A stretch of DNA of 64,000 nucleotides from Marinifilum sp. D737 (GTDB lineage Bacteria; Bacteroidota; Bacteroidia; Bacteroidales; Marinifilaceae): NCBI RefSeq assembly GCF_026672275.1, contig NZ_JANQCD010000006.1:1-64000 (forward strand). The letters are read 5' to 3'. The notes beneath the pieces were generated by a model. That model made no database searches. It was not told where the DNA came from and saw only the letters and a list, made by a program, of their open reading frames with translations. The position numbers and the translations under genes were made by a program. Positions 1 through 64,000 of this stretch are shown here, piece by piece; position 1 is the first letter of the stretch, and every line of letters begins with the position of its first letter.

Positions 1-72
1 AGAAAACAATATCGCACAGAGCTGAAATATGGTTACATGGATGTGTGGTATGTTGAATATAAAGGCACGTAG
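1..72 (+). CDS. 3' end of an unidentified gene
   Basis: Frame 1 stays open from the first base to a TAG at 70-72, giving 23 residues ending in DVWYVEYKGT. The gene would begin outside the window. The fragment is too short to assign a family, and an open frame of this length could occur by chance. No terminator for this strand is obvious after it. Confidence 0.35.
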   Translation, partial: RKQYRTELKYGYMDVWYVEYKGT

Positions 73-97
73 CGATTGTTAATGATTTGTTAATTGC

Positions 98-130
98 AAA
101 AAAAAAGCTGCCAATATAAATCGACAGCTT
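98..130 (-). terminator. Terminator of the iron-sulfur flavoprotein gene
   Basis: On the minus strand AAGCTG pairs with CAGCTT across a 14-nt loop and is followed by nine T residues. It lies 22 nt past the stop codon of the flavoprotein gene. Confidence 0.65.
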
Positions 131-152
131 CTTCTAAAACAATGATACGCCT

Positions 153-788
153 TTACCTCACAAAATTGCTAAGTATTTTTCTTTCTTGTTCAGGTGCTTC
201 TACTGTTTCTTTTCCATTTTTCATTACTTCCATTAGGTAGGCCATGTTTTTACCCAAAATTCTCATAATCTGCACACCTTCTTCATCCTGATGAACTTCT
301 CCTGGCATTAATCCATGAATCACATTCCAATAGTTTGAGCTTGGAATCATCATTTCGGAATAGGCTAGGTAATTATTTAATTCGTTGAAAACAGGCAATC
401 CGCCAGAACGACGAACGGCAACTACGGATGCACCCACTTTATGTCTGAATAAAGATCCGTTAGCGCCAGCTACATAAAATGCACGATCGAGGAAAGATTT
501 CATTCCGGCGCTTAACGACGAGTAATGTACAGGAGATCCAAGAAGAATACCATCGGCTTCTTTCATCTTCTGAATCCAGTCATTTACATCATCATTTTTG
601 ATCACACACTTTTCATCTCTATTTTTAAAGCACATATTACAGGCCGTACATGCTTTTACATTTTTTATACCAACATTTACAATTTCGGTCTCGATACCTT
701 TTTCTTCCAACTGTTCACACACTAATTTTAATGCATGATAGGTGTTGCCTTCTTTTTTGGGACTACCGTTAAATGCGACTACTTTCAT
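153..788 (-). CDS. Iron-sulfur flavoprotein-like NAD(P)H-dependent oxidoreductase
   Basis: A 211-residue flavodoxin-fold protein. The N-terminus MKVVAFNGSP is the FMN phosphate loop, and GSPVHYSSLSAGMKSFLDR matches the second flavin-binding region of the NADPH-dependent FMN reductase family. Around residues 47-61 the cysteines are spaced C-x2-C-x2-C-x7-C, the compact motif that holds a [4Fe-4S] cluster in archaeal and bacterial iron-sulfur flavoproteins, so electron transfer from a reduced carrier is likely. The ATG at 788 is preferred; an in-frame TTG at 821 would only add eleven unconserved residues. It stands alone with its own terminator. The physiological partner is unknown. Confidence 0.8.
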   Translation of the reverse strand: MKVVAFNGSPKKEGNTYHALKLVCEQLEEKGIETEIVNVGIKNVKACTACNMCFKNRDEKCVIKNDDVNDWIQKMKEADGILLGSPVHYSSLSAGMKSFLDRAFYVAGANGSLFRHKVGASVVAVRRSGGLPVFNELNNYLAYSEMMIPSSNYWNVIHGLMPGEVHQDEEGVQIMRILGKNMAYLMEVMKNGKETVEAPEQERKILSNFVR

Positions 789-880
789 TTGTTTGTGTTT
801 TTTATTTGATTGATAATGCAAAGGTAAGCTTGCAATTGTTTAGCTTGTTTTAATAAGATGTTAAAAAATTACGTAGAGGT

Positions 881-1423
881 TTAATTGCCTTCAATTTCGG
901 CAATATTTGCCAGTGCATTATCGCGAAGTGGTTTGTATTTAAAATACCAAATTACTAAACCTATGATGATTGCAAGTATAAAAATCGAAAAGAAAACAAT
1001 TTGAGATTCAACAGTATTGAATAATGGTTGAGACCTAAGATTAAAACTGGCATTCATTAAAAAAACGGCAAGAAATATCAGGATGCTCTTTTTTCGGAAC
1101 GGATGATACCTTTCTGCTGCTTGCTTTAGCATGAGAAGTGTAGGCAGCGAGTAATCAACATTTTTGTATTCTTTTTGGTAGCTTCCAAATACTAGTGCAA
1201 ATATTAAAAATGCTGCTACAAGGAGCAGTCCTGCAATCAAATCAGTAAGCTCTTTTGTGTCAAAATAGTGTATAAAGGCAATGATCGTGTAAAGTGGGAT
1301 GAAAATCCAATAAACAATCTTCATTCTTTTGCATAGATTAGAATAATTACGATCCTCCTTTTTAAGTTTCCCTAATAATTGATCCAGATTGACTTTTTCG
1401 TTCTTTGTTTTATTTAAGTTCAT
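881..1423 (-). CDS. Four-helix membrane protein paired with an ECF sigma factor
   Basis: A 180-residue protein with a basic, charged N-terminus of about 35 residues and four hydrophobic stretches at roughly 35-55, 62-80, 113-128 and 142-160. I do not recognise the family. Its start overlaps the end of the upstream sigma factor gene by 14 nt, so the two are translationally coupled. That arrangement is typical of ECF sigma/anti-sigma pairs, and a cytosolic N-terminal sigma-binding segment is possible, but no zinc-binding or classical anti-sigma motif is visible. GGAGG stands 5 nt before the ATG, inside the sigma gene, which is unusual in this phylum. Confidence 0.75.
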   Translation of the reverse strand: MNLNKTKNEKVNLDQLLGKLKKEDRNYSNLCKRMKIVYWIFIPLYTIIAFIHYFDTKELTDLIAGLLLVAAFLIFALVFGSYQKEYKNVDYSLPTLLMLKQAAERYHPFRKKSILIFLAVFLMNASFNLRSQPLFNTVESQIVFFSIFILAIIIGLVIWYFKYKPLRDNALANIAEIEGN

Positions 1424-1931
1424 GCTTGCCTCCTGTTAATTTGTTTTTTAATTGTGTTTTAATGCGGTGAATTTTCACCTTTACATTGGGTTCATTAATG
1501 CCGATCACATCTGCAATTTCTCTCATACTTAATCCTTCAAGCATAAGAGAAATTAAGGCTTTGTCAATCACAGAAAGCATATTTAACTCATTCTGAAGTA
1601 GGTTGAATTGCTTTTCTTCTTTTCGCTTGATTTCCAAATCTTCATTGTCCAGAATAGAACTTAGATTTTGCGTATCGGTGTTTATTATTAGCTGCATTTC
1701 TCTGTAGCTTTTGCCTGTAAAGCTTAGCGATGTGTTAACAGCTACACGATAAACCCATGTGCTAATTGCCGATTTACCTTTAAATTGATCCAAACTCTTC
1801 CAGATATTAATCAGTACTTCCTGATACATATCTTTTTGATCTTCGGCATTCGAATTATAGTAACGACATATCCGTTGTATTCGATCACTATTATCCGATA
1901 GAATTTGATTAAATAGATCTTCTTTTTTCAA
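1410..1931 (-). CDS. ECF-family RNA polymerase sigma factor
   Basis: A 173-residue sigma-70 family protein. Region 2 spans about residues 10-75, with the DMYQEVLINIWKSLDQFKG core-binding segment and STWVYRVAVNTSL. Region 4 spans about 112-165, with the HTH segment LSMREIADVIGINEPNVKVKIHR. It probably directs RNA polymerase to a small regulon, controlled by the overlapping membrane protein downstream. The likely start is a TTG: no in-frame ATG lies upstream before a stop, and the next internal Met would remove part of region 2. The signal it answers cannot be read from the sequence. Confidence 0.88.
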   Translation of the reverse strand: MKKEDLFNQILSDNSDRIQRICRYYNSNAEDQKDMYQEVLINIWKSLDQFKGKSAISTWVYRVAVNTSLSFTGKSYREMQLIINTDTQNLSSILDNEDLEIKRKEEKQFNLLQNELNMLSVIDKALISLMLEGLSMREIADVIGINEPNVKVKIHRIKTQLKNKLTGGKHELK

Positions 1932-2008
1932 TGTGTGTGTGTTTTGTTCTTTATCTATTTAGTAAGGGAGGAGTATGATTGGTTACACTTTTTTTTTGAT
2001 TTTTTTAC

Positions 2009-2719
2009 TTATAAAATCTCAAAGCCATTATAAGTCTCAAATTTCCAGATCTCTACTACTTTTCCAATTGGCAGTTCGTAAGGTTTATAATTTCTGTTTG
2101 AAGAAACCAACAGGAGAGATTGATTTTTCTCAAACTGCTTGTATACTACTTTAAATACGATACCATCCTCCTGGGTAACAATAATGCATGGAGTGCCATC
2201 TTTAATCGTTTCCCAGTTTTGAATATAAGATGCCGTTACCCACGATCCTTCGGGAATGGGAAGCATGGAGTCTCCTTCAATTTGGAAGGTTCTGTAGGTT
2301 TTATCTTTGGGCAAGAATGGGAGAGTGAATTTTGGTAGTGATTCTATAAATTCCAAATCGCCATAGCTATTTGTATAGCCGGCCTGTGCTTTTAGGGGAA
2401 CCATTTCTATATTTTCATCTCCATCCTGGTTTACCGATATGGTAAGCAAACGAAGTTTCTTTCCAGTTACATCAATGTCAAATCCATCTTCGATTTGCGA
2501 AAGCTGAAATTCCGATAATTCCTGCAGCTTATATCTTATTAATGCATCAATGGAAACATTAAAGTATTCGGCAAATTTCACCAGTACTTTAAAAGGTGGT
2601 TGAACGCTTTTTTCGTAACCCGCCAGTGTGGTTCGTGTAATCTCCAATTGCTCAGCCAAGTCGGCTTGCGATTTTCGTCTTCTCTTGCGAAGGAACTTGA
2701 TATTTTCTGCAAAAAACAT
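2009..2719 (-). CDS. LexA-like XRE/S24 transcriptional regulator
   Basis: A 236-residue repressor with an XRE helix-turn-helix (residues 5-62; SQADLAEQLEITRTTLAGYE) joined to an S24/LexA peptidase domain (about 105-228). The Ala113-Gly114 pair is the likely self-cleavage site, Ser151 (GDSM) the nucleophile and Lys190 (GIVFK) the general base, so the whole self-cleavage apparatus is present. It is divergent from the translesion polymerase genes across a short intergenic region and is the obvious candidate to repress them and itself until DNA damage. ATG 2719 is chosen because an earlier in-frame TTG (2734) lies inside the promoter -7 box. Confidence 0.87.
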   Translation of the reverse strand: MFFAENIKFLRKRRRKSQADLAEQLEITRTTLAGYEKSVQPPFKVLVKFAEYFNVSIDALIRYKLQELSEFQLSQIEDGFDIDVTGKKLRLLTISVNQDGDENIEMVPLKAQAGYTNSYGDLEFIESLPKFTLPFLPKDKTYRTFQIEGDSMLPIPEGSWVTASYIQNWETIKDGTPCIIVTQEDGIVFKVVYKQFEKNQSLLLVSSNRNYKPYELPIGKVVEIWKFETYNGFEIL

Positions 2720-2731
2720 GCTTTTTTCTTT

Positions 2732-2739
2732 CAAATATA
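2732..2739 (-). promoter_or_regulatory. -7 box of the S24 regulator gene
   Basis: The minus strand reads TATATTTG, a full match to the Bacteroidota TAnnTTTG element, about 12 nt before the ATG at 2719. The leader would be only a few nucleotides long. In the same region CATAAT (2742-2747) and ATTATG (2767-2772) form an inverted pair 19 nt apart, a possible operator shared with the divergent polymerase gene. Confidence 0.55.
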
Positions 2740-2791
2740 CGCATAATAGACTAAATTATTGACAGGATTATGACGAAAATATCGACATTTA

Positions 2792-4006
2792 ATGAGGAAG
2801 ACAATATTGCATATGGATTTAGACACATTTTTTGTGTCGTGTGAGAGGTTGCAGGACAGTAGGTTGAACAATCGGCCGGTCTTGATTGGAGGAACATCAG
2901 ATAGAGGAGTGGTAGCAGCTTGTTCTTACGAAGCACGAATGTATGGCATCCATTCTGCCATGCCCATGAAAATGGCGCGCATGCTTTGCCCGGAAGCTGT
3001 TGTCATTAGGGGAAATAGTGGAACTTACAGCGAATATTCCGATCATGTAACAGAAATCATTAAGGAGCGTTCGCCTTTGTTCGAAAAATCATCTATTGAT
3101 GAATTTTATATGGACATAACAGGAATGGATCGCTTTGTAAAGGAAAGTTACATGTGGTCAAAGGAACTGAGAGAAAAGATCATGAAGGAGACTCGTTTGC
3201 CCATTTCCTTTGGTTTATCTACCAGCAAAACGGTTTCTAAAGTGGGAACAGGCGAGGCCAAGCCCAATAATCATATCAATATCAATAGTGGTGAAGAGAT
3301 TCCTTTTTTGGCTCCACTTTCCATTAAAAAGATTCCTATGGTAGGCGATAAAACTTACCACAAGTTGCGAAGTATGGGAATAGAAAAGGTACGAACCGTA
3401 CAAGAAATGCCTATGGAGCTAATGGAACGTGTACTGGGGAAGAATGGGCAAGTGATTTGGAAAAAAGCACAGGGTATTGATAATACTCCAGTGATTGCCT
3501 GGAGTGAGAGAAAATCTATATCTACAGAACGAACTTTTGAGCGAGATACCACTGATGTTGTGAAAATGCGTAGTATTTTGGTTGCAATGGCTGAAAATTT
3601 GGCTTATCAGCTCCGAAATGGAAACAAACTAACTGCTTGCGTGACGCTTAAGATTCGCTATTCCGATTTTCAAACTTATACCAAACAAAAGCGAATTCCC
3701 TACACATCGCTCGATCACACACTAATCGCTACAGTACTCGACCTGTTTGATAAAATGTATGAACGTCGGGTTTTGATTCGACTCATCGGAGTTCGTTTCA
3801 GTAATTTGGTAGGAGGAACTTATCAAATTCGCCTGTTCGAAGACTCTGAAAAGCTCATTAAACTGTATCAAAAAATGGATCATTTGAGAAACAAATTTGG
3901 GAAAAATGCGGTGAAACGCGCCATAGGAATGGATGTAAAAACCATTGGAGGAATGAATCCTTTTAACGGACAAGCTCCAATTGTTCCTGCTCACCGCAGA
4001 CGATAA
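2792..4006 (+). CDS. dinB: Y-family DNA polymerase (DinB/ImuB-like)
   Basis: A 404-residue translesion polymerase. MDLDTFFVSCE near the N-terminus supplies the first catalytic aspartates (9 and 11) and an aromatic steric gate. SSIDEFYMD carries the second acidic pair, so it should be catalytically active, unlike many ImuB proteins. The little-finger domain follows from about residue 240. QIRLF near residue 344 fits the beta-clamp binding consensus, and the C-terminus is basic. Length is slightly above typical Pol IV. It is followed after 151 nt by a DnaE-type polymerase and faces a LexA-like regulator, so it most likely belongs to a damage-induced mutasome rather than being a solitary Pol IV. 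Confidence 0.88.
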   Translation: MRKTILHMDLDTFFVSCERLQDSRLNNRPVLIGGTSDRGVVAACSYEARMYGIHSAMPMKMARMLCPEAVVIRGNSGTYSEYSDHVTEIIKERSPLFEKSSIDEFYMDITGMDRFVKESYMWSKELREKIMKETRLPISFGLSTSKTVSKVGTGEAKPNNHININSGEEIPFLAPLSIKKIPMVGDKTYHKLRSMGIEKVRTVQEMPMELMERVLGKNGQVIWKKAQGIDNTPVIAWSERKSISTERTFERDTTDVVKMRSILVAMAENLAYQLRNGNKLTACVTLKIRYSDFQTYTKQKRIPYTSLDHTLIATVLDLFDKMYERRVLIRLIGVRFSNLVGGTYQIRLFEDSEKLIKLYQKMDHLRNKFGKNAVKRAIGMDVKTIGGMNPFNGQAPIVPAHRRR

Positions 4007-4020
4007 AAATCAATTAATAA

Positions 4021-4144
4021 TTAACAATTAGTAATGAATAATAGAGCTTGAGTTGATTTTATAACCATTTCATCTAAAACAGATGATGAAAGTTTATAAC
4101 TCATACTAAGACGAAAGACATTATTACTCATTACTAATTATTCA
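4021..4144. repeat. Imperfect inverted-repeat element between dinB and dnaE
   Basis: AATTAGTAATGA (4026-4037) is exactly complementary to TCATTACTAATT (4128-4139), and pairing extends inward for about six more positions with one mismatch. The right arm also contains direct repeats of ATTACTCATTA. The ATG of dnaE sits 18 nt past it. This may be a short miniature element or a long hairpin in the dinB-dnaE transcript. Confidence 0.5.
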
Positions 4145-4157
4145 TTACTCATTATTG

Positions 4158-7106
4158 ATGTTATTGAATTGCCACTCATATTATAGTTTTAAGTACGGAG
4201 CTCTTTCTGTAGAGGAGGTTTTAAAAGAAAGCCAGACAGGAGGACACGATACCATTGTATTAACTGATATTAATAATACTGCAGTAAGTCTCGATTTTGT
4301 ACGACAGGCAAAGGAATTTAATGTACGACCGCTTGTGGGAGCAGATATCAGGAATAGAGCGATACAGCAGTATGTTTTGCTGGCCAAAAATGCGATTGGT
4401 TTTCGGGAAATCAATGAGTTTTTATCAGGAAATCTGCATACTAGTAAGGTGTTTGAACCTGAGGCTCCGGATTTGAATGAAGTTTATGTGATCTATCCAT
4501 TTCAAAGCCAGTACCGCGATCTAAAAGCAAATGAATGTATTGGAGTCAGACCACAGGATTTACCTCACTTGCCTTTTTCCGAATGGAAGAATCGCCTGAA
4601 TAAGCTGGTAATTCTACAAACTGCAAGTTTTCGCAACAAAAAAGATTACAATATCCACCGACTGTTGCGAGCTATTGATAGAAACACACTACTAAGTAAG
4701 CTTTCGAAAGAAGAACAGGCGAGTTTTGAAGATAGATACAGAAGTAAGTCTGAACTGTTGGAATTGTATAAAGATTATCCTGAAATTATAAGGAATACAG
4801 AAGCTTTATTGGCTGCTTGCAGTATGGATTTCGAATTTGGAACCAACAAAAACAAGAAACTTTTTACCGATTCGGAAGAAGAAGACTTTAAACTGTTAAT
4901 GAAATTGGCCTGCGAGGGCTTAGAATATCGGTATCATACGATAACCGATGAAATTTTAGACCGTTTAAATAAGGAATTGAAGGTGATCCGACAACTTGAA
5001 TTCTGTTCCTATTTCCTGATTAATTGGGATTTGGTTCGATATGCACAGAGCAAAGGTTATTATCATGTTGGACGAGGAAGTGGAGCCAATAGTCTGGTTG
5101 CTTACTTGTTGAAAATCACTAATGTTGATCCGGTTGACTTAGACCTTTACTTTGAGCGCTTCATCAATCCGTTCCGATCATCACCTCCCGATTTTGATAT
5201 CGATTTTTCATGGACAGATCGGGATGATGTCACACGTTATTTGTTTGACAAATATGGCTGGGACCATGTTGTCTTGTTAGGAAACTTCATCACCTTTAGT
5301 CACAAGTCGGCTTTTCGTGAAATTGGCAAAGTGTTTGGTTTGCCCGATCAAGAAATAGTGCGTTTGCAGAAAAATCCGAATCCAGCGCAAGCCGATGAAT
5401 ATGGAAAGTGGGTGATTCGCTATAGTGGATATATTTCAAGCTTTCCAAGCCACAATAGTATTCACTCCAGTGGGATTTTAATTTCAAATGAGCCCATTAG
5501 CAATTATTCAGCCACTGAGCTTTTGCCTAAAGGATTCCCATCCACTCAGTTTGACATGTACATTTCTGAAGATTTGGGACTGCATAAGTTCGATATCCTG
5601 AGTCAGCGTGGTTTGGGAAAAATCAAAGATACTTTGGAGATCGTTAAGCAGAATCATGGAATAGATATTGATATTAATGATACCAAATTGTTTATGGAGG
5701 ATTCTCGCGTAAAGAGAATGCTAAAAAAAGGACAGGCAATTGGTTGCTTTTATGTGGAATCGCCTGCCATGCGCATGCTTTTAACCAAGCTAAAAGCTGA
5801 AGATTACAAACGCCTGGTTGCTGCCAGTTCCATTATTCGTCCGGGAGTGGCCAAAAGTGGAATGATGCGAGAATACATTATTCGTTTTCAGAATAAGGAA
5901 AGGAGAGAACAGGCAAAACGTAATTTGCCTGAATTATATAATATACTTGAGGAAACCTATGGCGTAATGGTTTACCAGGAAGATGTAATTAAGGTAGCTC
6001 ATTATTTTGCCGAACTAAGTTTGGATGAAGCGGATGTTTTGCGCCGGGGAATGTCGTGGAAATTTAAACAGCGAAACGAATTTGCAAAGGTGAGAGGTAA
6101 ATTTTTCTCCAATTGTAAAGCAAAAGGTTATGCTGATACAGTGGTGAGCGATATCTGGAGACAAATTGAGAGTTTTGCCAATTATGCTTTTGCAAAAGGA
6201 CATTCGGCCAGTTATGCAGTAGAGAGTTTTCAGGCACTTTATTTAAAAGCATATTATCCATTGGAATATATGGTAGCAACTTTAAATAATGGAGGAGGAT
6301 TCTATTCTGCACAACTCTATCTGCACGAAGCGCTAATGCATGGTGCCAAGGTAGAAGTACCCTGCGTAAATCGGAGTTCGTGGGAAAATATCATTGATGA
6401 AGATACCATTTGGCTGGGATTTTACCTCTTGAGGGATTTGGAAGGTTCAACAGTAAAAAAAATGATTGAAGAGCGCAGGGAACATGGAAGTTTTAAAAGC
6501 TTGCGCGATTTTGTGAAACGTTTTCCAAGCAGTTTGGAGCAATTGATAATATTAATACGTATTGGAGCTTTTCGATTTACAGGAAAAGGAAAGAAAGAGC
6601 TGTTGTGGGATGCTCATTTTCTATTAGGACATAGCAGGAAGACCAAACCGGAAAGAACACTTTTTCAGGCAGAGGTAAAAGAATTTGAGCTGCCCGAATT
6701 GTGGAAGCACAAGCTCGAAGATGCATTTGACCAATTGGAATTGTTAGGCTTATCAGTTCAATCACCATTTCAATTGGTGAAAAATGATTTGCCTTCCGAC
6801 ATCAAAGCCTGTCATTTGCCTCGTTTAATCAATCGTTACATCAGAATTGTTGGTTTTTTAATTCATCGCAAGCCTACAAAAGCCAGTAATGGTAAAATTA
6901 TGTATTTCGGAACATGGATAGATTTAGATGGATATTGGTTAGATACTGTGCATTTTCCACCTATTGCCAAAGAGTATCCATTTCGCGGACCAGGCTGTTA
7001 TGTTATAGAGGGGCAAGTGATGGATGAGTATGGATTTCTAAGTATAGAAGTAAGTAAAATGGAACGAATGCCAAATATAAGTATTGATGATATCGTTTCA
7101 GCCTGA
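4158..7106 (+). CDS. dnaE2: Error-prone DnaE-type DNA polymerase III alpha subunit
   Basis: A 982-residue C-family polymerase, shorter than replicative DnaE (about 1,150-1,250) and close to the DnaE2/mutasome type. An N-terminal PHP domain starts at NCHSYYSFKYGA. The palm carries GRGSGANSLVAYLL and the catalytic PDFDIDF near residues 344-351. Thumb and fingers follow, then a helix-hairpin-helix region around 690-760 and an OB-like C-terminus. Its position behind a Y-family polymerase and a divergent S24 regulator supports translesion synthesis rather than chromosome replication. ATG 4158 is preferred to a TTG three bases earlier. dnaE2 is used by function; phylogeny could place it in a Bacteroidota-specific branch. 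Confidence 0.85.
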   Translation: MLLNCHSYYSFKYGALSVEEVLKESQTGGHDTIVLTDINNTAVSLDFVRQAKEFNVRPLVGADIRNRAIQQYVLLAKNAIGFREINEFLSGNLHTSKVFEPEAPDLNEVYVIYPFQSQYRDLKANECIGVRPQDLPHLPFSEWKNRLNKLVILQTASFRNKKDYNIHRLLRAIDRNTLLSKLSKEEQASFEDRYRSKSELLELYKDYPEIIRNTEALLAACSMDFEFGTNKNKKLFTDSEEEDFKLLMKLACEGLEYRYHTITDEILDRLNKELKVIRQLEFCSYFLINWDLVRYAQSKGYYHVGRGSGANSLVAYLLKITNVDPVDLDLYFERFINPFRSSPPDFDIDFSWTDRDDVTRYLFDKYGWDHVVLLGNFITFSHKSAFREIGKVFGLPDQEIVRLQKNPNPAQADEYGKWVIRYSGYISSFPSHNSIHSSGILISNEPISNYSATELLPKGFPSTQFDMYISEDLGLHKFDILSQRGLGKIKDTLEIVKQNHGIDIDINDTKLFMEDSRVKRMLKKGQAIGCFYVESPAMRMLLTKLKAEDYKRLVAASSIIRPGVAKSGMMREYIIRFQNKERREQAKRNLPELYNILEETYGVMVYQEDVIKVAHYFAELSLDEADVLRRGMSWKFKQRNEFAKVRGKFFSNCKAKGYADTVVSDIWRQIESFANYAFAKGHSASYAVESFQALYLKAYYPLEYMVATLNNGGGFYSAQLYLHEALMHGAKVEVPCVNRSSWENIIDEDTIWLGFYLLRDLEGSTVKKMIEERREHGSFKSLRDFVKRFPSSLEQLIILIRIGAFRFTGKGKKELLWDAHFLLGHSRKTKPERTLFQAEVKEFELPELWKHKLEDAFDQLELLGLSVQSPFQLVKNDLPSDIKACHLPRLINRYIRIVGFLIHRKPTKASNGKIMYFGTWIDLDGYWLDTVHFPPIAKEYPFRGPGCYVIEGQVMDEYGFLSIEVSKMERMPNISIDDIVSA

Positions 7107-7401
7107 AAATTCTCTTTTTGTGTTGTTTACATGCTTCAAATTCACTCAAATAAAGAGGAAATGTATGATATAACATTTATCAATTCATGATTGCTGTACA
7201 TAATCATAGTTTTATATTCTATTTTTTTTGTCCTATTACTATTTTAAAATCAGGAGTAATACTTCAGATCACCTATTCATAAGTGAAAATTTGACGTCTT
7301 TTTTTAGCGTTTTTTGAAAAGCTGCTAAAAAAAATATGCCAAACTTTCTTTTTGTTCTGTTATTCAAGTGTTTATAAAAGTGAGAAAAATGAGAAAAAAT
7401 C
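7107..7401. other. Gene-free stretch before yitT
   Basis: No credible reading frame. It holds one long AT-rich hairpin (annotated separately) and ends at the yitT promoter. Confidence 0.6.
7298..7333. terminator. Possible bidirectional terminator hairpin
   Basis: TTTTTTAGC pairs with GCTAAAAAA around a 15-16 nt loop, leaving a T run on each strand. It is about 190 nt beyond the dnaE stop, far for a terminator, so the assignment is tentative. Confidence 0.35.
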
Positions 7402-7431
7402 TTGCAAATAAAATCGGCAAATCTATTTTTG
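7402..7431 (+). promoter_or_regulatory. Promoter of the yitT-family gene
   Basis: TTG at 7402-7404, exactly 19 nt, then TATTTTTG at 7424-7431: a full match to the Bacteroidota -33/-7 promoter. It would give a leader of roughly 30 nt before the ATG at 7469. Confidence 0.75.
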
Positions 7432-7468
7432 TCGGCGAATTTTTATCACTTTAACAAACACTATTAAA

Positions 7469-8377
7469 ATGGCTTTTATTACTAAAGAAAAGTTCTTGTC
7501 GAATGAATGGTTAACGGCGTACACTTACCTGATTTTGGGTAGTATCATTTTTGCTGTTTCCGACATCTTATTTGTAGTACCTTACAAATTGGCTCCAGGT
7601 GGGGTATATGGTATTGCTACCGTACTAAACACTCTGTTTGGCTGGAAAATTAGTTATTCCACGTTTGCAATGGAAATTCCTCTGGTAATTATAGGTACCA
7701 TAATTTTAGGGCCTCGATTTGGAGTTAAAACCATTGTTAGTATTGCTACAATTCTATTAACTGTTTGGATTATGGAAACCTATGTTGTTCCGGGATATCC
7801 AAAAGTGATTGTTGATCCAATGTTGAATACCATTGTTGCAGGTGTATTTTATGGTATTGCAATTGGAATGATCTTCAAGTCCAGAGCAACTTCAGGAGGA
7901 TCTGATATTGTTGCAATGATCTTGGCCAAGTACACAAAGCTATCGCTGGGTAAATTGGTAATGATTGTTGATGGTTTAATTGTGTTGTTTACTTTGGTAC
8001 AGCCAACAGAAACAGGAGCAATTGGTTGGGAGTTTGCGATCTATTCATTAATCATTATTTATATCGAAGGTAAGATTATCGATATGGTGGTAAGTGGAGC
8101 AAACTATCACAAAACAGTTATGATTGTTTCTGATCAGTACGAATCAATCGTATCTAAGATTAAAGGAGATTTAAAACGTGGTGCAACTGTATTTACAGGT
8201 ACAGGAGCTTACTCAGGTGAAGAAAGAAAAATGGTTTACTCAGTAATGAGTCGTAGAGAACTTGAAATTTTGAAGCTACACGTTAAATCGGTAGATCCTG
8301 AAGCATTTGTGAACGTAACAGAAGCAAATGAAATTATCGGTAAAGGATTTAAATCTTTGAACGAAGAAGAAGAATAA
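7469..8377 (+). CDS. YitT family membrane protein (DUF2179)
   Basis: A 302-residue integral membrane protein. Five or six hydrophobic segments cover residues 17-210, with the family features FVVPYKLAPGGVYGIATVLN and RATSGGSDIVA. They are followed by a soluble DUF2179 domain at about 225-290 (GATVFTGTGAYSGEERKMVYSVMSRRE), a probable ligand-binding regulatory domain. Length fits the family. Substrate is not established for most YitT proteins, and nothing here narrows it. It is monocistronic, with a clear promoter and terminator. Confidence 0.88.
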   Translation: MAFITKEKFLSNEWLTAYTYLILGSIIFAVSDILFVVPYKLAPGGVYGIATVLNTLFGWKISYSTFAMEIPLVIIGTIILGPRFGVKTIVSIATILLTVWIMETYVVPGYPKVIVDPMLNTIVAGVFYGIAIGMIFKSRATSGGSDIVAMILAKYTKLSLGKLVMIVDGLIVLFTLVQPTETGAIGWEFAIYSLIIIYIEGKIIDMVVSGANYHKTVMIVSDQYESIVSKIKGDLKRGATVFTGTGAYSGEERKMVYSVMSRRELEILKLHVKSVDPEAFVNVTEANEIIGKGFKSLNEEEE

Positions 8378-8400
8378 AGAATAAATCGAGATAATTGCTT

Positions 8401-8430
8401 AAATCCCTTCGAATACGGAGGGATTTTTTT
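8401..8430 (+). terminator. Terminator of the yitT-family gene
   Basis: AAATCCCT pairs with AGGGATTT across TCGAATACGG and is followed by a T7 run, 23 nt after the stop codon. Confidence 0.8.
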
Positions 8431-8582
8431 ATTTTTGCATGTAGGATCACTTCAATTTACAATTCAGATATTTATTGTTTGTTATTCTGAATTATTGCAG
8501 ATCATAAAAACGTATTGTTTTTGCAGATTAGCGGGGGATTGATGCTGATTGAAAATATATCTGTAAAAAGTTGTAAGATAAT

Positions 8583-8613
8583 TTGATTTTTTAGAAAATT
8601 ATTACGTATTTTG
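8583..8613 (+). promoter_or_regulatory. Probable promoter of rpmB-rpmG-DUF4295
   Basis: TTG at 8583-8585, 21 nt spacer, then TATTTTG at 8607-8613, one base short of the TAnnTTTG consensus. It lies about 44 nt before the rpmB start. Confidence 0.45.
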
Positions 8614-8656
8614 CGACCTGTTTGAAAAGCGTTTAAGGAAAAAAATAATCTGGACT

Positions 8657-8899
8657 ATGTCAAGAGTTTGTCAAATTACTGGAAAGAGCGTAATGGTGGG
8701 AAATAATGTTTCTCACTCTAAGAGAAGAACTAAAAGAAGATTCTATCCAAATCTTTTCGTTAAAAAGTTCTATCTTCCTGAAGAAGATCGTTGGATTGAA
8801 TTGAAAGTTTCTGCTGCCGGAGTACGTCTAATTAATAAATTAGGTGTAAAAGGTGCACTTACTAAAGCTCAAGAAAAAGGATTTATTAAAAATTATTAA
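8657..8899 (+). CDS. rpmB: 50S ribosomal protein L28
   Basis: An 80-residue protein with the L28 signature: [21 protein letters not shown] at the N-terminus, then a basic patch ([12 protein letters not shown]) and a C-terminal helix ([20 protein letters not shown]). It is a structural component of the large subunit near the exit-site region. It begins a three-gene operon with rpmG and a DUF4295 gene, the usual Bacteroidota order. Confidence 0.97.
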
Positions 8900-8913
8900 A
8901 AAAGGCATAGAAA

Positions 8914-9096
8914 ATGGCTAAAAAAGGTAATAGAGTGCAAGTAATTCTTGAGTGCACTGAGCATAAGGAAAGCGGTATGCCAGGAACTTCAAGATACATC
9001 ACTACTAAAAATAAAAAGAATACTCCGGATCGTATGGAGTTGAAGAAGTACAATCCTATTTTGAAGAAAGTAACCCTTCACAGAGAAATTAAATAA
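8914..9096 (+). CDS. rpmG: 50S ribosomal protein L33
   Basis: A 60-residue L33 protein ([39 protein letters not shown]). Only one cysteine remains at the position of the zinc-binding CxxC, and the second pair is absent, so this is the zinc-independent form, which spares zinc under limitation. Separated from rpmB by 14 nt. Confidence 0.96.
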
Positions 9097-9105
9097 TTTT
9101 AAGAT

Positions 9106-9261
9106 ATGGCTAAGAAAGTAGTAGCAACCCTACAGAAAGGTGAAGGCCGTGGTTACGCAAAAGTAATCAAAATGGTGAAGTCGCCTAAGACTGGTTCATA
9201 CTCTTTTAAAGAAGAGATTGTTCCAAATGAGAACGTTAAGGATTTCTTTGCTAAAAAGTAA
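9106..9261 (+). CDS. DUF4295 family small basic protein
   Basis: A 51-residue lysine-rich protein starting MAKKVVATLQKGEGRGYAK and ending KDFFAKK. It starts 9 nt after rpmG and shares its operon. DUF4295 is confined to Bacteroidota and regularly follows rpmG. Its size, charge and position suggest a ribosome-associated protein. A phylum-specific ribosomal protein, bL38, has been reported from a Flavobacterium ribosome structure; I believe this family is a candidate for it but cannot confirm that here. Confidence 0.88.
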   Translation: MAKKVVATLQKGEGRGYAKVIKMVKSPKTGSYSFKEEIVPNENVKDFFAKK

Positions 9262-9285
9262 GAAATTCATATCATACTGAATAAT

Positions 9286-9320
9286 AAAAGCTTCCCGACG
9301 ATTTGGGAAGCTTTTTTTTT
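9286..9320 (+). terminator. Terminator of the rpmB-rpmG-DUF4295 operon
   Basis: AAAGCTTCCC (9287-9296) pairs perfectly with GGGAAGCTTT (9305-9314) around an 8-nt loop, followed by a T run. Confidence 0.88.
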
Positions 9321-9371
9321 GTGCTTTAAAGCAAAACTTTTATTGTTTTATTTTAAAACGTTTATTGTTAA

Positions 9372-9402
9372 TTGTTTGTGTTTACGATTTTTTGTACTTT
9401 AG
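9372..9402 (+). promoter_or_regulatory. Possible ftsY promoter
   Basis: TTG at 9372-9374, 20 nt spacer, then TACTTTAG at 9395-9402, one mismatch to TAnnTTTG. About 20 nt before the ftsY ATG. Confidence 0.45.
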
Positions 9403-9422
9403 CAGCTTAAAATTTAGAAGAA

Positions 9423-10373
9423 ATGGGATTATTTGGAAGTTTTTCGAAATCGAAAAAAGAAAATCTTAATAAAGGATTAGCCAAAACAAAGGAAAGTGTG
9501 TTTAAAAAGCTTTCCAGAGCTGTTGTTGGTAAATCTACCGTTGATGATGATGTGCTTGATGAGTTGGAAGAAGTGTTAATTACTTCTGATGTGGGTGTGG
9601 ATACAACATTAAAAGTCATTGAACGAATTGAAGAGAGAGTTGCTCAGGATAAATTCTTGGGAACATCAGAATTGAATCGAATCTTAAAAGAGGAAATTGC
9701 TGCTCTCCTTGAAGAAAACAATAAAGGTGATTACGATGCTTACCAACTTCCAAAATCTGAATATCCATATGTTATCATGGTAGTTGGTGTGAATGGAGTA
9801 GGAAAAACTACAACCATTGGTAAATTAGCGCATCAATTTAAGAATGCCGGAAAGAAAGTAATGCTTGGTGCAGCCGATACTTTCCGTGCTGCAGCTGTAG
9901 ACCAGTTGATTATTTGGTCGGAGCGAGTTGGAGTTCCTGTTGTGAATCAGGGAATGGGAGCCGATCCTGCTTCTGTTGCTTTCGAAACTTTAACCAAGGC
10001 CAAGGAAGAGGGTTCTGATGTAGTAATTATTGATACTGCCGGACGTTTACACAATAAAGTCAACTTGATGAACGAGTTGAGCAAGATTAAACGTGTAATG
10101 GACAGGGTAATTCCAGGTGCTCCAAATGAAATCCTTTTGATATTGGATGGTTCTACTGGTCAGAATGCATTTGAACAGGCAAAACAATTTACCAAAGCAA
10201 CCGAAGTAAATGCATTGGCAATTACCAAATTGGATGGTACTGCTAAAGGTGGGGTTGTAATTGGTGTATCCGATCAATTTAAGGTGCCGGTAAAATATAT
10301 CGGAATTGGTGAAGGAATGGAAGATTTGCAGGTGTTTAACCGCGATGAATTTGTGGCTTCATTGTTTGATTGA
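9423..10373 (+). CDS. ftsY: Signal recognition particle receptor FtsY
   Basis: A 316-residue SRP GTPase that docks SRP-ribosome complexes at the inner membrane for co-translational targeting. The N domain covers about 20-95. The G domain has the P-loop [15 protein letters not shown], the insertion-box region [21 protein letters not shown], and [10 protein letters not shown] near the C-terminus. The acidic A domain of E. coli FtsY is absent, replaced by a short basic lead ([18 protein letters not shown]) that may contact lipid directly, as is common in this phylum. Confidence 0.96.
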
Positions 10374-10400
10374 AAAAAAATACACACAATAATATAAAAT

Positions 10401-10426
10401 AGGCTGCCTTTTTTGGTAGCCTTTTT
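10401..10426 (+). terminator. ftsY terminator
   Basis: AGGCTGCC pairs with GGTAGCCT (one G-U pair) around a T6 loop, then TTTT, 28 nt after the stop codon. Confidence 0.75.
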
Positions 10427-10480
10427 CATTTTAGTAGATTCAAAAGTAAATATCGAGATGGGAAAAAGAGTAATTTATCC

Positions 10481-10488
10481 TATTTTTG
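10481..10488 (+). promoter_or_regulatory. -7 box of rimO
   Basis: TATTTTTG matches TAnnTTTG, 30 nt before the rimO ATG. No clear TTG at -33 is visible. Confidence 0.5.
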
Positions 10489-10518
10489 CCAAAATTTAAT
10501 TTGAGATAAGAGGATTGT

Positions 10519-11817
10519 ATGAGTCAAAATAAAATCAACATTATAAGCTTGGGCTGTTCAAAAAACTTGGTTGATACCGAATTGTTAATGAAACAACTCG
10601 ATGCAAACCAGTTTTCTGTTACATGTGAAGAAGAGAATAGCGATGCCAAAACCATTATTATTAATACGTGTGGGTTTATTGGCGATGCAAAAGAAGAATC
10701 GGTTGATACCATATTGCAATACGTAGAAGCAAAAAAAGATGGCAGAATCGATAAGCTTTTTGTGATGGGATGTTTATCGGAAAGATACAGAGAACAGCTA
10801 AGTGAAGAAATTCCGGAAGTTGATAAGTATTTTGGGAAGTTCGACTGGAAAGGCATGGTAAATGAGTTGAATAAAGACTATGTGCCCGATTTTAAAAATT
10901 TAAGAGTTGTTACTACTCCAAAGCATTTTGCTTACCTAAAAATTTCGGAAGGATGTAATCGCTCATGTTCATATTGTGCAATTCCAATTATTACAGGCAA
11001 ACATGTTTCTCGTCCAATTGAAGATATTGTTGAAGAAGCAAAAAATCTTGTAAAAGAAGGAGTGAAGGAACTTTTGGTAATTGCTCAGGATCTTTCTTAT
11101 TATGGTATCGATTTGTACAAAGAATCGAAATTGGCAGAATTGATAGAAGAGCTATCTAAAATTGAAGACCTGGAATGGATCAAGTTGCATTATGCATATC
11201 CAACCCAATTTCCTTACGGGATTTTAAAATTAATGCGTGAGAATCCTAAAGTTTGCCGTTACCTCGACATTGCCTTGCAACATTCAAGCGACAACATGTT
11301 AAATTTGATGCGAAGAGGTATAGATCGAGCTAAAACCATTGACCTTATCAAGAAAATCCGTGAAGAAGTACCAGGTATAACGCTTCGAACTACCATGTTG
11401 GTTGGTCATCCGGGTGAAACAGAGGAAGATATGGAAGATCTTAAAAATTTCGTTCAGGAAATGAAATTTGAACGTTTGGGCGTATTTCCTTACTCCGACG
11501 AAGAAGATACTTATGCTGCCAATCACTACGAGGATAATATTCCACAAGAAGAAAAGGAGAGAAGAAAAGAGGAAATCATGCTGATTCAGCAAGACATTAG
11601 CATGGAAGCCAATAAAAAACGTTTGGGCGAAGAGTTAAAAGTAGTAATCGACAGAAAGGAAGGTGATTATTATTACGGAAGAACCGAATTTGATTCTTAC
11701 GAAGTAGATCCTGAGGTTTTAATTCCTGCCGAGAATGGAGATTTAAAAGTTGGAGAATTCTACAATGTTGAAATAACAGATTGTGAAGATTACGATTTGT
11801 TTGGAATTGTGAAGTAA
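10519..11817 (+). CDS. rimO: Ribosomal protein S12 methylthiotransferase RimO
   Basis: A 432-residue radical-SAM methylthiotransferase that adds a methylthio group to the conserved aspartate of ribosomal protein uS12. The N-terminal MTTase domain has cysteines in SLGCSKN, NTCGFI and MGCLS for the auxiliary [4Fe-4S] cluster. The radical-SAM motif is CNRSCSYC (C-x3-C-x2-C). A C-terminal TRAM domain starts near residue 368. The SLGCSKNLVDTE start and LKISEGCNRSCSYCAIPIITGKH mark RimO rather than MiaB or MtaB. Two further MTTases occur at the far end of the window. Confidence 0.95.
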   Translation: MSQNKINIISLGCSKNLVDTELLMKQLDANQFSVTCEEENSDAKTIIINTCGFIGDAKEESVDTILQYVEAKKDGRIDKLFVMGCLSERYREQLSEEIPEVDKYFGKFDWKGMVNELNKDYVPDFKNLRVVTTPKHFAYLKISEGCNRSCSYCAIPIITGKHVSRPIEDIVEEAKNLVKEGVKELLVIAQDLSYYGIDLYKESKLAELIEELSKIEDLEWIKLHYAYPTQFPYGILKLMRENPKVCRYLDIALQHSSDNMLNLMRRGIDRAKTIDLIKKIREEVPGITLRTTMLVGHPGETEEDMEDLKNFVQEMKFERLGVFPYSDEEDTYAANHYEDNIPQEEKERRKEEIMLIQQDISMEANKKRLGEELKVVIDRKEGDYYYGRTEFDSYEVDPEVLIPAENGDLKVGEFYNVEITDCEDYDLFGIVK

Positions 11818-11840
11818 TGCCAACTGTACAAAAATAGAAT

Positions 11841-11877
11841 AAAGACCATCTGTGAAAGTGCAGATGGTTTTTTTGTA
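11841..11877 (+). terminator. rimO terminator
   Basis: ACCATCTG (11845-11852) pairs perfectly with CAGATGGT (11861-11868), then T7. Outer TGTACA/TGTACA arms extend the dyad, so it may also stop transcription from the convergent exonuclease gene. Confidence 0.82.
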
Positions 11878-11889
11878 CAAAGTATTTTT

Positions 11890-12480
11890 CTAAAATAAAC
11901 TTCCTTGCTGTTGGTACATTCCCGATTTTTTCAATTCAAAAAAGCAATCTGCACAAGCTCTAACATCTGCAAGGGCATCATGAGCACCATCAAAACCTTT
12001 ATGGAAAAGATGCTGATGCAATTCGGTTAAATTTGGCCATTTGTATCCATATCTTCCTGGAATTTTACAAATGTTGGTTGTGGTTTTCATGGTACAGATT
12101 TTCGGAATCTCAGCCAATTGACTTGTTACATCCTTACGAATAAATTCAGCACCAATTATCATTTCATCGAAACTAATATTGTGAGCAATTAAAAATTCTG
12201 CATCATTCATTGCTGATGAAAATTCAATTAAAGCTTCATGAAGATCTATACCTTCAGCATAAGCTCTTTCCGTTGTAATGCCATGCACATCCGATGCGTC
12301 GGCAGGAATCGTAAAGCCTTCAGGAATTATAATTCTGTTGGCTGATTTAATTTCCTGATCGCGACTGTCATACAGTAGCCAGGCCAATTGAACCAGACGT
12401 GGCCAATTGTTCAAATCGGTAACCGGAGCACTCCATCTTTTTGGTAAACCTGTAGTTTCGGTATCGAAAAATAAGTACAT
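11890..12480 (-). CDS. DEDDh 3'-5' exonuclease (DnaQ/epsilon-like)
   Basis: A 196-residue single-domain exonuclease. The DEDDh residues are visible: Asp and Glu in FDTETTG (residues 6-8), Asp in HNISFDEMI, and His with Asp in AHDALADV near the C-terminus. It probably trims DNA or RNA 3' ends; proofreading for one of the DnaE polymerases is possible but unproven. Length fits free-standing epsilon-like proteins without a tau-binding tail. It follows tpx with a terminator between, so it probably has its own promoter. Confidence 0.87.
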   Translation of the reverse strand: MYLFFDTETTGLPKRWSAPVTDLNNWPRLVQLAWLLYDSRDQEIKSANRIIIPEGFTIPADASDVHGITTERAYAEGIDLHEALIEFSSAMNDAEFLIAHNISFDEMIIGAEFIRKDVTSQLAEIPKICTMKTTTNICKIPGRYGYKWPNLTELHQHLFHKGFDGAHDALADVRACADCFFELKKSGMYQQQGSLF

Positions 12481-12493
12481 AGGTTGTGATATT

Positions 12494-12516
12494 AAAAAAG
12501 CTCCCGAAGGAGCTTT
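12494..12516 (-). terminator. tpx terminator
   Basis: AAAGCTCC pairs with GGAGCTTT across a CGAA tetraloop. On the minus strand the loop reads TTCG and the stem is followed by a T run. Confidence 0.85.
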
Positions 12517-12538
12517 CTGTTTATTTTACAAGCTTAGA

Positions 12539-13054
12539 TTAAACTAAAGATTTTGCTACTTCCAAAGCAGCTGCATAATTTGGTTCTTCAGTCATTTCAG
12601 CAACATACTCAACATGCTTTACTTCGTTGTTTTTGTCGATAACCACAACACCACGAGCAAGTAGACGTAATTCTTCAACTACGAAACCATATTTGTAACC
12701 GAAATCACATTCCTTATGATCCGATAAAGTAACCAGGTTTTCGATACCTTCAGCACCACAGAATCTACCTAAAGCAAACGGAAGGTCGTTTGATAATGTA
12801 ATGATTTGAATGTCTTTATCAAGCGATGCAGCTTCTTTGTTAAATCTGTGAGTTTGAGCTGAACAAACACCGGTATCAATTGAAGGAAATACAGAAAGGA
12901 TTTTTACTTTTCCATCAAAATCAGAAAGTTGAACTGGAGATAAATCTTTTCCAAGAGCTGTGAAGTTTTCAGCTGTCATTCCTGCATTTATTTCTGTACC
13001 TACTAAAGTCATTGCATTTCCTGCAAATGTAACTTTGTTATTGTTTTTTTGCAT
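12539..13054 (-). CDS. tpx: Thiol peroxidase (Tpx)
   Basis: A 171-residue atypical 2-Cys peroxiredoxin that reduces hydrogen peroxide and alkyl peroxides with thioredoxin. The peroxidatic Cys64 lies in SIDTGVCSAQTHRFN and the resolving Cys99 in FALGRFCGAEG. Length agrees with the family (about 165-170). ATG 13054 is chosen; an in-frame TTG at 13081 falls within the -7 promoter box, so a longer protein is ruled out. Monocistronic. Confidence 0.95.
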   Translation of the reverse strand: MQKNNNKVTFAGNAMTLVGTEINAGMTAENFTALGKDLSPVQLSDFDGKVKILSVFPSIDTGVCSAQTHRFNKEAASLDKDIQIITLSNDLPFALGRFCGAEGIENLVTLSDHKECDFGYKYGFVVEELRLLARGVVVIDKNNEVKHVEYVAEMTEEPNYAAALEVAKSLV

Positions 13055-13078
13055 AATTATGTATTTTGTCGTTTTGAT

Positions 13079-13086
13079 CAAAGATA
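13079..13086 (-). promoter_or_regulatory. -7 box of tpx
   Basis: TATCTTTG on the minus strand matches TAnnTTTG. Transcription would start about 20 nt upstream of the ATG at 13054. Confidence 0.6.
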
Positions 13087-13141
13087 GAAATTGTTTTGAT
13101 TTATTCTAAATAAATAGAATGAAAAAGTGTGAAAAAAGCAT

Positions 13142-13175
13142 AAAAAAACCGGAGAATTATTCTCCGGCTTTTTTT
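13142..13175 (-). terminator. clpC terminator
   Basis: CCGGAGAA (13149-13156) pairs with TTCTCCGG (13160-13167) with T runs on both sides. It begins at the clpC stop codon. Confidence 0.85.
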
Positions 13176-15672
13176 ATTCCAGCGCTTTCTGTGCTTTCAG
13201 TATTTTGGTGGTGATTTTTTGTTTCGTTTTGTCTAAACCTACCGAAATTGTATCACCTTCAGAGATACTTGCTTTAATAATAACCTCGGCCATTTCATCT
13301 TCAAGATACTTTTGAATGGCTCGTTTTAACGGACGGGCACCAAACTGAACATCGTATCCTTTTTCTGCAATAAAATCTTTTGCAGCAGTAGAAATTTTGA
13401 TGTTATAACCCAAGTCGTTGATTCTCTTGTATAATCCGTTAAGTTCGATGTCGATAATCTTGTGAATATCTTTTTGAGTTAAAGAATTAAACATGATCAA
13501 ATCATCAATCCTGTTCAAGAATTCAGGAGCGAAAGCTTTTTTCAAAGCCTTTTGGATAATGCTATTGGCATACTCATTGGAGTCATTTCCTCCGGTTTGG
13601 AAACCAATGCCTTTTCCAAAATCTTTCAACTCACGACTTCCAATGTTAGAGGTCATAATGATGATTGAATTTTTGAAATCAACTCTTCGTCCTAAACTAT
13701 CAGTCAACTGACCATCATCTAGTAACTGCAGAAGAATATTGAACACATCCGGATGTGCCTTCTCGATTTCATCCAAAAGAACTACTGAATAAGGCTTTCT
13801 TCTCACTTTCTCGGTTAATTGTCCACCTTCTTCGTATCCTACATAACCTGGAGGTGCTCCAACCAATCTCGATACAGCAAATTTTTCCATGTATTCACTC
13901 ATATCGATACGAATTAAAGCATCTGAACTATCGAAAAGGTATTCGGAAAGAACTTTTGCCAGCTGGGTTTTACCTACACCAGTAGGTCCTAAGAAAATGA
14001 ATGTTCCAATAGGTTTGTTAGGGTCTTTTAAACCAGCACGATTGCGTTGTATTGCTTTCACAATTTTAGCAATAGCATCGTCCTGACCAACGACTTTACC
14101 TTGCAATTCATCATCCATTTTAAGTAGGCGAGAACCTTCAGCTTGTGCAATTCTCTTTACAGGAACTCCTGTCATCATTGCAACAACTTCTGCAATATCT
14201 TCTTCAGAAACCTTTTCCTTTTTAAGACTTAGTTCCTGTTCCCACTTTTCCTTTTCTTTGTCAAGATCTTCGGCAAAGTTTTTTTCTTTATCTCTAAAGC
14301 TAGCTGCCAATTCAAACTTTTGTGCTTTTACAGCTTTAATTTTACTTTGACGCGTTTCTTCAATTTTTTTCTCAAGTTCTTCGATAATTACCGGCACATG
14401 AATGTTTGAAATGTGAACACGAGAACCTGCTTCATCCAATGCATCAATTGCTTTATCTGGAAGATATCTGTCACTAATGTATCTCGAAGTTAGTTTTACA
14501 CAAGCATCAATAGCTGCTTCAGTGTAATACACATTGTGATGATCTTCGTAACGTTCTTTGATGTTGTTTAGAATCTCAATGGTTTCCTCAGGAGAGGTAG
14601 GTTCTACCATCACTTTTTGGAAGCGTCTTTCCAAAGCTCCGTCTTTCTCAATATTCTGGCGGTATTCATCCAAAGTTGTAGCTCCAATACATTGAATTTC
14701 TCCACGGGCAAGAGCTGGTTTTAACATGTTGGCAGCATCCAATGAGCCAGTTGCACCACCAGCACCAACAATGGTGTGAATCTCATCGATGAATAAGATA
14801 ATATCGGTTGTCTTCGATAACTCATTAAGAATGGCTTTCATTCTTTCTTCGAACTGTCCGCGATATTTGGTTCCTGCAACAATTGATGCCAAATCCAATG
14901 TTACTACGCGCTTACCAAATAGCACTCTCGATACTTTCTTCTGAACAATTCTAAGGGCTAAGCCTTCTGCAATAGCAGATTTACCAACACCTGGCTCACC
15001 AATTAAAATTGGATTGTTCTTTTTACGACGACTCAGGATCTGCGCTAATCTTTCAATTTCAGTTTCCCTTCCCACTATAGGGTCCAGGGTTCCTTCTTCT
15101 GCCGATTTTGTAATGTCAATACCAAAGTTATCCAATACAGGAGTTTCTGATTTGCCACGGGCACTCGATCCTTTTGATCCACCAGACATTCCACCTTTTC
15201 CTTCACGCTCTTCTGATGGATAATCAGCCTGAGCTTTAGGGAACAATGTTTTTAAATTCTCTTTTACCTTATTATAGTCTACAGTTTGGTCCTCTAATAT
15301 TTGAGTTACCATACTCTTATCATCCTTTAATATGGCAAGGAGTAAATGACTGGTGTCAATGGTGTTATTTTTTAGGGCCTTAGCCTCCAAATAAATCAAT
15401 TTAAGAACTCTTTCAGCTGATCGTTGTAAAGGAATGTTGTTTTGATCTAAATCAGTAATTGTATCTGATTTAATTTCCCTTTCAATGTTTTTTCTGATGT
15501 CGTAAAGATCAACACCCAAAGAGATAAGGATATCAACAGCAATGCCTTCACCTTCTCGAAGAATCCCTAAAAATAAATGTTCCGTTCCAATAGCACTGTT
15601 TCCAAGCCTTTCAGCTTCTTCCTTGCTGTATGAAAGAACATCTTTAATACGAGGTGAAAATTTTGAATCCAT
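13174..15672 (-). CDS. clpC: ATP-dependent Clp protease ATPase subunit ClpC
   Basis: An 832-residue class I Hsp100 unfoldase that feeds substrates to ClpP. Order: two N-domain repeats (about 1-145), a glycine/serine-rich linker, AAA-1 (GEPGVGKS Walker A, ILFIDEIHT Walker B), a UVR-type middle segment around 425-465 (KAQKFELAASFRDKEK), AAA-2 (GPTGVGKTQLAK; VVLLDEIEKAH) and the D2-small domain (GARPLKRAIQKYLED). The UVR segment and short middle domain mark ClpC rather than ClpB. It is divergent from gyrA. No McsA/McsB partners occur nearby. Confidence 0.95.
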   Translation of the reverse strand: MDSKFSPRIKDVLSYSKEEAERLGNSAIGTEHLFLGILREGEGIAVDILISLGVDLYDIRKNIEREIKSDTITDLDQNNIPLQRSAERVLKLIYLEAKALKNNTIDTSHLLLAILKDDKSMVTQILEDQTVDYNKVKENLKTLFPKAQADYPSEEREGKGGMSGGSKGSSARGKSETPVLDNFGIDITKSAEEGTLDPIVGRETEIERLAQILSRRKKNNPILIGEPGVGKSAIAEGLALRIVQKKVSRVLFGKRVVTLDLASIVAGTKYRGQFEERMKAILNELSKTTDIILFIDEIHTIVGAGGATGSLDAANMLKPALARGEIQCIGATTLDEYRQNIEKDGALERRFQKVMVEPTSPEETIEILNNIKERYEDHHNVYYTEAAIDACVKLTSRYISDRYLPDKAIDALDEAGSRVHISNIHVPVIIEELEKKIEETRQSKIKAVKAQKFELAASFRDKEKNFAEDLDKEKEKWEQELSLKKEKVSEEDIAEVVAMMTGVPVKRIAQAEGSRLLKMDDELQGKVVGQDDAIAKIVKAIQRNRAGLKDPNKPIGTFIFLGPTGVGKTQLAKVLSEYLFDSSDALIRIDMSEYMEKFAVSRLVGAPPGYVGYEEGGQLTEKVRRKPYSVVLLDEIEKAHPDVFNILLQLLDDGQLTDSLGRRVDFKNSIIIMTSNIGSRELKDFGKGIGFQTGGNDSNEYANSIIQKALKKAFAPEFLNRIDDLIMFNSLTQKDIHKIIDIELNGLYKRINDLGYNIKISTAAKDFIAEKGYDVQFGARPLKRAIQKYLEDEMAEVIIKASISEGDTISVGLDKTKQKITTKILKAQKALE

Positions 15673-15977
15673 ATAGTAGGTCTTTAAATTAAATTCGTAA
15701 GTAATTGTAATGTCAATATTCGAATAATATTTCTCGAATTGATAAAAGCAACATTAAAATAATGAAAAAATATTAGATACAGCCTAATTTCTACATCAAT
15801 TTTCAATTAAAAACTCAATTGGAATTGGAATTAAACTAGAAATCAAGCTCTAAAGTAAAAATGTATAATATTTATCTTAATCCACACACAAATATAGATG
15901 CTTTTCTTACGCAAAAATCACATATTTTGTTACTTTTGTAGTTCTGAGAAAAGTTTAGAATTTTAAATTAATTATAG
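15673..15977. other. Divergent promoter region clpC/gyrA
   Basis: 305 bp without a reading frame. The gyrA -7 element is clear near the right end; no convincing clpC promoter or CIRCE-like heat-shock dyad was found on the left. Confidence 0.6.
15931..15938 (+). promoter_or_regulatory. -7 box of gyrA
   Basis: TACTTTTG matches TAnnTTTG and lies about 40 nt before the gyrA ATG. No good -33 TTG is visible. Confidence 0.55.
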
Positions 15978-18476
15978 ATGACTACGGGAGAAAGAATTAT
16001 ACGTATCAACATCGAGGAGGAAATGAAATCAGCCTATATCGATTATTCGATGTCGGTTATTGTTTCCAGAGCCTTACCAGATGTTAGAGACGGCTTAAAA
16101 CCGGTTCACCGAAGAGTACTTTTCGGAATGGGCGAGTTAGGTATCACAGCAAACAAACCGTATAAGAAATCAGCAAGAATTGTTGGTGAGGTATTGGGGA
16201 AATATCACCCACATGGTGATAGCTCTGTATACATGACTATGGTTCGTATGGCTCAACATTGGTCTTTACGTTACCCATTGATTGACGGACAAGGGAACTT
16301 TGGTTCTGTAGATGGCGATAGCCCTGCTGCTATGCGTTATACAGAGGCAAGAATGGATAAGATTGCTGAAGAAACCTTATCGGATCTGGATAAAGAAACT
16401 GTTGATATGGTTCCAAACTTTGATGAATCATTAAAGGAACCAACTGTACTTCCAACCCGTATTCCTAATCTTCTTGTTAATGGAGCATCTGGTATTGCTG
16501 TAGGTATGGCAACCAATATGCCTCCACATAACTTATCGGATACCATTGATGCGATTGTAACCACTATTGATAATAAGGAAGTGGAAATGGATGAGCTTAT
16601 TAAGATTATTAAAGCTCCTGATTTCCCAACAGGTGGTACGATTTATGGATACCAAGGTGTTAGAGAAGCGTTTGAGACGGGTAGAGGTCGCGTAGTAATT
16701 CGTTCCAAAACTAATATTGAAACGGATGAAAAAGGCCGTGAAAAGATAATTGTAACAGAAATTCCTTACATGGTTAATAAGGCGGAGCTGATTATGAAGG
16801 CTGCTGATTTAATCAACGATAAAAAGATTGATGGAATTTCGAATGTAAACGATGAATCGGACCGTAATGGTATGAGAATCGTTTTTGATCTTAAGAGAGA
16901 TGCAATTGCAAATGTTGTGTTGAATAAGTTATTCAAATACACTCAAATGCAAACCTCTTTTAGTGTAAATAATATTGCACTGGTAAAAGGTCGTCCAAAA
17001 TTGCTTAATCTACGTGATTTGATTGATAATTTCGTAGAGCACAGACATGATGTTGTTGTACGCAGAACTCAGTATGAATTAAGACAAGCTGAAAAGAAAG
17101 CACACATCCTTAAAGGGTTGATTATTGCTTTGGATCATATTGATGAAGTGATCGCATTAATTAGAGGTTCTAAAACTCCTGAAGAAGCGAAGAACGGATT
17201 GATGAGCAACTTTGATTTGGATGAAATTCAAGCGAAAGCAATTCTTGATATGCGCTTGCAGAAACTTACAGGTTTAGAACGTGAGAAATTGCATGAAGAA
17301 TATGAAGAATTGATGAAGTTGATCGATCACTTGAATGCAATTCTTGCTAATGAATCGATGAGAATGGATATCATTAAAGAAGAATTGATGGAAGTTAAAG
17401 CAAAGTACGGTGATGAAAGAAGAACCGATATTGTTTATGCTTCTGAAGAGTTCAATCCGGAAGATTTCTATGCTGATGAAGAAATGGTAATTACGATTTC
17501 TCATATGGGTTACATTAAACGTACGCCACTGGCAGAGTTTAAAACACAACATAGAGGTGGTGTAGGTTCAAAAGGATCGATTACCAGAGAAGAAGATTTC
17601 CTTGAGCACATGATTATGGCAACAATGCATAATACCATGTTGTTCTTTACAGAAAAAGGAAAATGTTTCTGGCTTAAAGTATATGAAATTCCAGAAGGAA
17701 CCAAGCAGTCGAAAGGTAGAGCTATTCAAAACTTATTGAATATCGAGCCAGATGACAATGTGAAGGCATATATTAATGTTCTAAACCTAAAAGAAGAGGA
17801 ATATATCAACAACAACTACATTGTTCTTTGTACGAAGAAAGGTGTAGTTAAGAAAACTCCTCTTGAAGCATACTCTCGTCCTAGAGTGAATGGAGTTAAT
17901 GCAATTACCGTTCGCGAAGGAGATCAACTATTAGAAGCAAAACTTACCAATGGTAAAAATGAGATCTTAATTGCAGGACGTTCTGGTAAAGCCATTCGAT
18001 TTGCTGAAGATCAAGTTCGTTCAATGGGTAGAACAGCATCCGGAGTACGAGGAATTACGCTGAAAGACGAGAGTGATGAAGTTGTTGGCATGATATGTGT
18101 TGAGAATGGAGAAGAGGATATTCTTGTTGTATCGGAAAATGGTTATGGTAAGAGATCAAATATTGATGATTACAGAATTACCAACAGAGGTGGTAAGGGT
18201 GTTAAAACCATAAGCATTACTGAAAAAACCGGAGATTTGATTGCAATTAAGAATGTTACTGATAATGATGATTTGATGATCATTAACAAATCAGGTATTA
18301 CCATTCGATTGGCAGTTTCAGATCTTCGAGTTATGGGACGTGCTACTCAAGGTGTTCGTTTGATTAACCTGAGTAAGAAGAGCGATTCTATTGCTGCTGT
18401 TGCCAAAGTAAATTCATCGAATGGAGATGATGAAGAAAAAGGAGCAGAGCAAGCAACTGAAAATACTGAAGAATAG
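15978..18476 (+). CDS. gyrA: DNA gyrase subunit A
   Basis: An 832-residue breakage-reunion subunit of gyrase, which introduces negative supercoils with GyrB. The catalytic tyrosine is Tyr121 ([10 protein letters not shown]). The quinolone region [17 protein letters not shown] keeps Ser82 but has Met86 where E. coli has Asp87. The C-terminal beta-pinwheel (about 500-810) contains a GyrA-box-like QHRGGVG at the start and NRGGKG later, supporting gyrase over topoisomerase IV. It ends in an acidic tail. gyrB is not in this window. Confidence 0.95.
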
Positions 18477-18513
18477 TATTTTGATACTTAGAATAATTAT
18501 AAAGTGATTAATC

Positions 18514-18546
18514 TTGTTCGAATATTCAAAGAAAGGTATATTTTTG
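18514..18546 (+). promoter_or_regulatory. Promoter of the first TPR gene
   Basis: TTG at 18514-18516, 22 nt spacer, then TATTTTTG at 18539-18546. It lies 32 nt before the ATG at 18579. Confidence 0.55.
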
Positions 18547-18578
18547 TTCGAGATTGTTATAAAAACTAAACATTGATT

Positions 18579-19748
18579 ATGAGAAAATTATCATTAATTC
18601 TGGTTATGATTTTGAGCGTTTCGGCTGTATTCGCACAAAAAAGTAAAGTTACCGGAGCACAAAACTTTCTTACTTCAGGTAAGTTAGATAAGGCTAAAGC
18701 AGCTATTGATGAAGGAATTAAGCATGAAAAATGTGTAAACTATCCTAAAGCATACCTTGTAAAAGGTAAAGTTTACCAGGGAATTTTTGAGAGTCCACTT
18801 CCTGCATATAAAGATTTGGCTAAAAATCCACTTGATGTGGCTTTTGCTGCTTATATTAAAGCTTTAGAATTGGATGAAAAAGGAAAAATGGTTAAGCCTG
18901 TAAAAGCACAGATGACTAATATGATTCCTGACTATACCAATGAAGCTGTAAATCTTTATAATGAAGGAGACCATGCTGGTGCATTGGCAGCTTTTGAAAA
19001 AGTATTGGAAATTGAGGCCATGGATATGTTTAAAGATAATCCTGTAGTAGATACTGCTGTTATTTTTAATGCAGGTATGGCTGCTCAGAAAGCTGAAAAA
19101 TATGATAAAGCTATTAAGTATTATAAGCAATCGATAGATTACAACTATGGTGGTGCTAAAGCATATGCTAACTTGGCTAATGTATTAAAAACAAGTGGTA
19201 ATGAGGCAGAAGCTGTAAAATACCTTCACAAAGGATTTGAGTTGTTTCCAAATGATTCATGGATGTTAGTTGAGCTAATTAACTACTATATGTTAGGAGG
19301 AGAGCCTCAAAAAGCTGCTGATTACTTGGATAAAGCGATTGCTTTAGATCCTAATAATGGATCTTTCTATCGTGCAAAAGGTACTTTATACGAAAAGACT
19401 AAAGAACCTGCAAAAGCTGAAGAAATGTACATTAAGGCTTTAGAGTTAACTCCGGATGATTATACATCTCAGTACAACTTGGGTCTTTTAAAATTGAACG
19501 CTGCAATTGCTAAGCACAAAGAGGCTAATGAAATTATGGATGCTAAAAAGTACAATGAAGCAATTAAGGTTGTTTATGCAGAGTACGAAAAAGTAATTCC
19601 ATATTTTGAAAAAGTTCTTGAAATGCAACCAGACGAGAAAAACTCATTGATTACATTGAAAGAATTATATTTCAAACTTAGAAACGAAAACGAAGCTTAT
19701 TTAGAAAAATACAACGAAGTGAAAGCTAAGTTGGACGGAATGGAATAA
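18579..19748 (+). CDS. Exported TPR protein, copy 1
   Basis: A 389-residue protein with a signal peptide (MRKLSLILVMILSVSAVFA, cut before QKSK) and tetratricopeptide repeats through about residues 25-320, for example EKYDKAIKYYKQSIDYNYGGAKAYANLA. It is probably a periplasmic or envelope scaffold; no enzyme domain is seen. The ATG at 18579 is preferred to a TTG at 18573. It is followed by a close paralogue in the same orientation, with its own terminator between. Confidence 0.85.
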   Translation: MRKLSLILVMILSVSAVFAQKSKVTGAQNFLTSGKLDKAKAAIDEGIKHEKCVNYPKAYLVKGKVYQGIFESPLPAYKDLAKNPLDVAFAAYIKALELDEKGKMVKPVKAQMTNMIPDYTNEAVNLYNEGDHAGALAAFEKVLEIEAMDMFKDNPVVDTAVIFNAGMAAQKAEKYDKAIKYYKQSIDYNYGGAKAYANLANVLKTSGNEAEAVKYLHKGFELFPNDSWMLVELINYYMLGGEPQKAADYLDKAIALDPNNGSFYRAKGTLYEKTKEPAKAEEMYIKALELTPDDYTSQYNLGLLKLNAAIAKHKEANEIMDAKKYNEAIKVVYAEYEKVIPYFEKVLEMQPDEKNSLITLKELYFKLRNENEAYLEKYNEVKAKLDGME

Positions 19749-19767
19749 GATTTCTATATTGACATAA

Positions 19768-19801
19768 AAAAAGAGGGAAGCATTGTGTTTCCCTCTTTTT
19801 T
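19768..19801 (+). terminator. Terminator between the TPR paralogues
   Basis: AAAGAGGGAA pairs with TTCCCTCTTT around a 9-nt loop and runs into T residues. Confidence 0.85.
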
Positions 19802-19840
19802 TGTTACATTTAAACATCATTAAGTTTAATTATAGAAAAC

Positions 19841-21010
19841 ATGAAAAAATTATCATTCATTCTGGTTATGATTTTTAGCGTTTCTTCTGTATTCGCACAA
19901 AAAAGTAAGGTAACCGGAGCACAAAATTATCTTACTTCAGGTAAGTTAGATAAAGCTAAAGAAGCTATTGATGAAGGAATTCAGCACGAAAAATGTGTAA
20001 ACTATCCAAAAGCCTATCTTGTGAAGGGTAAAGTTTACCAGGGGATTTTTGAAAGTCCGCTTCCTGCTTATAAAAACTTGGAAAAAAATCCTTTGGATAT
20101 TGCTTATGTTGCATATTTAAAAGCTCTTGAGCTAGATCAGAAAGGGAAGATGCTTAAGCCTGTAAAAGCACAAATGACCAACATGATTCCTGATTATACA
20201 AACGAAGCTGTAAATCGCTATAATGATAAAGATTATTTAGGAGCATTGGCTGCATTTGAAAAAGTTCTTGAAATTGAATCCATGGATTTCTTTAAAGACA
20301 ATCCAGTTGTAGATACTATTGTAATTTATAATGCAGGTATGGCGGCTCAAAAAGCTGAAAAGTATGAGAAAGCCATTAAATACTATAAGAAATCCATTGA
20401 TTATAAGTATGGAGGCGCAAAAACATATGCATATTTGTCGAAGGTTTTAAAAGCAGCGGGTAATGAAAAGGAGGCTGTAGAATATATTCACAAAGGATTT
20501 GAGTTGTTTCCAAATGACTCAGATATGCTTGTAGAATTAATTAATTATTACATGTTTGGAGGAGAGCCACAGAAAGCAGCAGATTATTTAGATAAAGCGA
20601 TTGCTTTGGATCCAAACAATGCAACATTTTATAGTGCTAAAGGGCAATTGTATGATAAAATGGGAGAGTTAGATAACGCAATTTCTATGTATAAAAAATC
20701 AATAGAATTAGATCCTAAAGCGTTTATTCCTAGATATAATTTAGCCATTATTGAGTCAAATAAAGTAAGTAAGCATCATCAAGAAGTAAATGAAATTTTA
20801 GATGCTAAAAAATATAATGAAGCAATAAAAGAGGTTTATGCTGAGTACGAAAAGGTTATACCATATTTTGTAAGTGCACTGGAAGTAAAGCCTGGTGAGA
20901 AAAACACCTTATTAATTTTGAAAGAGATTTATTTTAAACTTAGAAATCAAAAAGAAGCTTACCTTGAAAAGTATAATGAGGTAAAAGCCCAATTGGATAA
21001 TATGCAATAA
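19841..21010 (+). CDS. Exported TPR protein, copy 2
   Basis: A 389-residue paralogue of the preceding gene with the same signal peptide plan (MKKLSFILVMIFSVSSVFA/QKSK) and the same repeats. The first 130 residues are nearly identical between copies. Divergence is greatest around residues 265-320, where this copy reads as a canonical TPR unit (MGELDNAISMYKKSIELDP) while copy 1 differs. A fairly recent tandem duplication with the start of specialisation is likely. Role unknown. Confidence 0.85.
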   Translation: MKKLSFILVMIFSVSSVFAQKSKVTGAQNYLTSGKLDKAKEAIDEGIQHEKCVNYPKAYLVKGKVYQGIFESPLPAYKNLEKNPLDIAYVAYLKALELDQKGKMLKPVKAQMTNMIPDYTNEAVNRYNDKDYLGALAAFEKVLEIESMDFFKDNPVVDTIVIYNAGMAAQKAEKYEKAIKYYKKSIDYKYGGAKTYAYLSKVLKAAGNEKEAVEYIHKGFELFPNDSDMLVELINYYMFGGEPQKAADYLDKAIALDPNNATFYSAKGQLYDKMGELDNAISMYKKSIELDPKAFIPRYNLAIIESNKVSKHHQEVNEILDAKKYNEAIKEVYAEYEKVIPYFVSALEVKPGEKNTLLILKEIYFKLRNQKEAYLEKYNEVKAQLDNMQ

Positions 21011-21020
21011 GATTGAATTA

Positions 21021-21048
21021 AAGGGGATCTAAGTGATCCCTTTTTTTT
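21021..21048 (+). terminator. Terminator of TPR copy 2
   Basis: AAGGGGATCT and TGATCCCTT form a short GC-rich stem followed by T8. Confidence 0.75.
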
Positions 21049-21131
21049 AAATATATAAAAATAACATAATATGAATTATAAGACTTTTAAATATCTGGAA
21101 ATATGTCTGTTGTGAAGCTGAGTTTTAACTA

Positions 21132-22841
21132 TTATTGCAAATAATCTTGCAGTATCTGAATTAATTTTCTTGGGTCAATCGGTTTCGTTATGAAATTATC
21201 GGCTCCTGCGTTCAAGCATTCTTCTCGTTCATTGTTCATTGCATATGCAGTTTGTACAATTACCGGAATTGATTTATTTGTTTCTTTAATTTGCTTGATG
21301 GCATCCATACCATCAATTTCGGGCATTCTAATATCCATGAGAACCAAATCAATTTTAGGATCATTATCACGACAAATCTGAATAGCATCCTTTCCATTTT
21401 TAGCCCATACGACAGATGCGTCAGTTAACTCGATAATTGCATTTAAGTAATTAAAGTTAGATCGAACATCTTCAGCTATTAAAATATTCTTTTCAGAAAA
21501 ATCTAAATCATTAATGGACCCTATGTTATCATTTAAGCCTGAATTAGGGTCGTTTAGCAAGTCCATTTGAATTCGACCATTACCTGATAATCTGAAGTAA
21601 AAATTTGATCCAACGCCTTCTTCAGAATCAAACCAGATTTCACCCTTTAACAATTGAATTAACTTTTTACACAAAGTAAGGCCTAATCCAAATCCTTCGA
21701 ATTTTCTATTGGCTTCATAATCCAATTGTCGAAATACTTCAAATATATGTTTTTGTTTTTCCTGAGAAATTCCAATTCCCGTATCTCTTATGTAAAAAAC
21801 AGGAATCGATTTGTCATCTATATAATATCCTAATTCAACATTGCCGGTATTCGTAAATTTAATAGCATTATCAACTAAACTATCCATTATTTGAATCAAC
21901 TTATCACGGTCAGATTCAATTTGTACACCCTCAGAATTATTAGGAAATACCAATTTAAAATTTACTTGAGGCTTATTGGTAAGCTGAGAATTTAAATGAG
22001 CTTTTACTTCCCTTAATGTTTCATTTATTTTAAAGGTTTTCAAAGTGGAATGCAGTTGGTTTGAATCTACTTTTGATACGTACAACAGATTATTAACCAT
22101 CTTAAGCAGTTTGCTACTGCTATTCAATATGTTATCAATAAATCCTTTCTGCTCTGCAGGATTAACATCTTGATTTTTCAGCAGGTTTGAAAATCCTATT
22201 ATAGCATTAATTGGAGTTCTGAATTCATGACTGATATTTGAAAGAAATGCCGATTTTAGTTCATTTGATTCTTCAGCTTCTTTCTTTGCTTTTTCTAATT
22301 CTTTCTGGGTTTTAGAAATTGTGATGAGATCAAGAATAGATTTTTCATGAAACAAACATGCCTTTACTGAAACGGCAAATTTATTGATTACATTTTTAAG
22401 TTTCCTTTGTTCAATTTCATTCCACACTTTGTCCTGGGCTGAAGAATACAAAACTACAAAACCCAACTCCTGTAATTTGTAACAAGTGATTACACCTCTC
22501 TCCTTCTTTTTAAATCCAATGGCTTCTCTCGCCTCCATGCTTAGTGGAATTGAAAAGGAATCCTTTTCTTCAAAACATTGATTTAAAAAATTAGAGTCTT
22601 CTATATCTGTTTGTTCAAGTTTAATTTGTGGATGTGAATAGATTACTGTGTAGCCTGTAGCTTTTGCTGAGTATGGAATACTATAATTTCGAATCCAAAC
22701 GCCTCCAAACTCCAGATTTTTTCTTGACATCAAAGTTTGTAAGAAATTTTTGCAATTTTCTTTTCTGTCAAGAGATTGTCCGACAGACAAAGAAAGTTCG
22801 TATAAAAACGATATATCAGTAATTAAGCTATTCGTATTCAT
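21132..22841 (-). CDS. Hybrid sensor histidine kinase with C-terminal receiver
   Basis: A 569-residue protein with no membrane segment. Residues 1-165 form a GAF-like sensor region, then a coiled coil (165-200), HisKA with the phosphorylated His205 (SNISHEFRTP), HATPase (N-box DNAIKF at 324-329, DTGIG at 353-357, GLGL), and a receiver domain with Asp503 (LVLMDIRMP) and Lys553. A longer frame to 22952 would overlap the upstream FIST gene by about 100 nt, so ATG 22841 is chosen, 8 nt after the FIST stop. The FIST protein is the probable signal input, as in NosP-NahK pairs. No DNA-binding response regulator is adjacent, so the output is unknown. Confidence 0.9.
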   Translation of the reverse strand: MNTNSLITDISFLYELSLSVGQSLDRKENCKNFLQTLMSRKNLEFGGVWIRNYSIPYSAKATGYTVIYSHPQIKLEQTDIEDSNFLNQCFEEKDSFSIPLSMEAREAIGFKKKERGVITCYKLQELGFVVLYSSAQDKVWNEIEQRKLKNVINKFAVSVKACLFHEKSILDLITISKTQKELEKAKKEAEESNELKSAFLSNISHEFRTPINAIIGFSNLLKNQDVNPAEQKGFIDNILNSSSKLLKMVNNLLYVSKVDSNQLHSTLKTFKINETLREVKAHLNSQLTNKPQVNFKLVFPNNSEGVQIESDRDKLIQIMDSLVDNAIKFTNTGNVELGYYIDDKSIPVFYIRDTGIGISQEKQKHIFEVFRQLDYEANRKFEGFGLGLTLCKKLIQLLKGEIWFDSEEGVGSNFYFRLSGNGRIQMDLLNDPNSGLNDNIGSINDLDFSEKNILIAEDVRSNFNYLNAIIELTDASVVWAKNGKDAIQICRDNDPKIDLVLMDIRMPEIDGMDAIKQIKETNKSIPVIVQTAYAMNNEREECLNAGADNFITKPIDPRKLIQILQDYLQ

Positions 22842-22849
22842 TATATAAA

Positions 22850-23947
22850 TTAATAAGCTAGTCCTAAAACAATAGATTTGTTCAGTAATTCCAAGTATCC
22901 TTCTCCACTGGAATACACTTCTCCTATGGATAAAGCCCCTTCTAATTCGCAATTAGGGAAAATTGCAGTTAATTCATTATTAAAAGCTTCCAATTCTTCG
23001 TCAAACTGATTTTGTAGATGTTTAACTCTTGATATACAGCTAAACATTATTGCTAATGGATTACTTTGAGTTTCTTCAATGCAATTGGATATCATTGTTT
23101 TTGAGATATTTTTCAGCTGTTCTTTTTCAATTGCCAGAATATCAATTAATGAGTTTTCAGGAATATTACCAACACATGTTATGTGGCCACTGGAATTTAC
23201 ATCGAAGGGATCACGCACAATGTAATCTCTTTCTTCCTTATAGATTCCAAATGGGAAATGAATTGAATGTACTGAGAAATTCTCTTTTGTTAGATTAAGT
23301 TTTTGAGTATCCTTGAGACATTTTTGATATACTTCAAATGCATTTTCCCAGTTGAGTTCTTTAATTAAATTTTTTTCTGATTTGGTAACAATAAATGGAC
23401 CTTCAGACTTTTGCCAGCCATGTTTTGCATCCATTCTGGTATCCGAATTTAGAAACACGACAATGGTTCCTGTGCTAAAGACTCCATCATTTGTTAATAG
23501 AATGCCTTTATCTTTGGCTTCCAGGCAGCCTACACCACCACCAAAGAACCGAACATTATTTCCTAAATGTGTAAATAAAGTGCTTAAATGATCGGATGCC
23601 TTTTCGGAAAGACCATCAATCAAAGTAAATGCAGTAGTAAATTTATGTTCGTGATAATCTGCATACTGATTTAAGAAATCTTCCTCTGAGTTGAAGTAAA
23701 TTGGGATTACATCCAGATTGATCATTTTAATGATTATACCAGTGTCAGATGTAAGATTTTTATAAATCACTTTGGGAAACACTCCTCCTATAAACAAGTG
23801 TTTTTCTTTATTTAATGAAAGTACCAGTTCCTCCAGGTTTAATTTGCAATTTTCCCCAATCAATAATAAAAATTGAGTATTATCGGAAACCGACAGTTTC
23901 TTTAAACCTTTAAGAATACTATTGATAGTAGGTTTTTCTAAATACAT
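22850..23947 (-). CDS. FIST-domain sensor protein
   Basis: A 365-residue cytosolic protein with FIST_N (about 25-215; FIGGVFPKVIY, FFGGGVGCLEAKDKGILLTNDGVFSTGTIVVFLN) and FIST_C (about 220-360; FPFGIYKEERDYIVRDPFDVNSSGHITCVGNIPENS). FIST proteins are ligand sensors. Those beside hybrid kinases include NosP, a haem protein that senses nitric oxide and inhibits its kinase. Co-transcription with the kinase is very likely (8-nt gap). Haem binding cannot be judged from the sequence alone. Confidence 0.88.
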   Translation of the reverse strand: MYLEKPTINSILKGLKKLSVSDNTQFLLLIGENCKLNLEELVLSLNKEKHLFIGGVFPKVIYKNLTSDTGIIIKMINLDVIPIYFNSEEDFLNQYADYHEHKFTTAFTLIDGLSEKASDHLSTLFTHLGNNVRFFGGGVGCLEAKDKGILLTNDGVFSTGTIVVFLNSDTRMDAKHGWQKSEGPFIVTKSEKNLIKELNWENAFEVYQKCLKDTQKLNLTKENFSVHSIHFPFGIYKEERDYIVRDPFDVNSSGHITCVGNIPENSLIDILAIEKEQLKNISKTMISNCIEETQSNPLAIMFSCISRVKHLQNQFDEELEAFNNELTAIFPNCELEGALSIGEVYSSGEGYLELLNKSIVLGLAY

Positions 23948-24065
23948 AAACCTTAAAAGTGATTGATGTGATTTACAATGTTAGCAAAATTAAAAAATAA
24001 TTTTCCTCAGATTTGACAAAATATCAAAACGAGATTGTCAAGTGGTGATTTTTGGGTTTTATAGA

Positions 24066-24103
24066 AAAAAAAAGCCGGTTTTTAAATCAAAACCGGCTTT
24101 TTT
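24066..24103 (-). terminator. Adenylate kinase gene terminator
   Basis: AAAGCCGGTTTT and AAAACCGGCTTT pair perfectly over 12 bp around TAAATC, followed on the minus strand by T residues. Confidence 0.88.
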
Positions 24104-24104
24104 G

Positions 24105-25274
24105 TTATCTAATCTTTTTAAATGATTCTATTACAGCTTCACTAAGTCGATCCGCAACCAGGTCTTCGTCTCCAACTCCATCAACTAATTCTAGTTTATT
24201 TTGTTTTGAATAGTAATTGCTCACCTTGGAACTTCTTTTTTCATGTTGTTCCAGTCTGTGAATAATAATGTCAGTATCAGCATCATAAGCTCTCTTGCTC
24301 TGTGTTTTACTTCGCGCCGTTAATCTTTTAATCGATTCTAAGGTAGGCACGTTTAAGTTGATTGCAGAAGTAACCGTAGATTGAAGTTTTCTAAGCAAAC
24401 CATCTAATATATATGCCTGAACGATTGTTCTTGGAAATCCTTTAAAAATAAATCCGTTTGCATCAGGATGCTTTTTGATTTGTCTTTCGATTAGTTTAAT
24501 GGCAATTTCATCAGGAACTATATCCCCTTTCTCGATATAAGTTTTAGCACTTTTACCCATTTCGGTTCCTTTTTTAATTTCCTGACGCATTAAATGTCCG
24601 GTAGAAATATAAACCAAATTGAATTTTTCTGCCAATCTTCTTCCCTGAGTTCCTTTTCCCGATCCCGGAGGGCCAAGAAGAACCAAATTGATCCAGGATT
24701 TCTCAAGCGTTTGATCAATAACATTTGTCAGACGATCGAAAATTTGATTAATGCCTCCTAAGCCATCAATGCCATGATAGATTTCTTTTTCTTTATAAAA
24801 GTTAGCTACAGGAGCAGTTTTCGTGTCGTACTCTTGCAATCTAACATTAATTACCTCTTCAGTATCATCAGGTCTGTTTTCTTTGGTTGCTCTCTCAAGC
24901 AAACGATTGCGTAATTGATCCGCAGGAACTTCCAGGCTCAACATACAATCTAATTTCGTATTCATTTTTAGAAGTAAACCTTCCAGAATATAGGCCTGTA
25001 CCGTTGTACGAGGAAAACCATCAAATAAAAAACCTTTAACTTCAGTATTTGTTTTAATTCGCTCCTCAATAATTTGAACTATAATTTCATCGGGTACCAA
25101 GCCTCCCTTTTTGATAATATCTTTAGCTTGTAATCCAAGTTCAGTTCCTTCCGCAATTTCATTTCTTAGGATATCACCAGTTGAAATATATGCTAAGTTA
25201 TATTTCTCAACCAGCATTTTAGACTGAGTTCCTTTTCCGGCTCCTGGAGGTCCGAACAATGCAATGTTTAACAT
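24105..25274 (-). CDS. adk: Double-domain adenylate kinase (tandem fusion)
   Basis: A 389-residue protein made of two adenylate kinase domains, twice the usual 190-215. Domain 1 (1-188) is complete: GPPGAGKGT at 8-16, DILR with Arg37, DGFPRT at 85-90, and RPDD at 134-137. Domain 2 (194-389) keeps the P-loop GPPGSGKGT (201-209) and Arg230, but the DGFPRT aspartate is Lys278 and RPDD has become AYDA, losing the lid arginine. Domain 1 should interconvert AMP, ADP and ATP; domain 2 may be slow, changed in specificity, or regulatory. This looks like a gene-internal duplication. Monocistronic. Confidence 0.9.
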   Translation of the reverse strand: MLNIALFGPPGAGKGTQSKMLVEKYNLAYISTGDILRNEIAEGTELGLQAKDIIKKGGLVPDEIIVQIIEERIKTNTEVKGFLFDGFPRTTVQAYILEGLLLKMNTKLDCMLSLEVPADQLRNRLLERATKENRPDDTEEVINVRLQEYDTKTAPVANFYKEKEIYHGIDGLGGINQIFDRLTNVIDQTLEKSWINLVLLGPPGSGKGTQGRRLAEKFNLVYISTGHLMRQEIKKGTEMGKSAKTYIEKGDIVPDEIAIKLIERQIKKHPDANGFIFKGFPRTIVQAYILDGLLRKLQSTVTSAINLNVPTLESIKRLTARSKTQSKRAYDADTDIIIHRLEQHEKRSSKVSNYYSKQNKLELVDGVGDEDLVADRLSEAVIESFKKIR

Positions 25275-25310
25275 GTGGTTAAATTTATGTTTTTTAAGTT
25301 AGTTAAGATC

Positions 25311-25318
25311 CAAAATTA
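25311..25318 (-). promoter_or_regulatory. -7 box of the adenylate kinase gene
   Basis: TAATTTTG on the minus strand matches TAnnTTTG and gives a leader of about 30 nt to the ATG at 25274. Confidence 0.5.
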
Positions 25319-25368
25319 GTAATTTTTATGCTACATCTGCCCGTTTTTAATCTTTTTATTATGCTTTA

Positions 25369-25743
25369 TCATTTTAAAAACATACGCACGGAAAAATTAA
25401 ACTTTTTAGCAATTCTAAAAGCTTCTGCAAACCAACAAAATAGATGAAGTATACCGATTAACATGAAAATTGGAAATATAGGTCCTATCCAGAAAGAGAA
25501 ATTTACTATGGAGAAAAAGATATATCCTCCAATTAAAAGTACGCATCCAATAAATTCATATTTCCAAACAACAATTAAACCTAAAAGCATTACTAAATTG
25601 CCCAGAAATAATTTTACTTCCTGATTACTCATCATATCTAAATCAGGTGCACCAACTTCAATTGCGAACCAAACAAAAAATAGGAATAGAAATATTCCTA
25701 AAAATCTAGCTAACCAACGAATAATGTTTATTAATAACTTCAA
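25369..25743 (-). CDS. Small membrane protein of unknown function
   Basis: A 124-residue, strongly hydrophobic protein with three or four membrane segments (about 10-27, 45-60, 65-83, 86-106) and a basic C-terminus (RIAKKFNFSVRMFLK). The only usable upstream start is TTG at 25743; an in-frame stop precedes it and the first internal Met would delete the first helix. The family is not recognised. Confidence 0.6.
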   Translation of the reverse strand: MKLLINIIRWLARFLGIFLFLFFVWFAIEVGAPDLDMMSNQEVKLFLGNLVMLLGLIVVWKYEFIGCVLLIGGYIFFSIVNFSFWIGPIFPIFMLIGILHLFCWFAEAFRIAKKFNFSVRMFLK

Positions 25744-25958
25744 ATCTAATTGTGTTTTGCCATTTCATTTTAGCGTAATTCAAATATAACCGATTTAAAA
25801 TGGATTTGAAAGTTTGATCTTAAACTAAATTGCTTTCTAAATCTGACGAGTCAAAAAAATAATGTTTTATATGCTTGATTATTAATCAATTTAAGTTGAC
25901 ATTCTTCAATTAAAGACGTATATTTTTATATCTAACGAACTATTTAAACTTATTGTTT

Positions 25959-26360
25959 ATGAATGCAAATTATATATGTCCACATTGTCGAAACTATCTA
26001 AATGTTAATGATAGAATTGTGATCTCAGCAAAAAATAAAAAAGGGCAAAAGGGAGTTCTTTTATTTAGTATACACCTTGGTGATTATGAGATCCTTAAGC
26101 ATACGAATTTTGAAATGGAGAATGATGAGAAAATTTCTATGTTTTGTCCTTGTTGCCACAAAAGTTTATTGGACAAAAGAATCCATGAGAATATTTACAA
26201 AATCGTAATGCAGGATGAAGAGGATCAAGAATATGAAATTTTATTCTCAGGAGTATATGGTGAACGATGCACTTACCAGATTTCCGAGGATAAGGTACAT
26301 ACATATGGTGAGCATGCTGCGAAATACTTAAATTTTACCAACTTGATTAATATGTCATGA
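25959..26360 (+). CDS. Zinc-ribbon protein at the head of a GH130 operon
   Basis: A 133-residue protein with two cysteine pairs, Cys7-x2-Cys10 (YICPHCRN) and Cys63-x2-Cys66 (FCPCCHK), together a probable zinc ribbon. An acidic C-terminal half (QDEEDQEYEILFSGVYGE) follows. No known family is recognised. It ends 4 nt before the GH130 gene, so it belongs to that operon and may be a regulator or accessory factor. ATG 25959 is preferred to a TTG six bases earlier. Confidence 0.72.
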   Translation: MNANYICPHCRNYLNVNDRIVISAKNKKGQKGVLLFSIHLGDYEILKHTNFEMENDEKISMFCPCCHKSLLDKRIHENIYKIVMQDEEDQEYEILFSGVYGERCTYQISEDKVHTYGEHAAKYLNFTNLINMS

Positions 26361-26364
26361 AATC

Positions 26365-27396
26365 ATGAAGAGACATAATCGTAATCCGTTGATTCGCCCA
26401 AAAGATGTTAAGGCTTCCAATCCTTCATTCAAGGTTTTAGGAGCTTTCAACCCTGGAGCAATACAATTTAAAGATGAAACTCTTCTTTTGATTAGAGTAG
26501 CAGAGAATTCTTTACCCTATGAAAATCACATTACCATTCCGTATTATCAAAACGGAGAAGCCAAGGTAATGATAATTGAAAGGAATGATCCTGAATTGAT
26601 TTATAAAGATACACGAGGGTATTTTTATAAAGGTGTTGATTATTTGACAACGATGAGCCACCTGAGGTTGGCTCGTAGTAACGATGGTATTCGCTTTATT
26701 GTTGAGGAGAAACCATTTATCTACCCTACTTTGGATTGTGAATGTTTTGGAGTTGAGGATGCTAGAATAGTTCAAATAGATGATGTGTTTTACATTAACT
26801 ATACCGCTGTTTCAGCGGACGGATATGTAACCTATTTAGCTAAAACCAAAGATTTTATAAATGTTGAGAAACTTGGAATTGTTTTTCCTCCTTTGAACAA
26901 AGATGTAGCATTCTTTCCTGAGAAAGTAAATGGGAAGTATGCAGCAATTCATCGTCCGGATAATAAGGGATTTGGATTGCCATCTATTTGGTATGCTACT
27001 TCTCCGGATATGATGAATTGGGGCGAACATATTTGTTTGTTGCGTCCCGATAGATCAAAAACTGAGCAACAAAAAATTGGAGGCGGTTCCTCTCCGATTA
27101 AAACAGATGAAGGTTGGTTGGTAATTTACCATGCGAAAGGAGAAGAAAGTGTTTACTCCTTAAAATTACTGCTTCTTGATCTTCATGATCCTACTAAAAT
27201 ATTAAAGAAAGTAGATGCACCTGTGTTGATTCCAGAAATGGAATATGAGAAAAATGGCTTTTTCCCTAATGTTGTTTTTACAAATGGCTTAGTGGAGAAA
27301 GATAATGGAGAATTGTGGATTTATTATGGCGCTTGTGATGAGACGGTTTGTCTTGCAATTACAAGTGTACAAGATCTTTTAAAATATTTTAATTAA
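26365..27396 (+). CDS. GH130 family mannoside phosphorylase or mannosidase
   Basis: A 343-residue five-bladed beta-propeller glycosidase without signal peptide, hence cytosolic. The conserved acid Asp132 lies in FGVEDARI (the family G-x-x-D-x-R motif), and GGGSSPIKTDEGWLVIYHAKG carries His256, at the position where GH130 phosphorylases have a phosphate-binding histidine. GH130 enzymes act on beta-1,2- or beta-1,4-mannosides, most by phosphorolysis to mannose 1-phosphate. Seven nucleotides separate it from the GT4 gene. No transporter or other mannanase is nearby, which argues against a polysaccharide-utilisation locus. Exact linkage is unknown. Confidence 0.87.
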   Translation: MKRHNRNPLIRPKDVKASNPSFKVLGAFNPGAIQFKDETLLLIRVAENSLPYENHITIPYYQNGEAKVMIIERNDPELIYKDTRGYFYKGVDYLTTMSHLRLARSNDGIRFIVEEKPFIYPTLDCECFGVEDARIVQIDDVFYINYTAVSADGYVTYLAKTKDFINVEKLGIVFPPLNKDVAFFPEKVNGKYAAIHRPDNKGFGLPSIWYATSPDMMNWGEHICLLRPDRSKTEQQKIGGGSSPIKTDEGWLVIYHAKGEESVYSLKLLLLDLHDPTKILKKVDAPVLIPEMEYEKNGFFPNVVFTNGLVEKDNGELWIYYGACDETVCLAITSVQDLLKYFN

Positions 27397-27403
27397 GCCT
27401 ATT

Positions 27404-28564
27404 ATGAGAATTGCATATATTTCAACTTATCCACCTACCGAGTGTGGAATTGCAACTTACACACAATATTTAAGTGATTCTGTAAGTGCCAAAGGAAAAG
27501 AAATTAGAATATTGGCTCAAATTGGAGCTAAGGGTGATAATGTATTTGAGGTATATACACCACAAGACCAGGACATTGCTTCCAAATTATTCTTTCATGT
27601 AGAAAGATTAACTCCCGATATTGTTCAAATAGAACATGAGTTTGGATTATTTGGAGATCAACGAGGCGTACAGATTATTGAGTTTTTAATTCGTTGTAAT
27701 CTAGCCGATACTCCTGTAGTTGTAACTTTGCATACTGTTTTTGAAGACCTTAAATATCAAGAAAAAATAATCGTACAGCACATCTTAAATCTGAGCTCCT
27801 CGATAATTGTCCATGAAAATTTTCAGAAAGATATTCTGTTGAAGGAATATGATTGTCCAAATCCAATACTTGTCATTCCTCATGGAGTCCGAGAAGTAAA
27901 GAGAGTTGAGAATGCGAAAGAACTACTTGGTTTGGAAGGAAGACAGGTGCTTTTATTAGTAGGCTATATGAGATCAACTAAGAACTTTGAGAAAATTATT
28001 GATTTGCTTCCGCGATTAGTTGAAAAGAATAAAGATTTAGTTTTGCTTATGGCGTCCAGAAGTAGAATTAATGAACATTCAGACTATAAAGATCAATTGT
28101 ATAGATCATTGAACAAGCTGGAAATTAAGAAGCATGTTAAAATACTATTTGGTAAGTTTCCTCAATTTACTTTGGATACAATTTTAAGTGCTGCAGATGT
28201 TATGGCTTTACCATACATTAAAGGAGGTCAAAGTGGAGTGTTGGCCCAAGCATCAGCTTTGCTATTACCGGTAGTTACTTCTGAATTAATGAGCTTCAAA
28301 AATTGGATAGAAGAAGTTAAAGGTGGATTTTATGCTACAACAGATGATGAATATGTAAATCATATCACAAATCTCCTGCAAGATGATGATTTAAGGCTTG
28401 AATTTCAAGAGAATATCAGGATTAGTAATGAGAAAATTAATTGGTCACAAATTGCCAATAGGCATATAGAATTGTATGAGAAACTTTTAGTGCCACCTAT
28501 TGATGGAGCACAGTTCTATTATAGACCAGAATGTTTAGATTCAAACGCAAAAATTGTCCATTAA
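27404..28564 (+). CDS. GT4 family glycosyltransferase
   Basis: A 386-residue GT-B fold enzyme. The N-terminal domain starts IAYISTYPPTECGIATYTQYL (acceptor-side loop). The C-terminal nucleotide-sugar domain starts near 180 (QVLLLVGYMRSTKNFEKII) with a donor-binding region GGQSGVLAQASALLLPVV, in place of the usual E-x7-E. It probably transfers mannose or a related sugar from a nucleotide donor in the cytosol. It lies between two GH130 genes and overlaps the convergent one by 4 nt. Acceptor is not predictable. Confidence 0.85.
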   Translation: MRIAYISTYPPTECGIATYTQYLSDSVSAKGKEIRILAQIGAKGDNVFEVYTPQDQDIASKLFFHVERLTPDIVQIEHEFGLFGDQRGVQIIEFLIRCNLADTPVVVTLHTVFEDLKYQEKIIVQHILNLSSSIIVHENFQKDILLKEYDCPNPILVIPHGVREVKRVENAKELLGLEGRQVLLLVGYMRSTKNFEKIIDLLPRLVEKNKDLVLLMASRSRINEHSDYKDQLYRSLNKLEIKKHVKILFGKFPQFTLDTILSAADVMALPYIKGGQSGVLAQASALLLPVVTSELMSFKNWIEEVKGGFYATTDDEYVNHITNLLQDDDLRLEFQENIRISNEKINWSQIANRHIELYEKLLVPPIDGAQFYYRPECLDSNAKIVH

Positions 28565-30048
28565 TAATAAATCATCTTATCAAGTAATTCTTTTACTTTA
28601 AGTGATGCTATTCCAGAGCGTGAATCGGACATTGCATATGGTAGAATCAGCATGTCATTATGAATAATTGCGCCGCATGAATACACAACATTAGGAACAT
28701 AGCCATTTCGTTCTTGTTCGTTTGGAATTAAAAATGGATCCTTTAGTAATCCAATCACTTTTGTTGGGTCTTCCAGATCGAGTAATATGGCACTTATGGT
28801 ATAGGTTCGTACTGGACCAACACCATGAATTAAAAGAAGCCAGCCTTTTTCAATTTCAATTGGGGAGCCACAGTTACCAATTTGGAAAAATTCCCAATAA
28901 AAAGCTGGAGGTTTAAGGAGAATAGGATTTTCCCAATACTTAATATTGTCAGAAAACATGATGTACAGGTTTTCATTGTCATTTCTGGAAATTGTGGCAT
29001 ATTTGCCATTTATTTTTCTTGGGAATAAAGCCATGCCTTTGCCTTTTGATCCTTCACCCAAAAGAACCGATACTTTAAAATGACAAAAATCAACAGTTTC
29101 TATTAATTGTGGTAAAGCTGTAAAACCATTGTAAGCTGTATAGGTTGCATAGTAAACATGTTTTCCCGTTCCATTACCATTTTTAAATAATACAAACCTA
29201 GCATCTTCAACTCCTTTGATTTCATTATTTGAAACTGGGAAAATTACTCGTGCGCTAATATCCAACTCTGGTGAAAATTTGATCTCATAATTAGCGTTGG
29301 CTAACCACAGTAAGGTATCTATAGCCTCTTCGCTACTTCTTCCAATTTTTTTATGCTTTATATCCTTCATTTTTCTGAAGATTTGAATGGCTTCCTCTAG
29401 TTCATCAAATGTGAATTCATCCAACAGATTGTCCAATATTTTTGATACCAAATCATAAGTACCAATTTCTTTTAACTTCAGGCAAAAATCACTTTTTAGA
29501 TATATGGAATTAGGAGTTCGGTTTACCCGTTCAACCAAAGCACTGCTTTTTTGAACCAGTAATTCACCATTGGATCTAATTACCCCTCGTCTAAAGACAA
29601 TTGAAGAAATATGTCCTTCTCCTACAGCTCTGAAGCTTAATAGAACCTTTAATCTACCTGATTCAGAATCGATAGCCTCAGGGTGAATAACAATGGATGG
29701 ATTAAAAAGCGCAGCGGATTCAATGGAATATTCCATGGTGAAATAAGAACCAATTAATAGCTTTTGTTCCAGGCTAAAGTTATTTTCGAATTCTGTTGTT
29801 TTAATAATTTTGTCGAAATTGTCCTTAAAAATTCTCTTTATATTGCGATGGCGCTTAGAAAAATTTTTTAAGGTCTGATCTAAAATTTTTTTTGCTTCTT
29901 CCTCAGATAAAAGGAATATGCGTTCAAAAATGTTCTCAATACGCTTGCTGTTCCCTGGCGTAAAAAAATGAGTTACCACCCTGGAATCATCTGGAGTAAA
30001 ATGAAGAACTTGTTTGTTTATGGAAATTTTTCTCTCTCTATTAGCCAT
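28561..30048 (-). CDS. Large GH130 family protein with N-terminal extension
   Basis: A 495-residue protein: the C-terminal half (about 255-490) is a GH130 propeller with KGVEDARF (Asp282) and GNCGSPIEIEKGWLLLIHGVG (His408), so the core acidic and phosphate-site positions are kept. The first 250 residues form a helical, charged extension absent from the shorter paralogue. There is no signal peptide. It is convergent with the GT4 gene; their stop codons overlap. Its length resembles GH130 proteins that act on oligomers or polymers rather than disaccharides, but that is inference. Confidence 0.82.
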   Translation of the reverse strand: MANRERKISINKQVLHFTPDDSRVVTHFFTPGNSKRIENIFERIFLLSEEEAKKILDQTLKNFSKRHRNIKRIFKDNFDKIIKTTEFENNFSLEQKLLIGSYFTMEYSIESAALFNPSIVIHPEAIDSESGRLKVLLSFRAVGEGHISSIVFRRGVIRSNGELLVQKSSALVERVNRTPNSIYLKSDFCLKLKEIGTYDLVSKILDNLLDEFTFDELEEAIQIFRKMKDIKHKKIGRSSEEAIDTLLWLANANYEIKFSPELDISARVIFPVSNNEIKGVEDARFVLFKNGNGTGKHVYYATYTAYNGFTALPQLIETVDFCHFKVSVLLGEGSKGKGMALFPRKINGKYATISRNDNENLYIMFSDNIKYWENPILLKPPAFYWEFFQIGNCGSPIEIEKGWLLLIHGVGPVRTYTISAILLDLEDPTKVIGLLKDPFLIPNEQERNGYVPNVVYSCGAIIHNDMLILPYAMSDSRSGIASLKVKELLDKMIYY

Positions 30049-30121
30049 TTGAATCCTTTTTAACGAGCTTACTAAATATACGAAATTTCGGCTCGTTAAA
30101 GAAAAAGGAATGGCTTATTAG

Positions 30122-30727
30122 CTAGTATTTTAATACAGGCAATGAGATTTTAAACTTGATACATAGCAATCTGAAAAGTATAATGCAAGAAATGGTAAGG
30201 AATTGATTTAATGCAGAATTGATCTCTAAATAATTTAATAGAATAAATAAAACTCCACCAGCGAGACATGCAGTTGCATAAATTTCTTTTCTGAAAATTA
30301 AAGGAATATCGTTACACAAAGTATCGCGAATTACTCCGCCCATTACCGCTGAGAATAAGCCCATAATAATTGCCAGAAATGGGTGAATACCAAGGCTCAA
30401 TGATTTTTCAATGCCGATAATTGTAAAAACTCCAATTCCAATAGTATCAAAAAGAAACAGGGTACGCTTCAAAGTCATGATTGTATTCTTGAAAAGAAAA
30501 GTAAGCATTACACCCAAACTAATAATTATGATATAATTTAAATCACTAATCCAGGCAACTGGGAAGTTTCCCAATATCACATCTCTTAGCGTACCACCGC
30601 CAATAGCTGTAATAAACCCAGTAAAGTAAGCTCCAAATAAATCAAGCTTTTTATTTGCCGCAGACAATGTTCCACTGATAGCAAATACTAGTGTTCCAAT
30701 AAGATCCAGAAAGTATATTACACTCAT
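30122..30727 (-). CDS. TRIC/UPF0126 family cation channel
   Basis: A 201-residue protein with seven predicted helices made of two repeats, each with the glycine-rich kink: AIGGGTLRDVILGNFP (about 41-56) and AVMGGVIRDTLCNDIP (about 127-142). These are hallmarks of prokaryotic trimeric intracellular cation channels, which conduct monovalent cations across the inner membrane. Length fits. Monocistronic with a good promoter. Confidence 0.92.
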   Translation of the reverse strand: MSVIYFLDLIGTLVFAISGTLSAANKKLDLFGAYFTGFITAIGGGTLRDVILGNFPVAWISDLNYIIIISLGVMLTFLFKNTIMTLKRTLFLFDTIGIGVFTIIGIEKSLSLGIHPFLAIIMGLFSAVMGGVIRDTLCNDIPLIFRKEIYATACLAGGVLFILLNYLEINSALNQFLTISCIILFRLLCIKFKISLPVLKY

Positions 30728-30742
30728 GATTTAAAATTTTTG

Positions 30743-30771
30743 CAAAAATAGAAAGTCCGATGATAAAACAA
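30743..30771 (-). promoter_or_regulatory. Promoter of the TRIC channel gene
   Basis: On the minus strand TTG (30771-30769), 18 nt spacer, then TATTTTTG (30750-30743). The ATG follows 15 nt later. Confidence 0.6.
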
Positions 30772-30807
30772 TGCCAATTGTCAATTAAAATGTATGCTTT
30801 CTGATTA

Positions 30808-30845
30808 AAAAAAGAAAGAGGATGAAATTAACTTCCATCCTCTTT
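30808..30845 (-). terminator. maeB terminator
   Basis: AAAGAGGATG (30815-30824) pairs perfectly with CATCCTCTTT (30836-30845); on the minus strand it is followed by a T-rich tract. Confidence 0.82.
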
Positions 30846-30867
30846 ATATCTGTGTTAATTTTTTAAT

Positions 30868-33129
30868 TTATCCTTGTGCATCAACCACGGCTATTGCAGT
30901 CATATTAATGATTTCTCTTACCGAACATCCCATTGGTACAATATGGAAAGGTTTTGCTGTTCCTAACAAAATAGGCCCGATATTTTCCAAACCACCAAGA
31001 TCTTGCATTAGCTTGTAAGCAATATTTCCGGAGCTAAGATTTGGGAAAATAATTGTATTCACATCTTTTCCTTTAATCTTGTTAAAAGCAAAGGTCTCAT
31101 CTCTCAGTTTTTTATCAAGGGCAAAGTTCAATTGCATTTCACCATCAACGGGTAATTCAGGATGATTTTCGTGTAAATATTCAATTGCTTTATTGGCTTT
31201 TACAGGGCTACCTTTTCTTACCGAACCAAAGTTTGAATAAGAAACCATTGCCATTACCGGATCAACATTAAATGTTTTTAATGCGCGAGCAGTACTTAAC
31301 GTTGTATCAACCAAGGATTGTGGCGTTGGTTCTGAATTTACTGTAGTATCCGAGAAGAAAAGCGGACCTTTTTTGGTCATAATGATGTTCATTCCCACAA
31401 GAGTTTTCATTCCTTCCTCTATACCTATTACTTTACTGGCAATTTTAAGTGCTTCGAAATATCTGGTTGCGTATCCTGAAATGAATGCATCTGCATCACC
31501 ATTTTCAACCATCATGGCACCGAAATAATTTCGGTCGTACATTTTTTCAGCTGCTTCCTTGTGGGTTAATCCTTTACGGCCGCGTTTCTCACATAAAATA
31601 TTAGCATAGCTATCTCTTCTTCTTCTTTCAGCTTCACTTCGAACATCAATAATATCAGCACCAGTTAAATCCAACTCATTCTCTTCAACAATGCGCTGAA
31701 TATTTTCTGGATTACCCAATATAATTGGTTTTGCAATTCCTTCGTTTAAAGCAATTTGTGCAGCTTTAAGTACATTAAAGTTATTACCTTCGGCAAATAC
31801 AACACGCTTAGGGAATCTTTTTGCTTTGTTGAATACCGTTCTCACTAACTCATTTTCAGTTCCCAATCGTTGTTTTAACTCCTCTGCGTAGGCATCCCAG
31901 TCTGTAATTTCTTTTTGTGCAACACCCGATTCAACAGCCGCTTTTGCAACTGCAATGGAAACACTCGAAACCAATCTGGGATCCAATGCTTTAGGGATAA
32001 TATAATGTCTGCCAAATACGATATTGGCTTCGTTATAAGCAGCATGAACTGCCTCTGGTACAGGCTCTTTTGCCAATTTGGCAATGGCATGAACTGAAGC
32101 AATTTTCATATCTTCGTTAATAGCTGTAGCTCTAACATCAAGAGCGCCACGGAAAATATATGGGAAACCTAATACATTGTTGATTTGATTAGGATAATCA
32201 GAACGACCTGTAGCAACAATAACATCTTTACGAGCATCGAAAGCATCGTTGTATGAAATTTCAGGATCAGGATTTGCCAAAGCGAATACTACAGGATTTT
32301 CCGCCATTGAAAGAACCATTTCTTTGCTCATGATTCCACCAACTGATAAACCTAAAAATACATCGGCACCCACTAAAGCTTGTTCAAGAGTATCAACATC
32401 TTGTGTTGTCATGAACTGTTTTTTCTGAGTATTTAAGTTAGTACGTTTAGAGTTGATTACACCACGACTATCGCACATGATTACATTTTCGGGCTTAACA
32501 CCTAACGAGATGTATAGTTTTGTACAAGAGATTGCAGCAGCTCCTGCTCCATTTACGACTACTTTTACATCTTCAATTTTTTTATTTCCAAGTTCTAATG
32601 CATTTAATAAGCCTGCCGCAGAAATAATAGCAGTACCATGCTGATCGTCATGCATCACGGGAATATCAAGTTCCTTCTTTAATCTTTCTTCAATCTCGAA
32701 ACATTCCGGAGCCTTAATGTCCTCAAGGTTAATACCTCCAAAAGTTGGGGCAATTGCTTTAACGGTTTCTACAAATTTATCTACATCAGTTGCATCAACT
32801 TCGATATCAAAAACATCGATATCTGCAAATATCTTAAACAACAGACCTTTACCTTCCATAACCGGTTTTCCGGCCAATGCTCCAATATTACCTAAGCCCA
32901 GAACTGCTGTTCCGTTAGAAATTACGGCCACAAGATTTCCTTTTCCTGTATAACGATAAGCATCTGCGGCGTTTTTTTCAATTTCCAGACATGGTTCGGC
33001 AACACCCGGACTATAGGCTAAAGCCAGATCTCGTTGAGTTCTGTATGGTTTTGTTGGAATTACTTCAATTTTACCAGGACGTCCTTCAGAATGGTATCTT
33101 AAAGCATCTTTTGAACTAATCTTTGCCAT
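30868..33129 (-). CDS. maeB: NADP-dependent malic enzyme with phosphotransacetylase-like domain
   Basis: A 753-residue MaeB-type protein. Residues 1-410 form malic enzyme: [30 protein letters not shown] for metal and substrate, and the dinucleotide fold [17 protein letters not shown]. Residues about 430-750 form a phosphate acetyltransferase-like domain that in MaeB enzymes is regulatory, sensing acetyl-CoA, rather than catalytic. It decarboxylates malate to pyruvate with NADP reduction. Full length, monocistronic. Confidence 0.95.
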
Positions 33130-33322
33130 TTGTTTGTTTTTCTTTGTGCAATAAGCACGGTTAATAGTATTTTGTGAGCTACAAAGATGCTAATAAAAGC
33201 GCGTAAGAAATGCCGGGAATTAGTTAAAAACTGTAATGATATCAGTATCTTACTGAATTACTTTTAATTAAGACTAGTGATAAATAATAGAATTTTTTCT
33301 TGAATATAGAGCAATTATGAGG

Positions 33323-33787
33323 CTATCTTTTGCTTTTGATTAGCAATGAGTGAGTAAACTTGTTTTCAGCAAGAAATTTCTTGTCGTAAGTGTGGCTATT
33401 GCCTTCTAAATCTTCTACAACTATCTTGTTAATTTTCCATTCCCCACTTTCCGATTTCTTTTTAAACAAGATTCTACCCAAAAGCATACCAACTTTGGTT
33501 TTTTTCTTGTTCTCACAAGTGGTTTGAATCACCTCTTTACCCGATGGAGATTCGAAGTAAATGTCGACCTTATTCAATCCCTGCAAAGAATAGGCTCTTA
33601 AAGAAAAATAAAGGGTTTCATCCGATTTGCTTACGTCGATTGACTTTTGAACCAAATTTACGGAGTGTAAATTGAATTTGCCTTTTAATTCGTTGTTCGC
33701 ATAGGCCGAAAATGACAACGCACAAACTGCCAAGAGTAGAATACCCCTGAAAAGAATCTTTTGAATGTGCTTGTAATTTAATCTCAT
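33323..33787 (-). CDS. Small exported protein of unknown function
   Basis: A 154-residue protein with a signal peptide ending LSFSAYA before NNELK. The mature part is mostly beta strand with many lysines (ENKKKTKVGMLLGRILFKKKSESGEWKINKI). No family is recognised. It lies 98 nt downstream of a TPR gene with a terminator between them, so it is probably separately transcribed. Confidence 0.65.
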   Translation of the reverse strand: MRLNYKHIQKILFRGILLLAVCALSFSAYANNELKGKFNLHSVNLVQKSIDVSKSDETLYFSLRAYSLQGLNKVDIYFESPSGKEVIQTTCENKKKTKVGMLLGRILFKKKSESGEWKINKIVVEDLEGNSHTYDKKFLAENKFTHSLLIKSKR

Positions 33788-33830
33788 ATTCGGATGGCAT
33801 GAAAATACAATTTCCTATACGAAAGAAAAC

Positions 33831-33862
33831 AAAAAGGGATACTCAATTTTGAGTATCCCTTT
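33831..33862 (-). terminator. Terminator of the third TPR gene
   Basis: AAAGGGATACTCAA pairs perfectly with TTGAGTATCCCTTT around a 2-nt loop, followed on the minus strand by T residues. Confidence 0.88.
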
Positions 33863-33885
33863 CAATTTATATTATTTCTAAGAAA

Positions 33886-34620
33886 TTACTTGATCTCAGC
33901 CTTAACTGTAGCCATTGTTTGTAATAGATCTTCTCTTGTTGGAGCCAATGATTTTGCTTTGGTTAACTCAGCCATTGCTTTTTTGTAAAAACCTTGAGCT
34001 TTTGCTGATTCAGCTTTGAACTTTTCTGGTTCTTTGTTAGCAATTGGATTCGCTTTTTGCATGATAGTAGCACCTTGGTTGAAATACAACATACCTAAAC
34101 CAACTAATGCATCAGCCTGGTATTTTGATTTACTTTCGCTAGCCTTTTTGTAAAGATCTTCAGCAGCATCCATTTTGTTTGCTTTTTGAGCTTTTTGTCC
34201 TGCAACCAAGTAATGCTTTGATAGACTTGCAATTAATTTTGAATTTTTAGTAGGAATTGCTTCAATACCTTTTTTCAATGTAGCAACCATCTCATCCATT
34301 TTCTTTTGCTTCTTTTGTACTGAAGCTAAATATTGGTATGATTTTGAAAGTTTATAGTTACTTGCAACAGATTGAGCAAAATATTTTTCAGCTTTAGCGT
34401 AATCTTTCAATTTATTTGCACAGTAAGCAGCATTAAAAACCAATGCAGGATCTTCGAATGTATCTTCAGCTCCTAAAAATGCCTCATATTTTTCAAGTGC
34501 AGTTTTATAATCTTTCGATTTAACTGCAGCATTACCTTCATTTTTTAGTTGAGCAGCAGATTGTGCGAATAAACTTGTAGCACAAAAACATACTGCGATA
34601 AATAAAATTAACTTTTTCAT
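33886..34620 (-). CDS. Exported TPR protein, short form
   Basis: A 244-residue protein with signal peptide MKKLILFIAVCFCATSLFA/QSAAQ and about four tetratricopeptide units (KDYKTALEKYEAFLGAED, KDYAKAEKYFAQSVASNY and others). It is related in plan to the two tandem TPR genes at 18.6-21.0 kb but clearly more distant. Probably periplasmic. Partner unknown. Confidence 0.82.
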   Translation of the reverse strand: MKKLILFIAVCFCATSLFAQSAAQLKNEGNAAVKSKDYKTALEKYEAFLGAEDTFEDPALVFNAAYCANKLKDYAKAEKYFAQSVASNYKLSKSYQYLASVQKKQKKMDEMVATLKKGIEAIPTKNSKLIASLSKHYLVAGQKAQKANKMDAAEDLYKKASESKSKYQADALVGLGMLYFNQGATIMQKANPIANKEPEKFKAESAKAQGFYKKAMAELTKAKSLAPTREDLLQTMATVKAEIK

Positions 34621-34724
34621 ACTTTGAATTTTATGATTATTTGATTTTATATTTTTTTGTCAAAACAAGCCTAAAAATAACTATTTCAGAGAAAAATCAA
34701 ATAGAATTAACACAAAAATATTCT

Positions 34725-35594
34725 TCAATAAAGATTGTTTAGAGAAAATTTATTTAATTGGGCCAATTCAATGGTTTCTTCCTGCAAATACTTATCATCA
34801 ATCGCATAATTATCGTATTGAGTAAGCTGATTGTTCTTTATCAGGCTATTGAGTTTTTTAGTATATGCTTCTCCAACCTCTGAATAGCGGTGCAATAATG
34901 GTACCAATTTACCAGGATCATCGGTGTTTGATCTTTCCAATCGAAATTCTTTATATGCACGAACCCTTGCAATGGTCTGATAATAATCGTTTACCGATTC
35001 TTCTATACTTGAATATTTACGTACGTAGATATGCGTCGAGTCTCTTCCTACCAATGCTTTTATTCTATTCTCTCCTTTATTGTATGACCATATGCCAAAA
35101 ACATTATTGCCTTCCTGAAAAAATCTGGATGATCCCCAACCTGATTCCAAAGCAGCTTGTCCCAGAACAATACTTGCAGGATGCGGTTTTAGTCTTTTCT
35201 TCAGTTCGGATATTTCGGAACATTTGTATTGCTCAAATAATTGAAAAAGGAAAATACTATCGCTTTCAATGTAATTTGGATGTTGTGCCAGCCAGTTTTC
35301 AATGTGCTCTACTCTTTTAATTTTTTGATTTAAATTGTGTTGAGCAAGTAGCACCGATGGCAGTAACATTTCTACAAACTTCTGCTTTTTCTCATTTACC
35401 GGCAGCATTCGTAATGAGATTACCTTAGTATAGATATAAGGAGTAATAATTGTATCAGCAAAGGCATGTACATCGTCTTTGCTTTTAATCTCTGCATATT
35501 CCGGAGTAACCTTCTCATGTGAGAATACCACACGTTCTGTGCATGATATACACATTAAAAGCAAGCAAATCAAAGAAATAAACCGTAGTTGCAT
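34725..35594 (-). CDS. Bax-like glucosaminidase-domain lipoprotein
   Basis: A 289-residue protein. The signal sequence has a relaxed lipobox (LLLMCISC, lipidated Cys18). The central domain HPASIVLGQAALESGWGSSRFFQEGNNVFGIWSY is the glucosaminidase/Bax fold, with the catalytic glutamate in ALESGWG. The C-terminal part, SIEESVNDYYQTIARVRAYKEFR, also fits. It should cleave N-acetylglucosaminyl bonds of peptidoglycan from a membrane anchor, for wall remodelling. Monocistronic. Confidence 0.87.
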   Translation of the reverse strand: MQLRFISLICLLLMCISCTERVVFSHEKVTPEYAEIKSKDDVHAFADTIITPYIYTKVISLRMLPVNEKKQKFVEMLLPSVLLAQHNLNQKIKRVEHIENWLAQHPNYIESDSIFLFQLFEQYKCSEISELKKRLKPHPASIVLGQAALESGWGSSRFFQEGNNVFGIWSYNKGENRIKALVGRDSTHIYVRKYSSIEESVNDYYQTIARVRAYKEFRLERSNTDDPGKLVPLLHRYSEVGEAYTKKLNSLIKNNQLTQYDNYAIDDKYLQEETIELAQLNKFSLNNLY

Positions 35595-35783
35595 ATTGAA
35601 TTATTGTTAATTCCAGTTTGCTAAAATAGTATTTTATTTTGTGCTGGCAAATTTAAAACTAAAATGTCAGTTGAGTTGAAACAGTTGCTAATGTATGCAA
35701 ATATGACTCCTATTGACTTCATCCGCATTATAAATTTATTTACAGTAATATAATTTCAAATCTTAGTTTGTTATCTGCAAGAC

Positions 35784-35820
35784 AAAAAAAAAAGCGGAAT
35801 TCCGTTTAGAGTTCCGCTTT
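35784..35820 (-). terminator. Terminator of the cobalamin salvage cluster
   Basis: AAAGCGGAA (35791-35799) pairs with TTCCGCTTT (35812-35820); on the minus strand a run of ten T follows. It lies just past the cobC stop. Confidence 0.85.
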
Positions 35821-35840
35821 CTTATATCATTGTATTGGCT

Positions 35841-36371
35841 TTATACATTTACTACAACCACCTCGCCAAATGCTGGTGTTGCGATATTAAATGAATCTTC
35901 CAACTTAATGTTCTTTTCAATGGCTTGAATGGTTCGAATTACACCGCCATGAGTAAATACTGCAACCTTTTTGTGATTTTGTGCTTTCAATTCATTCCAA
36001 AATTCTAAAATACGATCGCGTAGCATTACAAACGACTCACCATTAGAGCATTTAAGGTTTACAAAATCTTCCATCCATTTCTCAAGGAACGGATCTTTAA
36101 TTTCGTCCCAAACTTTTCCTTCCCAATCACCAAAGTGCAGTTCCATTAGTCTTTTGTCCTCTTCTGCCTGATTAGGATAAATATCGTTGGCTAATTTTTT
36201 AGCTCTTGACAATGGACTTGAGTAGATTTTATCAAACTCCATTCCATCAAGATTTTTTTTGACAGCTTCTAATTCTTCAGGATATGTTTCGGCCAAATCA
36301 ACATCTTTTTGTCCGTAGCAAACTCCTTGTTCCACTGCTACTGCCGTATGACGAATTAAATAGATTTCCAT
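35841..36371 (-). CDS. cobC: Alpha-ribazole phosphatase-like histidine phosphatase
   Basis: A 176-residue histidine phosphatase: phospho-acceptor His in LIRHTAV, second His in VFTHGGVIR, acid Glu in LMELHFGDWEG. In the cobalamin setting it should remove the 5' phosphate of alpha-ribazole phosphate or of cobalamin phosphate. It begins 9 nt after cobS and is the last gene of the cluster. The family is broad, so the assignment leans on context. Confidence 0.85.
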   Translation of the reverse strand: MEIYLIRHTAVAVEQGVCYGQKDVDLAETYPEELEAVKKNLDGMEFDKIYSSPLSRAKKLANDIYPNQAEEDKRLMELHFGDWEGKVWDEIKDPFLEKWMEDFVNLKCSNGESFVMLRDRILEFWNELKAQNHKKVAVFTHGGVIRTIQAIEKNIKLEDSFNIATPAFGEVVVVNV

Positions 36372-36380
36372 TTTGTAATA

Positions 36381-37136
36381 TTAATAGTTTAAAAGTGATA
36401 AATAAGTAAGGTAGAAGACAATTTCGCAAAGCTGTTGTGTTGCACCAATGCAATCGCCTGTATATCCGTTTATCCACTTGTTGTAATATCTTCCTAATAA
36501 GAACTTGCAAAGATATACAGGAATTATAATCAGGAAAAATTTAGCATTACCTAAAAGAGCTAAAGGCGCAATTCCTGTTAATACCATAAATATAAAATTG
36601 CCAATGCTTAGTTTTTGAGAATAGTCTTTGGCTTTGGAATTCTCAACTCTTGCATATTGGTGTGTGTTTACCAAAGTAGCTGCTGCCATTCGAGTTGTAG
36701 CGTGTGCAGCAATCAAAATCCAAGGCAATTGGTTTGCCGATATGGAAAACTGACAATAAAACTTTGTCAATATCAGGAAGATAATTCCTGTAACGCCAAA
36801 TGCACCAATTAAGGAATCCTTCATGATTTCAAGGATTCTCTCTTTGGTCCAACCTCCACCAAATCCATCGCACACATCCATAAAGCCATCTTCGTGTAAT
36901 GCTCCGGTTAGCAATGCTGTGGCTACCATGCTCAATATCACAGCCAAATTAAAAGGCAAAAGTATATTGCTCAAATAAAAAACAAGAGCCGCCACTCCAC
37001 CAATTATCAGGCCAGCAATGGGAAAATATTTAATAGCTTCGTGCTGATATTCCTTTTTAAAATCAGCCCATTTGGGAAATGGAATTCTTGTAAAAAAGGA
37101 TAATCCTGTAAAGAAAATGTTGAGTTCGCGTTTCAT
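36381..37136 (-). CDS. cobS: Cobalamin synthase CobS
   Basis: A 251-residue inner-membrane enzyme (adenosylcobinamide-GDP ribazoletransferase) joining the activated corrinoid and alpha-ribazole phosphate. It has several membrane helices, and the conserved acidic motif GALHEDGFMDVCDGFGGGWTKERILEIMKDS near 78-108 binds metal and substrate. Length fits. It is separated from cobT by a 324-nt repeat-rich gap, so cobS-cobC may have a separate promoter. Confidence 0.94.
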   Translation of the reverse strand: MKRELNIFFTGLSFFTRIPFPKWADFKKEYQHEAIKYFPIAGLIIGGVAALVFYLSNILLPFNLAVILSMVATALLTGALHEDGFMDVCDGFGGGWTKERILEIMKDSLIGAFGVTGIIFLILTKFYCQFSISANQLPWILIAAHATTRMAAATLVNTHQYARVENSKAKDYSQKLSIGNFIFMVLTGIAPLALLGNAKFFLIIIPVYLCKFLLGRYYNKWINGYTGDCIGATQQLCEIVFYLTYLSLLNY

Positions 37137-37460
37137 AAATTATATTAAAATCAAATTAACGGTTGACAACTTTTTTATCTCAATTCTAAAGACTGTTTTT
37201 TAATAATCTAACTCCTTTTCGTTAAGAAGTTTTCCCTTTTAAGGGAAAATCCCGACAGGGAAAAGGGTGAAAAAGAGAAATATAAACCAAGATACACTCT
37301 TCTGGCTGTCGCCATCTTCCCTATGAGGGAAGAGTTTTAAAATTAAAGGATTGTAAATCTAATCCTTTGTTCCACTCCTTTCAAAAGAGTAAATAAGCGA
37401 GTCAGGGGGTGACTATTTGCATTTTGTAAGTTAGTCACCTCCTGACTTTATTCTTAATTA
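37137..37460. repeat. Hairpin-dense intergenic repeat region
   Basis: 324 bp without a gene. Five dyads follow one another: TTTTCCCTT/AAGGGAAAA (37230-37249), CTTCCCT/AGGGAAG (37316-37332), AAAGGATT/AATCCTTT (37345-37368), ACTCCTTT/AAAGAGT (37373-37390), and a 16-bp stem with one G-U pair starting AGTCAGGGGGTGAC (37400-37447). The density suggests a repeated palindromic element family; genome copy number is unknown. Confidence 0.6.
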
Positions 37461-38513
37461 CTACCCCTCATTCACTACCTTATCGCTATTGCTTACGCCA
37501 GCATCCTCGAAACTAGCCATTTGATTCAGGAAGTTAACTGCTGATTCGATAATAGGATAAGCTACTGCAGCACCGGTTCCTTCGCCTAATCGCATACCCA
37601 AATCTAGAATTGCATTGGCATTTAAATGTGCTAGCATATGCTTGTGCCCATTTTCGTTTGATTTATGCGTGAAAATACAATATTCCAATACTTCAGGATT
37701 CATTTTAGATGCAGCCAAAAGTGCTGATGTAATAATAAATCCATCTACCATGATGATCATTTTTAGTTCGGCAGCCTTTAACATGGCACCTGCAATCATT
37801 ACAATTTCAAATCCACCAAAGTGAGCGAATATATTTTCAATAGATGAGTCTCCTTTATAGTTTTCAACGGCTGAATTCAAAATTTCATATTTTCTTTTCA
37901 AGCCTTCATCGTCCCATCCAGTTCCTCGTCCAACACACTCCTTTAAATCTACATCAGCCAATAAATGTAATAAAACAGCTGCAGAAGAGGTGTTTGCAAT
38001 TCCCATTTCACCAAAACCTATGATATTGGTTCCGCCTTTGTGAGCTTGTTCTACCAAATCAGCTCCCCTTTTAATGGCAAGCTGAAACTGTTCTGAAGTC
38101 ATGGCTGCACCATTAAGGTATGATTTGGTTCCATGGGCAATCTTGGCATCAATTACATTCCACTCTTTGTCGAAATCGTAGTTTACACCTGCATCAACAA
38201 TTTTGATATCAATACCATTCTGACGACCAAATACATTAATGGCAGCGCCTCCAGCCATAAAGTTGGCAACCATTTGCCAGGTTACTTCCTGTGGATAAGG
38301 ACTAACGCCATCTAATGCAATGCCGTGATCTCCAGCAAAAACCATTATTGTTGGTTGTTTTAATTCAGGAGTTAAGGTGTTTTGAATACAACCTATTTTA
38401 ACCGCCAATTGTTCCAACATTCCTAATGAACCAATGGGTTTGGTTTTAAAATCAATTTTGTGTTGAAGTTGTTCTATCAACTCTTTGTTTGGAGTTTTTA
38501 TATCGAAATTCAT
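37461..38513 (-). CDS. cobT: CobT paralogue 1: nicotinate-nucleotide-base phosphoribosyltransferase
   Basis: A 350-residue CobT-family enzyme that transfers phosphoribose from nicotinate mononucleotide to the lower-ligand base (typically 5,6-dimethylbenzimidazole). It has KPIGSLGMLE, VFAGDHGIALDGVS, GFGEMGIANTSS with Glu169, and MRLGEGTGAA with catalytic Glu311. All expected catalytic residues are kept, including the Met after Glu169 as in Salmonella CobT. It follows its paralogue by 23 nt. Confidence 0.93.
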   Translation of the reverse strand: MNFDIKTPNKELIEQLQHKIDFKTKPIGSLGMLEQLAVKIGCIQNTLTPELKQPTIMVFAGDHGIALDGVSPYPQEVTWQMVANFMAGGAAINVFGRQNGIDIKIVDAGVNYDFDKEWNVIDAKIAHGTKSYLNGAAMTSEQFQLAIKRGADLVEQAHKGGTNIIGFGEMGIANTSSAAVLLHLLADVDLKECVGRGTGWDDEGLKRKYEILNSAVENYKGDSSIENIFAHFGGFEIVMIAGAMLKAAELKMIIMVDGFIITSALLAASKMNPEVLEYCIFTHKSNENGHKHMLAHLNANAILDLGMRLGEGTGAAVAYPIIESAVNFLNQMASFEDAGVSNSDKVVNEG

Positions 38514-38536
38514 ATTGAAATTGAGTTTAATCTGGT

Positions 38537-39583
38537 TTATTTTTCTTCTTTTGCTTCGCTAACGCCAGCATCCTGAAAGGAAGCCATCTCGTTCATAAAT
38601 TGAGCTGCACTCTTTATTAAAGGAAAGCAAACCATTGCTCCTGTTGCTTCGCCCAAACGCATGCCAATGTCAAGAATTGGTTCACCACCCATGATATTCA
38701 GCATTTTAATGTGAGCTTGTTCATTCGATTTGTGTGCAAATAAGCAATAATCCTTAATCTTAGGATTGATTTTGAATGCTGCCAGTAATGCTGATGTAAT
38801 GATAAAACCATCAATTAATAGTGTCATTTTCAGTTCGGCGGCTTTTAACATGGCCCCAACAATCATCACAATTTCAAATCCTCCAAAGTGAGTAAGTACA
38901 TCAATTGGATCATTAAATTTATTGTATTTTGAAAGGCCTTCGTTTAAAAGATCGAATTTACTTTTTACACCATCTTTATCTAATCCAGTACCTCTGCCAA
39001 CACACTCCTCCAAAGAAATATCTCCTAAAATACTAAGTATTAGTGAAGCTGATGAAGTATTTCCAATTCCTTTTTCACCGAAAATAATGAAATTACAACC
39101 ATTTTGGTGAATTTCTTCAATCACTTCGGCACCGCGTTTAATTCCTTCCAAGCATTGCTCTTTGGTCATTGCAGCTTCAAAACGGTAGTTTTTAGTACCG
39201 TAGGCTAACTTTCTGTTAATTATAGGAAGGCTTGGATCAAAATCATGATCAACACCCGCATCAACTACATTAAATTTGATGCCATGTTGTTTGGCAAATA
39301 CAGTTGATGCTGCACCACCTTCCATATAATTATATAGCATTTGGTAGCTAACAGATTTTGGATAAAAACTAACTCCATCATCAGCAATACCATGATCTCC
39401 TGCAAATACAACCACATTAGGATTGGTAATCTTTGGATTTAGGCTATTTTGAATTTTCCCCAATTGGAAAGCAATTTTTTCCAACATTCCTAACGAACCA
39501 ATGGGCTTGGTTTTCGTATCAATCTTCTCCTGTAATTCTTTATTTAAATTGTCTGATAAAGAATCAATTTTAAATTCTATCAT
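38537..39583 (-). CDS. cobT: CobT paralogue 2
   Basis: A 348-residue second CobT-family protein, similar to paralogue 1 over its whole length (KPIGSLGMLEKIA, VFAGDHGIADDGVS, MRLGEATGAM with Glu312). In the base-pocket motif it reads GEKGIGNTSS: Lys171 follows Glu170, where the neighbour has Met. Tandem CobT homologues form the ArsAB heterodimer that activates phenolic bases in Sporomusa and Veillonella, so these two may be partners, or each may handle a different base. It starts 3 nt after the lipoprotein amidotransferase gene. Confidence 0.9.
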   Translation of the reverse strand: MIEFKIDSLSDNLNKELQEKIDTKTKPIGSLGMLEKIAFQLGKIQNSLNPKITNPNVVVFAGDHGIADDGVSFYPKSVSYQMLYNYMEGGAASTVFAKQHGIKFNVVDAGVDHDFDPSLPIINRKLAYGTKNYRFEAAMTKEQCLEGIKRGAEVIEEIHQNGCNFIIFGEKGIGNTSSASLILSILGDISLEECVGRGTGLDKDGVKSKFDLLNEGLSKYNKFNDPIDVLTHFGGFEIVMIVGAMLKAAELKMTLLIDGFIITSALLAAFKINPKIKDYCLFAHKSNEQAHIKMLNIMGGEPILDIGMRLGEATGAMVCFPLIKSAAQFMNEMASFQDAGVSEAKEEK

Positions 39584-39586
39584 CTG

Positions 39587-40735
39587 TTAATTTCTATTTT
39601 TACCAAGAATATTTTTTAATTCAGTTAAACTTTTTTCTAACTGAATTTTGCAGTCATCGTTTGTTTCATTAGCGAATGCTACTTCCAAGTCGGCTAATGC
39701 ATCTGTTCTTTCCAATTTCACCAATGCAATTGATGCTTTGCTTCTTACATCAGCATCTTTATCACGTAATAAACCAGGAATCCATTTTTTGGAAGACCAG
39801 CAAGCCAATTCAATTACTTTATCGATTGCTTCCATTTTTTCTTCTTTCGATCCCGATAGGTTATTATAGTATTTTGATTGAAGATCCTGGATGTCTTTGG
39901 TATAAATGATTTCCTCCTTGAAGAAGTCAGGTCGCATTACAGATTTAGGATATTTTACCATTTCATTATTTGTAGCCCAACGAACAATACGAGGAAGCAT
40001 CCAACGCATACCGGGAGTACATTCCGGGTGACCAACAAAAGAAGCAACTTTTCCTTTACCAACTGTATTGGCTACAATAAATGGCCTGTTGTTAGTCATG
40101 TTTGCAGGTGTTCCTTCAACAGTGTGAACATCAGACAACATGGTTCCCAATGATCCTTCTTCAATTTCATCTTCCGCTGAAACCAAAACTGGTCCTTCGT
40201 AATACTGACAAAATGAAATTTCACGATCTTTTAATTCCGGAAAGATTTTTTCTCCTTCTTCCGTTAAAGAGAATTTTGCCAAACCATGTCCACGGTGGTC
40301 ATGTTCAATATCAATGGCTTTATAGCCAGTAAGATTTAAACTTGGATAGTTAGGTGTATTGGTCATGATATATGCTCCGGCGCAAATACCAACTACAGCT
40401 ACACCTTTGTTTTTTACCAAAGAAACAACTCTTTCAATGCCGACTTCACCAAGACTCATGGTTTCACTTCTTCCACTTCCACCAGGGAATACAATTGCAT
40501 CAAAATCAAGAATTTCATCAGATACAATCTGACTTGCACGAATCACTTCGCAATCAATTTTTGGATCAATTTTTAAAGCTTCAACAGCATCAGTAATACA
40601 CCATGGGCTATCACCATTTTTATCAAATACACCAACCTTAATTCTATTTTCGGCTTTTGTAGGAACTCTTTTACAAGAGAATGTTGTAAATAATAGAGCA
40701 ATTAGTAGTGCTCCAATTGTAAGGAATTTGTTCAT
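39587..40735 (-). CDS. Lipoprotein with BPL_N-type glutamine amidotransferase-like domain
   Basis: A 382-residue exported lipoprotein (lipobox TTFSC, Cys21). Residues 32-258 form a class I amidotransferase-like domain of the BPL_N type: FPGGSGR oxyanion loop, nucleophile elbow VGICAGAY (Cys118) and VGHPE (His236, Glu238), so a full Cys-His-Glu triad is present. Residues about 283-375 look like HEAT-type helical repeats. It sits between cobU (18 nt) and cobT (3 nt) and must be co-transcribed, yet acts outside the cytosol. A role in corrinoid capture or processing at the envelope is inferred. Confidence 0.82.
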   Translation of the reverse strand: MNKFLTIGALLIALLFTTFSCKRVPTKAENRIKVGVFDKNGDSPWCITDAVEALKIDPKIDCEVIRASQIVSDEILDFDAIVFPGGSGRSETMSLGEVGIERVVSLVKNKGVAVVGICAGAYIMTNTPNYPSLNLTGYKAIDIEHDHRGHGLAKFSLTEEGEKIFPELKDREISFCQYYEGPVLVSAEDEIEEGSLGTMLSDVHTVEGTPANMTNNRPFIVANTVGKGKVASFVGHPECTPGMRWMLPRIVRWATNNEMVKYPKSVMRPDFFKEEIIYTKDIQDLQSKYYNNLSGSKEEKMEAIDKVIELACWSSKKWIPGLLRDKDADVRSKASIALVKLERTDALADLEVAFANETNDDCKIQLEKSLTELKNILGKNRN

Positions 40736-40753
40736 GTTAGTTTAGTTAGTGGT

Positions 40754-41269
40754 TTATTTTAGTGTGTTCTTTATTTCAAGTGGAATACCTGATATTACGA
40801 TGCTTACAATATCAGCCTTATTTGCAATGTATTGGTTAATTGTTCCTTGGATATCATTAAATCGCATTGCCATATCATTACCCGGATGACCACCCAGGCC
40901 TAATTCATTTGTTACAATAATCCAATCACAATCTTGTGCGAATATTTTATCCAGCTCTTCTTTGGCTTGAGCTATTGTTTTATCATCATCATTTTCATTA
41001 TCGAAGAAAAAATTATTGAGCCATAGCGTAATACAGTCTAGCAAGATGACTCTGTTATTTACATCATGCTGACTTAAGAACTTTTCTTCTTCGATGTTGG
41101 TCCATTGAGGTCCCCTGCGAGCTTTGTGTGCTTCAATTCTTTTTCTATGATTATCATCCCAAATCCGTGAAGTGGCCATATATACAGGATTTGAAGTTTT
41201 ACTTAAGATCAATTTTTCTGCGAATTCGCTTTTTCCAGATCTTTGTCCTCCCGTAATTAAATGAATCAT
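40754..41269 (-). CDS. cobU: Adenosylcobinamide kinase / phosphate guanylyltransferase
   Basis: A 171-residue bifunctional enzyme: phosphorylates adenosylcobinamide, then adds GMP to give AdoCbi-GDP for CobS. P-loop GGQRSGKSEFAE (residues 7-18), the guanylylated-His region around RIEAHKARRGPQW, and NELGLGGHPGNDMAMRFNDIQGTINQ. Full length. Confidence 0.94.
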   Translation of the reverse strand: MIHLITGGQRSGKSEFAEKLILSKTSNPVYMATSRIWDDNHRKRIEAHKARRGPQWTNIEEEKFLSQHDVNNRVILLDCITLWLNNFFFDNENDDDKTIAQAKEELDKIFAQDCDWIIVTNELGLGGHPGNDMAMRFNDIQGTINQYIANKADIVSIVISGIPLEIKNTLK

Positions 41270-41355
41270 AGCTAAATGTAAATATTATAATAAGAATTAT
41301 TTGTTATGGTGAATTTACGAATTTATAATTCCGACAAGAATATTTTTTTCCTTTT

Positions 41356-42303
41356 TTAAAACAGGCTATTCCATGGTAAGTAACAGGCTATAATAATTAG
41401 AATACCCACAAAACAAACAGCATGGTTAATGTATTTGATTTTATTGATTTCCTCATTTCTCAAAGGTCGATCATTCTCACCTATATAAGGCTTATTAACA
41501 CTAACTCCTCCATAATCATGAGGACCTCCAAATCGACAATTTAAAATTCCTGCCAATGCTGATTCAGGATATCCTGCATTAGGACTTGTGTGTGCTTTTC
41601 CATATTTAAATATGAATTTTAAACCTCGATAACTTAGTGTAACAGAAGTCATTAAAAAAGCAGTGATCCTTGCTGGTATAAAATTAACTACATCGTCCAA
41701 ACGTGCTGCGAACCTGCCAAATAATATGTACTTGTCATTTTTGTAACCAATCATGGAATCCATGGTGTTAATCATTTTGTAGCACATCATGCCAGGAACT
41801 CCACCTATTGCATAATAAAATAGAGGAGCAATAACACCATCCGATAAGTTCTCTGATAGAGTCTCAAATACTGCCAATCGAATCTCTTGTTCAGACAATT
41901 GGGATGTATCACGTCCAACAATCCATGATAGTCTTTTACGTCCTGCTTCCAAACCCATACTATTTAAATGGTGAAAGACTTCAATTCCTTCCTGCAAAAG
42001 ACTTTTGTTGGCCAATCCATAAAATACAAATACCGACGTAAAAATAAGGTATGCATATTCGTTTAACTGAAGTAGTAAATGTGAGCATAAGTAAAAAAAA
42101 GCAAATACCGATGATGCAAGCAACAAACACATAGTTGCACCTTTAATCAACCGATTCTTTCCTTTGTTCAACCATTTTGTCAGTATTGATATTGAATTTC
42201 CAAAACCAACTATAGGGTGAGGTAACTTTCTGGGATCTCCAAAAATTAGATCTAAAATATATCCAATAAGAAGGGGTATTATAATGTATTTAATTTGCTC
42301 CAT
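41356..42303 (-). CDS. cbiB: Adenosylcobinamide-phosphate synthase CbiB
   Basis: A 315-residue inner-membrane enzyme that attaches (R)-1-aminopropan-2-ol phosphate to adenosylcobyrate. Conserved DLIFGDPRKLPHPIVGFG near the N-terminus, IVGRDTSQLSEQEIRLAVFETLSENLSDGVIAPLFYY, and NAGYPESALAGIL. Five or so helices. It overlaps the cobD-like gene by 25 nt, showing translational coupling. Confidence 0.94.
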   Translation of the reverse strand: MEQIKYIIIPLLIGYILDLIFGDPRKLPHPIVGFGNSISILTKWLNKGKNRLIKGATMCLLLASSVFAFFYLCSHLLLQLNEYAYLIFTSVFVFYGLANKSLLQEGIEVFHHLNSMGLEAGRKRLSWIVGRDTSQLSEQEIRLAVFETLSENLSDGVIAPLFYYAIGGVPGMMCYKMINTMDSMIGYKNDKYILFGRFAARLDDVVNFIPARITAFLMTSVTLSYRGLKFIFKYGKAHTSPNAGYPESALAGILNCRFGGPHDYGGVSVNKPYIGENDRPLRNEEINKIKYINHAVCFVGILIIIACYLPWNSLF

Positions 42304-43310
42304 TTTTGTAATGCATCAATTAGCAACTGATTTTTTTCTTCATTTAATGTTGCCACGCGAATATAAGAAGAATTTAGTCCACGGAAATTTTTAGCATCGC
42401 GAATCAGGATACCAAATTCAGAAATTAGGTAGTTTTTTAACTCTGTTGAGTCACCTTTTTCTAGTTCGATTAAAAAATAGGAAGTTTTTGTAGGGTGAAT
42501 TTTAAGGCCTGAAATTTTGGCCAATTTTTTAGTGAATTTTTCTGTGCTTGATTTATAATGTATTACAGGAGGCAAAACATCCGCTTTGTGCTGAATCAGG
42601 TATTTTCCAGCCTCAATTGCTAGTGAATTTACCGTCCATGGAGCCTTGTAGAATTCAATTTTCTGCACCAATGCCTTGTTTGCAATCAAATATCCCAATC
42701 TCAGGCCGGGAATTGCGAAGTTTTTAGTGAGAGATTTTACGATGATAAGATTTTGATGTATTTTGATCAATTCTATTGAAGATGAAATTGTATCGGTAAA
42801 ATCTATATAGGCTTCATCAATTACAAAAACTGAATTTGGATGATTCTGTAATATAAGATCCAAGTCTTTTTGCAATAAAATATCACCAGTTGGATTATTA
42901 GGATTACAGATCCAAATAAGGTCCGTATCGAAGCAGGAAGAAGAGGACAAGTCTTTCCAGTTCATAAAATGAAGTTTGTGATTATTGATTTTACAAGCAT
43001 CTTCGTATTCCGAAAATGTAGGAACAACAATGGTAGAGCTCGTATTACCATAGCATTGGGCAATAAGATAAAAAGCTTCAGTAGCACCGTTTACAGCCAT
43101 CAACATGTTGGTTTCAACATCAAGATCTTTCGCCAAAACATGAATAAAACTCTCTGCTGAAGCTTCAGGATAGGAGTCTATGGCATTCCAATTTTTTATC
43201 AGATGCTTTTTTAAAGCTTCGGAATATCCACCGTACCAGACGTTGGTGCTAAAATTGGCTTTAATGTCCTGTTTATATTTGTATCCATCATCTCCGTGTC
43301 CTTGTAACAT
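42279..43310 (-). CDS. cobD: Threonine-phosphate decarboxylase-like PLP enzyme
   Basis: A 343-residue class I/II aminotransferase-fold protein beginning MLQGHGDDGYKYKQDIKANFS. WICNPNNPTGD and VIDEAYIDFTD bind cofactor, and Lys in VKSLTKNFAIPGLRLGYLI forms the Schiff base. In this operon it should decarboxylate L-threonine O-3-phosphate to aminopropanol phosphate for CbiB. The family also includes histidinol-phosphate aminotransferase; the HGDD start and context favour CobD. ATG 43310 is preferred to a TTG at 43373. No cobalamin riboswitch fits in the 149 nt upstream. Confidence 0.87.
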   Translation of the reverse strand: MLQGHGDDGYKYKQDIKANFSTNVWYGGYSEALKKHLIKNWNAIDSYPEASAESFIHVLAKDLDVETNMLMAVNGATEAFYLIAQCYGNTSSTIVVPTFSEYEDACKINNHKLHFMNWKDLSSSSCFDTDLIWICNPNNPTGDILLQKDLDLILQNHPNSVFVIDEAYIDFTDTISSSIELIKIHQNLIIVKSLTKNFAIPGLRLGYLIANKALVQKIEFYKAPWTVNSLAIEAGKYLIQHKADVLPPVIHYKSSTEKFTKKLAKISGLKIHPTKTSYFLIELEKGDSTELKNYLISEFGILIRDAKNFRGLNSSYIRVATLNEEKNQLLIDALQKWSKLNTL

Positions 43311-43373
43311 GTTGTTATATAGTGTGTAAAGGTTATAGTGTATAAAGATATTACTTTTGGTAATTTCTTTCAA

Positions 43374-43415
43374 AAAAGAATGAGTTTACAGATGTAATTA
43401 CAAATGTAAACTCAT
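43374..43415 (-). terminator. pyrD terminator containing TTTACA/TGTAAA motifs
   Basis: ATGAGTTTACA (43380-43390) pairs with TGTAAACTCAT (43405-43415), followed on the minus strand by a T-rich tract. The stem also contains two TTACAnATGTAA-like units, matching the motif array upstream of the XRE gene, so it may be an operator as well as a terminator. Confidence 0.65.
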
Positions 43416-43459
43416 TATATATCAATTAAAGAATTATTTCTTTAATAAGTAAGGTTTAA

Positions 43460-44374
43460 TTACTGAACTTGTAAAGCGCCAATTAAATCATTGATATCTT
43501 GAATGTTGTGGCGTTTCATATAGTCTTCTATGCCCACAACTACCTTTTCAGTAATCTGTGGATCGATAAAATTCGCTGTTCCAATTTGAATTGCGGTAGC
43601 ACCTGCCAAAATAAACTCAATGGCATCTTTGGCGTTCATTATGCCTCCTAATCCAACTATTGGAATGTTAACGGCATTAAATACTTGCCATACCATTCTA
43701 AGAGCAACTGGCTTTACTGCAGGACCTGATAATCCTCCAGTAACGGTTGATAATAAAGGCTTTCTGGTTTCTGCATCAATAGCCATGCCCAATAGGGTGT
43801 TGATTAATGATACTGAGTCAGCTCCTTCAGCTTCAACAGCTTTCGCTATTTCAGTAATATCCGTAACATTCGGCGATAGTTTTACCATTAAGTGTTTTTT
43901 ATACACCTCTCGAACTGCTTTTACCACCGAAGCAGCAGATGCACAGCTGGTTCCGAATGCCATACCACCTTCCTTCACATTAGGACAAGAGATATTCAAC
44001 TCAATGGCTGGAATGTGCTCCAACTCGTTAATCATAGCAGCTGTTTCTACATAATCTTCAATTACTGATCCTGAAACATTAACTAAGATGTTGGTATCGT
44101 AGTGCTTAATTCGCGGATAAATTTCATTGCAGAAGTTTTCAACTCCTTTATTTTGTAATCCTACTGCATTTAGCATTCCTGAAGGCGTTTCTGCCATTCT
44201 TGGATAAGGATTTCCTTCTCTATGGTGTCTGGTGGTACCTTTTACTAAAATACCGCCTAAATTGCTTAAATCGATAAAATCTTCGAACTCTTCACCGAAC
44301 CCGAAGGTTCCAGAAGCGGTCATTACTGGGTTCTTTAAGCTTAGATCTTTAAGTTTTACTCCTAAATTTACCAT
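43460..44374 (-). CDS. pyrD: Dihydroorotate dehydrogenase B, catalytic subunit
   Basis: A 304-residue class 1B FMN enzyme oxidising dihydroorotate to orotate. [16 protein letters not shown] at the start; [13 protein letters not shown] with the catalytic Cys typical of class 1; [40 protein letters not shown] for FMN phosphate. ATG 44374 overlaps the pyrK stop by 7 nt, so the subunits are coupled; the longer frame to 44419 would lie inside pyrK. PyrK passes electrons to NAD. Confidence 0.95.
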
Positions 44375-45132
44375 TTCAGATCGTTTATATTGAATACCGG
44401 TCCTTCGGTACAAGTACATTTATTACCTTCTGTTGTTTCAGTTACGCAGCATAAACAAGCTCCAAATCCACATGCCATAGTATTTTCAAGCGAAACTTCG
44501 CAAGGAATGTTATTTTGTGCAGAATATGCCGCAACTGCCTTCATCATTGGCTCCGGACCACATGTAAATACGTAATCAAACTTTTCTTTCTCCAATACAG
44601 AATGTTGGGTTGGGTATCCTTTCTCACCAAAAGAACCATCTTCTGTAGTAACCAGAATATTACCGTATTCTTTATAAGCATCAAGCTCTACGGCATCTTT
44701 TTCTGATCTAACACCAAGAAGTGTAGTTACCTTATTACCTGCTTCTTTAAGATGTTTTGCAAGATATAGCAAGGGAGCCACACCGCAACCACCACCAACA
44801 AGTAATGTATTGGCATTATTTGGAATGGAATATTGATTACCCAATGGATAAACAATGTTTAATGTATCACCTTCTTTTAGTTCACCCAATTTTTTGGTTC
44901 CATCACCAATTTTTTTGATATACAAGCTAATTGTATTGCGCTCATAATCTACAAAATGGATCGATAATGGTCTTCTAAGGAAGGTTGTGTTGGAATCTTT
45001 TACCAAAACGTTTACAAATTGTCCTGGACGTATTTCCGGAAGTGGCTCTAAGGCCTTTACATCCAGCACAAAATGCTCATCGTTCAGCTCTTTTCTTTGT
45101 AGTACCTCAAAGTCTTGTACTAATTTTTTCAT
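44368..45132 (-). CDS. pyrK: Dihydroorotate dehydrogenase electron-transfer subunit
   Basis: A 254-residue ferredoxin-reductase-like subunit. FAD domain (1-100; [12 protein letters not shown]), NAD domain ([19 protein letters not shown]) and a C-terminal [2Fe-2S] site whose four cysteines lie in [12 protein letters not shown] and NKCTC. It forms a heterotetramer with PyrD. ATG 45132 is chosen; the open frame to 45240 would run into the XRE gene. Confidence 0.94.
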
Positions 45133-45193
45133 GGTGCCTAGCAATATTATATCTGTTAAGAATAAATCCAGGCAAAGATAATTCAAAAAATGC

Positions 45194-45631
45194 TTAAGAT
45201 GGGTTGTATTCCCTAAAAGTTTTATCAGTATAAAACACAACTACCTTTTCTATTTGTTTACCAGGAACGAACACGTTCATTTCTGAGAAGGATTCAGGCT
45301 GATTTACAGGCTTTGTAGGTGTTTCCTTTTTTAATTTAGGAGGTTGAGGAGTAATATTAGGTGTATCTTCTTCCTTTTCAAATTGAATCATCTCATTCTC
45401 GAAAAGTTTAGAGGTTTCTTGTGATGTGTACATTTCACCTTCTCCAAAAATAATCCAATCAATGTTGACATGAGGGAAGGATCGTCTTATTTTTTGCACA
45501 AAATCGAGGCTCGGCTTGTTTCTGCCTGATAATATATGAGATATACTGGAGCGCTGCACGCCAATTGTATCGGCAAATTTTGAAGATGTTAAGCCTTCAC
45601 TGTTTATTAATTGAACGATTCTATCTTTCAT
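45194..45631 (-). CDS. XRE-family transcriptional regulator
   Basis: A 145-residue regulator with an HTH domain (residues 1-68; GLTSSKFADTIGVQRSSISHILSGRNKPSLDF), a proline-rich linker (about 90-115) and a short tail, KQIEKVVVFYTDKTFREYNPS, that looks like a conserved interaction motif. It lies 61 nt before pyrK in the same orientation and could be co-transcribed with pyrKD. A strong promoter and about 1 kb of motif-rich DNA precede it, so autoregulation is plausible. ATG 45631 is chosen because the TTG at 45700 is the -33 element. Confidence 0.85.
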   Translation of the reverse strand: MKDRIVQLINSEGLTSSKFADTIGVQRSSISHILSGRNKPSLDFVQKIRRSFPHVNIDWIIFGEGEMYTSQETSKLFENEMIQFEKEEDTPNITPQPPKLKKETPTKPVNQPESFSEMNVFVPGKQIEKVVVFYTDKTFREYNPS

Positions 45632-45670
45632 AGGTTGATATTTTACAGATGTTAACTGTGTCTGTCGATA

Positions 45671-45700
45671 CAAAGGTAAAATTAAATTTACAAAAAGCAA
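45671..45700 (-). promoter_or_regulatory. Promoter of the XRE regulator
   Basis: On the minus strand TTG (45700-45698), exactly 19 nt, then TACCTTTG (45678-45671). TTTACA (45687-45692) lies in the spacer, and another TTTACA (45642-45647) lies in the leader next to an ACAG-N7-CTGT dyad. These are good candidate operators for the regulator itself. Confidence 0.72.
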
Positions 45701-46635
45701 ATAGAAAATTCAAATTAGGGTTACTTTTGTAATTTATAATTGTAAACCGACAATTTAACCTGTAACAATTCTCAATTTACAATTGTATTTTACATTTATA
45801 AATGATTTAAGCTCCTAATTTCTGGACATATAGACTTAAAAAGGATTCATAGAATAAACTGAATCCATTAGACCATCACTCAAACAAATGGAGTGTATAA
45901 TACTCTAAACAGAATCAACATGAGTCTAATTGCTAGTTTTTCAGCTCATTAGACTTGTTTACAAGTGTATTTATTAGGAATATAACAAGAATCAACACTA
46001 GTTCGGCCTGTTTGATTGATATCCTATTCTATTTTTAAATCAATTGAAATCCATAAAACATTGAATTACAGCATTATAAACATGTGGAGTTTACAATTTA
46101 CATTCTAATTGATATAGTTTTATAGTATTGTAAACTATATGTCTAAAGTAATAATTTAATATAGCTCTATAAGTATCTGGTTACTAGAATTAAACACTCT
46201 TAAATGTCAACTACTATTAGATTTGTAACCTATATTTAAACAATATAATACATTTAAAATGTGTATACAAAAAGCAATTGAGAATAAACAATAGTATGGA
46301 TACGAAACCACACAAATAGGTTACAATTATAAATTACATATGTAAATAAATGAATTTTGAAAATTGGACTTGACTCCAATTATAGTTTACAACATTAATT
46401 TAATGATGTAAACAAATAATGTGAGAAAAAAATGCTTTTGTTTACTCGAAATGGATTGACAATTGTATTTTTTCAATCATATGGTCTGATTGTTTACAAA
46501 AATTACAAGCTAAGGAGCTTAAAAATGGTAAGAATTGTTGACAATGTTCAGTAATTGAAGCAGATGCAAGTATAAATAGCAAAATAATTATTGCTAAAAT
46601 CTAGAAGAATAATGGTATTTGCAAGACAAGAAAGC
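45701..46635. repeat. Gene-free region with array of TTTACA/TGTAAA motifs
   Basis: 935 bp with no credible gene. I count eleven TTTACA or TGTAAA hexamers: 45741, 45776, 45789, 45958, 46090, 46097, 46129, 46341, 46386, 46407 and 46493, plus related TTACAA/TGTAAC sites at 46224, 46321 and 46503. Several sit in palindromes: TTTACAATTGTA (45776), TTACATATGTAA (46334-46345), a 29-nt dyad with GTTTACA/TGTAAAC ends (46385-46413) and TTGTTTACAA (46490-46499). This is probably a regulatory or DNA-binding-protein array. Confidence 0.6.
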
Positions 46636-46989
46636 CTATTTCGACTTTCTTATCTTTACATATCCCATAAAAAGAATATAGATTGAGAATCCTACAATTA
46701 AGATTCTTAAAATAAGGTTTTCTGTTACACTCCCATTGGATGTTAAAATATCTCTTGATAATGCAGGAATCATGAATATTAAAAGTCCAAAAACCAAAAC
46801 CAGCATTGCAATTGTAAATATCCGTCGGAGTTTGATCTGCTTTGGAGACAACTCCTTCTTTTTAGCCTGTTTATTCTTTTTATGATCCTTTGATTTGCTT
46901 TGTGGGGTTTTCAATGCTTTTTTTAATCGACTACCTACAAGAAAGGCAAATACGCATAGTCCTATTACGATATATAATTCTTTACTCAT
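46636..46989 (-). CDS. Small membrane protein next to a metallopeptidase
   Basis: A 117-residue protein with an N-terminal helix (3-20), a very lysine-rich cytosolic segment (25-50), and two more helices (54-75, 88-110). No family is recognised. Its ATG directly abuts the stop of the upstream YgjP-like gene, so the two are one operon. It may anchor or assist that protein. Confidence 0.68.
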   Translation of the reverse strand: MSKELYIVIGLCVFAFLVGSRLKKALKTPQSKSKDHKKNKQAKKKELSPKQIKLRRIFTIAMLVLVFGLLIFMIPALSRDILTSNGSVTENLILRILIVGFSIYILFMGYVKIRKSK

Positions 46990-47712
46990 TTATATGATGT
47001 TTATAGAGTGTTTCTTTATTTTATTTTTCTTTTCTGCAAGATTGGGGCAATGACTTGCTAAAAGCTCCCAGAATTGGCTGGAATGGTTTTTAACGACTGT
47101 ATGACACAATTCGTGAAGGATAACCATATCCGATAAATCTTCTGGCAAACGCATTAAATGCAAACTCAAATTGATTTTATTATCATGAGAGCAAGAGCCC
47201 CATCGGCTTTTGGTATTTTTGATTTGTACGGAATGGTACTTAAATCCATGTTGTTTCGCAAGAAATTCTATCCTCTTAGGCAAATAGTATTTTGCTTCGC
47301 GCCGAAGAGTTTCAATTATGGATTTTCTGATAAACTCTTGTAAGCCTGTATTAATAATTTCCATTCCTTCGGGATAAATTACCTCAAGTATGCCATTATT
47401 AAGTTTCGAAGAATAAGACTTGGTAGTTACCTGAGTAATTCTCAGCTCGTGGTATTTGGTTTTAAATTTGGTATTCTGATCAAAAATGGTTTGCTGACTT
47501 TCCCTGGCATCTTTCTTCTGTTTAGCTTGAATGATCCAGGCCTTGTTTTCTTCAGCAAACTTTATGGCTTCCTCGACGGAAATGCAATTGGGAACGTTTA
47601 TCCAAATTCCTTTTGTTGGAGCCATGCGAATTGATAACCGCCTGAAACGCTTATCGGTTCTTAGTGCAATTTCTCCAATGTCTTTAATATAGATGATTTT
47701 TTCTGTAGGCAT
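46990..47712 (-). CDS. YgjP-like zinc metallopeptidase (DUF45)
   Basis: A 240-residue protein of the YgjP/DUF45 family. The N-terminal strand region includes KRFRRLSIRMAPTKGIWINVP. The zinc site is His200-Glu-Leu-Cys-His204 (VILHELCHTVV) with His210 as third ligand, preceded by SRWGSCSHDNKINLSLHLMRLP. Full length. Cytosolic; substrate of the family is poorly defined. Its start codon lies immediately after a terminator hairpin. Confidence 0.9.
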   Translation of the reverse strand: MPTEKIIYIKDIGEIALRTDKRFRRLSIRMAPTKGIWINVPNCISVEEAIKFAEENKAWIIQAKQKKDARESQQTIFDQNTKFKTKYHELRITQVTTKSYSSKLNNGILEVIYPEGMEIINTGLQEFIRKSIIETLRREAKYYLPKRIEFLAKQHGFKYHSVQIKNTKSRWGSCSHDNKINLSLHLMRLPEDLSDMVILHELCHTVVKNHSSQFWELLASHCPNLAEKKNKIKKHSINII

Positions 47713-47739
47713 AAAAAAAGCTTTGCAAAATGCAAAGCT
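47713..47739 (-). terminator. Terminator abutting the YgjP-like start codon
   Basis: AGCTTTGCA and TGCAAAGCT pair around an AAA loop; on the minus strand T7 runs straight into the ATG at 47712. It ends transcription of the upstream small gene and also occupies the whole leader of the next gene. Confidence 0.72.
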
Positions 47740-47740
47740 A
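47733..47740 (-). promoter_or_regulatory. Possible -7 box inside the terminator stem
   Basis: TAGCTTTG on the minus strand matches TAnnTTTG and forms the 5' arm of the hairpin. It would start YgjP-like mRNA about 14 nt before the ATG. No strong -33 element is seen. Confidence 0.4.
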
Positions 47741-47762
47741 TTAAAATATCTAATTTTGGAAA

Positions 47763-48050
47763 TTACTTTTCCTTAATTAAGGTGCTTAATCTGGTAAATG
47801 ATTCATCTACATTCTTAATCAAGTCGTTAAAAATTGACTTGTAATATGCCTTTACCATTTTAGGATTATCTTTTCCATCAGGATGGTTAACTCTTGCAAT
47901 TAAATTATTTCTTGCAATAATAGTATCCTTGATGATATCCATTACCTGCTCCCTATTTTCCGGGTGCAAATAATTATAGTTATAACAATCTGAAATAACC
48001 TCAAAACAAAGATAATCAATGTCTTTTTTTAAGCGTCTTCTACTAGCCAT
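47763..48050 (-). CDS. Conserved small helical protein of unknown function
   Basis: A 95-residue protein beginning MASRRRLKKDIDYLCFEVISDCYNYNYL, mostly helical and charged, without signal peptide or membrane helix. I do not know its function. ATG 48050 is preferred: the longer frame to 48155 crosses a TACCTTTG promoter box. It ends at a strong terminator. Confidence 0.7.
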   Translation of the reverse strand: MASRRRLKKDIDYLCFEVISDCYNYNYLHPENREQVMDIIKDTIIARNNLIARVNHPDGKDNPKMVKAYYKSIFNDLIKNVDESFTRLSTLIKEK

Positions 48051-48099
48051 CTTAATAGTTTTTGATGAATAAATCGGGATTCTTCCCTCTGATCGGGAA

Positions 48100-48107
48100 C
48101 AAAGGTA
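48100..48107 (-). promoter_or_regulatory. -7 box of the small helical protein gene
   Basis: TACCTTTG on the minus strand, a full match to TAnnTTTG, gives a leader of about 45 nt. Confidence 0.5.
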
Positions 48108-48155
48108 ATAAACCCCGATTAATTTATCATTTAAAAATAGATAAAACTTGAGCAC

Positions 48156-48650
48156 TTAGGAGTAGTCAGCCAATTGTTCAGCTAAAATTTTTCGCCCCTG
48201 GAATATTCTACTTTTAATGGTGCCAATTGGCAAATTTGCATGTTCAGCAATTTCGCGGTATTTAAATCCCTCTAAAAACATTTTAAAAGGCGTGCGCAAG
48301 GATTCTTCCAATTTGTTCAGTTCCTTCATGATATCCTTATAGTTTTGTATAGAATAAGGATTGTCAAAACTTACATTTACCTTTCCTATATTGTTGTTTG
48401 TTTCATGAGCCATCCACTCACGTTGCTTTAACTTCTTTCTATATGCATTTATGAACAAGTTCTTCATAATTGTATAAAGCCAAGCTTTAAGATTGTTATG
48501 GCTAAATTTTGCTTTGTATATGAAAGCCTTCAAAACGGTTTCCTGGCATAAATCCAATGCATCTTCTCTATTGTTGGTTAATCGGTAAGCATAAATTCTA
48601 AGTTGCTCTTCTAAATTAACGATCGTATTATTAAATTCTATTGTTGTCAT
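48156..48650 (-). CDS. ECF-family sigma factor with a strong Shine-Dalgarno
   Basis: A 164-residue ECF sigma factor: region 2 with NNREDALDLCQETVLKAFIY and NLKAWLYTIMKNLFINAYRK, region 4 with GFKYREIAEHANLPIGTIKSRIFQGRKIL. ATG 48650 follows AGGAGGT at 48663-48657 with 6-nt spacing, rare in Bacteroidota, whose ribosomes hide the anti-Shine-Dalgarno. No anti-sigma gene is adjacent. It lies downstream of a CarH-like regulator, and a functional link is possible. Confidence 0.9.
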   Translation of the reverse strand: MTTIEFNNTIVNLEEQLRIYAYRLTNNREDALDLCQETVLKAFIYKAKFSHNNLKAWLYTIMKNLFINAYRKKLKQREWMAHETNNNIGKVNVSFDNPYSIQNYKDIMKELNKLEESLRTPFKMFLEGFKYREIAEHANLPIGTIKSRIFQGRKILAEQLADYS

Positions 48651-48656
48651 GATTGT

Positions 48657-48663
48657 ACCTCCT
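48657..48663 (-). promoter_or_regulatory. Strong Shine-Dalgarno before the ECF sigma gene
   Basis: AGGAGGT on the minus strand, six bases before the ATG at 48650. It decides the start against the longer frame reaching 48701. Confidence 0.7.
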
Positions 48664-48752
48664 ATTGTTTTGTCTAATAAAAATACAAAAAGATTAGACA
48701 AAAGTCAATAAATCCTTAAACAGAACTTTAATAACAGTTCCTGATTCTAAAT

Positions 48753-48788
48753 AAAAAAAGCCTACATTCTTTTAAATGAAAGGCTTTT
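48753..48788 (-). terminator. Terminator of the CarH-like gene
   Basis: AAAGCCT and AGGCTTT form the outer stem, CATT/AATG an inner one; on the minus strand T7 follows. Confidence 0.7.
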
Positions 48789-48835
48789 GGCAATTCTATA
48801 TTAGTCTTTCTAAATAAGACTAAAAAGTCTTTTAA

Positions 48836-49717
48836 TTACTTCAATTGAAGTAGCTTTTTAAATTTTTGTGGAGATGTAATCAATTTCATGGAATCAGGCA
48901 CTTCTACCCCTTCTTGCTTAAGCTGTAAGCCAGTGACCATTAGCTCTATATTTTTAAAGGATTTTTCCATACTTAACAAGTAGACATTAATATCCTCTGG
49001 ATTAATCGGCGAAATGAAAGAGCTGATAATATAATCAGGATTGTAATCATTTACTGCGCTTACCAAATCCTTAAATGGCAGATTTTGTCCAAGATAAAGC
49101 GTACTGAATCCATTTCTTCTTAGTATATAATTGTAGAATAGAATCCCGACTTCATGCAACTCACCTTCCTTTAAGTATATCAGCACTTTCGACGCACCTT
49201 CCACTGACTTTCCTGAAAGAGAATCGATCGATGCAAATAATTTTTGTCTAATCAAATTTGAAATAAAGTGTTCCTGAGCTGGATTGATTGAGCCAACTTG
49301 CCAAAGCACTCCTATCCTTTCGAAAAAAGGGAAAAGTACTTCTACAATGGTTGATTCCATTCCGCTTTCGAGTATGTATCTGGACAAAATAGACTCAAAC
49401 AATTCTTCATTAAAATTTACTGTTGCAAGCGTAAGTTTCTCTATGTGAAATCCAATACTTTTATTTGACCTTGACAACTCTAATATTTTAGCTTCAAGAT
49501 CAATGGTGCTTAATTTAGCAAGGTGAGAAATTTTAATTCCTGATGAATTAAGCATTGAAACATTAAGCAGTTTACGAAGGTCACTATCAGAATATGAGCG
49601 AATATTGGTCTTGCTCCTTTCAGGCTGAATGATACCATATCTTCTTTCCCATATTCGAATGGTGTGAGCTTTTACTCCTGTTATTTTTTCAAGATCTTTT
49701 ATGGAATATTTACTCAT
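48836..49717 (-). CDS. CarH/LitR-type MerR regulator with B12-binding domain
   Basis: A 293-residue protein: MerR HTH (1-70; AHTIRIWERRYGIIQPER), a four-helix B12-cap region with the W-x9-EH signature (Trp139, Glu149, His150), and a Rossmann B12 domain with E-x-H-x-x-G (His188 as lower axial ligand). These define adenosylcobalamin photoreceptors that hold DNA as dark tetramers and fall apart in light. The residue after Trp139 is Gln140; in Thermus CarH the matching position is the histidine that caps cobalt after photolysis, so light chemistry may differ. A corrinoid salvage cluster lies about 5 kb away. Confidence 0.88.
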   Translation of the reverse strand: MSKYSIKDLEKITGVKAHTIRIWERRYGIIQPERSKTNIRSYSDSDLRKLLNVSMLNSSGIKISHLAKLSTIDLEAKILELSRSNKSIGFHIEKLTLATVNFNEELFESILSRYILESGMESTIVEVLFPFFERIGVLWQVGSINPAQEHFISNLIRQKLFASIDSLSGKSVEGASKVLIYLKEGELHEVGILFYNYILRRNGFSTLYLGQNLPFKDLVSAVNDYNPDYIISSFISPINPEDINVYLLSMEKSFKNIELMVTGLQLKQEGVEVPDSMKLITSPQKFKKLLQLK

Positions 49718-49778
49718 ATTTTTCAGTTAGTGAGAAGAGTGAAAATCCACTCTCTTTAATAATTATTAAATCTAATCA

Positions 49779-49815
49779 AAAAAACTAAAACCTGCATAAA
49801 ATGGCAGGTTTTAGT
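49779..49815 (-). terminator. Fasciclin lipoprotein gene terminator
   Basis: ACTAAAACCTGC pairs perfectly with GCAGGTTTTAGT around an 8-nt loop, followed by T residues on the minus strand. Confidence 0.85.
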
Positions 49816-49829
49816 ATGTATTGTAGAGA

Positions 49830-51617
49830 TTATTCTGGCAATAAAACCTTATCGATTACATGAATTACTCCGTTAGTTCCCTGAATATCTGTTGCAGTTA
49901 CGTTAGTATCTCCGTTAATTGTTACGCCCGAACTTGTATCAATATCAAGCATACTTCCTTCGTTTAGAGTTGATACCATGCCAGTTGATACCTGATCTGA
50001 TCTTACATTACCAGAAACAACATGGTAAAGCAAAATTGGAGTTAAAGTTTCTGCACTTAAGTCGTCAATTCCATCAACTCCTAAGGCTTCAAAAAGTGCT
50101 TCAAAAGCTGCGTCTGTTGGAGCAAATATTGTAAATGGTCCATCTCCACTTAAAGTTTCAGCTAAATCAGCCTTTACGACTGCGGCTACCAAATGCTCGA
50201 AGTTGTCGTTAGCAATTGCAATATCAACTACATTAGGAGGTAATAAAACCTTATCAATTACATGAATAACACCATTGAATGCTTCAATATCTGCTGATGT
50301 TACCGTTGTTTCTTTGTTTAGCTTTACTCCATCGCTCGTGTCTAATCGTAACGTTACAGGATCCATATCCGGACTGTTGGTAGCTAGTGTTTCCACATAG
50401 CCCGGATTAATATCCGTTGACATAACCTTACTGCCTAAAACATGATAAAGTAGAACTTGAGTTAGTGTTTCGACGGATAAATCCTCAATTCCTGAAACAC
50501 CCAGATTGGTAAATAAATCCTGAAAAGCCTGATTGGTTGGTGCAAAAACTGTAAATGCACCTTCTCCATCCATTGTTTCTACAAGACTAGCTTTGTCAAG
50601 AGCTGCTACCAGGCTGGAAAAATCGCCATTTGCTGCTGCAATATCTGCTATCGACTGTGCTTCCTCTTCTGCTCCAGGAATTAACACCTTATCAATTACA
50701 TGTATTACCCCATTGGTTCCTTGTACGTCAGTAGCAATAACATTGCTTGATCCGTTGATAATAACTCCACTACCATCAGCATCAATTTCAAGATCAGCTT
50801 CGGCATTTAGAGTTGAAACTGTACCAGTGCTAACATCGGCAGCTCGAACATTTCCTGAAACAACGTGATAGGTAAGAATTGGGGTAAGATCTTCTGCTGA
50901 CAAATCTTCAATTCCATTTATGCCCAGATCAGCAAATAAAGCCTCGAAAGCGGCATCAGTTGGAGCAAAAATCGTAAATGGCCCATCTCCTCTAAGTGCA
51001 TCTACTAAATCAGCTTTAATTACTGCATCTACTAGATGTGAGAATGTAGCATTTGCGATAGCTATGTCAACAACATCAGGAGGAAGAAGAACCTCGTCAA
51101 TGATGTGAATCACGCCATTGGACGCCATAACATCGACGCTGGTAACATTGGCGCTATTATTTAATTTTACGCCCGAATCAAGACCAACGAGTAAATTGAT
51201 AGGATAATCACCAGGAGTAAATGTACTTAGTGTTTGCACATAACCATTAGATAAGTCTGTTGATTTTGCTTGAATACCCAATACATGATATAAAAGAATC
51301 GGAGCTAAAGCTTCAGCACTCAGTTCATCAATACCTGAAACTCCCAAATCCGTAAACAATTGCTCAAAAGCAGCATTTGTCGGTCCAAATACCGTAAAAG
51401 GTCCATTGGCATTTAAAGCTTCTACCAAGTCTGCCTTTGTAAGAGCGGCAGCTAAAATTGAGAAGTTATCATTACCTATTACAATGTCAACAATATTCTT
51501 GTCTGTTGGCATTGGATTTGGCATGTCATTGTCATCATCTTCGCATGAAACATTAACTATTGCTGCGATCATTAGGAGAAATAATCCTAAACTAAATTTG
51601 TAATTCCTGAAATTCAT
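49830..51617 (-). CDS. Four-domain fasciclin (FAS1) lipoprotein
   Basis: A 595-residue surface lipoprotein: lipobox VNVSC with Cys25, then an acidic EDDDND stretch that resembles the Bacteroidota surface-export signal. Four FAS1 domains follow, at about 41-180, 181-317, 320-460 and 461-595, each with GPFT(V/I)F(A/G)PTxAAF and ending GVIH(V/I)ID(K/E)VLLP. Domains 1 and 3 resemble each other, as do 2 and 4, which points to duplication of a two-domain unit. Probable adhesion or matrix function at the cell surface. Monocistronic. Confidence 0.92.
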   Translation of the reverse strand: MNFRNYKFSLGLFLLMIAAIVNVSCEDDDNDMPNPMPTDKNIVDIVIGNDNFSILAAALTKADLVEALNANGPFTVFGPTNAAFEQLFTDLGVSGIDELSAEALAPILLYHVLGIQAKSTDLSNGYVQTLSTFTPGDYPINLLVGLDSGVKLNNSANVTSVDVMASNGVIHIIDEVLLPPDVVDIAIANATFSHLVDAVIKADLVDALRGDGPFTIFAPTDAAFEALFADLGINGIEDLSAEDLTPILTYHVVSGNVRAADVSTGTVSTLNAEADLEIDADGSGVIINGSSNVIATDVQGTNGVIHVIDKVLIPGAEEEAQSIADIAAANGDFSSLVAALDKASLVETMDGEGAFTVFAPTNQAFQDLFTNLGVSGIEDLSVETLTQVLLYHVLGSKVMSTDINPGYVETLATNSPDMDPVTLRLDTSDGVKLNKETTVTSADIEAFNGVIHVIDKVLLPPNVVDIAIANDNFEHLVAAVVKADLAETLSGDGPFTIFAPTDAAFEALFEALGVDGIDDLSAETLTPILLYHVVSGNVRSDQVSTGMVSTLNEGSMLDIDTSSGVTINGDTNVTATDIQGTNGVIHVIDKVLLPE

Positions 51618-51739
51618 GTCATTTTTTTTTAATGGTTCAATCAGGAAACAAATTCAATTCATTTTTTGTTCATCAAAATCAGAAAATAATTATACAAAAA
51701 TATAAAAATAAATACAACGCCTTACTGTTTTTGGGCATT

Positions 51740-53044
51740 TTAAGATTTTACTTTTTCTGCAATTATTTGCGGAGGGTAAGTTAATTTTCCTTCCGTTTTA
51801 GCAACAATTGTGGAAACGGTGGCATCTCCTGTTACATTTACAACCGTTCTAAGCATGTCTAAAGGTCGATCTATACCAAGTATTAATGCCAGACCTTCAA
51901 TAGGAATACCAACTGATGTAAGAACGATAATAAGCATTACGATGCTACCACCTGGTACACCTGGGGTTCCAATAGAAGCCAATGTGGCTGTTACGACAAT
52001 TAAAAGCTGATCGTAGATATCCAATGTTACACCAAACACCTGAGCAATAAAAACCGCTGCAATAGCTTGATAACAACTAGTACCATCCATATTGATGGTG
52101 ACTCCAACTGGCAAAACAAAACTTGCAACTTCGTTTGAAACACCCATTTTGTTTTCAACACACTCCATGGTTACAGGAAGTGTTGCTGCACTTGAACTTG
52201 TAGAAAATGCTAATAATTGAGCTGGAGAGATTGATTTGTAGAAGTCAGTATACTTTATTGGAGTAAAAATTCGTAAGAATAATGGATATATTAAAAAGAT
52301 CATGATCAATAATCCCGCTATTACTGTTATTGCATACCATCCCAATGCAGTAAAAAGGTCTACATCTCCTGAAAAATCAACAATTAATCCGGCAATTAAT
52401 GCAAATACTCCATATGGTGCAAAAAGCATGATGATATCAATGATTTTTAGAATAATAGCATCTATTCCATCAAAGAATTCCTTTACTACTTTTACCTTTT
52501 TTTCTTCCAGAATCACCATTGCGATCCCAAATAAAATGGCAAAGAATATGATTTGCAGCATTTTGGTATTGTCTGTGGCTGCTTTGAAGAAATTGTCTGG
52601 TACCACGTCAACTAAAAATTGAAGTGGAGATTCTTCCTTGATATGATCGGCTTGATTCTTCTTAAGACTAATATCTGACCCAAACCTTTCTTGAAGTTCT
52701 ATTTTTTTGTGCTCTGGGAAGGTGTTTCCAGGTTCAAAATTATTTACCAGTAAAAGTCCAAAACTAACTGCTATAACTGTAGAAATCACATAAAGTGAAA
52801 TGGTTTTTATTCCTATGCGTGAGAGTTTTGAGATGTTTGAAAGACTTGAAATCCCCTTAACCAATGAAACAAATATTAGTGGGACAGCTATAAGTTTTAA
52901 AAGGTTTAAAAAGATTGCACCCCATGGTTTTATCCAATCTGCAGTGAATTTGGTTAAATCAAAATAAACAGCAAGCATTCCTCCAACAATACCTAAAGCC
53001 ATTCCTATTAATATTTTCACATAAAGGGGTAATCTTTTCCACAT
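51740..53044 (-). CDS. Dicarboxylate/amino acid:cation symporter (DAACS)
   Basis: A 434-residue transporter with the glutamate-transporter fold. The serine-rich re-entrant loop FSTSSSAATLPVTMEC and NMDGTSCYQA in helix 7 coordinate sodium or protons and substrate, and GTPGVPGGSIVM lies in the second hairpin. It probably imports dicarboxylates or acidic amino acids. An extended periplasmic loop at about 115-145 is present. Full length. Confidence 0.93.
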   Translation of the reverse strand: MWKRLPLYVKILIGMALGIVGGMLAVYFDLTKFTADWIKPWGAIFLNLLKLIAVPLIFVSLVKGISSLSNISKLSRIGIKTISLYVISTVIAVSFGLLLVNNFEPGNTFPEHKKIELQERFGSDISLKKNQADHIKEESPLQFLVDVVPDNFFKAATDNTKMLQIIFFAILFGIAMVILEEKKVKVVKEFFDGIDAIILKIIDIIMLFAPYGVFALIAGLIVDFSGDVDLFTALGWYAITVIAGLLIMIFLIYPLFLRIFTPIKYTDFYKSISPAQLLAFSTSSSAATLPVTMECVENKMGVSNEVASFVLPVGVTINMDGTSCYQAIAAVFIAQVFGVTLDIYDQLLIVVTATLASIGTPGVPGGSIVMLIIVLTSVGIPIEGLALILGIDRPLDMLRTVVNVTGDATVSTIVAKTEGKLTYPPQIIAEKVKS

Positions 53045-53087
53045 AAGCTGTAATTTTAATAAGCTTTAAAGGTAATTGTATGAAATA

Positions 53088-53126
53088 AAAAAACAAAGCC
53101 CGAAAACCAATTGGTTTTCGGGCTTT
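53088..53126 (-). terminator. slyD terminator
   Basis: A perfect 16-bp palindrome (arm AAAGCCCGAAAACCAA) at 53095-53126, followed on the minus strand by T7. Confidence 0.9.
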
Positions 53127-53146
53127 AAATATTTTTTGAATTGCTA

Positions 53147-53689
53147 TTAGCAACCACAACCGCTTCCACAGCCTCCGTCATTACAACTTCCGCTATCACA
53201 TCCACCTTGTGGTGCATAAACTGCTTGTTTTTCTTCGTCAGTAGCATCTCTTACCTCGATAACTTCACCTTTAAAATATAAGTCATCACCAGCTAATGGG
53301 TGATTGAAGTCCATTTTAACAGTTGCATCTGCTACTTCTAATACAATACCGTTCATTCTACGACCTGAACTATCCTGCATTGGAACCACATTTCCTTCTT
53401 TAATCATTTCTGCGTCAAACTCTCCGTTTACTTCAAAAATATTTTTAGGAAGGTCAATAACAGCCTGCTCAGAAGCTTCACCGTATGCTTCAGCAGTTTC
53501 TAATTTAAATTCGAATGATTCACCTACTTTTAATCCCATTAGGTTAGATTCGAATTTTTCAAGCATTTGACCAGCTCCACACAAGAATGTTAGTGGAGTT
53601 TCAGTAACTGCTTTTTCAATGATTTCACCAGCTGGATCAGTTTTTAATTCGTAAATAACTGATACCATTTTATCTTTTGCAATAGTCAT
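53147..53689 (-). CDS. slyD: SlyD-like FKBP peptidyl-prolyl isomerase
   Basis: A 180-residue FKBP protein with an inserted chaperone flap (about 75-125), PLTFLCGAGQMLEKFESNLMGLKVGE in the FKBP core, and a cysteine/glycine-rich tail (residues 164-180, GGCDSGSCNDGGCGSGCGC) with six cysteines. SlyD tails normally bind nickel through histidines and cysteines; this one is cysteine-only, so zinc, copper or nickel could bind. It folds proteins in the cytosol and may deliver metal. Confidence 0.92.
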   Translation of the reverse strand: MTIAKDKMVSVIYELKTDPAGEIIEKAVTETPLTFLCGAGQMLEKFESNLMGLKVGESFEFKLETAEAYGEASEQAVIDLPKNIFEVNGEFDAEMIKEGNVVPMQDSSGRRMNGIVLEVADATVKMDFNHPLAGDDLYFKGEVIEVRDATDEEKQAVYAPQGGCDSGSCNDGGCGSGCGC

Positions 53690-53813
53690 AATATCTTTTT
53701 TTTAGTATTTTATTCTTTAGACTTTCTTATAAATCCGATACAAAGAAAGTACATTTATTTCTTTATTCAAATAAAATCGGAGTTCTTGGTCTAATATTAA
53801 CGGATTTTAGTAT

Positions 53814-54299
53814 TTATTTGTAATTAGCTGGATTCAGGGCATCAGGACGCCAATTGTAAAGAAATGATTTAACCCGATTGAAATCATAACCTTTATCCTT
53901 TTCTAAATTCCCGGTGTTTTGAGTGTGGATTCTCTCTCCTTTAGCATTTAGAACCAGCATTACAGGAAAGCCAAAGCGTTGAGGATAACCAAGATCCATT
54001 AAAACGTCTTTGTTTTTATTTTCTTTGCTGTAATTTACCTCCAAGAATACATAATTATCATTCAAAAGCTTATTAATTTCTTCTTGGCTATGAAGATATC
54101 GGTGCATTTTAATGCACCATGGGCACCAATTACCCCCAACTTGAATTAAAACATGCTTCCCTTCTTTTTTTGCTTTAGCCACAGCCTCAATAAGATCCTT
54201 TTTTGCATCAGCATTTGGATTATAGATCCTTTGAGCTGATAAGCCATTCGTAATGAATAAGGCTAGACTTAAAGTCAAAAACAACTTAAATGTTTTCAT
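53814..54299 (-). CDS. Exported thioredoxin-fold protein
   Basis: A 161-residue protein with a signal peptide (MKTFKLFLTLSLALFITNGLSA) and a thioredoxin-like domain with WCPWC (Cys59, Cys62) and a cis-Pro region FGFPVML. The WCxWC style matches the thioredoxin_7 group. It probably reduces or isomerises disulfides in the periplasm. ATG 54299 is chosen since the signal peptide then begins normally; two more ATGs lie at 54323 and 54326. Confidence 0.86.
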   Translation of the reverse strand: MKTFKLFLTLSLALFITNGLSAQRIYNPNADAKKDLIEAVAKAKKEGKHVLIQVGGNWCPWCIKMHRYLHSQEEINKLLNDNYVFLEVNYSKENKNKDVLMDLGYPQRFGFPVMLVLNAKGERIHTQNTGNLEKDKGYDFNRVKSFLYNWRPDALNPANYK

Positions 54300-54543
54300 T
54301 TGTTCAGTATTTATATCATTCATCATGATTTAATTAATGTCCGAAATTAATGATTTATTTCAATGAGAGGAGTTTGAAATTGATTTTTAACAAGGAAATA
54401 ACAGCCTAACTTTATATCTTGTGTAATTATCGTCTAGATTGTTAGTGTTTTAAGGGGATATGTTATAAAAATACATTCAAACCCTATTCTTCTTACCTAA
54501 GAAATCATAGCTTTACGCAGGAAATTAAAAGAATTTAAATTGT

Positions 54544-55830
54544 ATGAGTACGCAAGGGAAAATAGACCTTAGTTTTGATAAAAACCACATTTGGCACCCT
54601 TACACCTCGATGAAAGATCCATTGCCAGTATATCCGGTGGTCTCAGCAGAGGGTGTAAAGTTAAAACTGGAAGATGGTCGTGAACTAATTGACGGAATGT
54701 CATCTTGGTGGTGCGCTGTTCATGGATACAATCATCCTGTGTTAAATGAAGCTGTTGAAAAGCAACTACAAAACATGTCTCATGTGATGTTCGGCGGTAT
54801 AACACACCAACCGGCAGTTGACCTTGCTAAGTTACTGGTAAAAATTACTCCTAAATCTTTAGAAAAAGTATTTTATTGCGACTCAGGTTCGGTTGCTGTT
54901 GAAGTTGCAATGAAAATGGCAATACAGTACAGATTTGCCACAAATAATCTTAAGAAGAATAAATTTCTTACAATACGCTCCGGTTATCATGGCGATACTT
55001 TTAATGCGATGTCAGTCTGTGATCCGGTTACCGGAATGCATGAAATTTTTACTGGAGTATTACCGATAAATTATTTTGTAGAAGCTCCCACTTGCAAATT
55101 TAATGAGGATTGGGATGAAGAAGCATTTGCTCCAATGGATAAAATGATTAGGGAGCATCATGGAGAATTAACAGCTGTTATCCTTGAGCCGATTGTTCAA
55201 GGTGCTGGTGGAATGAGATTCTACCATCCTGAATATTTAAAAAAATTGAGACTGATTTGTGATGAATTTGACATTTTATTGATATTGGATGAAATTGCAA
55301 CAGGATTTGGTAGAACTGGTAGGATGTTTGCCTGCGAATACGCAAATATAGAACCAGATATCATGACCGTCGGCAAGGCGATTACTGGTGGATATATGTC
55401 ATTTGCAGCAACTTTAACCAATTTAAAAGTAAGCGAAGGAATTTCTTCTGGCACACCAGGAAATTTTATGCATGGCCCTACTTTTATGGGAAATCCAATG
55501 GCTTGTGCTGTTGGGATAGCCAGTATTTCTCTGCTATTAAGCGATAATTGGCAAGCAAAAGTAAATAAGATAGAAAGTACTCTTGAACAGGAATTAAAGG
55601 CTGCAAGAAGCTTTAATAACGTTGCTGAAGTACGTATTTTAGGGGCAATTGGGGTTATTGAAATGAAAGAACCTGTTGATATGGCCAGTATGCAAAAGAA
55701 ATTTGTTGAAAATGGAATCTGGGTTCGTCCTTTTGGCAAGAATGTATACCTGATGCCTCCATTTGTTATTAGTGATGAAGATTTAATTTTCTTATGTAAA
55801 AAGCTTATTTCTATAGTTAAAGATTGTTAA
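54544..55830 (+). CDS. bioA: Adenosylmethionine-8-amino-7-oxononanoate aminotransferase
   Basis: A 428-residue PLP enzyme making 7,8-diaminononanoate in biotin synthesis. [14 protein letters not shown] and [16 protein letters not shown] are BioA hallmarks. [17 protein letters not shown] binds PLP, and the Schiff-base Lys is in [10 protein letters not shown]. It heads the operon bioA-F-G-C-D. No BirA operator could be recognised upstream. Confidence 0.96.
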
Positions 55831-55837
55831 TATTGTG

Positions 55838-56959
55838 ATGAGTAGTTTATTGGATAAATACAAAGAGGAATTAAGCAAATTAGAGGATTCGGGAAACCTG
55901 AGATCACTAAAAAAAATCTCAGATAATGACTTCAAAGTGAACCTCTCCTCCAATGATTATTTAGGAGTAAGTAAGAAAAATATTCCAAGACCTAAGGGAA
56001 ATTCTTTTGGATCGGGTTCATCACGTTTACTGACGGGTAACTTTCCGGAATATGAACAGTTGGAAGAAGAATTAGAAAGATTATACTCGCGCTCCGCCCT
56101 ATTTTTTAACTCTGGATATCATGCAAATATCGGAATTTTATCCGCCTTATCCGGAAAAGGAGATTTAATCTTGTCAGATAAGTTAAATCATGCTAGTATT
56201 ATTGATGGAATTCGCCTATCGAATGCTGAATACATGCGTTTTAAGCACTTGGACTACAATCAGCTTGAAACAATATTGCAAAACAAAAGAAATCAATATG
56301 ATAAGGTATTTATTGTAAGTGAATCGATTTTTAGCATGGATGGTGATGAAGCTGATGTGCAAAGACTTATCGAATTAAAGAAAAAGTACAATTGCTTTTT
56401 ATATCTCGACGAAGCTCATTCCTTAGGAGTAAGAGGAGAAAAGGGATTAGGAATAGCCGAGGAGCTTGATTTCATGCCTGAAATAGACCTTTTGGTAGGT
56501 ACTTTTGGCAAAGCCATGAACTCAATAGGGGCATTTGTAATTTGTGATTCAATCATTAAAAAGTACCTGATTAATCGAATGAGATCCTTAATTTTCACAA
56601 CTGCCTTGCCTCCTATCGTAATCAGTTGGAATATTATCATGCTGCGCACTATCGTTAAAATGCAAATAGAAAGAGAGCATGTAATGATGTTAGCTAATAA
56701 ACTGAGAGATAAACTTATAGAATTAGGCTTAAAAACAGATGGTAATTCGAATATTGTTCCCGTAATTATCGGCGATAGTCAACAATGTGTAAATTTAGCT
56801 GAGTATCTGCAAAAGAAAGGATTTTTGGTCTTTCCAATTAGACCACCAGCTGTTCCTGTTGGCACTTCGCGTTTGCGTTTATCGATTTGTGCAGATATGA
56901 ACTGGGAAGAACTACAAGATGTACCACGATTGATAAAAGAATATTGCAATGAAAACTAA
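55838..56959 (+). CDS. bioF: 8-amino-7-oxononanoate synthase
   Basis: A 373-residue PLP enzyme condensing pimeloyl-ACP (or CoA) with alanine. GSGSSRLLTGNFPEYEQLEEEL, HASIIDGIRLS, LDEAHSLGVRGEKG, and the Schiff-base Lys in GTFGKAMNSIG. ATG 55838 is preferred to GTG 55835. Its end overlaps bioG by 11 nt. Confidence 0.94.
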   Translation: MSSLLDKYKEELSKLEDSGNLRSLKKISDNDFKVNLSSNDYLGVSKKNIPRPKGNSFGSGSSRLLTGNFPEYEQLEEELERLYSRSALFFNSGYHANIGILSALSGKGDLILSDKLNHASIIDGIRLSNAEYMRFKHLDYNQLETILQNKRNQYDKVFIVSESIFSMDGDEADVQRLIELKKKYNCFLYLDEAHSLGVRGEKGLGIAEELDFMPEIDLLVGTFGKAMNSIGAFVICDSIIKKYLINRMRSLIFTTALPPIVISWNIIMLRTIVKMQIEREHVMMLANKLRDKLIELGLKTDGNSNIVPVIIGDSQQCVNLAEYLQKKGFLVFPIRPPAVPVGTSRLRLSICADMNWEELQDVPRLIKEYCNEN

Positions 56960-57638
56960 ATGGTTACATAAAACTTCAAAAAAGAAGTGTATTCTTTTTT
57001 TTAACGGATGGAGCTGTGATGAAAAGCCATTGCAGCATTTAAATTCAAAGGAATATGATATTCTTAGTTGCTATGATTATAGAGATGTTTTACTTCCTAA
57101 GGAGGTGAATCGTATTTTTGAAAATTACGATAAAGTTTATCTTATAGCATGGTCTTTAGGTGTTTACGCTGCAAATCTTTTATTGAAAAATCGAAAAAGT
57201 TTATTTGCTGACGCAATCGCTATTAATGGTACCATAAATCCAATTGATAACCTAAAAGGTATACCTCCTGCAGTTTTTCAGGCTACTATAGATGGGCTGA
57301 ATTTAAAGAGTTTGGAAAAATTTTGGATGAGAATGTGTGGAGGAAAATCTGCCTTTACTCTCTTTAAATTGAATGTTCCAAATAGGGAATTCGATAATCA
57401 GTTACTGGAATTGAAAGAGCTTCAGAAGCTTGTTCAAAACCACTTTGTAGATTGGAACATATACAACAAAGCCTTAATTGGCAAACAGGATTTAATATTT
57501 TCTGCAGACAATCAAAAACTTGCATGGAAAGAATCTATTGATATTGTAGAAAGAGAATATCCTCATTATTGCTTTGATAAATGGAATTCGTGGGATGAGA
57601 TAATTGAAGATTTAAGTCGTGGGAAATCAGAATGTTAA
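56949..57638 (+). CDS. bioG: Pimeloyl-ACP methyl ester esterase BioG
   Basis: A 229-residue BioG-family (DUF452) alpha/beta hydrolase that removes the methyl group from pimeloyl-ACP methyl ester. ILFFNGWSCDE forms the oxyanion region and LIAWSLGVYAA the nucleophile elbow with Ser. BioG replaces BioH here. It overlaps bioF (11 nt) and bioC (20 nt). Confidence 0.93.
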   Translation: MKTKWLHKTSKKKCILFFNGWSCDEKPLQHLNSKEYDILSCYDYRDVLLPKEVNRIFENYDKVYLIAWSLGVYAANLLLKNRKSLFADAIAINGTINPIDNLKGIPPAVFQATIDGLNLKSLEKFWMRMCGGKSAFTLFKLNVPNREFDNQLLELKELQKLVQNHFVDWNIYNKALIGKQDLIFSADNQKLAWKESIDIVEREYPHYCFDKWNSWDEIIEDLSRGKSEC

Positions 57639-58380
57639 TAAAGAAAATGTTCAAAAAAGCTTTGTAAAAAGCATTGAAACTTATCGCAAGCATGCTATAG
57701 TACAAGAAGCTATTGCATCGAGACTAATAAATGAGTTACTGAACATTAAAAAGGATAATTTTCAGAAGGTTCTTGAAATTGGATGTGGACCAGCGGTTCT
57801 AACCGAGAAGTTTTTTCGCCATTTTAGGGCAACGGAATACTTTGCCAATGATATCGTTGAAGAGTATAAAGATGTACTGCAAAACATAGACAATAGTATT
57901 CGATTTTTTGGAGGAGATATTGAGTCAATTGATCTCCCTAAGAATCTTGATTTGGTCATATCAAGTTCTACTTTTCAATGGTTTACGGATTTGGAGTTGT
58001 TTCTGAGTAATATTTATGATGTCCTAAACCCCGAATCTCTGTTGGTATTTAGCTCCTTTGGCCCTGATAACTATCGAGAGATTAGGGATGTAGAAGGAAA
58101 AGGATTAAACTATTTATCATTTGGAAAGCATGAAAGATTACTGTCTGATAAATTCGAAATCATATGGAGTGATAGAGAAACAATCAAAAGATACTTTGCT
58201 GACCCGGTAGGTGTATTAAAGCACATGAAGCAAACTGGAGTAAATGGACTTCCTGGTAAAGTATGGACAAAGAGTGACTTAAAAAGATTTGAAGAGGATT
58301 ATTCGGACCTATTTGGAACCGAATTAGGTGTTCCTCTAACCTATCAGCCAATTTACTTTATTGCAAAACCTAAAAAATAA
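57619..58380 (+). CDS. bioC: Malonyl-ACP O-methyltransferase BioC
   Basis: A 253-residue SAM methyltransferase that masks malonyl-ACP for entry into fatty-acid synthesis. VQKSFVKSIETYRKHAIVQ at the N-terminus is typical of BioC; SAM motif I is LEIGCGPAVLTEKF; SSSTFQWFTDLELF follows. The start is GTG at 57619 with a 20-nt overlap with bioG, so translation is coupled. Confidence 0.93.
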   Translation: MGNQNVNKENVQKSFVKSIETYRKHAIVQEAIASRLINELLNIKKDNFQKVLEIGCGPAVLTEKFFRHFRATEYFANDIVEEYKDVLQNIDNSIRFFGGDIESIDLPKNLDLVISSSTFQWFTDLELFLSNIYDVLNPESLLVFSSFGPDNYREIRDVEGKGLNYLSFGKHERLLSDKFEIIWSDRETIKRYFADPVGVLKHMKQTGVNGLPGKVWTKSDLKRFEEDYSDLFGTELGVPLTYQPIYFIAKPKK

Positions 58381-58385
58381 ATTAC

Positions 58386-59063
58386 ATGTCGATATATTTT
58401 ATTGCTGGCATCGATACAGATGCTGGAAAATCTTTTGCCACAGGACTATTAGCCAAGCACTTACTAAACAAGCAAGTGAATGTTGTAACACAAAAATTTG
58501 CACAAACAGGTTGTAAAGGAATATCAGAAGACATTCAAACTCATCGCGAAATAATGGGGATTGAATTGATGGATGTTGATAAAAACAGAACCACTTGTCC
58601 TTTTGTTTTCGACTATCCTGCATCGCCTCATTTGGCTGCTGAAATGCAAAATAAAACAATCGATATTGAGAAAATTAACAATTCAAGTAAACAATTAGAT
58701 GATGAGTTTGAAGTTGTTCTACTTGAAGGTGTTGGAGGCTTGAATGTTCCTATTACATTAGATTATTCACTACTGGATTTTCTGGAGGAAAAGAAATATC
58801 CAACCATTTTGGTTAGCTCATCTAAATTGGGTAGTATCAATCACACACTACTCAGCCTGGAGATTTTGCAAAAAAGAAATATTCCACTGCATGGCTTAAT
58901 TTATAATCACTTTCCTGCCAATAGTGAATTTATTTTGAAAGACTCAATAAAAGTTTTCGAACACTATTTGAAAAAAATGAATTTTGATTGTCCGATTGTT
59001 GAGATTCCAGTAATTGATGATTTGAAAAAATCAGAAGTTGATTTCTCTGCATTTTTCGAATGA
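58386..59063 (+). CDS. bioD: Dethiobiotin synthetase
   Basis: A 225-residue ATP-dependent enzyme closing the ureido ring with CO2. P-loop GIDTDAGKSFATG, LLEGVGGLNVPIT for substrate, and VSSSKLGSINHTLLS. Five nucleotides after bioC; it closes the operon. bioB, for the final sulfur insertion, must lie elsewhere. Confidence 0.95.
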   Translation: MSIYFIAGIDTDAGKSFATGLLAKHLLNKQVNVVTQKFAQTGCKGISEDIQTHREIMGIELMDVDKNRTTCPFVFDYPASPHLAAEMQNKTIDIEKINNSSKQLDDEFEVVLLEGVGGLNVPITLDYSLLDFLEEKKYPTILVSSSKLGSINHTLLSLEILQKRNIPLHGLIYNHFPANSEFILKDSIKVFEHYLKKMNFDCPIVEIPVIDDLKKSEVDFSAFFE

Positions 59064-59460
59064 AAATTTCCAAAAACTAGAATGTGATAAATTTCACAAA
59101 AACAGTAAAAAATTTTAAGCGAAAATACATAAATATTCTGACCATTATCTAAGGCAGCAAATAAATAATCGATTCTGAGAGACTTTAAAACTCACATAAA
59201 GTTGATAAACTACCGGATATTCAGCTATTTGAGATAAAATTAAACAATACTCAATCAACCAAGATCTAGGAAAAGACCGGCTTTTTTATGCCATTTTTTG
59301 TAAAAAAGATATTTTTTAAATTTAAAACAGATAAAAAGATCCAATAATGCTTGTAACTTAAACGAAATTTCTATTTTTTTGTATACCCTTATTTAAAAAG
59401 ATTCCATATAGATAAAATCATAGGGAATTGAGGGAAGAATCAAAAAAATAGCAAAATTGT
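59064..59460. other. Gene-free stretch after the biotin operon
   Basis: 397 bp without a credible frame. A weak AAAAG/CTTTT stem with T6 near 59270-59287 may end the bio operon. No tRNA, riboswitch or clear promoter was recognised. Confidence 0.5.
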
Positions 59461-60105
59461 ATGAGATCACATAAAGTTATTGAAATTAGAAATCTTACTC
59501 CATCTACTTATGTTATAAAAATGGAGAAGAAAGATTTTACTTTTAAAACTGGACAATATATCACTTTAGGATTTTCTGGCAGTATCGACCGAAGAGAATA
59601 TTCCATTTATAGTTCTGAACAAGATAATTTTTTAGAGGTATTGATTAAAGAGGTGGAAGGTGGTTTGGTTTCGAAGAAACTAAAGAGGTGTAAACCTGGA
59701 GATTACCTTGATATTGATGGGCCATTTGGTCATTTTTCCTTAAAGGAAGATGAAATATCCAAAAAGAAATTTTTGTTTATTGCTACGGGAACAGGCATCT
59801 CTCCTATTCACAGCTTCATTGCTACTCATCCTAATATGGATTACCAATTGTTGCATGGAGTAAGAATGAAGGAAGAAGCCTATGAAAGGGAATCCTACCA
59901 AAACAACAACTATATACTATGTACTTCCAGAGAAAAATCTGGTGATTTTCATGGAAGAGTTACAGAATATTTGAAAGAAAACCCGGTGCCTTCTGATACA
60001 GTATGCTATTTGTGTGGCAATTGCCACATGATTTATGAAGCATACGATATTCTTGAGAAGCAAGGAATTAACTTAGGTCCTATTCATACGGAAGTATATT
60101 TTTAA
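59461..60105 (+). CDS. Ferredoxin-NADP reductase-like flavoprotein
   Basis: A 214-residue reductase with an FAD-binding barrel (REYSIYSSEQDNFLEVLIKEVEGG carries the R-x-Y-S motif) and an NAD(P) domain (FIATGTGISPIHSFI; YLCGNCHMIYEAYDIL). It lacks an iron-sulfur domain, so it needs a separate electron partner, perhaps ferredoxin. Isolated gene upstream of two methylthiotransferases; it could supply electrons to them, but that is speculative. Confidence 0.87.
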   Translation: MRSHKVIEIRNLTPSTYVIKMEKKDFTFKTGQYITLGFSGSIDRREYSIYSSEQDNFLEVLIKEVEGGLVSKKLKRCKPGDYLDIDGPFGHFSLKEDEISKKKFLFIATGTGISPIHSFIATHPNMDYQLLHGVRMKEEAYERESYQNNNYILCTSREKSGDFHGRVTEYLKENPVPSDTVCYLCGNCHMIYEAYDILEKQGINLGPIHTEVYF

Positions 60106-60190
60106 AATGTTATAAACTAATTAAATGGGTAAACAAATTGTTTGTAAAAATCAATTGAATTGACTCATTATAATTCTTAATTATTGAAGA

Positions 60191-61534
60191 ATGAAATATC
60201 ACTTAGTATCATTGGGTTGCCAAATGAATGCTTCCGATGGAGAACGTGTTCGTGCAGTTATTGAAAAAATGGGATACCAATGGACCGATCGTGAAGAGGA
60301 GGCTAATTTAATTGGAATATTGGCATGTTCGGTGCGACAAAAAGCGATTGATAAAGTATATTCCAAAATTCATAAGTGGAATATTTGGAAGAACAAGAGA
60401 AACCTTGTAACCTTTGTTTCCGGTTGTATCTTACCATCTGATTTAGAGAAGTTTTTAAAATTGTTCGACATCATATTTCAGATGAAAGATTTGCCAAAAT
60501 TGCCTGAAATGATTCAGCAATATGGAATTGCTACTCCTGTGGGATTGCAAAATGGTTTTGATTCTCAGAACGAAAACATTTCGGAATTTTGGAATGTGAA
60601 ACCAAATTACACTTCAAATTTTGAGGCATTTGTGCCAATACAAAATGGCTGTGATAAGTTTTGTTCCTTTTGTGCTGTACCATATACCAGAGGTAGAGAG
60701 GTGTCTCGTCCATCTGATGAAATCATAAATGAGCTTAAAAACCTGGTAGAAAAAGGGTTCAAATCCATTACCTTACTAGGACAGAATGTTAATTCTTATG
60801 GATTAGATAAAAATGGTGAAGAGATTGATTTCCCGGAACTTTTGAGACGCATTGGTCAGTTAGGGAATCAATTAAAGAAGGAATTTTGGGTTTATTTTAC
60901 TTCTCCACATCCTCGTGACATGACAGATGAAGTGATTGAGGTAATTGCTGAATATGATTGCCTTGCAAAGCAGATTCACCTGCCTATTCAATCGGGCGAT
61001 GATAAGGTTTTGATTCATATGAACAGAAAACATGGTGTTGAGAAATATCGCCAAATCGTTCAAACCATACGAAGATTAATACCTCAGGCAACTTTGTTTA
61101 CTGATATTATTGTTGGATTTACGGGTGAAAATGACAAGCAGTTCGAAAATACACGAAAAGCTATGGATGAATTCCAGTACAATATGGCATATATTGCAAT
61201 GTACTCTCCTCGTCCAGGAGCTTTAAGCCACAGATGGTTTGATGATGTAAGCTTAGATATAAAAAAACAACGCCATCATCAGTTGACCGAGGACTTAAAA
61301 ATTCACTCCAGAGCTTATAATGAAGGTATGGTAGGAAAAACATTCAGAGTTTTGGTAAAAGGAGAAGCAAGACATTTAGGATATTTGGCTGCATTAACAG
61401 AAGGAAAGATAAATGTTCGATTTTTATCGTCGGACAAGGCTTTAATAGGTGAGTTTGTTGATATTAAAATTACATCGGCTGCTGATTTTTCGGTTGAAGG
61501 AGAATTGGTTGTTGTAAATGAAAAAGTAGCGTGA
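60191..61534 (+). CDS. miaB: MiaB-like tRNA methylthiotransferase
   Basis: A 447-residue radical-SAM enzyme. The N-terminal MTTase domain has cysteines in SLGCQMN, LACSVRQKA and VSGCIL. The SAM motif is CDKFCSFC with the MiaB-type VPYTRGREVSRP. A TRAM domain follows at about 375-445. It probably converts i6A37 to ms2i6A37 in tRNA. The ACSVRQKA variant and SLGCQMN start differ slightly from textbook MiaB, so a related subfamily is possible. Its stop overlaps the mtaB start (GTGA). Confidence 0.87.
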   Translation: MKYHLVSLGCQMNASDGERVRAVIEKMGYQWTDREEEANLIGILACSVRQKAIDKVYSKIHKWNIWKNKRNLVTFVSGCILPSDLEKFLKLFDIIFQMKDLPKLPEMIQQYGIATPVGLQNGFDSQNENISEFWNVKPNYTSNFEAFVPIQNGCDKFCSFCAVPYTRGREVSRPSDEIINELKNLVEKGFKSITLLGQNVNSYGLDKNGEEIDFPELLRRIGQLGNQLKKEFWVYFTSPHPRDMTDEVIEVIAEYDCLAKQIHLPIQSGDDKVLIHMNRKHGVEKYRQIVQTIRRLIPQATLFTDIIVGFTGENDKQFENTRKAMDEFQYNMAYIAMYSPRPGALSHRWFDDVSLDIKKQRHHQLTEDLKIHSRAYNEGMVGKTFRVLVKGEARHLGYLAALTEGKINVRFLSSDKALIGEFVDIKITSAADFSVEGELVVVNEKVA

Positions 61535-62814
61535 AAAAAGTAGCTTTTAAAACTTTAGGTTGTAGATTAAATCAGTATGAAACAGATGCCATAGCTTCTC
61601 AGTTTCAGAACAATGGCTTTAAACTGGTTCCCTTTGATAAGGAGGCGGATGTGTATGTAATTAACTCATGTACCGTTACGCATCAAAGTGATCATAAATC
61701 TAGAAACTTTATCAATCAGGCAAACCGAAAAAATCCGGATTCTGTTTTGGTGGTAACCGGATGTATGGCAAACAATGCCAAAGATGAATTAGAGGGGCGA
61801 GATGAAATTAATTATGTGGTGGAAAATGACCAAAAAAGTTCGGTTTACTCATTGGTAGAAGCACATTATAATGGTGAAATTTTTCATCCATCAAAGGTAA
61901 ATTCTGATCTGTTCTCATACGGTTCAACAGATAAAGGGTTTCACACAAGAAGTATGATTAAAATACAGGATGGCTGTGATAATTTCTGTACATTTTGTAT
62001 CATCCCATCGGTGCGTGGCAGAGCTGTAAGCAGGTCTATACAGGACGTTTTAGACAACGTAAAAAGTGTAGTTGCAAATGGTGCGAAAGAGGTGGTTTTA
62101 ACTGGAGTAAACATAGGCCGCTACGAATATAAAAAATACAAATTCGATGATATAGTGGAGCAAATTCTCGATTTGGATGGAGATTTTCGATTGCGCATTT
62201 CATCTATAGAACCCGATGGATTTGGTGATAAATTTCTAAGTCTGTTAAACCATCCTAAGATGACTCCTCACCTTCATCTTTGTTTGCAAAGTGGATCAGA
62301 ACCTATTCTTTTGCAGATGAGACGAATGTATAATATTAAACGATTTAAGGAAATTGTAAATAAAGTTCGTTCAGTTCGTCCTGACTTTAATATCACTACG
62401 GATATTATCATTGGATTTCCTAACGAATCTGATCAAGATTTTGAATCTACATGTAATATCATAAAAGAGCTGAAATTTGGCCATGTTCATGCTTTTAAAT
62501 ATTCGATAAGGAAAGGAACAAGAGCCGAACGAATGACAGAACAGGTTGATGAAAAAATTAAAACTTTAAGAAGTGAAACCTTAAGAGAGATTGCTGATGA
62601 TGTTAAACTTCAATATAGAAATCAGTTTATTGGTAAAGAACAAATTGTTTTGGTAGAAAAAACGGATGGTGAAAACGCAAAAGGATACGGAGAACATTAC
62701 GTGCCAGTAGAGTTTAAGGGATACGAACTTAAGAAGAATCATTTCTATAAAGTAAAAATAACTGATATTAATAAGGATATAGATCCTGTATTGATTGGCG
62801 AACAAGTAAAATAA
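61531..62814 (+). CDS. mtaB: tRNA t6A37 methylthiotransferase MtaB
   Basis: A 427-residue radical-SAM enzyme converting t6A37 to ms2t6A37. MKKVAFKTLGCRLNQYETDAI is the MtaB signature; further cysteines are in NSCTVTHQSD and TGCMAN; the SAM motif is CDNFCTFC followed by IIPSVRGRAVSR; a TRAM domain ends it. Start GTG at 61531, in a 4-nt overlap with the MiaB-like gene, so both are made together. Confidence 0.93.
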   Translation: MKKVAFKTLGCRLNQYETDAIASQFQNNGFKLVPFDKEADVYVINSCTVTHQSDHKSRNFINQANRKNPDSVLVVTGCMANNAKDELEGRDEINYVVENDQKSSVYSLVEAHYNGEIFHPSKVNSDLFSYGSTDKGFHTRSMIKIQDGCDNFCTFCIIPSVRGRAVSRSIQDVLDNVKSVVANGAKEVVLTGVNIGRYEYKKYKFDDIVEQILDLDGDFRLRISSIEPDGFGDKFLSLLNHPKMTPHLHLCLQSGSEPILLQMRRMYNIKRFKEIVNKVRSVRPDFNITTDIIIGFPNESDQDFESTCNIIKELKFGHVHAFKYSIRKGTRAERMTEQVDEKIKTLRSETLREIADDVKLQYRNQFIGKEQIVLVEKTDGENAKGYGEHYVPVEFKGYELKKNHFYKVKITDINKDIDPVLIGEQVK

Positions 62815-62841
62815 AAAAAGACGCATTTTGCGTCTTTTTTT
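62813..62841. terminator. Shared terminator of mtaB and the stress-protein gene
   Basis: AAAAAGACGCA pairs perfectly with TGCGTCTTTTT around TTT, with T runs on both strands, between two convergent genes. Confidence 0.88.
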
Positions 62842-62860
62842 ATTAGTTCTAATCAATTAT

Positions 62861-63985
62861 CTAATGGAATACTAATATTGGCATATGTGTTTTAATAAAT
62901 AGTTTTCGTGACATTTGACCGAAGAATAATCTTTGCAACAAATTGTGTTTTCTTGCTAAAATGGCAATCAATCCAACATCATGATCATGGATATATTTGT
63001 CAATCCCTTCCATCTTTTCATCTTCATGAATTATTCTACAGCTTACATCAGAATCTCCTAATGCTCGCTTTAAATACTTGCGGATAATTTGCATTCGGTG
63101 TTCTTCCATTGGATCATCTGTGGATTTATCATCGAAATGAACACAATGAATTTTCATATCGTAAGGTTGTGTAATGTATTTAAGATTGGCAATCGCTCTA
63201 AAATCTGCTTTATCAAAATCAGTCGCATACATGATATTGCGAATCTCATCAAAATCAACTTCATCGCCCTGATCGGATAAAATCAACATAGGCACATCAG
63301 TTTCTTCAATTACATTGGAAACTACACTTCCTAAAAGGTTTGTTGTACCCGCAGTTTCGCCTCTACTACCCATTATCATTAAATCGGGTTGATACTTATT
63401 ACACATGTTTAAAATTTCGGAAGATGCAGTTCCTCCACTAAGTGCATAATCCACCTCAATTCCTTCAACCTTCTCCTTCTCTAGTCTATTACGGATATCG
63501 TAATACAATTCTTTAATTTTCGCCTTTGCATTCTTCTCTACCTCTGATAATACCTCTACAACCGTGGAGTTGTATGTATAGCTATCGGAAAATGGAACAG
63601 TTTCTATGGCTGAAGCAAAATAGGTATGAAAAAGTAAAATATCAGCATTAAACTTCTTCGCTATTCCCACTGCAGAATCGCATAATTTCGGAGAGAAATC
63701 TGAAAAATCAACAGGAACTAAAATGCGATTTACATCAATATTCTGATGTGGAAAAGCTGCATCTAAATCTTCCTGTGCGTAACTTAAATCAAGCTCTTCT
63801 ATAATTTTTAAAGCTCGATAGAGATCTTCTTCTTTTATTCTAACCTTTACTCCTCCTCCAATGGCGGATTGAATCAGGTTTAAATTTTTCAAATAGCACT
63901 CTACTCCTTCTGATTCCAGACGAGTTTGAAGCAACTGGGCTCTAGAGTAACTATAGGTCGCTAATGTTATCATCCTGTCCTTCAT
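62861..63985 (-). CDS. Tandem universal stress protein with N-terminal DUF2007-like domain
   Basis: A 374-residue cytosolic protein. Residues 1-70 (ITLATYSYSRAQLLQTRLESEGVECYL) resemble the DUF2007 putative signal-transducing domain. Two UspA domains follow, about 88-238 and 245-374. The first has the ATP-binding pattern GSRGETAGTTNLLGSVV; the second (IAILARKHNLLQRLFFGQMSRKLF) does not, so only one site may bind nucleotide. It is probably a stress or energy-status regulator. Confidence 0.85.
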   Translation of the reverse strand: MKDRMITLATYSYSRAQLLQTRLESEGVECYLKNLNLIQSAIGGGVKVRIKEEDLYRALKIIEELDLSYAQEDLDAAFPHQNIDVNRILVPVDFSDFSPKLCDSAVGIAKKFNADILLFHTYFASAIETVPFSDSYTYNSTVVEVLSEVEKNAKAKIKELYYDIRNRLEKEKVEGIEVDYALSGGTASSEILNMCNKYQPDLMIMGSRGETAGTTNLLGSVVSNVIEETDVPMLILSDQGDEVDFDEIRNIMYATDFDKADFRAIANLKYITQPYDMKIHCVHFDDKSTDDPMEEHRMQIIRKYLKRALGDSDVSCRIIHEDEKMEGIDKYIHDHDVGLIAILARKHNLLQRLFFGQMSRKLFIKTHMPILVFH

Positions 63986-64000
63986 AAGCCTGAGTTTAGT

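Follow-up and report, generated by a model that had tools for sequence, protein, structure and literature searches.

In Escherichia coli and Bacillus subtilis the genes for the fork trap proteins Tus and RTP adjoin the binding sites of their own products, TerB and Ter respectively, and in E. coli the chromosomal site cluster datA titrates the regulator DnaA. MatP of E. coli is a terminus-specific DNA-binding protein with repeated short sites and a link to division; its matS sites number 23 copies over 800 kb (PMC3330122). The ZapT-ZauP-ZapA system of Caulobacter includes a terminus-linked regulator-type protein that interacts with the division machinery through its C-terminal part (PMC7858052), ZapT being of the MerR type and binding over 1.3-2.2 Mb. 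The terminus-to-division links that we found described, MatP and ZapT, are from Proteobacteria. In the open-licence PMC literature searched, which included PMC3091885 (2011), we found no terminus-specific DNA-binding protein described for Bacteroidetes and no description of the XRE/array system reported here.

Here we describe a locus of Marinifilum sp. D737 in which the gene of an XRE-type regulator stands beside an array of palindromic sites; the window is the whole stretch of DNA that was analysed, 64,000 nucleotides in length. Like the Tus/TerB and RTP/Ter fork traps, the locus places the gene of a DNA-binding protein beside its probable sites at the probable terminus, but unlike Tus and RTP the XRE protein has an HTH_3 fold, its 13-16 symmetric sites lie in one array and there is no evidence of fork arrest. 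With MatP/matS it shares a terminus-specific DNA-binding protein, repeated short sites and a possible division link, whereas the XRE sites form one cluster of about 1 kb without the domain-wide spread of matS (as judged in the relative G015). ZapT is similar in being a terminus-linked regulator-type DNA-binding protein and differs from XRE, which has an HTH_3 domain, one dense locus and a putative operator at the division (dcw) cluster. The array could, like datA, titrate a regulator upon duplication, for which there are no functional data; unlike datA, which is near the origin and concerns initiation, it lies at the probable terminus and would concern division genes. Phage CI/434-type repressors, SinR and DdrO likewise combine an HTH domain with palindromic operators, but XRE is a conserved chromosomal gene, probably near ter, with a C-terminal beta-hairpin and a long operator array. 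Our preferred reading, to which we assign a probability of roughly 0.6, is that the array consists of XRE operators and that XRE acts as a terminus-linked regulator through which cell division depends on the state of the terminus.

The array upstream of the XRE gene

45197..45631, minus strand: XRE (HTH_3) gene, 145 aa (Pfam HTH_3 8.3e-9; AlphaFold2; alignments)
45632..46635, no strand: putative operator array, gene-free, with 13 palindromic sites scoring at least 9 and 16 scoring at least 7, between 45643 and 46505

The gene-free gap was taken as 45632-46635 (1004 bp), with the XRE start at 45631. A preliminary description had counted eleven TTTACA/TGTAAA hexamers in 45701-46635 (935 bp) and further copies at 45687 and 45642, and a recount gave exactly these numbers, i.e. 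13 hexamers in 45642-46508; the palindromic examples that it listed are also present (TTACATATGTAA at 46334, TTGTTTACAA at 45955 and 46490, TTTACAATTGTA at 45776). Its estimate of fewer than two expected hexamers was slightly low, although the excess itself stands: the comparison with shuffled sequence that it had proposed gave a mean of 2.25 and a maximum of 9 in 5000 dinucleotide-preserving shuffles of 45701-46635, none of which reached the observed 11. Equal density in other intergenic DNA, which it had named as a refutation, is not seen within the window, where the gap holds 13 hexamers per 1004 bp (about 13 per kb) vs 13 per 6845 bp (1.9 per kb) in the remaining gene-free DNA. The whole-genome count of the 8-mer TTGTAAAC was no higher than that of its reversed control; the motif is therefore common genome-wide and the clustering is the special part.

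Judged by the dyad counts, the better unit is the palindrome TTAC-N4-GTAA and not the hexamer, the hexamers being half-sites of the 12-bp TTACA-N2-TGTAA. An unbiased screen of all 4-mer dyads with gaps of 0-12 bp in 18 Marinifilaceae upstream regions, which are related and not independent, returned TTAC-N4-GTAA as the top dyad (33 vs 0.75 expected). The symmetric matrix derived from these 18 regions reads TTTACANNTGTAAA; site counts made with it in its own training regions are circular, which does not apply to the hexamer test or to the other loci. The individual sites of the window are as follows.

45643..45654, no strand: putative operator in the XRE leader, TTACAGATGTTA, kept in 5/5 other Marinifilum sequences
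45721..45745, no strand: putative operator pair 13 bp apart (45721, 45734), upstream of the XRE promoter, scores 14.2 and 14.9
45777..45801, no strand: putative operator pair 13 bp apart (45777, 45790), scores 14.3 and 13.7; 45777 kept in only 1/5
45959..45970, no strand: putative operator, score 12.1, kept in 5/5
46217..46228, no strand: putative operator, score 12.3, kept in 5/5
46321..46345, no strand: distal putative operator pair 13 bp apart (46321, 46334, the latter being TTACATATGTAA), scores 14.0 and 16.7
46387..46411, no strand: weaker putative operator pair 13 bp apart (46387, 46400), scores 9.1 and 9.9
46457..46468, no strand: most distal putative operator scoring at least 9, score 12.0
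43386..43409, no strand: second element, two tandem palindromes 12 bp apart (GAGTTTACAnnTGTAATTACAnnTGTAAACTC), between pyrD and cobD

Of the 12 named Marinifilum/Labilibaculum loci long enough to include it, 10 have the full tandem element and two (L044, L046) show one strong palindrome. The element is partly terminator-like in Marinifilum, where a T-run follows it, and not in Labilibaculum L043 and L045; an RNA hairpin was rejected for it, as the nn pairs lack the covariation that a hairpin needs. No known structured RNA was matched in 43200-47000 (0 Rfam matches at E<=1), and the array as an RNA element was rejected on that ground, within the scope of Rfam families. Elsewhere in the window genome there are 15 other exact palindromes, 10 in coding sequence and 5 intergenic. 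An exact TTACATATGTAA also lies between divergent genes of this genome, 130 and 322 bp from their starts (L248, contig C86 near 148460).

Conservation and spacing of the sites

Gap length and sites are conserved in the genus and in close family members, so that non-conservation in close relatives, the other refutation that had been proposed, does not hold. Of the 13 window sites, 12 are kept in at least three of the five other Marinifilum sequences and one in 1/5. Pairwise identity among these five sequences was 0.863 in the site cores, 0.650 in the central N2 and 0.619 outside the sites, and the difference between core and outside was reached in 0/10000 permutations; conserved cores with a drifting centre point to protein-binding sites.

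Sites were then scored across the order in the 700 bp upstream of xre (shorter at contig ends) of 45 non-training loci, made up of 27 and 18 from two homologue searches after exclusion of the window's own locus (L118) and of duplicates (L141, L015, L018). These hold 227 sites vs 15.6 expected from Markov simulations, with at least two in 45/45 and a range of 2-10 per locus, and their top two dyads were TACA-N2-TGTA (114 vs 1.95 expected) and TTAC-N4-GTAA (88 vs 1.45). The 25 other-family loci from the phylum search (L207-L231, with L232-L235 and matches without a locus left out) hold 120 sites vs 7.0 expected, at least two in 24/25 and none in the remaining one (range 0-8), with 61 TACA-N2-TGTA vs 1.1 expected and 70 TTAC-N4-GTAA vs 0.6.

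The adjacent spacings of up to 60 bp in relatives (n=193) include 46 of 23-24 bp and 61 of 33-36 bp, while in the window four operator pairs are 13 bp apart and the tandem element has a step of 12 bp. By inference, steps of about 11 bp would place dimers on one face of the helix, an arrangement that suits cooperative binding. Sites, conservation and phasing are computational observations; the XRE protein as binder is inferred and, in the absence of binding data, is most likely the protein that occupies the array. Palindromic sites are present at XRE's own promoter, which is sequence evidence alone. The palindrome is kept with the XRE gene across differing neighbourhoods, sites lie over the XRE promoter and leader, and spacings of about 24 and 35 bp recur; on these grounds we are strongly confident of cooperative binding by XRE at the array.

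The XRE protein and its gene neighbourhood

The HTH_3 match of the XRE protein scored 35.8 bits vs a curated cut-off of 23. The AlphaFold2 model gave pLDDT values of about 89-94 in the HTH blocks, 39-48 in the blocks of 71-120 and 89 in block 131-140, i.e. an N-terminal helix-turn-helix, a low-confidence linker and a C-terminal beta-hairpin (strands 130-133 and 139-142). The window protein carries the C-terminal motif K-x-I-x-x-V-V-V-F-Y-x-D-x-T-F-x-x-Y, which is shared across the order with variation in relatives. A family profile matched 234/246 genomes of the order at E<=0.001, an upper bound for orthologues since HTH-only paralogues can pass this threshold, and 29/198 genomes of a phylum sample at E<=1e-10, the window genome included. 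A structure search returned only generic HTH folds, with SinR, DdrO and 434 Cro among the best and none at E<=0.001; Pfam and NCBIfam scans gave HTH repressor-type families only, with no MatP, Tus or RTP family, and the Pfam scan found no MerR-type domain.

44368..45132, minus strand: pyrK-like dihydroorotate dehydrogenase electron transfer subunit (NCBIfam 202.5 bits, E 8.2e-60; the curated cut-off, 219, is not reached)
43460..44419, minus strand: pyrD, class 1B-like dihydroorotate dehydrogenase (NCBIfam PRK07259, 441 bits, cut-off 269)
46636..46989, minus strand: 117-aa protein without a clear family, bounding the gap on its far side; genus-mates L003-L005 have the same gene and gap

The genes around xre differ between groups, but the gene-free stretch and its sites remain beside it. 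Upstream lie YgjP and the 117-aa protein in Marinifilum and a Smr-type gene, queA or holA in other families (by reading, without HMM), and in L208 the neighbour is a divergent M14 peptidase gene. Downstream, the pyrK-like gene follows XRE on the same strand; pyrKD stands behind xre in Marinifilum and G213 (the latter by reading), and class 2 pyrD in G172 (by HMM) and in G249 and G194 (by reading), so that 4/4 other-family Bacteroidales examined have one or the other class of pyrD behind xre. It is as if class 1B pyrD (with pyrK) or class 2 (quinone) had been swapped in place.

Two further features of the window were recorded. Its cobalamin cluster has two adjacent CobT (DBI_PRT) genes on the minus strand (37461-38513 and 38537-39583), both of which exceed the family cut-off; where CobT genes occur in tandem, their products can pair as heterodimers, which activate unusual lower ligands. 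An ECF sigma factor (48156-48701), then a small protein of no family (47763-48155), and a nearby MerR/B12-binding regulator (48836-49717) are also encoded on the minus strand.

Position relative to the replication terminus

21059..21086, minus strand: dif-like site, candidate chromosomal dif, 24.6 kb downstream of the XRE start

GC skew in the window is +0.105 to the left of the dif-like site, -0.072 from there to 45000 and +0.029 from 46700 to 64000. Relative to xre, the 28-mer is found 24.2-24.8 kb downstream in the window, G001, G009, G011 and G012, 20.9 kb downstream in G015, 9.8 kb in G172 and 6.5 kb in G249, with one orientation throughout. G213 has it inverted, at a distance of 21.6 kb, and no clear dif-like site was seen near xre in G194. 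The proteobacterial dif consensus alone gave weak matches only; what makes the site convincing is the same motif at the same distance and orientation in relatives. A single best dif-like site was found in 10/14 complete genomes, and in 10/10 of these it lies 6.5-134 kb from xre (Fisher p 3e-10). Sites close to xre in G009, G015, G172, G213 and G249 had contributed to the search pattern; the five genomes that had not contributed (G130, G296, G362, G437, G465) gave p 6e-5. Both p values assume independent genomes, which these are not, and the test left out other single-contig genomes (such as G185, G233 and G256) for which the xre position was not listed. The remaining four genomes had tied candidates, those that we judge most dif-like being about 63, 93, 114 and 206 kb from xre in G194, G370, G385 and G401. 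The gene dnaA, taken for comparison, lies 645 kb from dif in G009 and 631 kb from it in G015.

The skew, which was sampled within the order only, flips at or next to the xre locus in five of the six complete genomes sampled. In G015 the positive skew becomes negative between about 5.09 and 5.14 Mb; there xre is at 5.109 Mb and the cumulative skew maximum falls at 5.155 Mb (third-position) or 5.088 Mb (raw); the flip brackets xre in G249, G194 and G213; and in G009 xre (3.352 Mb) falls within the sample at 3.34-3.36 Mb, the last with positive skew before the negative sample at 3.50 Mb. G172 fits only loosely: with xre at 2.349 Mb and a skew of +0.061 at 2.23 Mb, the sign changes between 2.46 (+0.007) and 2.88 Mb, 0.11-0.53 Mb past xre. 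The strands of the rRNA operons are consistent with a terminus located towards xre in G015, G009, G172, G249, G213, G130, G437, G362 and G401, whereas in G194, G296, G370, G385 and G465 all operons are on one strand and the flip could not be placed.

The condition that MatP/matS sets, namely protein gene and sites at the terminus, is met by XRE in five of six genomes by skew and in 10/10 with a unique dif-like site. Proximity to the terminus is a computational observation, and we hold a true terminus linkage of the xre locus to be probable, with a confidence that was lowered slightly because of G172 and of the partly circular dif pattern. The locus as oriC was rejected, as skew and rRNA place it opposite the origin, at or near a plus-to-minus flip. 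A dispersed matS-like system was rejected for G015, in which sites within 100 kb of ter, the locus excluded, showed no enrichment (0.42-0.84 of permuted matrices); exact-site counts in four genomes were near the reversed-pattern control (18 vs 15, 13 vs 17, 22 vs 15 and 9 vs 8).

A palindrome before mraZ

In the window genome an exact palindrome stands 13 bp before the mraZ ATG, with rsmH next; MraZ and RsmH were confirmed by HMM. The mraZ-rsmH pair is the usual start of the division (dcw) cluster. A pattern search that allowed no mismatches found the palindrome exactly 13 bp before the mraZ start in 12/57 genomes (G000-G004, G009, G011, G012, G015, G020, G468 and G470), all of the near clade and including all 10 whose xre is at least 62% identical; G475, a genus-mate of G020, had no match. 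Three other matches were unrelated, and the reversed control gave 3. Central bases and flanks vary among the 12 genomes, and outside G000 the identity of mraZ rests on the matched start M-x-T-F-I-G. The palindrome overlaps what we take, by the Bacteroidetes promoter consensus, to be the -7 region. The site is observed by computation; control of division genes by XRE in this clade is inferred from it, and we consider it slightly better than an even chance.

The preliminary description had left open whether the array serves cooperative binding by XRE, a nucleoid protein, or a partition or replication function. XRE binding and a role in the chromosome cycle, the latter by virtue of the proximity to the terminus, have gained support, from sequence alone and without binding or functional data; neither the terminus location nor the mraZ site was part of that description.

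Proposed function and alternatives

As we propose, an XRE dimer would recognise TTTACANNTGTAAA and bind cooperatively at helically phased sites. It would repress its own gene, as inferred from the sites over its promoter and leader, with an array that extends 0.8 kb past them, and would act on division genes through the single near-consensus operator before mraZ at the start of the dcw cluster. The sign of regulation and the way in which the terminus array matters are inferred: the array may titrate the repressor on duplication or form a nucleoprotein complex at ter. A specific form of titration, a sensor of replication completion for division, is conceivable but unlikely; here 13-16 operators in the last-replicated region would hold the XRE repressor, copying of the terminus would double these sites at once and lower the free repressor, and the dcw operator would empty, releasing the division genes only once the chromosome is finished.

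The terminus linkage may in part be inherited synteny, and XRE may simply repress itself and a few promoters, with no role in the chromosome cycle and a terminus position that reflects inherited gene order. The sites that cover the XRE promoter, the 2-10 or 0-8 sites in the upstream 700 bp of relatives, which are compatible with plain autoregulation, and the persistence of xre beside pyrD in the Bacteroidales examined all fit this; yet proximity to dif-like sites is kept where neighbours differ (pyrKD, class 2 pyrD, a divergent M14 peptidase gene), and conservation extends to the distal sites, as far as 0.8 kb away, so that it remains a serious possibility at less than even odds. Another candidate role is in pyrimidine metabolism, with XRE controlling the pyrD operon behind it; a hint of this is that pyrKD or class 2 pyrD comes straight after xre both in the window and in the four other-family Bacteroidales examined. 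We regard this as improbable: no pyrD lies downstream in L208 or L218, the two other-family loci translated (by reading; 2 of 25), the array is larger than a promoter needs and mraZ, which also has a site, is not a pyrimidine gene.

Two alternatives take the terminus position itself as the function. A bridged complex of XRE and array could mark or anchor ter, the beta-hairpin perhaps binding a divisome partner in the manner of MatP or ZapT, and the proximity to the terminus, the dense phased sites, and the low-confidence linker with its conserved C-terminal motif would suit such an organiser; it is doubtful in view of a single concentrated locus, without dispersed sites over the ter domain, and of the lack of an identified partner. 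Dense repressor arrays stall forks, and a protein-coated array whose gene adjoins its sites near the skew flip might stop forks and fix the terminus, like RTP or Tus. This is very improbable, as the sites are symmetric without polar arrangement, the window skew reverses at the dif-like site, which is 24 kb from the array, and the distance between xre and dif varies from 6 to 134 kb.

We therefore retain, at the strength given above, the reading of XRE as a terminus-linked regulator that acts on division through its operators. A conserved small terminus-linked protein, together with its operator motif and a target in the division cluster, offers a handle on the coordination of replication and division in Bacteroidetes.
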